Made by a program: the position numbers and the translations under genes. A stretch of DNA of 27,414 nucleotides. Source: a virus. Every line of letters starts with the position of its first letter. Within the stretch, counting starts at the first letter, position 1. The stretch covers positions 1 to 27,414 of IMG/VR virus record IMGVR_UViG_3300030333_003456. The stretch is one strand, 5' to 3'. Below the pieces are notes generated by a model. It was given only the letters and a program-made list of their open reading frames with translations. It did not search any database and was not told the DNA's origin. Shown here piece by piece: positions 1 to 27,414 of the stretch.

Positions 1-1128
1 ATCTAAGTCAACATAAGATGGTGATAATGTTTTAACTCTATATCCTTTAACATATGCTGCACCTGATCCAAATTCTACTGCATACTTACTTTCTGACGCA
101 GTACCCTCTTGTGCTGTAGTAGCACCAACAGCATATACACCATTATTAAATCCGTCATCAAGATTCTCTCTAAGATTAATAGCAAAATCTTTTACAATAT
201 AATCTCCAGATTCTTCATAAGTTCTAATAGCAAGAGACTTTTCTAACTCATCATATGCACTACGATCTAAAAGTTTCTCAACCTTACTTGCGTTAATTCT
301 TAATAGCTCAATGAAGTTCTTATCAGCATCATCTGTAAGAAGTTTCTTAATGAGCTTGGTTGTTATTCTGAACCTGTGAGAACCAGGAGCAGCATAATTA
401 GATGTTCCTGCAGCGTTATCATTGAGGCTAAGGTCATCTTCTGGGGTAATGATGGATTCTTGTATGTCAAGTCCAACTCGATAGGAGGGGTTACTTCCAT
501 ATTGATCTAATAAAATATATTGATAAGGTACATCTACAAAGAAACCTCTAATGTAGTATACACCAGTTTGTACATATGCAACAGATCCTTTTTGTAAAGC
601 ATCTGTTGGTAGTAATTGAGCAAATGGCGATCCAACTTCAATTAGAGTAGTACCAAATGTAATCGCAGATGTAGTTACTAACTGTTCATTATTTGAAAAT
701 GTTTGTTGTGTATTTGCTGTACCACCAGACTCAGTATACTTAACATAAAGGGTTATATAACCTTTATCTGAATCAGTAGCTGAAATACTATATAATACTT
801 TTGCTTTAACACCAGAAGTCAAACCTGTAATAATCTTACCGTTTAACTGTGAGCGATATAATTCTACGTCAGCACCCAAGAATGACTCTTGAAGCATGAT
901 ACAATCAACATTCAGGTCATAACCAATCTGACCAGGAATAACCATTGCACCATCTTTAAATAGGTGCGATCCAACGTTCTCAATCTGATTCTGTTGAATC
1001 GATTGCATTGTTGTAAGTTCCCTTGCCTGTATTGGGAAGCCAGGTCTAAACAGCACTCGATAAAAGTTCTTACTCTTATCAAAGTCGTCGTAATACGGGG
1101 TTACATTTAAATTAGTATTTTGTGCCAT
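1..1128 (-). CDS. DUF4815-type phage structural protein, N-terminal 376 residues (3' end outside window)
   Basis: The frame is open from an ATG at 1128 to the left edge, giving 376 residues with no stop. The start (MAQNTNLNVTPYYDDFD, then YRVLFRPGFPIQARELTTMQ) is the conserved opening of the DUF4815 family, which occurs in tail or baseplate modules of T4-like marine phages. Further in are blocks typical of that family: KVEKLLDRSAYDELEKSLA, YIVKDFAINLRENL and, at the edge, AAYVKGYRVKTLSPSYVDL. Its biochemical role is not known to me; a baseplate-periphery or fibre-attachment role is inferred from position, where T4 carries genes 9 and 10. It begins 4 nt after the gp8 stop codon with no strong Shine-Dalgarno sequence, which suggests translational coupling to gp8. 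Family assignment is fairly sure; function is not. Confidence 0.85.
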   Translation of the reverse strand, partial: MAQNTNLNVTPYYDDFDKSKNFYRVLFRPGFPIQARELTTMQSIQQNQIENVGSHLFKDGAMVIPGQIGYDLNVDCIMLQESFLGADVELYRSQLNGKIITGLTSGVKAKVLYSISATDSDKGYITLYVKYTESGGTANTQQTFSNNEQLVTTSAITFGTTLIEVGSPFAQLLPTDALQKGSVAYVQTGVYYIRGFFVDVPYQYILLDQYGSNPSYRVGLDIQESIITPEDDLSLNDNAAGTSNYAAPGSHRFRITTKLIKKLLTDDADKNFIELLRINASKVEKLLDRSAYDELEKSLAIRTYEESGDYIVKDFAINLRENLDDGFNNGVYAVGATTAQEGTASESKYAVEFGSGAAYVKGYRVKTLSPSYVDLD

Positions 1129-1132
1129 TCGT

Positions 1133-2665
1133 TTAGAACTCGATTACGATTTTAATGTCTTCTACTTGGTCGTTTGCACGACTAATGGATCTCCTATTAT
1201 CTATGTAAACAACCTGACCGCTATTTGATTCGATTTCAGGTTTTGCATATCCATTGTTAAACTTCATACCTAAGTCATATTCAGTGTTGTTAATAGTCCT
1301 TGAAGATGAGTTAGGAACAGCAGGGAAGTTAACGTCAGGAGCACCAGCAGCACCAGAAGTAGCACCGCTTATAACATTAGAACCATCAAATTCATTCTGT
1401 GTACCAGTAACTTCAGGGAAGATACCGTCTACAGCATTCTGATAGTATTTCAAAAGCTTTGTAGTTGCATTCCATGATATAACACGTGCACGAGCAGTAA
1501 CGTTAGTACCACCAACAACTCTTGTCTGTGTTATTATTTCGTCAGGAACGTAATTACCTTGGAAAGTAGGAGCAAATATAACTGCCTTACAAGCAGAAAC
1601 CGTTAGGTCTGATATAAGTTCAGCAGTACCATACTTAAGTGGGTTTGTAATTAACCCAATTCTTCTATAATCATTATCTACAGGGAAATCACCAGCACCC
1701 TCATCATATGAGAGTTTAGCGTTGATCATGACACGGAAAGCACCAACTTCAACAACTGAATCATATCCATGTCCATTTGGAGGAGGAATGATTACGTCAA
1801 CTTGACCACCAGTACCTGTACCAATACCTGTGATATTATCAACAGATATTTTACCGAATGTATATCCAGTACCACCTGATGTTACAGTTGCAGAGATGAT
1901 TTTACCGCCATCAACGACAATACTAACACGACCTCCAGTACCATCACCATTAATAGAGACGTTATCGTACGTTCCATTGTTGTATCCTGCTCCAGCAGCG
2001 TTAATTACTACAGTATCAACTTCACCAGAAACAGCATTTGTCTTTACTGCTGCGTTGGTAAAGACGGGCATATAATCATTAGAGAAGAATTTAAGGACGG
2101 AAGCCACTGGGATGGTGTACATATACTTCCAACGATATCCATCACCAGTAGTGACAATGGAAGTAGAAGTACCAGTAGGCTCAACTGTAGAAGGTTTACC
2201 ATTAGGATCAGAGGGTGAAGTGCCATTATAGATGCACTTATATACCTGATACTGAGAGTTTACAACATAAAAGTCAGAGTCATATAGTTTAGTAGCACCT
2301 GAGGCAGCAGTTTTACTTGGAGAATAGTCATGTCTGTACATGTCATAGGTGAAACCTAATCCACCAGTAGTTTGTTCTGGGGAAACCCAGTCAATTCTAC
2401 GAACAACCTGTACGGTATCAGAAGCAAGGACTCTCTTCAAAGATACCATATCATCATAAGAACCAGAAAATTCTGAGAATGAATCAACTGCCTGTGGAGG
2501 CGAGTTTTCATTATCCCATGATTGTGGTCTTCCAATGAACAGATACACCCTATCACGATTGGCACCAGCAGCCGTATCGGATTGAGTCGCATCTGGACCT
2601 TCAAGTGCCTTAATGAATTTTTGTGCTGAAAAAATTCTAAATTGATCAGTTAATAGAGCTGCCAT
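1133..2665 (-). CDS. 8: T4-like baseplate wedge protein gp8
   Basis: Homologue of T4 gp8, the wedge subunit that joins gp6, gp7 and gp10 in the tail baseplate. Blocks matching T4 gp8 appear in order: VYLFIGRPQSW (residues 40-50; T4 has an ITFGRSEPW-type block), RRIDW (89-93; T4 RRDW), GDGYRWKYMYTIP (174-186; T4 GDGYVWEYLFEIP), NDYRRIGLITNPL (331-343; T4 FRQISIITNPL) and the C-terminus GQVVYIDNRRSISRANDQVE (483-502). It is 510 residues, against 334 in T4. The extra length is a glycine-rich GxGY insert at about 212-297 and a longer segment at about 350-470. The ATG at 2665 is supported by an in-frame TAG two codons upstream. A late-promoter-like CATAAATA and an AGGAGG lie in the 38-nt gap before it. 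Confidence 0.93.
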   Translation of the reverse strand: MAALLTDQFRIFSAQKFIKALEGPDATQSDTAAGANRDRVYLFIGRPQSWDNENSPPQAVDSFSEFSGSYDDMVSLKRVLASDTVQVVRRIDWVSPEQTTGGLGFTYDMYRHDYSPSKTAASGATKLYDSDFYVVNSQYQVYKCIYNGTSPSDPNGKPSTVEPTGTSTSIVTTGDGYRWKYMYTIPVASVLKFFSNDYMPVFTNAAVKTNAVSGEVDTVVINAAGAGYNNGTYDNVSINGDGTGGRVSIVVDGGKIISATVTSGGTGYTFGKISVDNITGIGTGTGGQVDVIIPPPNGHGYDSVVEVGAFRVMINAKLSYDEGAGDFPVDNDYRRIGLITNPLKYGTAELISDLTVSACKAVIFAPTFQGNYVPDEIITQTRVVGGTNVTARARVISWNATTKLLKYYQNAVDGIFPEVTGTQNEFDGSNVISGATSGAAGAPDVNFPAVPNSSSRTINNTEYDLGMKFNNGYAKPEIESNSGQVVYIDNRRSISRANDQVEDIKIVIEF

Positions 2666-2682
2666 GTCCTAGTGACTATTGT

Positions 2683-2688
2683 CCTCCT
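2683..2688 (-). promoter_or_regulatory. Strong Shine-Dalgarno (AGGAGG) upstream of gp8, long spacing
   Basis: The minus strand reads AGGAGG here, a full anti-16S match, but it sits 17 nt from the gp8 ATG at 2665, far longer than the usual 5-9 nt. No ATG, GTG or TTG lies at normal spacing, and an in-frame TAG just before the ATG rules out a longer gp8. A weaker AGGA lies 1 nt before the ATG (2667-2670). Confidence 0.6.
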
Positions 2689-2691
2689 GTT

Positions 2692-2699
2692 TATTTATG
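2692..2699 (-). promoter_or_regulatory. Candidate T4-type late promoter for gp8
   Basis: The minus strand reads CATAAATA, one mismatch from the T4 late-promoter box TATAAATA, and lies in the gap between the upstream stop codon (2704-2706) and gp8. Initiation a few nt downstream would give a short leader that still contains the AGGAGG. T4-like cyanophages are known to use closely related late boxes. The call is by motif and position only. Confidence 0.6.
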
Positions 2700-2703
2700 A
2701 TGG

Positions 2704-5700
2704 TTACGAACGAACAGTTGTCTGATATTCAATTCGTTTAATTCTATATGATGCTCCAGCATTACCATTAATCTTTTCTCCACCTAAAATTGCCTGTGCT
2801 ATAGCACCATTAGGAGTGGAAGCAAACTTACCATCAGAAATATTATTAGAAGAATCTGTGAAAAGAATATATGGATGAGTCCTATATGAATTATCTATTG
2901 TCTGTTGATAACCATACCCACCATTAGTAATAGTAATAGAAGCAACTTGGTCTGCTGCGGTTGTCATATTTACAGTAGCAGTTGCTTGTATATCTCCCAT
3001 AGCACCACCCCAAGGAATAGTTTCGCTATTTCTGCTTTCAGTAGCAGGAGAAGTTGGACCCTGAATCTCTAATAATGGAGTAGAACTATAGTTCTGTCCA
3101 GAATCCTGAATAACAAAATCAATAATAGTTGAATCATGAGAAAACTCATAAAGATAACCAGCAATACCAACATTGATATTACCTGTGTTATATGGAGTAA
3201 TATCCTTAAGTGTAAGAATACCATTTGAAGGATCCCATGATACACAGGTTCCTCTAACTCCAGAAACTGCACCAGTTACAAGTTCATCAACACCAAAGTT
3301 TTGACCATTGTTATCTGTTGCCAATTCCACATATATCTTAACAAGTGCTGTATGGTCTACACCATCACTTAGACCACCTGCACCTGTAATTGTTGCATAC
3401 TTGAATGGAATAGCTGCGTCCTTAATATTATCACCAACTTGGAATAAGGTTGTATTAGTACCACCAAGGGTTTCTTCAATACCATATAATGAATTATAGA
3501 TACCACCGTCAAGACTAATTTGATTAAGGAAATCAGTACCAGTATTTACCAAATCAGGAATACCATCTCCAACTGGCGGACCTGCAGGTATAAGATCTTG
3601 GAATGCCTTATCTTGTAAAGTTGTAATAGGAACTGTTAATGTTGTAATAACACTTCCAGTAGAATCTACAACAACATGAGGATCAAATCCACTTGGAGCA
3701 CTATCAGCAACACCAGCATCAAACTGAACAATAGCATCCTCAGTAGAAGGAAGACCACCGTCAATAAATGCTAATTCATCAATTTCAAATGTAACTAACA
3801 GTGCTCTTGTAGCTGGATCCCAATCATATACTTTAGCAACCTTATTACTAGAGTTTTCAACTCTTCTTATAACTCTGTCACCAACATTAAACTTATAAGT
3901 TGAATTACCCTCAGAATCATTTTGTCCAGCATCAAGTATAATACGCTGATCATAATTAAAGTTTACACCCCTTGTTAAACCTGAGAACTTACCAGCAGAT
4001 TTAGAAGTATAAGAAATTGTTTCTGTGTCTACAATAATCTGACCTGATCCTGGATATGCATCTGTAGAATCAACAAATACATCCGAATCAGATGCACCAA
4101 GAGCTTTAACTAATCCAGTTAAGTAAATTGCAGAAGAATTAAATGCCTGTCTTGCTCTTGATTTACGCTTAAGATTAACAAGTTTAGTGAATATGACATT
4201 TGGTGAAGAGGTATATCCAGTACCAGGTTCAATAACATTAATACCAGTTAAAGCACCTTGATTAATAACTGCCTCTGCTTTAGCACCTAATCCTCCACCA
4301 CCAGTAATTAAAACATATGGAGGTTCTTCATAATATTCACCAGGATTTACAACACTAATTGATGTAACCTTACCAAGTTTATCAATAGTAGCAGCACCTT
4401 GAGCACCTTGTCCTCCACCACCTTCAAATATAAGTGTTGGTGGAGTTGCATAATCTCTACCTGTATTGGTTAATGATAAACCAGTAACTGTTTGTACAAC
4501 AGGATTACCAGTAGCACCTGTTCCACCACCACCAAGAATTTTTGCAGTAGCATTACCAAAATAATTATCACCCTTCTTGGTCATCTTAATATAAGAAAGT
4601 TGACCAGGATTATCTGTACTCAATACAACTTCACCCTCAGCACCACTTGGGAAAGATGCTGGCATTGGAGGTACTGTACTACCTTCAAATAATGGTACAC
4701 CATAAAACTTAAGACCAATAACATAAGGATATACAGGATTACCTGAACCATCCTCTGTCATAAAGTAAGCATAGGTTCCATTTGGATACTCAGGAGTTAC
4801 AGCAAATTTACCATTATGCTCATCAAGAGTACCAACACCAGAAGCCCAAATATAATCTTGTGTTAAATCTCCAAGAACATATCCACCTTGAACAGTTCTT
4901 AATCCATGACCTGAATTAGAATAAGCAAATGTATACAGAGCAGCAGGAGCATTTACAGGAACAGTCCATCGCATTTCCCTAGTAGTTGCTAACTGAAACC
5001 CGCTAATATAACTTGCATATGATACTTCAGAACCATTAATATAATATTTTACTCCTTCTACATTTGCAATATAATTTGTATTTCCTATATCTGATGTATT
5101 TCCTGTTGAATGCCATCCATCTTCAGTAGCAGACAATAGTAAATGTTGGTTATCATTACTCGAATCATTTTGTTGGAATATATAAGTCTTTCCTCGTTTT
5201 AAATCTAAGAAGTTTGGTGTTGAACCATCAAATAAGAATTTACCACTAGCTACAGTAACAACATATGTGACTGTACTTACAGTTGTTACTTCTGGACGAG
5301 CACCTGGAAGTTCACCAGCAGTTCTTAATCTATAACCAGATACCTCTCTAGCAACAGCACCAGAAGCATTATATCCCCAAGGACCATAAATGGGATATCC
5401 ATCATAAGACATACCCAAGATCTTAGAGTGTCCATCTACATGTCTTGAATAGTCAGGACCAGTAGCAAAGAAATCTGTAATGTAATAATCATTTACTGGA
5501 GGAGTATTATCTGGAGTGCTATCAAAGATCATATAACCTTCATCACCTGAATATCCAGACATATGTCTATGATACTTACAGTAATAATAGATTTTATTAG
5601 TTTCATCACTATTCATTATGAATAGAGGTGCAAACTCATTCTCATAATCAGTTGATGGTGCTGCACTTGCACCAGTACTATTATAATAAAGAGTACCACT

Positions 5701-7272
5701 ATTCAATAAACCATCAGCAGTCGTACTAAACTGCATCGGATGACCATGAGGATGAAGATTAGAAGGTTGGTTACTGGTATCTGCTTGATTCCACTTAATT
5801 AAATAATTTGCTTGAACCTTAATATCTTCTGGAGCAAAATAATATTGTCCAGGAACAAAGGAACCAAATTCAGCAGCATCCGTACCAAAGTCGATATAGA
5901 ATACACCGTTAGTAAGAAGTGTAGGAACTGCATTAACTCTAAATGAGAAACCAGTAGATCCTAAAAACTTATCACCTTCAGAAAAACTACCTTCTGTTTG
6001 TCTTAAATATACTCTTGTTACTTGATTTGTATTATCTCTTACTACCTTAGCAATTATACCTTGACCATTACCACCAATCTCACCTACATTTCTACCAACT
6101 TCTACCTGACCTAAAGTCTCATCAACTTGATTAACTACCAACATTATATTATCAAACTCGGTCTTAATATTCCAAGTAAATTGTCTTATCTTACCCCAAT
6201 CAAATACACCATTTCTCTGAGCAAATTCAGTAATAGTCTTACTTGACTGATAATACTGAATATTACTATCAACTATTGCATCATAAGCATTTGTATTTTT
6301 AAGATAATCGTACTTAACAGTATCAATAGAAAAGTTAGTGGGAGTTCCACCTGTTGTACCCCATTCTGGAGTATGGATTAATCCACCGTTTGCTAGAATC
6401 CCAGTAACTTTATTTAATTGCTCTTCTCTGGCACCAGGGTCAGGTACATCTTTACCACCCCTGTAAATGAAAGTTTGATTGAATGTGCGATCTTTTATTC
6501 CACCACCACTATAGACTGCACCTGCCAATGCAGATTTAAACGTATGTGCAGTAGTATTAGTAGAAGGTGCAACACCTAAAACTTGTATAGTAATACTATC
6601 AACAGTAGTATTATTAACTAAAATATTGACGTTATGAACTGGATCAGTTGTACGAGGATAGGTATGATCTGTAGCATGATTATCCTGAGCACAAGTAAAC
6701 GTTATAGAATTTGGTAATAACTTAATATAATCTCCAGGACTATAACTATGACTACCAATAGTCAAAACCATACTACCTGTAGTAGGGTTATAGGTAGCTT
6801 GAGTAGGAGTATATGCTGCTAATGTAGTACCAGGACTACCACCAGGAACTCTTTCCTCTGCTATTGGTGTAGGTTTTGGATGATTGTCCGCAACAATTGC
6901 AAGTCTATCTGTTGTCCCTGAGAACGTTCCAGTAGTTGCAGAGTTAGGATGAGTCTGCCAAATTTTATTGACATCAAAAGATGTTATAACATTAGGAGTT
7001 TCATCCTGAGGAACAATTTGTAATCTTAAAGGATCATATCCTCTACCTCGATTTAAAACCCTAACATGAATAATCTGACCTGAGTCATCATCAATAATAG
7101 GATATAATAATGCTTCAACATCTGGTGTGCCACATCCCTGTATAGTCAAACGAGGAGGATCATCTGACGAATAGGATGCACCACCGTTAACTACTTTGAC
7201 CGCACGAACTCCAAATATTTCATCAAAAATAGGTTCAATGACGGCACCAGAACCAGGAACTGTTCTTGCCAT
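2704..7272 (-). CDS. Large YHYH / cupredoxin-domain virion structural protein (1,522 aa)
   Basis: Its N-terminus (MARTVPGSGAVIEPIFDEIF) resembles the YHYH-domain structural proteins of T4-like cyanophages. Visible parts are: GxGY-type repeats at about 26-86; one CxxD...HTYPR repeat of the kind found in the giant protein at about 155-250; a cupredoxin-like region at about 480-585 with HPHGHP (507-512) and CKYHRHM (565-571); a YHYH-family core SYDGYPIYGPWGY at 622-634; a second cupredoxin-like stretch at about 675-800 without the cysteine; three GxGY/GGGG repeats at about 890-1030; and a mixed beta-rich C-terminus with more GxGY units at about 1385-1455. It starts 5 nt after the preceding stop codon with no clear Shine-Dalgarno, so coupled translation is likely. 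A role in the baseplate or fibres is inferred from lying between a fibre-like gene and gp8. No enzyme activity can be claimed. Confidence 0.85.
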   Translation of the reverse strand: MARTVPGSGAVIEPIFDEIFGVRAVKVVNGGASYSSDDPPRLTIQGCGTPDVEALLYPIIDDDSGQIIHVRVLNRGRGYDPLRLQIVPQDETPNVITSFDVNKIWQTHPNSATTGTFSGTTDRLAIVADNHPKPTPIAEERVPGGSPGTTLAAYTPTQATYNPTTGSMVLTIGSHSYSPGDYIKLLPNSITFTCAQDNHATDHTYPRTTDPVHNVNILVNNTTVDSITIQVLGVAPSTNTTAHTFKSALAGAVYSGGGIKDRTFNQTFIYRGGKDVPDPGAREEQLNKVTGILANGGLIHTPEWGTTGGTPTNFSIDTVKYDYLKNTNAYDAIVDSNIQYYQSSKTITEFAQRNGVFDWGKIRQFTWNIKTEFDNIMLVVNQVDETLGQVEVGRNVGEIGGNGQGIIAKVVRDNTNQVTRVYLRQTEGSFSEGDKFLGSTGFSFRVNAVPTLLTNGVFYIDFGTDAAEFGSFVPGQYYFAPEDIKVQANYLIKWNQADTSNQPSNLHPHGHPMQFSTTADGLLNSGTLYYNSTGASAAPSTDYENEFAPLFIMNSDETNKIYYYCKYHRHMSGYSGDEGYMIFDSTPDNTPPVNDYYITDFFATGPDYSRHVDGHSKILGMSYDGYPIYGPWGYNASGAVAREVSGYRLRTAGELPGARPEVTTVSTVTYVVTVASGKFLFDGSTPNFLDLKRGKTYIFQQNDSSNDNQHLLLSATEDGWHSTGNTSDIGNTNYIANVEGVKYYINGSEVSYASYISGFQLATTREMRWTVPVNAPAALYTFAYSNSGHGLRTVQGGYVLGDLTQDYIWASGVGTLDEHNGKFAVTPEYPNGTYAYFMTEDGSGNPVYPYVIGLKFYGVPLFEGSTVPPMPASFPSGAEGEVVLSTDNPGQLSYIKMTKKGDNYFGNATAKILGGGGTGATGNPVVQTVTGLSLTNTGRDYATPPTLIFEGGGGQGAQGAATIDKLGKVTSISVVNPGEYYEEPPYVLITGGGGLGAKAEAVINQGALTGINVIEPGTGYTSSPNVIFTKLVNLKRKSRARQAFNSSAIYLTGLVKALGASDSDVFVDSTDAYPGSGQIIVDTETISYTSKSAGKFSGLTRGVNFNYDQRIILDAGQNDSEGNSTYKFNVGDRVIRRVENSSNKVAKVYDWDPATRALLVTFEIDELAFIDGGLPSTEDAIVQFDAGVADSAPSGFDPHVVVDSTGSVITTLTVPITTLQDKAFQDLIPAGPPVGDGIPDLVNTGTDFLNQISLDGGIYNSLYGIEETLGGTNTTLFQVGDNIKDAAIPFKYATITGAGGLSDGVDHTALVKIYVELATDNNGQNFGVDELVTGAVSGVRGTCVSWDPSNGILTLKDITPYNTGNINVGIAGYLYEFSHDSTIIDFVIQDSGQNYSSTPLLEIQGPTSPATESRNSETIPWGGAMGDIQATATVNMTTAADQVASITITNGGYGYQQTIDNSYRTHPYILFTDSSNNISDGKFASTPNGAIAQAILGGEKINGNAGASYRIKRIEYQTTVRS
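5365..5442 (-). other. YHYH-family core motif in the 1,522-aa protein
   Basis: Residues 611-634 contain GHSKILGMSYDGYPIYGPWGY-type sequence, matching the signature GxAxDGxPIYG block of the YHYH family (PF14240). The family's name-giving YHYH tetrad is not present as such; the upstream CKYHRHM lies where it would be expected. Confidence 0.7.
5526..5835 (-). other. Cupredoxin-like region in the 1,522-aa protein (HPHGHP...CKYHRHM)
   Basis: Residues about 480-583 read like a blue-copper fold: a strand ending IKW, then HPHGHPMQF, then YYYCKYHRHMSG. Cys565, His568 and Met571 have the C-x2-H-x2-M spacing of the amicyanin copper loop, and a His from the HPHGHP motif would be the fourth ligand. The copper site is inferred from spacing alone. 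Confidence 0.6.
6523..6810 (-). repeat. Single CxxD...HTYPR repeat, type A, in the 1,522-aa protein
   Basis: Residues about 155-250 carry YNPTTGSMVLTIGSHSY, then ITFTCAQDNHATDHTYPR (YPR codons at 6652-6660), then ITIQVL and PSTNTTAHTF. This is the same repeat that occurs 19 times in the giant protein. It is the only copy seen outside it. Confidence 0.85.
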
Positions 7273-7277
7273 TTATA

Positions 7278-8501
7278 TTATGCTACGTTGATTGTGCCAT
7301 TCATGGCAGCGTGTAATGTACATTGATAATAAAGTGTTGCAGGAGCATCCATTGGTACAGTCCAATAGAGCACCGTCGTTCCACTACCACTTTGTCCAGT
7401 AGTATAAGGAGTACCAGCTAAACCTTGAGTACTCTGAATCCTAAAGGGGTGACCACCACCTTGGATTGAGTTATCAAATGCATAGGTAAATCCTTTATAC
7501 ACAGTAAAAGTAGGATCATTTACAACCCCACTAAATCCTGGTCCAGAAACTGTATAATCTCCAGTTCCTACTGCATTCAACTCAAACCAAATGATAGGAC
7601 TTCTATTAGGTTTCCAAACAGAACCATCATAGAATAATGAATCTCCTTGAGTAATACCAGCAATATCACTGTCAGTTAGAGCAGCAAATGTTGTTGTTAA
7701 AGTTCCAGAGAAATCAACTGTCACCGTATCTCCAGTGACAGATGTGGTGATATTAGTACCACCAGCAATAGTCAATGTATCTGTTTGAGTATTTGCTGTT
7801 GTATTTCCAGTATCTCCAGCAACAGTAGCAAATAAATTAATTGATGCAATACCAGATGCGTCATCACCAGGCTTCCACTTACTTGCAGAAGAATCCCATT
7901 TTAAAACTTGATTATTAGTAGGAGCAACAGTAGTTGTATCAACGTCTGTTAAGGCATCTACTCCTGAATATTGAGTTAAAAGTTTACACTTAGTATTACC
8001 TACACCACCAGCAGTAATGTTAATATTAACATATGGATTATCATCACCACTTACAGTATAAAAAATCCCTCTATAATCTGCTTCAGCAGGAGCAACACCA
8101 GTACTTGCATACTCATTTTTATACTTTAGTTTAGTCGGGAAATCGATTGCTCCAGTCGTACCATCAAAACTATTAGTGACACCACCAACACCGAGAGTAA
8201 GATTTCCTGTTCCGTTGGTAGCGATATTAATATTTCCATTAGACGAGGATATGATAGAACTTCCATTTACGTCTAAATTAGCAGTTAAGTTTGTATAATC
8301 TGAAGGTAAAAAAGTTGATCCATTATAGCGTAAAACCTGTCCTGTCGCAGGGTTAGTGGTATTAACTGTTAAAGTTGTACCATTACCTAACGCAGAGTAG
8401 ATTTCATTGAAATTGTCGTTAATCTTGTCTCCACCTGCTCGAAGGGTATCACCCGTATTATCGTTAGCATTAGTTCCAAGACCAAGTGATTGTTTAGCCA
8501 T
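7278..8501 (-). CDS. Tail-fibre-like protein with C-terminal cupredoxin-like domain (407 aa)
   Basis: The N-terminus (LGLGTNANDNTGDTLRAGG, then KINDNFNEIYSALG) is the widespread phage fibre/adaptor motif that starts many tail-associated proteins. Short fibre-type repeats follow: GQVLRYNGSTFLPSD (54-68), NQVLKWDSSASKWKPGDD (197-214) and GDSLFYDGSVWKP (286-298). The last 100 residues form a different domain: FTVYKGFTYAF (332-342), GHPFRI with His351, YWTVPMDAPATLYYQ (379-393), then CTLHAAM with Cys394, His397 and Met400. This matches a type 1 copper (amicyanin-like) ligand set in order and spacing. The gene starts 20 nt after the giant gene's stop codon, behind a perfect late-promoter box; GAG 3 nt before the ATG is a weak ribosome site. 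It probably acts as a short fibre or as an adaptor next to the giant protein. Confidence 0.85.
   Translation of the reverse strand: MAKQSLGLGTNANDNTGDTLRAGGDKINDNFNEIYSALGNGTTLTVNTTNPATGQVLRYNGSTFLPSDYTNLTANLDVNGSSIISSSNGNINIATNGTGNLTLGVGGVTNSFDGTTGAIDFPTKLKYKNEYASTGVAPAEADYRGIFYTVSGDDNPYVNINITAGGVGNTKCKLLTQYSGVDALTDVDTTTVAPTNNQVLKWDSSASKWKPGDDASGIASINLFATVAGDTGNTTANTQTDTLTIAGGTNITTSVTGDTVTVDFSGTLTTTFAALTDSDIAGITQGDSLFYDGSVWKPNRSPIIWFELNAVGTGDYTVSGPGFSGVVNDPTFTVYKGFTYAFDNSIQGGGHPFRIQSTQGLAGTPYTTGQSGSGTTVLYWTVPMDAPATLYYQCTLHAAMNGTINVA
7281..7509 (-). other. Amicyanin-like cupredoxin domain at the C-terminus of the 407-aa protein
   Basis: Residues about 332-407 hold His351 (GHPF) and the loop Cys394-x2-His397-x2-Met400. 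In amicyanin the ligands are His53 and the loop Cys92-x2-His95-x2-Met98, so the loop spacing is identical and the His-Cys separation is similar (43 against 39 residues). The domain ends six residues after the final beta strand begins, as expected for this fold. Confidence 0.65.
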
Positions 8502-8521
8502 TACTCGCTATAATTTTTAGT

Positions 8522-8529
8522 TATTTATA
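8522..8529 (-). promoter_or_regulatory. Perfect T4-type late promoter box (TATAAATA)
   Basis: The minus strand reads TATAAATA, the exact T4 late-promoter consensus. It overlaps the TAA stop codon of the giant gene (8525-8527) and lies 20 nt upstream of the 407-aa gene start at 8501. Initiation a few nt downstream would give a short leader. It would let the downstream genes be made independently of the very long giant transcript. Confidence 0.75.
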
Positions 8530-11500
8530 AAGGTGTTTCAGGGTCTACTGGTTCTTCACCATACAAACTTAGGTCAGGAGCAGTCCAATCATCAGGAACT
8601 GATGTTTCAACTGCGATGGTTGGGTTTGCATATCCAGAACCAGGATTGCTAACTTCAACACCACCAACACCAACCAGAGCTCGTATAGAACCCTCAAATC
8701 CAGATATAGAGTCAATCCTTACAGTTGGTCTGGTAGTATATCCAGATCCACCTGATGTAACTTGGACATCCCTAATCGTACCAGAGGTTAGATTTGCGTT
8801 TGCAATCGCACCTGAACCGAATACAGATCCAAGATAGTCAAATGTGATTAGAGAGTTTGAAGACTCAATAACAGCAACTTCTCTGTCTGATGTCTCACCT
8901 TGGATGTCAATGAAGTCACCTGGTTCTACTGGAGGTACAACCTCAGCAGCGTCAACGTCTGCCTCAGAACCAACGTAGGAGAAGGCAACGAATGTAGAAC
9001 CTACACGTGGAATCTCAGAGAATAAAATTCTTGAACCAACAATCTCAAATCCGATTCCAGGTTCCTGTATAACACCGTTAAGTGAAACAATGATGTTATT
9101 TTCTGGACGTATTGTGGAAGATTGAACACCCTCAGTTAGAGTTAGTGAGTAGAATACATCATTACGCTTGAGGTTGAATGACTGACGTAAAGAGTCAAAC
9201 TCGAATGAAATATCATCCAACTGTCTCAACTTACCTACGTAGAATCCTGTGAATGATGCCCCTAAATCTGGTGCCTCTTGGAATTGAATCTCATCAGAGA
9301 ACGCTGTATATGCGTTAGATGCACCTGGAGGTTGTAGAATACCATTAATGAATACTAATAGATGTCCTGCAGGATCTGGTAGGTATGGAGTACCATTCTG
9401 TTGAGTTAACTTAAAGTTTGTAGTAGTTCCATCAAATCCTTTAAATGAACGCTTAACACGTGCCTTAAGATCTACTATATCACTAATAACTGATGCATAT
9501 CCATCTGGACCCTTAATGGAATCCTTAGGATCAAATGTACCCTTAATACTTGATAGATAAAGTCTTCTATTAACACCAACTGTTCTAATATCCTGAACAA
9601 CTGCAGCTGCAGCACCAGCAGTAGTAACCTTAGTGTTAATTGATGCGTAACCAACTGGGTTGGATAAACCAGCACCATAGTCACCTACAACGTCACCGTT
9701 AGTAAGAGTTCCTTGATACTCCTGCATGTAAATGTAATTATTAGAAAGATCAACAGCAGTAATAATACCGTAAGTATTTTGATCTTGAATACCAGATACA
9801 ACCTTATAAAGTCTATTACCAACAGTGAAGTTGTTAAGACCACTAAGAACTGTAACACCAAGTCTTATATAACCATTAGATGCGATTCTTGCACCAACAC
9901 CTACGTCAAGACCAGCATATTTAACAACATCAAGATATTGTCTGGAAGATTCAGGATAAACAACAGCAGTAGTTTCAAACTCACCTGTAAGAGTTGCAGT
10001 GTCAACTGTTAGAGTACCACCAGTATTGTCTAATGTAGCAGCCTCTCTTCTAAGGAATCCAGTAGGAGTTGCTGTAGCACCTGAAGTATATCCTTTGAAT
10101 GGAACATTATCTTCAAATGTACCCTTAAGATCTATAACATGAACTCTATTTTCAATAGCACTGATTTGAGCAGTTGTGGAGTTTTCAGCACCAACAACAT
10201 TATCAGTAATTGCCCAAGGACCGTTAGTAACTTTAACATCAAGATACTTGTAGTTGGCATCTGTCCAGAAACCATATACAACACCAGTAATTGAAGGAGC
10301 ACCTTGCTTACTTACAGTCTCACCCATAGTGTAAGGACCATCTGTAATATCACCATCAATTCTAAATCTTTGGAATACCTGTACGATCTTACCTTCATTT
10401 AGAGTAAGGTTCTCAAGTTCACCGTATGTGTTACTTAATAAACCATACATGTAATCAGCATTTTGTATTCCACCACCAACACCCTGAGGAATTGATCTTG
10501 TTCCATATGTCTTAGATGGTAGAGAAACACCATTTACACTAATATAATTGGTATAAGATGTATCAACAGTTAATTGCTGACGGATAATATCAATACAATA
10601 TCTAACAATGCTACTTACTGAATCAGGATTATACCATGCAGCAGCTTCATCATAGAATGCTTTATAGAATCCAGAATTAGGTGAAGGAGAAGTAAGAGTA
10701 TTCTTAAGTGCCTGAGCCATATACTCTTCCATAAGATCCAGAGCATAATTCTTAATGTTATACTCAGAATCAGAATAGAAGATCTTAGCATCTTGAGATT
10801 GATATGGATCTAAGGCATTCTTATTAAGTTTAGCACCCCAGATATAAAGTCCATCACTATTATTACCAGCATATGTTTGAGCACCAGCAGCATTCTTAAC
10901 ATAAACCTGTGATCTCATCTCTGCGAAACCGAAGGAGAATGTTAGAGTAATATATGCTCTATACCATCCATCTCCAAGAGGTACAACGCCGTATGCGTCA
11001 CCAGTTACACCATTTTGAGGTGTGAATAGTGAACCAACAACACCTGTGTCAAGTGCAACATCAAAGAATGCATTCTGAACAGCAGCAGTACCGTAGTTCA
11101 ATGATAGCATTACACGAGCATTATCATATTCACCCTTCTTAAGGAATACAGAATATGTGTACTGCTGTGAAGGAGATGTTCCAGAAGCACCTTCATCAAA
11201 TTTTTGAGTATCTGTATCCCATTTGATACTGCTGTCATCAAATGTATCGTATGCAGATAGATTGTATATTCTATGAATTGTATGATCTGCATTAGTAGAA
11301 GAAGCAACTAATTTATCAGCAGTTAATGTTCCATCAGGAGCAAGTAAAGCATCATCAGTAAATGAAACCTCAGTACCAGTCCAATTAGTTGAGAATTGCT
11401 CTGGATTAGTGAATAGGTTAGTACCAGCAATTTGACCACTTACATTAGAAGTAATAAGTCTTGCACTACCAAGAGTCTTAACATTAGTTGGAGAATTATA

Positions 11501-14500
11501 CCACTTATACTGAATACCAATACCAGCAGGATCAATAGTTGCAGTTGCACCAGAATCATTACCTGTTAATACATCATAATCCTTCCATTCTGTACCAGTA
11601 ACAGTACTGCATACAAAGAATTCAGTATCGATATTATATTCACGAACTATTGCAGTACCACCACCATCAGATGTAACTGTTTCACCAACTTTAAAGTTGC
11701 CAGTTATGTCACCAATAGAAATATTACGAGCAACTGAATTATCAGACATATCAGTTGTGATAATGTCATGAACAGTATCATCTACAATCTGATCAATGAA
11801 TGTATTGTAAGTCCAAGAACCAGCACCAAACTGAGAATTAACTAAAGTTGTAATTTCTTCCTTATAGTAGTTTCTATTGAAGAGTAAATTCTTAGCAGCA
11901 CCTCTACCTTCCATCTTAGCAGGAGCAAGAATATTAACTGCTATATCAGTTAATTCTTCTAATCTGCGTACAACATCTTCGATTGCTACAGGAGATAATG
12001 CATCTGTATATACAGGTTCATCTGTATGTTGAGCAACATATTGTTCAGCAGTTGCAGTTCCGTTAAGAGCAACTAAACGATTTCTAAGTGCATGCTCACC
12101 AATGATCTTAATCTGTTCAATACCATAAACTGTTGCTAAGAGTTCACTTTCAATATGATTCAACTCTCCAGCAGAAGTTAAGTAGTATTCCATAGCAGCA
12201 ATAGTACTATTATTACCACCAGTCTGAAGGTCAGAAATCATACCAAGAATGATTAACTTAAGGTCTCTCTGACACTTACCTTCACCTAAAGCACCACTTG
12301 GATAAGTATGTGCATTATAGTTTACACTGTTTAGTACATAAGTAAATTCTTGTGTGATTAATCCTGTAATCTCCTCTGCCATATACTTCCTATTGAAGTA
12401 TAATCTATCAGCAGCAATAGCATAATCATTATCTGTAGGAGCAATAATATCATTAACAGCAGTAACTAAAGTATCAATAGCAGACTTAACGTTTGCACAT
12501 CCACCACCATCTTGAGTAATACCCCAATCACCAACAATAATATCATCAGTATTATCATAAGTTAGATCACCAGTAATTGCTTGCTTCATGTAATGTGCAA
12601 GACGTAGGTGAGCATAAATTGACTGGAATACCTGTAATCTAATGTGTAACAGAACATCATTAGTACCAAGATAAAACTTAGCAACATTAGTAGTATTCAA
12701 GTTACCACCATCTTCAATATCTTTACAGAACTCTTCAAGGAGTAATGTTAGGTCAGTCTTACACTGTAATGTACCATCTGTACTACCACCTACGTTACGA
12801 GGCATTTCAGTAACAAGATCTGGATATAATGTAAGCATATCGTGAGATGTCTTATCTACGATAGGACCAGCATTTGCACGAATTAATGCAGCAGCATCTC
12901 TAAATCTGTTCCGTGTAGTCTCATCAATTTGATTAGTAACGATGATATCATTAGTAGCATCATGATAAGATACTGGGAATGGAACCTCATAGAATGCACT
13001 AACTTTACCACCAAGGAAGTCATGCTTAGGAGTTAACTTAGTAACAGTTGCAAGATGATCTACAGCAGGTGATAGAGTTGCTTGAGTAACAGTATCAACC
13101 AAGATATCCATTAAGTTATCGATGGTTGTGTATACATCAGTACAATCTGACCAGTTGTAATTTAATATTGAAACAGCATTATTTGCGATAGAAACTAACT
13201 GGTGAGTATTCTTAACCTTCTTAATAGCACCATATGCAGCAGATACAAATGTATGTGCAGACTGTGGTAAGAATGAAACAGCATTAGTTGTAGCACTCTG
13301 GAATGTATGAGTGTAATCTCCACCAGAACTAATTACTGCTCTCTTGATTCCATTAGCAGTTGCAGACTGGAATCCATGAGCCATAACGTTTGTTGAAGGT
13401 ACTGCATCCAGAACCTGAACATCAAATGTGTTTGTTGTTACATTAGAAATAGTTGTCCACTTACCACTAATAGGATCACTCTTTCTTGGATAAGTCTTAG
13501 TTACAGTATTACCATCAAGAGCACAAGTAAATGATAGTGAATTATCAGCGATCTTAACTTTCTCACCGTTAACGAATCCATGATTAGCAACTGTGATTGT
13601 CATAACACCTGTAGTTGGGTTATATGCAGCATTAGTTGCTGTAAAGTCGCTATTAGCACTAACGAATGTATGAGCAGTTGTGTTAGAAGATGTACCAACA
13701 TTAACTGTAATTGTATTACCTGTTACAGCAGTAATGTTAACAGCATCGTTGTATGCTGGATCGTCAGCAGATGCACCACCTTGACCGTTTGCACGAGGAT
13801 AAGTGTGGTTGGATCCATGACTATCTTGAGCACATGTAAAGGTTAGAGAATTGTTTGCAATTCTAATTGCTGTACCAACTGTAAGATTATGATCACCAAT
13901 AGTTAGAACTAAGTTACCATTTGAAGGATCAAAGGTTGCAGCAGATACTTCATGACCGATAATAGGTGAAGAACCAACATTAACTGTGATTACACCAGTC
14001 TTTCTTCTAAGTCCCTTTGTAGCAAATGACTTAAATGTATGAGTTGTTGTGTCAGAAGAAATACCAAAGTTAACATCAAATGTGTTAGTTGCAACGTTGG
14101 ATATTTGCATCCACTTATTCTGATAAGGATCAGTTGCTCTTGGATATGCATGATCAGTAGTATTTCCATCTAAGGAGCATGTCATAGTAAGAGCACCATC
14201 ATCAATCATTACCCAATCACCGTTAGACCATCCATGATTAGCAAGTGTGATTGTTGCAGCACCTGTTGCTGGAGTGTATGAAACGTTAGTTGGTGTATGA
14301 TGTGTATGTCCTACATGCTTAACAGGAATAGACTTAAGATCACCGTATGGATCTGTTGAACGAGGATAAGTCTTATTAGCAGTGTTACCATCCATCGAGC
14401 ACTTGAAGGTTAAACCATTATTAGCAATAGTAATACTTGATCCAACACTTATACCATGACCACTACCAATGGTTAGAGTCATATCACCAGTGTAAGCATC

Positions 14501-17500
14501 GTAAGTTGCTGCAGAAGGAGTGAATGTCTGGTTAGTACCAGCAGGATTTACATTAACTGTAATTGTTCCAGTTTGTCTCTTAACACCACCAGAAGTAGCA
14601 GATACAAATGTATGAGCAGTTGTGTTAGAAGAAATACCAACATTAACTTCAAATGTATCAGCAGTGATAGCAAAGATATCCAACCATCTATTATAAGTTG
14701 GATCAGTTACTCTTGGATAAGCATGGTTAGAACCATTACTATCTTGAGCACAAGTAAAGGTTATTGCATCAGCATCAAACTTAACTCTATCACCAGCAAC
14801 TAATCCATGTGAAGCAGATGTAATTCTTAAAATACCAGTTGCAGGTTCATAGTTAGCAGTTGAAGGTGTAAGACTTGTTGTACCAACAGAAGCAACAGGT
14901 ATTGGTTTTGCAGAGAACTCATCTTTATTAGTACGAGGATAAGTCTTATTAGATTGATTATTATCCATTGCACAAGTGAATGTCAATGAATTATCATCAA
15001 TAGTAATACTATCATCGTCTGTTATATCATGTGATCCAATAGTTAATACCAAGTTACCAGTAGCAGGATCATATGTCGCAGCAGTTGGAGTATATGGTTG
15101 GTCAATAGTATCACCAAGAGACTTACCAATATCAACAGTAAATGTATTTGTTGTTGCCTTTCTTACTCTTAGAGCAGAATTATAAGCAGGATCTGTAACA
15201 CGAGGATATGCATGATCTGTTCTCTTACCATCAATATGACATCTGAAGGTTAATGAACCAGCATCAAGTTTAATTGCATCACCCATCTTATGAATACCAT
15301 TTGCCTTAGCAGATACAAATGTATGAGTATAGTCACCACCAGTACTTACTACAGATCTGGTAATACATCCAGTAGTAGCAGATACAAATGCGTGAGTTGT
15401 GGTGTTAGTTGGGGATGTTCCTTGTAAAACATTGATAGTAAATGTATTTGTTGTTACAGCAGTAATTGGAACAAATCTGTTACTAATTGGGTCAGTAGCA
15501 CGAGGATAAGTATGGTTTGTTGCATTACTATCCTCTGCACAAGTAAAGGTTAATCCATTATCAGCAATCTTAATATGCTCTCCAACCTTAAATCCATGAT
15601 TAGCAACAGTTAATACTAAGTTACCAGTAGATGCTGTGTAAGAAGCAGTTGTTGGAGTGTAAGTATTATTTGCGTTTATAAATGTATGATCATAATTACC
15701 ACCAGCAATTAGACCACCAGACTTAGCAGAAACAAATGCGTGGGTTGTAGTATTAGAGGAGGAATTAACATTCAGAGTAATAGTTCCATCCTGAACCTTA
15801 ATACCATTAGATGTGGCACTTACATAAGTGTGTGCAAAATCACCAAATCCAGTAATACCAACATTAACATCAAATGTGTTAGTTGTGGAAGCAACAACAG
15901 GAGTCCATTGGTTAGCAACTGGGTCAGTAGCACGAGGATAAGTATGGTTTGTTGCGTTGCTATCTCTAGTACAAGTAAAGGTTAATGAATCAGCATCAAA
16001 CTTAACTTGACTATTTGCCTTCATAACACCATTAGTTGTAGCAGATATGAATGCATGAGTAGACTGATCATTCGCAATACCAATATTAACATCAAATGTA
16101 TCGGTTGTTACATTTTGAACAGTCAACCACTTGAGGTATGAAGGATCAGTAGCACGAGGATATGAATGTTGTGACTGATGATTATCTTTAGTGCAACTGA
16201 ATGTTAAAGCACCTTCCTTAATTAAAATTCTATCTCCATTGGTATATCCATGACTTGATTTTGTCAAAGTCAGAACACCTGTTGCTGGTACATATGCAGC
16301 AGAAGTTGGTGTAATCTCCGAAGCAGCAGTCAATCCATGACCATTACTGGTGATCTGTAGAACACCTGTGGTAGGAGCATAGGTTGCACCTGTAGCAGTC
16401 TTATTAGAAGTACCTACAGCAGTAATTTCAATTGGAGCATCATATGCTCTATCTCTCTTTTGCTTAATACAGTTTGTAGCAGCAGATACAAATACATGAG
16501 TAGAAGTATTAGTTGAAGGTATATCCTGTAATACTTGTACTGTAAATGTGTTTGTAGTTACAGCAGAAACTTTCAACCATTTACCGCTAACTGGATCAGT
16601 TACTCTTGGGTAAGTATGGTTACTTTGATTATTATCTAACTGACATGTGAATGTAAGTGAATTATCGTCAATCTTAATCCAATCACCAACTCTAACTCCA
16701 TGAGAGTTAACAGTGAATACCAAAAGACCAGTTGTTCCACTATATGTTGCAGTGGATGGTGTAAACTCATCTATAAATGGTCTTGGATAAGAATGATTAG
16801 ATGCATTACTATCTTGAGCACATGTAAATGTTAATGCTCTCTCAAGTAATTTAACTGTTTGACCAACTTGTAAATTATGTGATCCAAGTGTTAGAACTAA
16901 GTTACCATTTGAAGGATCAAATGTCGCATTAGACATATCATGCTTCTCAGTAGGTGACTTACCTACATCAATACTGATAGATCCATCTTGCTTAATAATA
17001 CCATTTGGATATGCAGACTTGAATGTATGAGCAGACTTGTCTGGAGATATACCAACATTAACAGTAAAGGTCTTATCTGTCTTAGAATTAATTCTTAACC
17101 ATCTTCTATAGAATGGATCTGTAGGTCTTGGATAAGAGTGTTCTGTAGCATCATTATCCTTACCACAAGTAAAGGTTAAAGACTTCTCAGCAATTCTGAT
17201 CTTATCACCAACAGAATAACCGTGCTTATCAGATAGAACACTGTTATTTCTTGCACTTATAAAGGTGTGTGCATAATCACCACCTGTTGTAACAACTGCT
17301 CTAGTAATACAATTTGCAGCAGCAGATACAAACTGGTGAGTTGTAGTGTTTGTTGAAGGTACTACATCAAGTACCTGAATAGTAAATGTATTTGTAGTTA
17401 CTGATTGGATATCAATAAACTTACCGCTAATTGGGTCAGTTACTCTTGGATAAGTGTGATTAGTAGCATTATTATCCTGACCACAAGTGAATGTTAATGA

Positions 17501-20500
17501 ATTATCAGCAATCTTAATCTTCTGTCCAGCTAACATTCCATGATTAGCAACTGTAAATGCCAATAAACCGTTAGTTGGGTTGTAAGTAACAGAAGTTGGT
17601 GTTAATGAACTTGCTTTTGGAACAAAGGTATGAGTACCAGCAGTAGCATCATTAGCAGGACCAACGTTAACAGTAATTGTTGTTGAAGTTATCGCAGTAA
17701 TCGTTGTTGCAGCATCATATACTGGGTCAGTAGTACGAGGATATTTGTGCTCAGTAGCATTACTATCCTTAGTACATGTAAATGTTAAAGATTCAGGTTC
17801 AAATCTAACAGATGTACCAACATCTAAACTATGACTACCAATAGTCATAACCATATCACCTGTGGTAGGTGTATAAGTGACTGCTGATGGATTGAATGTT
17901 ACTAATGGTGAAGCACCAACATTAACATCAAATGTATTAGTTGTTACATTTGCAATGTTTATAAAGTCACCACTAAGAGGATCAGATGATCTTGGATAAG
18001 GGTGAAGAGTGGCATTATCATCCATATCACAAGTAAATGTGATTGCACCATCTTCAATCTTAACTTTATCACCAAGAACTAAACCGTGATTAGGAATAGT
18101 TAATGTTAATACACCTGTTCTTGCAACATATGCAGCAAGTGTAGGTGTTAGATTAGTACCAGAAGTGATAGTTAAATCACCTGTTGAAGGAGTGTAACTG
18201 GCAGCAGTTGCTGTACTTGCAATACCATCACTTACAATAGGAACAGAATCGTTGTAAATAGGATCTGTTGTTCTTGGATAAGTCTTATACTCAGTAGTAC
18301 CACCCATAGAACACAAATACTTCAAAGAGTTATTTGCAATCTTAACGTTAGTTCCTACTTCTAAACTATGATCTCCAATACCTAACTTCAACCAACCAGT
18401 CTCAGGATCGTAAGTAGATGATGTTGGAGTGAAACTCTTAATTGGTGATGGACCAACATTAACATTAAATGTATTAGTTGTTACACCAGAGACTTCTAAG
18501 TATCCAGAACTTGCTTCGTCGGATATTCTGGGATAGGTGTGTTCAGACCTATCTTGGTCCATACTACACGTAAAAGTGAGTGAGTTATCAACAAGTTTGA
18601 TTCTATCGCCATTTGAAAGACCATGACTATTACTCGTTATAGTTAATACACCAGTATTCGCTACGTATGCTGCATTAGACGCTGTAAGAGACGATGCACC
18701 ATTAATACCATGAGAAGACTTGGTTAATGTTAATTCACCTGTTGCAGGGTCATATACTGCTGCCGTAGGAGTAATGGAAGTAAGTGAATTTGTTGTGGAA
18801 TCAGTGATAGTGGTATCAGTTGTCTGAGTTAGACCATGATCACCTTGAACTTCCCAAAGAGTGTTGGTTCCAATGTACTGAACCATTTCCTGAGTCTTCT
18901 TAAATGCCCAAAGACTTTCAGTAACTTCATTCTTAATTTCTTTTAATTGAACAGGATTTGCAGTCCTATCAACATAGAATGCAGATGCATCCCAGATATG
19001 ACTGTTACTACCGTTACGAATATCTTCTACAACACTCTTCAGTACATCAACAATATCATCAGCACAGTTAATAGATCCACCCTTAACAGTGAAGTTAGGG
19101 AATCTCTTCTTCATTAACCATACAACTTCTTGAGCAATAAAGTCTAAGTTTGCAAGTACTAAATCGCCAGCGTTGATATATCTCTGAGTATTCTTATTAA
19201 ATCCATTGTTGGCAATACCAACATTAACAGTAAGAGTTGTCCCTGAAACCGCAGTGATAGCAAGGGTTGTGTCGTATGCAGGGTCAGTTACTCTTGGATA
19301 TGTATGAGAGGTTTGATGGTTATCCTTAGAACAAGTGAAGGATAACTTATTAGCACCAATCTTAAGAGTGTCACTTGTTGTGAAACTATGAGATCCAATA
19401 GTTAATACTAAGTCTCCTGTATTAGGATCATATGTTGCATCAGTTACATCCTTCTGTACACTATTAGCAGTTATTGTAATAGCATTAACTGAAGTACTAC
19501 CATTATAGATGTGCTTACCAGCAACATCTCTTACAGTTGCAAGAATAGCATCATTATTGAAGAATTCTCCATTTGTAAATCCTTCAACACCAGACCAATC
19601 ATCAATATAATTAACACCATCATTACCATCACAGTGTAATAATAGTTTGGTATTAGAATCACCTTGGAATATACCAGCAACAGGAGTAAATGCACCAGTA
19701 TAACGGTTAGTTGTAGAAACTCTTACCTCATCAACATGACCAACAAATCCATTAGCACCATTCCAATCAGCACCAATTCTTATTGGTTTAGCAACATAAG
19801 TTGTACTATCAGTACCAGTTCCTCTTTCAACACCATCAATATAGATCTTACCAGTTGTACCAGACTTAACATATGCAATATGAGTCCAAGTATTAGCAGA
19901 AATGGTTGTTGCACCTGAAGTTACAAGATCAGAGTTATTAACGTTTACACGAACTTGACCTGCTTCTAAGTATAGTCTAAAAGCAACTTCATTAGCACTA
20001 CTTGCTCTTGTATCAAATATATCAGCAGTACCACTTACAGAAGCAGTAGCAGCACGAATATACATCTCAACAGTAAATGCACCAGATCCAAATGCAATTT
20101 CATCAGTAGATGCTTGAACAATGTAATCAGCAGCATTAGCAAATTCTAAAGATGCAGTTCCAAATTTCTTCTGTGCAGTATCAATAGCAGCAGCATTTTC
20201 AAAGGTAAAGTCAAAATAATCTTCACCATTTGCTTTACATCTACCAATCTTACCAAGATAAACAATATTACGTGCTTGGTTAAATCCAATAACTTCAGCT
20301 TTAGTATCTCTGGTTCTAATTACCTGTCCAGTATTAAAGAATCCACTACCAATTCTATCAGTGAAGGATAATTTTCTAACTCTTCCATCTTCACCAGCAA
20401 TGAAATCACCATTACTATTACCATATTCAATCTTATAGTTACGGATATTCTCATTCTCTTGGAACGTTCCTACCAGATTATCGTAAGGAATAGTATAGTT

Positions 20501-23500
20501 ATTAATACGCTCGTTAGCAGGGAATTTAGAGTCAAATGCAGTAGCATTATCTGTAAAGTCAACAATACTAATCTGGGACTTAGAAATATCGTCTAATACA
20601 ACGTTTGGATAAGTCTGAGAGGTAATTCTGTTGAATAGTAGACCAAAGAATGATGAACCTTCGGATATATTAACCTGACCAATAAATTCATTAGTTGTAG
20701 GATCTTGATATGCTGAAGTTGCAGTAACAGTAGCAACAACACCAGATGAAGCACCAAGAATAACATCATTTAATTGAATATCAAATAAACCAGGAGTTGA
20801 CTTATAAGTACCAGCAGTCTTACTTAGTGTTAATGTATTAGTAACACTAATGTCTGTACCGTAAATTGGAGTATTTTCTTGTACAGATTGAGCAGTAGTA
20901 CCAAGTTGTCCTCTGGTAACACCTATAGTTGTAGATGATGCACCATCAGTAATACTATCAACTCTGAATATTTCAGAACCAAACTGATAATTCTTAGTAG
21001 CAGTAAATGTTCCTGCAGGAACAGGACCAGGATCACCAGTTAGAGGAACTACTTCAAATGATACAGTAGAAAGACCAATAGTATAACGAACCTTAGCTAC
21101 TGGTGTCTCAGCACCAGATTCAAGGTTAATTTGCTCAACCTTTGCAGTATCTCCAGTTAAGTTAGTGATCTGCTCACCAAATGTGAATAGACCGATATTT
21201 GATACAGCAGTATTTGTTGCTAAGTTAGCAGAGAATCCAGTAGCACTAACAGTACATAGTTCACCAATAACAAAGGTTCCTTCAGTAATATAACCATTAA
21301 CTGTAGTACCAACAACAGTTGTTACAGTTAACTTCGCACCAGATGATATACCAGTTAATACATTACCTAATAATGGATAGATACCACTTTGATTAGTAAA
21401 AGTAAATGCAACCGTAGATTTCTGAGAAATCGTGATATTTGCATACTTAACACTTGCTGGAGGTTGTGGTGGTTCTGAGAAGACGATAGAGTCTTGCTGA
21501 ATACTAAATGCAGTCTTAGGATTCTGTACAACACCATTCAACACAATCATTAACTGATTTGCGTTTGCAACAACGTTGTTACCATCAACAGTTAGAGGGA
21601 ATGATATTCTCTCACCATCAAATAGAGTAGAAATATCATCAACACGTTGTACAACAGAGGTCAAAATGTTCTCTGAAGATGTCAATCTCTTCTGTCTGAA
21701 TAGAACTTCAGTATTATTGAAGTCAGAGTAAATTGGTTCAACAAGAGCAAAGTTTTGAATATTAGGAACAATTGATTCCTGAGCAAGTTCAACAGACTTA
21801 GTTAACTGGAAGAATGTCTCTTTGTTAGGAACAAATCCATACTCATTAAGGTTTAATTCACCAAATACCTTAAATGATGCAGGGTGAACGTTCTTGATAA
21901 GGATCTCCTTCCAATCGCTGATAGAAACAGCAGATTTAACAGCATAGGAGAAGTCCTGATAATAGTAAGAGTCTTGAATCTTTTGAATAATTTCGGAAGG
22001 TTTACCAACATCATCGATAAACTGACCTGTTGTTTTGGTTATAGAACCAATTTCAAGAACACCTTTAGCAACCTTCAGATCACTAATAGTACCTGAAGAC
22101 TTAGAAATAACACCAGTAACCTTTTCATTCTCTACAAATGAACCAGTGTAATCAACGATCTTAATAATTCTAGGTCCAACCTGCCAACCAGAGTTAGTAG
22201 AAACATAACCTTGGGCAGTGGCATTTTCAAGAGACTCACCTTGATATATCAATTCTCCTTCCAAGAAAGTAGAAGTGATGACATTAGCAGTAGCAGCACC
22301 ACCAAATGATTCAGTTAACACACTCTGACGACCTTCACCAGCATTAACGAAGGAAAGAGCATCACCAAGAGCAGCGTTAGATGCAGTAATAGCAAGTTTT
22401 AATTGATCTGGTTCTAATGAGTTTGCAGCACCAGCAATAGCATAGTAAGTAGTAGAAGCATTTAATCTACCAGTTGCACCAGCAGCAAGAGGGAAATCAG
22501 CACCATCTCCAGTATCAGTAACAGTAACTGTTACAGCAGCACCATTAACAATACCATGAGGATAAGCAAATTGTAATAAACCTAAGTCAAGGTTTACAAC
22601 ATAGTTGAATGAGGACTTAAGGTTAATAGTTGGTGTAGATGAATAACCAGCACCAGGATCTTTAACAAAGATTTGATCTAATCGACCATTCTTAATAGTT
22701 GCTTCAGCAACTGCTCCAGAACCGCCACCACCAGTAATTACAACAGCAGGAGGTAGAGAATATCCAGAACCTGGGTCAGTAACTGTAATACTTGAAAGTA
22801 TACTTGTAGATGTTAACTGGGCGTTAATCGGGAAGGTAATCTCAGGACGTAAAGTATAGTCATGAGGATAATCATATCCAAAGTTATTATTCTTAAGTTT
22901 CTTGATTTTTCCGACATTTGTACCCTTAGTAAAGATAGAAGCACCTGTACCAGCAGAAGGAATAACAACCACTAATTCAGCACCAGATCCAGTTAAACCA
23001 GACCCAAGAATACCTGAAATTGAGTTAATATCAATAGATGCAGTAGTATATCCTTTACCTGGATCAATAACATCAACTTTTTGAATTTGACCTGGTATAG
23101 TAGTACCTTCATCATCAGTACCATCAGCAACAGTAATAGTAACTAAACCACCTTCACCATCACCAGCAATAGGCACATTATTGTATTCTCCAACAGCATA
23201 TTCAGTACCTGGAGCATTAATTTGAACTCTTTCAATCTTTCTTGTTGATACAATACCTGTTACAACTGGTAATTTAGTATAGAAACCACCAGAGTTAACA
23301 ATACGAATATTATTGATAGAACCAACAGCTTTTAGTGAACTTGTACTATAAGTTGTTCTACTTACATCTGCAGGACCTTCTGGTTCATTAAGTAGAGGGA
23401 ACTTGAATATATCAGGTCCAGTAGTAATAGTTTCACCAGCAGTAGAACTAATCTGGAATGTACCCTTATATGGTGAATCTACAACATCTAAGTAACTACC

Positions 23501-26500
23501 AGGAATTACAGGAGAATCATCCCCAGTTCTTGATGGGTCAAAGTAATATGAAATATTTGTAACAATATTTTGATCAACTTTTAGTTTAACTGTAGGTGTA
23601 GGTTGTCCTTGACCAGTTACACCAGGAGTACCAATTCTTTCAATAGAGTTGAAGGAATACTCCAACTTATAAAGGTTATCCTTAGCAAATGATAGGTTAC
23701 CACCAACTAATGAAGAGTGACTTAGGTCAAACAGATACTGATGACCATAATACATCTTCAAGACAGGAGACTTGACAAATATATTAACATTACCAGGAGT
23801 ACTTGTCTCAGGATCACTTATTGCTGCTTGAGGTAATTTGTAAGTAAATTCAAGTGAACTTACAACAGTATCAACAGGGAATGCACCATCATACTCATCA
23901 TATACAACACCACCAACAGTACGTTCTGGGTTACCATCAATATAAAGCATTTGACCTTTTTCAAGATAATGCTTAGTAGCAGTAATTACGTAAACTTCAT
24001 CACTATTAGCAACTGCTGTTACTTGAAGAATCTTAGTAAGATTTGTAACTAAAGTAATCTTTAGAACACCAGTTAAATTAGTAATTGTTGCTTGTGAATA
24101 TCCAGCGTTAAAGGAGATATCTCCAGAACTAATTGTAACAACAGATCCAACAATAAATGGTGAACTACCAGATACTTCATCAATTCTTATTGCATAATCT
24201 GCATCTGAATATGCTTTAAATACACCATATTGATGTAGATTATTAGCTCCTCCTGCTTCTAAAGGATAATTTGAAAGATTAATTATGAATGTTCCAGGAG
24301 TAGTATTATTAACCTGTGCAAAGGTATATCCAATTATTTCATTAACATCATTAGGAATTGGTCCAACAATATTATAAGTATCTTGCTCGTTGAATTGTTC
24401 AGTAGTTAATTGACCAGCATTGAGATCATCTGTCCAAAGGTTATTATTAACAGCAACATATATCTTATTATTTTCATTATCTACCTTAATGATATAACCG
24501 CTATTAGTGAAAGATGATCCTGTTGTAAGAACTAACTTAGCACCAACTGTGAAATTAAATGCCTGATTTACAGTAAGTACTTGAATATTATCAATCTTAG
24601 CAGTATCAGTAACTTTAAAGAAATATCTATCCTTAACAACAGCAGATACCTTAAGTTTCTGTGAACCTGGAGATGGAACTGTAGCAGTTCTGGAACCCCA
24701 AATATCTTGAGTATAAGTCAGAGTCTCAGTATCTTGAGACATCGTAGTTGTTGTATCATCAAAGTCAAGAGTCTGTAAACCTGCATCACCTAAACTATAT
24801 CCAGTAGCAGAAACAGTTATAACAGAACCAGTAACAGGAGTTACAGCAGTCCTTACAAATCCTACCTTAGTATTAGTTCTCTCTGAATAAGTTCCAATTC
24901 TTCCAGATTCAGCATCTTTATCAACCTTGATACCCCAACCAACGTAATCAATATAATCATAACGGTTTAGATAAGAAGTAAACCATGCATCATCTACCCA
25001 ATCAAATGTCTGACTATAACTTGCAGTTGGTGGTAATGTTACAACATCAGTAGGAACTGTAGGAGTTACAAATCTGTTCCTTAACTTAATATTATCAATA
25101 TAGAATTGACCCTGCTTAGACTGAGCAAAGTCAGTTGCTCCACTACCAAAACCAATTTGATTACCAAAGTATATGTTCTTATTACCAAGTGAAGTACTTG
25201 ATAATGTACCAGTAATGACTGCAATACCGTTAATATATGCCTTGAACTCATTACCATTCTTAGTTAATGCTACAAACTGCCAAGAGTTATCAGCATACAT
25301 GTTAGTCTGAGATGATGACTGACCAGAACCGTTTATAAGTTGTGTTGTATTATTAGTAATTACTAATTGTAACTCTCCACTACCATTATCATAACCTAAC
25401 CATAGACCACCAGTAGCATCTCTTGCTCCACCAATACCACATAGAGTTTGAGCACCTTGAGATAAAGTCTGTGATTCACTACCATTCTTATAGATCATGA
25501 ACTCTAAAGTCCAATCACCAGCAAGAGTCTCTTTTAATGTAGTACCTGGAACACTTAAGTAAGAATTAACCCAAGTAGAATTAGAACCTGCAGGATTGTA
25601 ACCATAAATCTTGGCAAGATTGCCTGTATAGGTTATTGCATTAGTAGCACCAACAGATGTTAAAACATGGTGACCTGTTATATCAACTTGCTCATTATTA
25701 GCAAAATCATAGATAAATTCATTTCTATTCCACTGAGTTTGACCAAATACATGAACATCACCTGATTCGTCAACATCAAGTGCATGTGCAGTTACACCCT
25801 CAATATTATTAACATTGAAGTTGTTGGTTGTATGATTCTTAATCTTACCATCATAACCAATCTTAACTGTATCTACAGTTGTTTGAGTATCTGTATTATT
25901 CTTTCTTGTAAATGCAATATTTAAATCACCAAATAAGTCAATTTCAGATGAATTTGTTACATGAACTTCTCTACCAGGAGCAAGATAACGATAATTCCAA
26001 ATTAAACTACCATCAGTAGAATTAACTTTACCAACCCAGAAACTATCTCTAGTTGTATCATCACTCTTCAATCTACATGAAGCAGTAAGATAAATTTCCT
26101 TAAATTCATCAATACAAAGAGTAGAATCTAAGAAGGAATAAGCTGTGTTGCTATATTCCTTAATCCATTCGATAGTAATAACACTTGTACCAATGGTTGC
26201 TTTACCTACACATTGATTGATGTCTTGAGAACTACTGGTTGCTGACACTTCCATTGTGAAGTATACATCAGTACCATCAATGATTAAATCAGTAATTTTT
26301 TCATTACCAGTTGCAGAAGCTAACTTTCTCTTAACTGCAAAATTACCAGTGGTATCAATAGAAGCAATAAATGCATCAAAAGGTGCAGCAGAGTTAGTAT
26401 TAGTGTAACCACCAATAATATAACGAGTATCTGAATATTTCTGAATTGCAGTTACATTATCAGAACGAGTAGCACCAGATATACCAGCATATGCCTTTTG

Positions 26501-27414
26501 GAAACTTAGTGTTGCACTCAGTCCATTTTCTGCCTGTACATACTTACAAAGAATGATATCAGGGTTATATGCATCAAGTAGAGTACTATTAGGTCTATTA
26601 TTACCAACTACCCAAACATTATCTCCATCTACATACAATCTCTCAAATTCTACGTACTTCTTACCGTCTGTACTCTCTAAAGTCTTCTCCCATTCTTTAA
26701 CACCTGTAGCAGATAATTTTGCTACAAATCCTACTGTATTGCCATCAGCATCTAAAGTTTTACCACAAGTAAAGACCTCTTTCTTAACATTAACCTTACA
26801 GTCATTAATTTTAACGTAATTATTATTTTCAATCTTAGAAACATAATAATCAGCCTTCTTGTATATCTGAGGATGACTTAAAATAACACGAGGATTGGTA
26901 GTATACCCAGATCCAGAGCTAGTAATGTTAACAGTATCAATAGCACCAACAGAACTAACAACCGCTTGTAAAGCACCTTGGGTTCCGTCGCCATCGATGA
27001 TAATTGTTGGAGGAATTTCTTCATTATATCCAGATCCTGTCTGATTAATGATTACTTCTTCAATACCTTTGAATTGACGAACTTTAAATGTTTTGTTCGT
27101 ATTATCCATGATAGGTGTGTAATCAATAAACACACTATCACCAGCTATCAAGTTATGAGGTACATCAGTTTTCAATGTACCAAAATTAAATCCACTTACA
27201 TTTTCAAAACCATAAGTTGTAACTTTTTCACCTTTAATACGTGAAACACGAGCAGATACACCATCACCATCAGTATCTGTATTATCAAATACCAGTCTAT
27301 CATTGACCTGATAGTTAATACCTGGGTTCTCAACTGTAAATCCAGTTACAGAGGCATCTTCAAACTTAGTAATAGTCTCAACTTCAATATCAACCTTAGA
27401 GTCAAACTTAACTG
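8525..27414 (-). CDS. Giant modular virion protein (at least 6,295 aa; 5' end outside window)
   Basis: One uninterrupted frame runs from the right edge to a TAA at 8525. The first in-frame TTG is at 27175, but the frame continues open for 79 more codons to the edge with ordinary coding sequence (for example VTGFTVENPGINYQ and RIKGEKVTTYGFENVSGF), so the true start is outside. Numbering from 27175, the modules are: SBBP-like propeller about 129-482; LamG 512-702; GxGY repeats 1289-1519; GxF/KIQDSYYYQDF module 1649-1782; LNG module 1836-1905; second LamG 2319-2525; repeat copy 1 at 2579-2656; helical module 2661-2782; repeat array 2804-4657; three helical modules 4671-5146; carbohydrate-binding-like jelly roll 5252-5462; two LNG modules 5906-6069; terminal GxGY pair 6136-6192. 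For scale, the largest T4 protein, gp34, has 1,289 residues. A very long adhesive fibre or baseplate appendage is the best reading. Confidence 0.9.
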   Translation of the reverse strand, partial: VKFDSKVDIEVETITKFEDASVTGFTVENPGINYQVNDRLVFDNTDTDGDGVSARVSRIKGEKVTTYGFENVSGFNFGTLKTDVPHNLIAGDSVFIDYTPIMDNTNKTFKVRQFKGIEEVIINQTGSGYNEEIPPTIIIDGDGTQGALQAVVSSVGAIDTVNITSSGSGYTTNPRVILSHPQIYKKADYYVSKIENNNYVKINDCKVNVKKEVFTCGKTLDADGNTVGFVAKLSATGVKEWEKTLESTDGKKYVEFERLYVDGDNVWVVGNNRPNSTLLDAYNPDIILCKYVQAENGLSATLSFQKAYAGISGATRSDNVTAIQKYSDTRYIIGGYTNTNSAAPFDAFIASIDTTGNFAVKRKLASATGNEKITDLIIDGTDVYFTMEVSATSSSQDINQCVGKATIGTSVITIEWIKEYSNTAYSFLDSTLCIDEFKEIYLTASCRLKSDDTTRDSFWVGKVNSTDGSLIWNYRYLAPGREVHVTNSSEIDLFGDLNIAFTRKNNTDTQTTVDTVKIGYDGKIKNHTTNNFNVNNIEGVTAHALDVDESGDVHVFGQTQWNRNEFIYDFANNEQVDITGHHVLTSVGATNAITYTGNLAKIYGYNPAGSNSTWVNSYLSVPGTTLKETLAGDWTLEFMIYKNGSESQTLSQGAQTLCGIGGARDATGGLWLGYDNGSGELQLVITNNTTQLINGSGQSSSQTNMYADNSWQFVALTKNGNEFKAYINGIAVITGTLSSTSLGNKNIYFGNQIGFGSGATDFAQSKQGQFYIDNIKLRNRFVTPTVPTDVVTLPPTASYSQTFDWVDDAWFTSYLNRYDYIDYVGWGIKVDKDAESGRIGTYSERTNTKVGFVRTAVTPVTGSVITVSATGYSLGDAGLQTLDFDDTTTTMSQDTETLTYTQDIWGSRTATVPSPGSQKLKVSAVVKDRYFFKVTDTAKIDNIQVLTVNQAFNFTVGAKLVLTTGSSFTNSGYIIKVDNENNKIYVAVNNNLWTDDLNAGQLTTEQFNEQDTYNIVGPIPNDVNEIIGYTFAQVNNTTPGTFIINLSNYPLEAGGANNLHQYGVFKAYSDADYAIRIDEVSGSSPFIVGSVVTISSGDISFNAGYSQATITNLTGVLKITLVTNLTKILQVTAVANSDEVYVITATKHYLEKGQMLYIDGNPERTVGGVVYDEYDGAFPVDTVVSSLEFTYKLPQAAISDPETSTPGNVNIFVKSPVLKMYYGHQYLFDLSHSSLVGGNLSFAKDNLYKLEYSFNSIERIGTPGVTGQGQPTPTVKLKVDQNIVTNISYYFDPSRTGDDSPVIPGSYLDVVDSPYKGTFQISSTAGETITTGPDIFKFPLLNEPEGPADVSRTTYSTSSLKAVGSINNIRIVNSGGFYTKLPVVTGIVSTRKIERVQINAPGTEYAVGEYNNVPIAGDGEGGLVTITVADGTDDEGTTIPGQIQKVDVIDPGKGYTTASIDINSISGILGSGLTGSGAELVVVIPSAGTGASIFTKGTNVGKIKKLKNNNFGYDYPHDYTLRPEITFPINAQLTSTSILSSITVTDPGSGYSLPPAVVITGGGGSGAVAEATIKNGRLDQIFVKDPGAGYSSTPTINLKSSFNYVVNLDLGLLQFAYPHGIVNGAAVTVTVTDTGDGADFPLAAGATGRLNASTTYYAIAGAANSLEPDQLKLAITASNAALGDALSFVNAGEGRQSVLTESFGGAATANVITSTFLEGELIYQGESLENATAQGYVSTNSGWQVGPRIIKIVDYTGSFVENEKVTGVISKSSGTISDLKVAKGVLEIGSITKTTGQFIDDVGKPSEIIQKIQDSYYYQDFSYAVKSAVSISDWKEILIKNVHPASFKVFGELNLNEYGFVPNKETFFQLTKSVELAQESIVPNIQNFALVEPIYSDFNNTEVLFRQKRLTSSENILTSVVQRVDDISTLFDGERISFPLTVDGNNVVANANQLMIVLNGVVQNPKTAFSIQQDSIVFSEPPQPPASVKYANITISQKSTVAFTFTNQSGIYPLLGNVLTGISSGAKLTVTTVVGTTVNGYITEGTFVIGELCTVSATGFSANLATNTAVSNIGLFTFGEQITNLTGDTAKVEQINLESGAETPVAKVRYTIGLSTVSFEVVPLTGDPGPVPAGTFTATKNYQFGSEIFRVDSITDGASSTTIGVTRGQLGTTAQSVQENTPIYGTDISVTNTLTLSKTAGTYKSTPGLFDIQLNDVILGASSGVVATVTATSAYQDPTTNEFIGQVNISEGSSFFGLLFNRITSQTYPNVVLDDISKSQISIVDFTDNATAFDSKFPANERINNYTIPYDNLVGTFQENENIRNYKIEYGNSNGDFIAGEDGRVRKLSFTDRIGSGFFNTGQVIRTRDTKAEVIGFNQARNIVYLGKIGRCKANGEDYFDFTFENAAAIDTAQKKFGTASLEFANAADYIVQASTDEIAFGSGAFTVEMYIRAATASVSGTADIFDTRASSANEVAFRLYLEAGQVRVNVNNSDLVTSGATTISANTWTHIAYVKSGTTGKIYIDGVERGTGTDSTTYVAKPIRIGADWNGANGFVGHVDEVRVSTTNRYTGAFTPVAGIFQGDSNTKLLLHCDGNDGVNYIDDWSGVEGFTNGEFFNNDAILATVRDVAGKHIYNGSTSVNAITITANSVQKDVTDATYDPNTGDLVLTIGSHSFTTSDTLKIGANKLSFTCSKDNHQTSHTYPRVTDPAYDTTLAITAVSGTTLTVNVGIANNGFNKNTQRYINAGDLVLANLDFIAQEVVWLMKKRFPNFTVKGGSINCADDIVDVLKSVVEDIRNGSNSHIWDASAFYVDRTANPVQLKEIKNEVTESLWAFKKTQEMVQYIGTNTLWEVQGDHGLTQTTDTTITDSTTNSLTSITPTAAVYDPATGELTLTKSSHGINGASSLTASNAAYVANTGVLTITSNSHGLSNGDRIKLVDNSLTFTCSMDQDRSEHTYPRISDEASSGYLEVSGVTTNTFNVNVGPSPIKSFTPTSSTYDPETGWLKLGIGDHSLEVGTNVKIANNSLKYLCSMGGTTEYKTYPRTTDPIYNDSVPIVSDGIASTATAASYTPSTGDLTITSGTNLTPTLAAYVARTGVLTLTIPNHGLVLGDKVKIEDGAITFTCDMDDNATLHPYPRSSDPLSGDFINIANVTTNTFDVNVGASPLVTFNPSAVTYTPTTGDMVMTIGSHSLDVGTSVRFEPESLTFTCTKDSNATEHKYPRTTDPVYDAATTITAITSTTITVNVGPANDATAGTHTFVPKASSLTPTSVTYNPTNGLLAFTVANHGMLAGQKIKIADNSLTFTCGQDNNATNHTYPRVTDPISGKFIDIQSVTTNTFTIQVLDVVPSTNTTTHQFVSAAANCITRAVVTTGGDYAHTFISARNNSVLSDKHGYSVGDKIRIAEKSLTFTCGKDNDATEHSYPRPTDPFYRRWLRINSKTDKTFTVNVGISPDKSAHTFKSAYPNGIIKQDGSISIDVGKSPTEKHDMSNATFDPSNGNLVLTLGSHNLQVGQTVKLLERALTFTCAQDSNASNHSYPRPFIDEFTPSTATYSGTTGLLVFTVNSHGVRVGDWIKIDDNSLTFTCQLDNNQSNHTYPRVTDPVSGKWLKVSAVTTNTFTVQVLQDIPSTNTSTHVFVSAATNCIKQKRDRAYDAPIEITAVGTSNKTATGATYAPTTGVLQITSNGHGLTAASEITPTSAAYVPATGVLTLTKSSHGYTNGDRILIKEGALTFSCTKDNHQSQHSYPRATDPSYLKWLTVQNVTTDTFDVNIGIANDQSTHAFISATTNGVMKANSQVKFDADSLTFTCTRDSNATNHTYPRATDPVANQWTPVVASTTNTFDVNVGITGFGDFAHTYVSATSNGIKVQDGTITLNVNSSSNTTTHAFVSAKSGGLIAGGNYDHTFINANNTYTPTTASYTASTGNLVLTVANHGFKVGEHIKIADNGLTFTCAEDSNATNHTYPRATDPISNRFVPITAVTTNTFTINVLQGTSPTNTTTHAFVSATTGCITRSVVSTGGDYTHTFVSAKANGIHKMGDAIKLDAGSLTFRCHIDGKRTDHAYPRVTDPAYNSALRVRKATTNTFTVDIGKSLGDTIDQPYTPTAATYDPATGNLVLTIGSHDITDDDSITIDDNSLTFTCAMDNNQSNKTYPRTNKDEFSAKPIPVASVGTTSLTPSTANYEPATGILRITSASHGLVAGDRVKFDADAITFTCAQDSNGSNHAYPRVTDPTYNRWLDIFAITADTFEVNVGISSNTTAHTFVSATSGGVKRQTGTITVNVNPAGTNQTFTPSAATYDAYTGDMTLTIGSGHGISVGSSITIANNGLTFKCSMDGNTANKTYPRSTDPYGDLKSIPVKHVGHTHHTPTNVSYTPATGAATITLANHGWSNGDWVMIDDGALTMTCSLDGNTTDHAYPRATDPYQNKWMQISNVATNTFDVNFGISSDTTTHTFKSFATKGLRRKTGVITVNVGSSPIIGHEVSAATFDPSNGNLVLTIGDHNLTVGTAIRIANNSLTFTCAQDSHGSNHTYPRANGQGGASADDPAYNDAVNITAVTGNTITVNVGTSSNTTAHTFVSANSDFTATNAAYNPTTGVMTITVANHGFVNGEKVKIADNSLSFTCALDGNTVTKTYPRKSDPISGKWTTISNVTTNTFDVQVLDAVPSTNVMAHGFQSATANGIKRAVISSGGDYTHTFQSATTNAVSFLPQSAHTFVSAAYGAIKKVKNTHQLVSIANNAVSILNYNWSDCTDVYTTIDNLMDILVDTVTQATLSPAVDHLATVTKLTPKHDFLGGKVSAFYEVPFPVSYHDATNDIIVTNQIDETTRNRFRDAAALIRANAGPIVDKTSHDMLTLYPDLVTEMPRNVGGSTDGTLQCKTDLTLLLEEFCKDIEDGGNLNTTNVAKFYLGTNDVLLHIRLQVFQSIYAHLRLAHYMKQAITGDLTYDNTDDIIVGDWGITQDGGGCANVKSAIDTLVTAVNDIIAPTDNDYAIAADRLYFNRKYMAEEITGLITQEFTYVLNSVNYNAHTYPSGALGEGKCQRDLKLIILGMISDLQTGGNNSTIAAMEYYLTSAGELNHIESELLATVYGIEQIKIIGEHALRNRLVALNGTATAEQYVAQHTDEPVYTDALSPVAIEDVVRRLEELTDIAVNILAPAKMEGRGAAKNLLFNRNYYKEEITTLVNSQFGAGSWTYNTFIDQIVDDTVHDIITTDMSDNSVARNISIGDITGNFKVGETVTSDGGGTAIVREYNIDTEFFVCSTVTGTEWKDYDVLTGNDSGATATIDPAGIGIQYKWYNSPTNVKTLGSARLITSNVSGQIAGTNLFTNPEQFSTNWTGTEVSFTDDALLAPDGTLTADKLVASSTNADHTIHRIYNLSAYDTFDDSSIKWDTDTQKFDEGASGTSPSQQYTYSVFLKKGEYDNARVMLSLNYGTAAVQNAFFDVALDTGVVGSLFTPQNGVTGDAYGVVPLGDGWYRAYITLTFSFGFAEMRSQVYVKNAAGAQTYAGNNSDGLYIWGAKLNKNALDPYQSQDAKIFYSDSEYNIKNYALDLMEEYMAQALKNTLTSPSPNSGFYKAFYDEAAAWYNPDSVSSIVRYCIDIIRQQLTVDTSYTNYISVNGVSLPSKTYGTRSIPQGVGGGIQNADYMYGLLSNTYGELENLTLNEGKIVQVFQRFRIDGDITDGPYTMGETVSKQGAPSITGVVYGFWTDANYKYLDVKVTNGPWAITDNVVGAENSTTAQISAIENRVHVIDLKGTFEDNVPFKGYTSGATATPTGFLRREAATLDNTGGTLTVDTATLTGEFETTAVVYPESSRQYLDVVKYAGLDVGVGARIASNGYIRLGVTVLSGLNNFTVGNRLYKVVSGIQDQNTYGIITAVDLSNNYIYMQEYQGTLTNGDVVGDYGAGLSNPVGYASINTKVTTAGAAAAVVQDIRTVGVNRRLYLSSIKGTFDPKDSIKGPDGYASVISDIVDLKARVKRSFKGFDGTTTNFKLTQQNGTPYLPDPAGHLLVFINGILQPPGASNAYTAFSDEIQFQEAPDLGASFTGFYVGKLRQLDDISFEFDSLRQSFNLKRNDVFYSLTLTEGVQSSTIRPENNIIVSLNGVIQEPGIGFEIVGSRILFSEIPRVGSTFVAFSYVGSEADVDAAEVVPPVEPGDFIDIQGETSDREVAVIESSNSLITFDYLGSVFGSGAIANANLTSGTIRDVQVTSGGSGYTTRPTVRIDSISGFEGSIRALVGVGGVEVSNPGSGYANPTIAVETSVPDDWTAPDLSLYGEEPVDPETPL
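8600..8770 (-). repeat. C-terminal GxGY glycine repeats of the giant protein
   Basis: Two successive units read VTSGGSGYTTRPTVRI and VSNPGSGYANPTIAV, a beta-strand plus GxGY-turn repeat. The same unit type appears in gp8, in the 1,522-aa protein and elsewhere in this protein. Confidence 0.8.
8970..9460 (-). repeat. Two LNG modules near the C-terminus of the giant protein
   Basis: Two copies of a roughly 70-90-residue unit: FDGTTTNFKL...LLVFINGILQPPG...IQFQEAP and FDSLRQSFNL...IIVSLNGVIQEPG...ILFSEIPRVG. A third copy lies at 21,460-21,670. The pattern F-x-G/L-x(4)-F-x-L ... (F/L)NG(I/V)xQxP ... I-x-F-x-E-x-P is seen in many T4-like marine phage structural proteins. Confidence 0.75.
10790..11420 (-). 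other. Carbohydrate-binding-like jelly-roll module of the giant protein
   Basis: The module opens NLFTNPEQFSTNWTGTEV, continues APDGTLTADKL, YTYSVFLKKGEY and GDGWYRAYITLTFSF, and ends GLYIWGAKLNKN. This block order is a familiar phage and bacterial surface module with a predicted beta-sandwich fold, often found in fibres and spikes. Sugar binding is plausible but not shown. Confidence 0.7.
11740..13165 (-). repeat. Three helical AAxLLxxNRxYxxEE modules of the giant protein
   Basis: Three related alpha-helical units follow the repeat array: RFRDAAALIRANAGPIVDK (12,855-12,912), AADRLYFNRKYMAEEITGLI (12,362-12,420) and AAKNLLFNRNYYKEEITTLV (11,845-11,905). The first two are each followed by a CxxDLxLLLE/CQRDLKLIIL helix and a GGN turn. 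Such units are common in marine T4-like structural proteins. A fourth, more distant copy sits at 18,830-19,195. Confidence 0.7.
13205..18766 (-). repeat. Array of 18 CxxD...HxYPR repeats (copies 2-19) in the giant protein
   Basis: The coding repeat reads roughly Y-x-P-x-T-G-x-L-x(3)-I/V...HG/GSH...IKI-A-D-N-S-LTFTCxxDxN-x(2)-H-x-YPR-x-TDP...VTTNTF-x-VNVG...HTFVSA. YPR codons of copies 2-19 lie at 18527, 18272, 17990, 17735, 17444, 17126, 16781, 16604, 16154, 15932, 15500, 15200, 14933, 14711, 14360, 14138, 13793 and 13484 (lowest coordinate of each). Spacing is 177-450 nt, always a multiple of three. The Cys is present in every copy and the Asp three residues later in all but copy 3. A single copy 1 lies upstream at 19,208-19,440. 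Confidence 0.95.
18830..19195 (-). other. Helical module between repeat copies 1 and 2
   Basis: The segment AGDLVLANLDFIAQEVVWLM, then FPNFTVKGGSINCADDIVDV and VEDIRNG, is alpha-helical and matches the three modules that follow the array (AADRLxxNRxYxAEE pattern, then a C-x-DD/RD helix). It separates repeat copy 1 from copies 2-19. Confidence 0.7.
19208..19440 (-). repeat. Isolated repeat copy 1 (type A) of the giant protein
   Basis: It reads YDPNTGDLVLTIGSHSF, LSFTCSKDNHQTSHTYPR (YPR codons 19,292-19,300) and LTVNVG. It is a complete type A unit lying upstream of the helical module. Confidence 0.9.
19600..20220 (-). other. LamG/concanavalin-A-like domain 2 of the giant protein
   Basis: A classical LamG_3-like domain: FGTASLEFANAADYI at the start, FTVEMYIRAATASVS, WTHIAYVKSGTTGKIYIDGV, IRIGADWNGANGFVGHVDEV, and LLLHCDGNDG at the end. 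These match the strands and the DEVR turn of the family. LamG domains in phage fibres are usually glycan-binding or structural; which applies here is unknown. Confidence 0.88.
21460..21670 (-). other. LNG module (central copy) of the giant protein
   Basis: FDGERISFPLTV, LMIVLNGVVQNPKTAF and IVFSEPPQ match the two C-terminal copies at 8,970-9,460. Confidence 0.75.
21830..22230 (-). other. GxF/SYYYQDF module of the giant protein
   Basis: The segment holds YTGSFVENEKVTG, TTGQFIDDVG, KIQDSYYYQDFSYAVKS, WKEILIKNVHPASFKVFGEL. This order (GxF-x-ENE units, then a YYYQDFSY block, then HPAxFxVFGE) is known from structural proteins of T4-like marine phages. Function is unknown to me. Confidence 0.65.
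22620..23310 (-). repeat. Central GxGY/GGGGSGA repeats of the giant protein
   Basis: Units include INAPGTEYAVGEYNNVPI, IDPGKGYTTASIDI, VTDPGSGYSLPPAVVITGGG and VKDPGAGYSSTPTINL. They are beta-strand/turn units of about 40 residues, the same type as the insert in gp8. Confidence 0.8.
25070..25640 (-). other. LamG/concanavalin-A-like domain 1 of the giant protein
   Basis: Strands read LSVPGTTLKETLAGDWTLEF, GLWLGYDNGSGELQLVI, NSWQFVALTKNGNEFKAYIN and GQFYIDNIKLRNRF. The WxFVALTKNGNEFKAYINGI block followed by the IDNIKL turn is typical of the family. Confidence 0.75.
25730..26790 (-). other. SBBP-like beta-propeller region of the giant protein
   Basis: About 350 residues of repeated units such as VFTCGKTLDADGNTVGFVAK, LYVDGDNVWVVG, YIIGGYTN...DAFIASIDTTG and VDESGDVHVFGQTQWN. 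The pattern 'x-V-x-G-x-T ... D-x-FVAKL-x-x-x-G ... W' is that of SBBP (seven-bladed propeller) repeats. About six to seven units are visible. Confidence 0.65.

Follow-up and report, generated by a model that had tools for sequence, protein, structure and literature searches.

In cells, type 1 copper domains are known for carrying electrons, and in the known proteins the complete ligand set, including the methionine, is tuned for electron transfer. Amicyanin is a stand-alone periplasmic partner of methylamine dehydrogenase; the cupredoxin domain of nitrite reductase and rusticyanin are electron carriers in the periplasm. The small blue copper proteins, amicyanin among them, usually have an asparagine after the first histidine ligand, and an HPxHxH string is a feature of multicopper oxidases. 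Cyanophages that carry petE have been described (PMC2984593, PMC3037559). Metal sites have also been proposed for phage tails, namely HxH iron sites in tail fibres (PMC11705849) and a zinc site or metal-hydrolase function for YHYH domains (PMC7824862). The words ‘copper’ and ‘plastocyanin’ do not occur in PMC7824862. Among the papers listed by searches of an open-access collection, where subscription journals are mostly absent, none describes a cupredoxin domain in a phage particle, and the HxH iron and YHYH metal-hydrolase proposals are the nearest ideas found there.

The window analysed here is a virus record of 27,414 bases, a marine cyanophage fragment in which a series of minus-strand genes includes open reading frames (ORFs) of 6216, 407, 1522 and 510 amino acids (aa). 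The 407-aa protein (7278–8501, minus strand) matched phrog_677 over residues 1–406 (PHROGs; E = 4.6e-188) and PF07880, T4_gp9_10_N, above the cut-off (Pfam; E = 2.7e-10). The latter marks a T4 gp9/gp10-like N-terminal domain at residues 3–104 (8190–8495, minus strand), and phmmer aligned the protein to T4 gp10 (E = 8.2e-6) and T4 gp9 (E = 8.9e-5). With both this N-terminal domain and a full-length phrog_677 match, the product is a gp9-like baseplate wedge/tail-fibre connector, a label that replaces the ‘small fibre-like protein’ of the original prediction. Homologues were found in 326 of 50,697 phage records, 285 of them covering at least 80% of the query; 319 of the 326 records are named Synechococcus phage, Prochlorococcus phage or Cyanophage.

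The neighbouring genes on the same strand encode a 1522-aa baseplate wedge protein (2704–7272; phrog_708, E = 0) and a gp8-like baseplate wedge protein, the 510-aa ORF (1133–2665; PF09215, phrog_438). In the annotations of S-ShM2 and ACG-2014d the same order recurs, from a large structural gene through the gp9-like gene and the wedge protein to gp8, with one or two additional genes preceding gp9 compared with the window. Homology and gene order together suggest that the 407-aa protein sits in the particle. In the 6216-aa ORF (8525–27175, minus strand) a degenerate FTCxxDxNxxxHxYPR repeat occurs at least 18 times, and the next gene has one further copy; there is no tandem repeat at the DNA level. 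Each repeat has a cysteine and most have a histidine, and metal binding by these repeats is a possibility.

The C-terminal part of the connector, residues 307–407 (7281–7583, minus strand), is predicted to form a cupredoxin-type domain, here called domain A, as judged by AlphaFold2 and by structural and profile matches. Towards its C-terminus it shows a histidine followed by a Cys-xn-His-xn-Met string: His351 in a GHPF motif (7449–7451), the predicted first metal ligand; Cys394 (7320–7322), the predicted thiolate ligand; His397 (7311–7313), a further predicted ligand; and Met400 (7302–7304), the predicted axial ligand. The set spans 7302–7451 on the minus strand, and the residue numbers and C-x2-H-x2-M spacing originally reported for it are exact. 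The residue after His351 is a proline, not an asparagine. C-x2-H-x2-M occurs twice in the window's four long ORFs, the second time in the 1522-aa gene; in residue shuffles of the four long proteins (n = 2000) the mean was 0.006 occurrences, and 0/2000 shuffles reached two.

The structure of domain A was predicted with AlphaFold2 from a 32-row alignment of the window and IMG/VR loci, drawn from 70 of 244 copies picked by identity, with three rows of a second copy (domain B, below) and 35 others omitted. The resulting model is all-beta, with nine strands and a pLDDT of 96.8. A type 1 copper site is expected to place its first histidine before a strand, its cysteine at a strand end and the second histidine and the methionine in the following loop. 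In the model, numbered from residue 307 as 1, the first histidine (45) lies directly ahead of strand 47–50, the cysteine (88) is the final residue of strand 83–88, and the loop preceding strand 95–100 holds His 91 and Met 94.

A Foldseek search of domain A against the PDB returned no match at E ≤ 0.001; amicyanins appeared from E = 1.8e-3 (TM 0.48 at 5.2 Å, probability 1.00), with immunoglobulin-type domains close behind at similar scores. The latter would suit a metal-free structural beta-sandwich, in which the four residues are kept for packing or protein–protein contact, a reading taken up below. In a second search with VIA-align, 50/50 matches listed were cupredoxin-type folds, the best with Z = 9.6 at 2.0 Å over 85 residues; a Z below 8 may mean merely a common arrangement, and three chains reach 8. 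The matches listed comprise nitrite reductase cupredoxin domains, rusticyanin, auracyanin, azurin and other small blue copper proteins, together with multicopper oxidases and with coagulation factor VIII, a protein with A domains of this fold. The cupredoxin fold that had been proposed from the strands is thus upheld by the model and by these matches, while the suggested overlay on amicyanin gave a TM of just 0.48.

A profile of ten phage copies placed amicyanin first in the PDB (E = 5.7e-4), followed by nitrite reductase, plastocyanin and rusticyanin; part of this score reflects the motif itself, because the ten rows were picked from copies with the complete ligand set and the ligand-free copy of cyanophage P-SS2 (PSS2) was omitted. 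The 407-aa protein matched neither of the Pfam families Copper-bind (PF00127) and PF13473, and a PF00127 family search across the window found nothing. PF00127 did match four of the ten members of the profile alignment (best E = 5e-4), and the P-SSM2 tail spike scored above the Copper-bind cut-off (23.3 vs 21.2 bits).

Asking whether the ligands are maintained, we collected relatives with six patterns free of any ligand residue (scan 1) and retained the best 80 of 595 confirmed relatives. All four residues are present in 80/80 of these close homologues. Free loss of Cys394 or His351, the outcome that would have spoken against the site, was looked for and not seen in this protein family. At both histidines and at the cysteine, both synonymous codons are in use across the 80 loci while the residues stay constant, which indicates that selection acts on the residues. 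The reading of domain A as a relic was rejected on the strength of the 80/80 retention together with this synonymous variation, in agreement with the original argument from a complete ligand set.

Among the same 80 homologues, 41/100 columns are invariant, as would also be seen if the residues served packing in a metal-free sandwich; invariance within the close set is therefore weak by itself, and a wider set matters more. We assembled 52 loci chosen for spread, mostly named phages found by tblastn or profile searches, which gave 71 matches and 45 distinct sequences, and analysed the 42 that cover the first histidine and the cysteine. The full ligand set is present in 38/42 of these, all 38 with C-x2-H-x2-M spacing and 33 of the 38 with a proline after the first histidine. 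The ligand columns have 93% identity, tied second among 85 columns with a median of 38%, indicating that the ligand set is under purifying selection. That these columns exceed nearly all others in a diverse set argues against the metal-free sandwich, as does the joint loss of the ligands in another copy (domain C, below), and we regard that explanation as rather improbable. The four exceptions are the small P-SS2 protein (DATM), one domain C copy, a ligand-free P-HM1 copy and a P-HM1 copy with the methionine shifted by +1.

Pooling all loci collected up to that stage, including two further scans biased by the presence of the cysteine in the pattern of scan 2 and in one of the six patterns of scan 3, 402/544 copies carry all four residues and the other 142 retain one at most. 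Ligand loss is nearly all-or-none across these 544 copies, a pattern that is by itself no proof, as most ligand-free rows represent one inherited copy, domain C. Partial sets occur in diverged copies: P-HM1 has C-x2-H-x3-M; an S-CAM4 copy has its histidine in one matched piece and its cysteine in another, with the second histidine and the methionine unaligned; and the match to an S-CAM1 copy is confined to its first part.

The adjoining 1522-aa gene contains two more cupredoxin-like copies around YHYH pieces; neither was part of the original prediction. Domain B (residues 480–573; 5554–5835, minus strand; HMM E = 8.1e-24) has a complete set, H511, C565, H568 and M571, whereas the set is lost from domain C (residues 668–787; 4912–5271, minus strand; HMM E = 6.8e-29). 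In the scan 1 loci, where copies were assigned to domain A or B by their sequences, the set is kept in 70/70 detected copies of domain B and in 0/68 of domain C. In S-ShM2 and ACG-2014d, domain C retains the full ligand set, which suggests that the window's lineage lost the four residues jointly. A structure model of B, C and the YHYH pieces was set aside (mean pLDDT 44.7 from a 9-row alignment).

The YHYH family match is best at residues 797–841 (4750–4884, minus strand; PF14240, E = 5.8e-16), and YHYH pieces lie between and beside domains B and C. Within this stretch, 7/9 aligned rows including the window read YAYF and the other two YAYY in place of YHYH, so that the metal site proposed for that domain may be lost here.

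Such neighbours bear on whether the predicted site could hold zinc, nickel or iron in place of copper, either as a structural clamp or as bait, the latter having been proposed for tail-fibre iron. Precedents exist in the HxH iron (PMC11705849) and YHYH zinc (PMC7824862) proposals for tails, and the YHYH domains are interleaved with copies B and C in the 1522-aa gene. On the other side, copper proteins head the profile matches, and a cupredoxin fold bearing His-Cys-His-Met has the copper set; we consider another metal possible, if unlikely.

Complete copies of the module are also found well beyond this gene family. In the T7-like phages P-GSP1 and P-SCSP2 the copy lies in a fibre-type protein, close to its N-terminus; the Pelagibacter phages Baldr, HTVC028P and Mosig have them in tail fibres, and further complete copies occur in Methylophilales phage Melnitz-1 and in S-TIM5. 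The P-SSM2 tail spike combines two complete copies with an S74 chaperone domain, and in P-HM1, S-CAM4 and S-BM3 the module lies in structural or peptidase-S8 proteins. By sequence, then, podoviruses, pelagiphages and a methylophilales phage also have the module in tail proteins. A whole-record profile search gave at least one match in 12/12 phages, all preselected as already holding a copy, with four places each in P-SSM2 and P-HM1.

In the BFVD library of predicted viral structures, domain A had 54 matches at E ≤ 0.001; among the 50 of 54 matches listed, the named ones are mostly from cyanophages, with a few giant-virus ‘beta-sandwich’ proteins. Three of these giant-virus matches, A0A481Z6J5, A0A481YWX9 and A0A481Z7Q7 (E = 4.7e-6 to 1.4e-4), come from Pithovirus and Marseillevirus LC contigs. 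A scan of a genome collection yielded ten loci, several evidently phage sequence inside cellular assemblies, and is silent on ligand retention because its pattern contained the ligands. The Nonlabens xiamenensis contig NZ_RMVE01000006.1 (188,235 bases) encodes a gp9-like protein with a copy of the domain nearly identical to that of cyanophage P-TIM40 (188,632 bases), and the contig resembles a phage genome included in a bacterial assembly; a Rhodopirellula metagenome-assembled genome (L294) likewise has a gp9-like gene. A cell-labelled protein of Prochlorococcus sp. AG-347-K20 (L302:3–3173), with SWM and Big repeats, holds a complete copy of the domain, a hint of use on host surfaces as well.

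Cyanophages do carry petE (PMC2984593, PMC3037559), and one relative of the domain is annotated as PetE, which raises the question of an acquired metabolic gene, a host plastocyanin that was fused or mis-called. The gene order disfavours this. The domain is not a stand-alone secreted plastocyanin: it is fused to a baseplate protein that begins with a gp9/gp10 domain, and the gene lies between baseplate genes. The annotated relative, a ‘PetE’ of ~168 aa in S-SCSM2R (PQ898602, L086:3794–4300), carries the virion-type domain after ~70 N-terminal residues and follows genes annotated as FhaB and peptidase S8. It probably has a structural role and was wrongly annotated as a metabolic gene, and for domain A we hold a plastocyanin origin of this kind to be very improbable. 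The case is a warning that ‘plastocyanin/PetE’ calls on viral contigs can be structural proteins.

Evidence from particles comes from cyanophage P-SS2, whose ORF080 was detected in purified virions with an average of 9 peptides (PMC2784084). ORF080 is a stand-alone 113-aa copy of the domain without the cysteine or histidine ligands, so at least a ligand-free version of the fold is a virion component. Baseplate wedge proteins of S-CREM2 have been found in virions (PMC10665884). The S-CREM2 region with ORFs 120–123 contains no copy of the domain and thus offers no virion proof for a complete copy. Homology suggests that complete copies, too, are present in virions.

Taken together, we propose, with a probability of about 0.68, that residues 307–407 are a type 1 cupredoxin domain at the C-terminus of a gp9-like connector, with a predicted copper site that is likely to act as a structural clamp. 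The fold, the complete His-Cys-His-Met set, the purifying selection on it and the spread of the module are borne out by sequence and prediction. We regard the module as a real, conserved and under-described component of marine phage tails with a complete type 1 copper signature, apparently attached by these phages to baseplate connectors, tail fibres and spikes, with domain A as one case. The four residues would bind one copper ion. Because the protein is made in the cytoplasm, where free copper is scarce, the site would acquire its metal mainly once the cell has lysed, taking it up from seawater or from the host envelope. The most likely function of the metal would be to pin the loops of a solvent-exposed beta-sandwich at the tail-fibre attachment joint, and the domain would thereby probably act as a virion-borne, metal-clamped structural or contact module. 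The module's occurrence across different hosts and tail types favours a generic role over one tied to a particular receptor. A T4 particle contains six gp9 trimers; if the same stoichiometry holds here, up to 18 domain A sites per particle would result.

A role in electron transfer or redox gating is a less likely possibility. A redox switch, in which Cu(I)/Cu(II) cycling on the tail tunes fibre deployment or adsorption to light-driven oxidants or to the redox state of the host envelope, would be consistent with the retention of a complete type 1 set across unrelated tail types. However, domain C and the P-SS2 protein keep the fold family without the ligands, which indicates that the fold can serve without redox chemistry, and we know of no electron partner on a virion. 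We therefore consider such a switch unlikely. The broader idea that abundant tailed viruses of the open ocean carry, on baseplates and fibres, several blue copper centres per particle, loaded from seawater, whose redox state would trigger or lock fibre deployment and adsorption, we hold to be decidedly unlikely. A conserved group of type 1 copper domains in the tails of marine phages would bring copper into the list of metals proposed for virions, and adsorption by phages that infect Prochlorococcus, Synechococcus, SAR11 and Methylophilales would then have a testable metal dependence.

Compared with known systems, the 407-aa protein shares its N-terminal domain and its annotated role with T4 gp9, the baseplate wedge/long tail fibre connector; the PDB match to T4 gp9/gp10 spans only the first ~60 residues, and the cupredoxin C-terminus lies outside it. 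The YHYH tail domains (PF14240), proposed metal-dependent hydrolases, are a different family that is interleaved with copies B and C. Amicyanin (PDB 1aac/3ply) has the C-x2-H-x2-M loop in common with domain A and is the top PDB match of the phage profile, and to this extent the term ‘amicyanin-like’ used in the original prediction stands; the proline after the first histidine, the closest structures and the gene context do not fit it. The phage domain differs from amicyanin in its fusion to a baseplate protein and in its baseplate gene neighbours, and we rejected its identification as an amicyanin proper on the grounds that it has proline for asparagine and makes up the C-terminal section of a 407-aa protein of the baseplate, encoded among other baseplate genes. 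The structures closest to the model are the cupredoxin domain of Hyphomicrobium nitrite reductase (2dv6; Z = 9.6) and rusticyanin (1rcy, 2cal; Z up to 8.6); these three align with domain A over 85–87 residues at 20–28% identity. The HPxHxH string of multicopper oxidases resembles the phage proline after histidine more than the His-Asn of the small blue copper proteins does, and this proline would be expected to alter how the predicted site behaves.

Follow-up and report, generated by a model that had tools for sequence, protein, structure and literature searches.

A two-type, length-variable repeat array in a giant T4-GC969 ortholog of a marine T4-like cyanophage, with B units probably nested within A units

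Results and discussion

The locus raises the question of what protein carries a long series of repeats of two alternating types in an uncultured virus, and of how such a series is built and changes in length. The window analyzed here is the whole of a 27,414-nucleotide stretch, IMG/VR record IMGVR_UViG_3300030333_003456. We consider it likely that it encodes a length-variable, all-beta array in a T4-GC969 virion protein, in which repeats of type B are nested within repeats of type A.

A giant open reading frame among baseplate wedge genes

The array lies in an open reading frame of 6295 aa whose 5' end is open, the start of the gene falling beyond the contig. This ORF is an ortholog of T4-GC969 (PHROG_701; SSM1_102 of Synechococcus phage S-SM1, YP_004322993.1), which can be aligned with the whole of it, has the same neighbours and also contains the repeat. 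PHROG_701 matches both the N and the C part of the ORF at E=0, and the regions flanking the array are 69.4% (N flank) and 66.1% (C flank) identical to those of S-SM1. The gene order agrees as well, with the giant ORF preceding the gp9 connector, the GC399 wedge, gp8 and a VrlC-type gene, while the expected positions of gp25 and gp6 lie beyond the contig (Table 1). Peptides of T4-GC969 have been detected by mass spectrometry in purified virions of S-SM1 (PMC3037559), so that the evidence for presence in the virion comes from that phage only, the window virus being uncultured. The array thus belongs to the T4-GC969/PHROG_701 protein, a virion protein in S-SM1, and its gene sits with those of the baseplate wedge in a marine T4-like cyanophage. 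A sequence search of the PDB rendered no relatives of the array, a single weak match of the N part of the giant ORF, to an arabinanase (E 0.014), and no match of the S-SM1 N-terminus.

Extent, age and distribution of the repeat

An hmmsearch found 19 copies of a repeat of about 80 aa with an LTFTC...YPR core. Scores of 64-126 bits per copy exclude a chance origin of the repeat. The copies occupy ORF residues 2655-4712 (window 19450-13277, minus strand); the initial annotation, made from the sequence alone, had counted the same 19 copies at 13205-19440, limits that are off by no more than a few tens of bases. They are 28-66% identical to each other at the amino acid level, and TRF found no tandem repeat in the DNA, which indicates that the copies are old and led to the rejection of a recent DNA tandem duplication. 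Copies 7, 11 and 13 lack about the first 20 columns, as had been described; the shortening of copies 3, 8, 14 and 16 at their back, as well as three front-only fragments, had been overlooked.

No family of Pfam or NCBIfam covers the repeat, and to that extent the earlier impression that it belongs to no named family holds; it is nevertheless present in PHROG_1276, 5342, 701 and 18802, none of which names a function of the repeat itself. Pfam scores for E1_FCCH (PF16190) and the endosialidase barrel (PF12195) stay below the curated cut-off everywhere, and membership in E1_FCCH was therefore rejected. An open-access literature search found nothing on these repeats. Relatives carry from about 1 to 30 units. 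Among 84,980 cellular species genomes the repeat appears at three loci, on two MAG contigs and in one binned assembly, which are more likely misbinned phage than hosts, so that a spread into cellular genomes was discarded.

Table 1. Features of the window, listed from the array outwards
Feature	Coordinates	Strand	Basis
Array: 19 A/B units, three front-only fragments, one helical-looking insert	13277..19450	-	hmmsearch, sequence
Copy 1, type A, full length	19178..19450	-	profile, type score
Copy 2, type B; front-only fragment before (18772-18686)	18431..18685	-	sequence, profile, type score
Copy 3, short A; no resumed strand found after copy 4	18215..18430	-	sequence, profile, type score
Copy 4, type B; front-only fragment before (18214-18149)	17894..18148	-	sequence, type score
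Copy 5, type A, full length	17603..17893	-	profile, type score
Copy 6, type B with HTF tail; missing in relative L052	17240..17602	-	type score, relatives alignment
Copy 7, front-less, after HTF hairpin tail	16937..17239	-	profile
Copy 8, short A, break directly after YPR motif	16763..16936	-	profile, window-trained A profile
Copy 9, type B, probably nested in copy 8	16460..16762	-	type score, group statistics
Probable resumed A segment of copy 8, KRDRAYDAPIEITAVGTSNK, similar to A stretch DPAYDTALEITAVT	16400..16459	-	sequence, group statistics
Copy 10, type B; front-only fragment before (16399-16313)	16025..16312	-	sequence, type score
Copy 11, front-less, B-like	15659..16024	-	profile, type score
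Copy 12, type B with HTF tail	15293..15658	-	type score
Copy 13, front-less	15092..15292	-	profile
Copy 14, short A, putative first part of split A domain	14870..15091	-	profile, type score, break/resume comparison
Copy 15, type B, putatively nested in copy 14; 15 relatives without B here	14579..14869	-	relatives alignment, break/resume comparison
Putative resumed last strand of copy 14, RQTGTITVNVNPAGTNQTF	14522..14578	-	break/resume and occupied/empty site comparison
Copy 16, short A, putative first part of split A domain	14297..14521	-	profile, type score, model
Copy 17, type B, putatively nested in copy 16	14006..14296	-	type score, model, group statistics
Putative resumed last strand of copy 16, RKTGVITVNVGSSPIIGH	13952..14005	-	sequence; model strand 171-181; group statistics
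Copy 18, type A, full length	13643..13951	-	profile, type score, model
Copy 19, type B with HTF tails	13277..13642	-	profile, type score, model
Giant ORF, 6295 aa, 5'-open, T4-GC969/SSM1_102 ortholog	8525..27412	-	homology, flank identity, gene order
gp9/gp10-like baseplate wedge tail fibre connector	7278..8501	-	Pfam PF07880, PHROG_677
Baseplate wedge subunit with YHYH domain (T4-GC399 type)	2704..7272	-	profile matches, gene order
gp8-like baseplate wedge subunit	1133..2665	-	PF09215, PHROG_438
Start of next gene, PHROG_358, DUF4815, VrlC position; cut by contig end	1..1128	-	profile matches, gene order

Two types of repeat

A and B are two separable repeat types. The last strand of type A is TITVNVG-like, and type B carries W and F at two positions and, in most cases, hairpin tails of the HTFVSA kind. 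When 709 non-redundant units from relatives were clustered unsupervised, the clusters of front halves and back halves agreed in 673 (95%), with a mutual information of 0.496 vs a permutation maximum of 0.0075, and the type score showed a two-humped distribution. In an ML tree of the window copies the seven A copies fall on one side of a branch with support 96/95. The tree, the type score and the profiles thus bear out the letters given initially (A for copies 1, 3, 5, 8, 14, 16 and 18; B for copies 2, 4, 6, 9, 10, 12, 15, 17 and 19): the unsupervised score returns them for 15 of the 16 window copies with a full front, and copy 8, too short for that score, is A by window-trained profiles. Of the front-less copies, 11 scores as B-like and 7 and 13 are ambiguous. 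The two types are ancient, and the domains are small and all-beta. The alternation that had been noticed is also above chance, 246 A-to-B transitions being seen in 68 non-redundant arrays vs 188 in shuffles, with a z-score inflated by the mutual relatedness of these arrays.

Short A units and the B units that follow them

A units that lack their last strand(s), here called short A, are followed by B in 118 of 121 cases vs 53% in shuffles (maximum 65%), whereas full-length A is followed by B in only 92 of 189; two of the three exceptions precede B-like units below the threshold. With type calls based on no more than the front 40 columns, the counts were 124/125 vs 67/141. Because the arrays are related, such event counts overstate independence; after clustering at 50% identity B follows in 23/23. 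In held-out loci the rule holds in 29/30 cases, and in 11/12 of those with less than 75% identity to the training set. It is weaker in isolate records, where the unit after a short A is B in 8 cases, A in 2 and unclear in 2. An adaptation of B to the preceding short A was discarded, since the column differences are small (for example Y/W at column 28) and confounded by relatedness.

What follows B suggests why. A back segment of A appears after B in 40 of 44 tails when the short A breaks near column 55 and in 54 of 75 when it breaks near column 74, compared with 32 of 91 tails after full-length units (Fisher 1.7e-10 vs post-short-A tails). The column of resumption tracks the column of the break (Spearman 0.76), 26 of 40 cases of the former class resuming at column 56 and nearly all of the latter at 70-73. 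In held-out loci the segment resumes at the same columns in 14/15 and 21/26 cases (35/41 in total). Moreover, the site before copy 16 is occupied in some arrays and empty in others, a comparison that covers copies 14/15: in 15 arrays that lack B the A at this site is complete, while arrays with B (the window array and L002/L004, L052, L097) have a short A and then B. The end found after B at the copy 14 site is of the same kind as that of the complete A (TITVNVGxAGTNAQF / TPSAATY).

At the level of sequence, these comparisons show B units sitting within A units, and it is this nesting that couples A to B. Copies 14/15 and 16/17 are nested A(B) units of 190 aa, with B between the last two strands of A, and copies 8/9 are probably another, with B in the loop after YPR, as one resumed segment suggests. 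In both forms the A domain is discontinuous, its last strand(s) coming after B. The B at the copy 14 site may have been gained by insertion or precisely lost. The heterodimeric building block proposed initially is the wrong picture, both types lying in one chain, with B within A. Short A units without any resumption are copy 3 and those of one ortholog group (L069, L080 and others).

A predicted structure of copies 16-19 (pLDDT 89.8) is consistent with this arrangement, the last strand of copy 16 (65-75) being formed. Without the following B and its tail, copy 16 drops to 66-85 and its last-strand stretch becomes coil at 60 and then 30, although this model used a different alignment and ends at the strand in question, so that the drop in confidence may have other causes.

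Alternative explanations

The initial annotation had proposed that the array grows by an A-B dyad of about 190 residues, that is, as beads on a string in which two complete neighbours are copied together. The composite itself is real in copies 14-17: copies 14, 16 and 18 start at successive intervals of 190 aa (570 nt, with which the 573 and 567 nt reported earlier agree given a one-residue insertion in copy 16). A-B transitions are enriched, and within the window the A-A and B-B identities show a weak correlation from dyad to dyad (r 0.42, p~0.025, full alignment). On the core alignment, however, this correlation is 0.29 (p 0.25), and it is not significant in four relatives. The pattern expected of tandem dyads, a lag-2 peak with copy number changing by two, was not found. 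Relatives differ by single units (copy 6 is missing in L052, and copy 15 in L049 and L057) and most arrays show no raised lag-2 similarity; only in the window array is lag 2 highest (51 vs 41-48%), which the mere presence of two types would suffice to produce. The sole clear block duplication, in a distant clade (L016/L020/L021), comprises four units, with 75-78% identity at lag 4. Growth by dyads is largely refuted by the relatives that differ by one B at copy 15 and by the split A, a short A being incomplete without the strand after B, and we regard it as very improbable.

It can also be proposed that short A units are decayed or truncated by deletion, that the A-like strand after B simply belongs to the normal B tail, and that the A-B order was inherited from a few ancestral arrangements. 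The arrays do share ancestry, some short A units have no resumed segment, and matches to the back of A occur after full-length units too. The correspondence of break and resumption columns, held-out loci included, argues against decay, as do the same end strand forming part of a complete A in the 15 arrays without B and the persistence of the rule in every short-A cluster at 50% identity. The array dN/dS of about 0.15, like that of the flank, indicates that the array is under constraint; the N-flank values of this ratio stem from faulty alignment and were disregarded. We thus find decay unlikely. The same ratio bears on a third possibility, that pressure from hosts has diversified the array point by point, making it a hypervariable receptor-binding region. 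The baseplate neighbourhood and the LamG domains near the array would fit such a role, and in distant relatives the array is less conserved than its flanks (51-54% vs 61-68% identity); but in relatives that are 92-95% identical it is as conserved as they are (dN/dS 0.147-0.154), and this explanation too has little probability.

Possible role of the nested array

If B is nested in A as the alignments suggest, B would project sideways from a chain continued by A, and the array could be an arm or spacer of adjustable length that holds adhesive parts (LamG domains, C-terminal region) out from the baseplate to contact the host. More tentatively, it is possible that this is a self-nesting family, in which B has entered A at two fixed loops in separate lineages to give a jointed arm whose number of side domains and whose length are tuned separately, by nesting or by addition of whole units.

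Domain insertion is well known; here one member of a repeat family would be repeatedly nested in its sister, at two defined loops, and the occupied and empty sites among relatives offer a concrete route for changes of size and shape in giant phage structural proteins. Such proteins are carried by common ocean viruses, and almost no functional assignments exist for them. Designing expressible fragments, reading predicted or cryo-EM models and relating host range to array length all require a correct domain grammar.

Comparison with known systems

The T4-GC969 protein of S-SM1 has 2 repeat units vs 19 in the window, and the span between the conserved flanks is 244 aa vs 2058 aa. In PHROG_1276 and PHROG_5342 the A and B consensus sequences each match at E 1e-17 to 1e-22; these families are listed with no function, or only as 'tail fiber protein', and the listing does not separate A, B and nested units. 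Regarding the fold, Foldseek placed the endosialidase beta-barrel and the E1 FCCH domain among the top matches of a copy 15-16 model (E 0.046-0.087, weak; probability 0.75-1.0). Both are small beta barrels and constitute a lead on the fold of the repeat, not a membership; the endosialidase barrel is itself inserted in another domain. For the four-unit model the top matches were fibronectin type III and Ig-like (best E 3.9e-5, TM mostly 0.08-0.14, probability 0.3-0.5). Multidomain arms of that kind are strings of beta domains, as in the array, but they match the repeat neither in fold nor in sequence, and an FnIII/Ig identity was rejected because these chain-level matches lack fold agreement. 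IMG/VR relatives such as L016, L020 and L021 have blocks (A A short A B) that contain the same units and follow the same rule of B after short A; those arrays duplicate as blocks of four units, whereas the window array is old and position-specific.

The giant gene and its neighbourhood

The window, a linear IMG/VR viral fragment, carries a giant ORF matched by PHROG_701 along its whole length. Downstream lie genes for a gp9/gp10-type connector, a YHYH-domain baseplate wedge subunit and a gp8-like wedge subunit, followed by a gene in the VrlC position of which only the start is included, an order that is the one found around SSM1_102 in Synechococcus phage S-SM1, with counterparts in Syn19, P-RSM1, P-SSM3 and others. 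SSM1_102 is T4-GC969, which has been detected in purified S-SM1 virions (Sullivan et al. 2010, PMC3037559). The N-terminus of the S-SM1 protein matches the baseplate wedge family PF23786 at 29.1 bits, marginally over the cut-off of 27, and by extrapolation from this phage the complete window protein would have an estimated 8000 aa or so.

LamG domains are located upstream of the repeat array. A profile of the 19 copies scores each of them at 64-126 bits, and they are 28-66% identical in pairs; no DNA-level tandem repeat remains in the window. Front-only fragments precede complete units, and comparable ones open the arrays of isolates P-SSM3, P-RSM1 and Syn19. A helical-looking stretch, in contrast to the beta repeats, follows copy 1, with a similar one at the same place in the related locus L007. 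GC skew is reversed over most of the array, probably because the repeats are rich in Thr, Asn and His.

Coordinates of the giant ORF, its repeat array and associated features
Feature	Position	Strand	Remarks
Giant ORF	27412..8525	minus	6295 aa, open at 5' end
Array, 19 copies	residues 2655-4712 of the ORF
Helical-looking stretch	19177-18773		~135 aa (LDFIAQEVVWLMKKRFPNF...)
Front-only fragment	18772-18686		first hairpin only; fragments 22-29 aa
Front-only fragment	18214-18149		first hairpin only
Front-only fragment	16399-16313		first hairpin only
GC-skew sign reversal	13001-19000		relative to remainder of the ORF

Two repeat types

The initial annotation had sorted the copies into types A and B, and the tree of the window copies bears this out: a branch with support 96/95 separates the seven A copies (1, 3, 5, 8, 14, 16, 18) from the B copies and the front-less copies 7, 11 and 13. 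In a sample of 1951 units in 130 ORFs, gathered by scans of viral contigs and from annotated phage records, the front 40 and back 41 profile columns, clustered separately, gave the same two groups in 673 of 709 non-redundant full units (mutual information 0.496, permutation maximum 0.0075). Column 62 is W in 87% of B units and column 73 is F in 93%, whereas in A units these columns are mostly S/A/P and I. A and B are real types. The HTF hairpin tail, typical of B, precedes front-less units in 165 of 173 cases vs 249 of 738 full-front units, which suggests that this hairpin replaces the missing front.

Short A units and nesting of B inside A

A units without their last strand or strands (short A) were followed by B in 118 of 121 cases, vs 53% in within-array shuffles (maximum 65%), while full-length A units were followed by B in 92 of 189, the same as when shuffled. 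Typing by the front 40 columns only gave 124/125 for short and 67/141 for full A. The thresholds for short and full units were chosen while viewing these data, and the sole check is the held-out loci, where B followed short A in 29 of 30 cases (<90% identity to training) and 11 of 12 (<75%). The rule is weaker in the small sample of isolate records (B next in 8, A in 2, unclear in 2). One short A in locus L132 is followed by A, contrary to the rule.

The missing A end usually resumes after the B unit. Where the preceding unit broke near column 55, an A back segment was found in the tail after B in 40 of 44 cases, and where it broke near column 74, in 54 of 75, compared with 32 of 91 tails after full-length units. 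Resumption was at A's stopping point, mostly column 56 for the former and 70-73 for the latter (Spearman 0.76). With the same profile, held-out loci, whose units are <90% identical to training and so related rather than copies, gave 14/15 (13 at column 56) and 21/26 (columns 70-72), vs 4/10 for full units. In the ortholog group of L069, L080 and relatives, a short A near ORF residue 2132 has B immediately after it and no resumed A segment; this A is either truly truncated or its missing piece is supplied elsewhere.

Fifteen arrays have no B at the site preceding copy 16, and in these A is complete, the profile match ending at 79-80. Where B is present (the window, L002 and L004, which are one lineage, L052 and L097), A is short, the end strand after B is of the same kind (..TITVNVGxAGTNAQF, then TPSAATY), and B aligns as an insert of ~100 aa ahead of the last A strand. 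The window's two flanks, joined by script to mimic an empty site, aligned with the complete A units of relatives at scores of 252-299, above a control of near-equal length (169-201). Copies 14/15 are the window's clearest nested case; 16/17 shares this anatomy and 8/9 is, judged from sequence, a probable nested pair. For 3/4 no resumed strand was found. The order of copies 14-19 is thus A(B) A(B) A B.

Order, copy number and growth of the array

The initial annotation took an A-B dyad of about 190 residues as the unit of growth. The spacing is real, but as that of a nested A(B) unit, and the dyad does not appear to be what grows. A-to-B steps do exceed those in shuffles (246 vs 188 in 68 non-redundant arrays), yet AA and BB are also common, and these statistics are inflated by kinship, related arrays not being independent. 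Unit-by-unit matching of the window with L052, L049 and L057 found counterparts in place at ~42-80% identity; the arrays differed by one unit at a time, copy 6 being absent in L052 and copy 15 in L049 and L057. The dyad-wise correlation in the window is weak and not robust, and clear block duplication is confined to a distant clade with four-unit blocks, with block-to-block identity of 75-78% at lag 4 in three arrays. In this clade (L016, L020, L021, L022, L023 and further loci) the blocks run A A short-A B, often with long runs of HTFVSA/HLPQS hairpins between them. In some distant relatives the blocks are strictly A A A B.

Copy number ranges from ~1 to 30 among relatives. The orthologous giant gene has ~1 copy in S-RIM8, 2 in S-SM1, 6 in S-TIM4, 12 in P-SSM3 and P-SSM7, and 19 in P-RSM6. 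The array spans 2058 aa in the window vs 244 aa in S-SM1, with flanks 69% and 66% identical. In relatives at 92-95% identity it is conserved as much as its flanks, and it is under purifying selection (dN/dS 0.15). It could set the reach of an adhesive arm, from whose side nested B domains might project. Among 84,980 cellular genomes the only matches were L130, L131 and L132, labelled Euryarchaeota, Planctomycetaceae and Rhodobacteraceae, which are probably misbinned phage contigs.

Predicted structure and comparison with known folds

An AlphaFold2 model of copies 16-19, built with 20 relatives, is all beta (mean pLDDT 89.8, pTM 0.68). In a second model, of copies 15-16 without the following B, the core of copy 15 keeps a pLDDT of 86-95, while copy 16 is down to 66-85, with 60 and 30 over its last stretch. 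The direction of this drop fits nesting, as supporting evidence only, because chain end and alignment differ between the models. FnIII was discarded, the Foldseek matches in the PDB being at chain level without fold agreement. BFVD matches are to cyanophage structural, baseplate wedge and long tail fibre proteins. The copies 15-16 model also matched endosialidase barrels and the E1 FCCH domain (E 0.046-0.087, probability 0.75-1.0); a small barrel is taken as a lead for the fold of the repeat.
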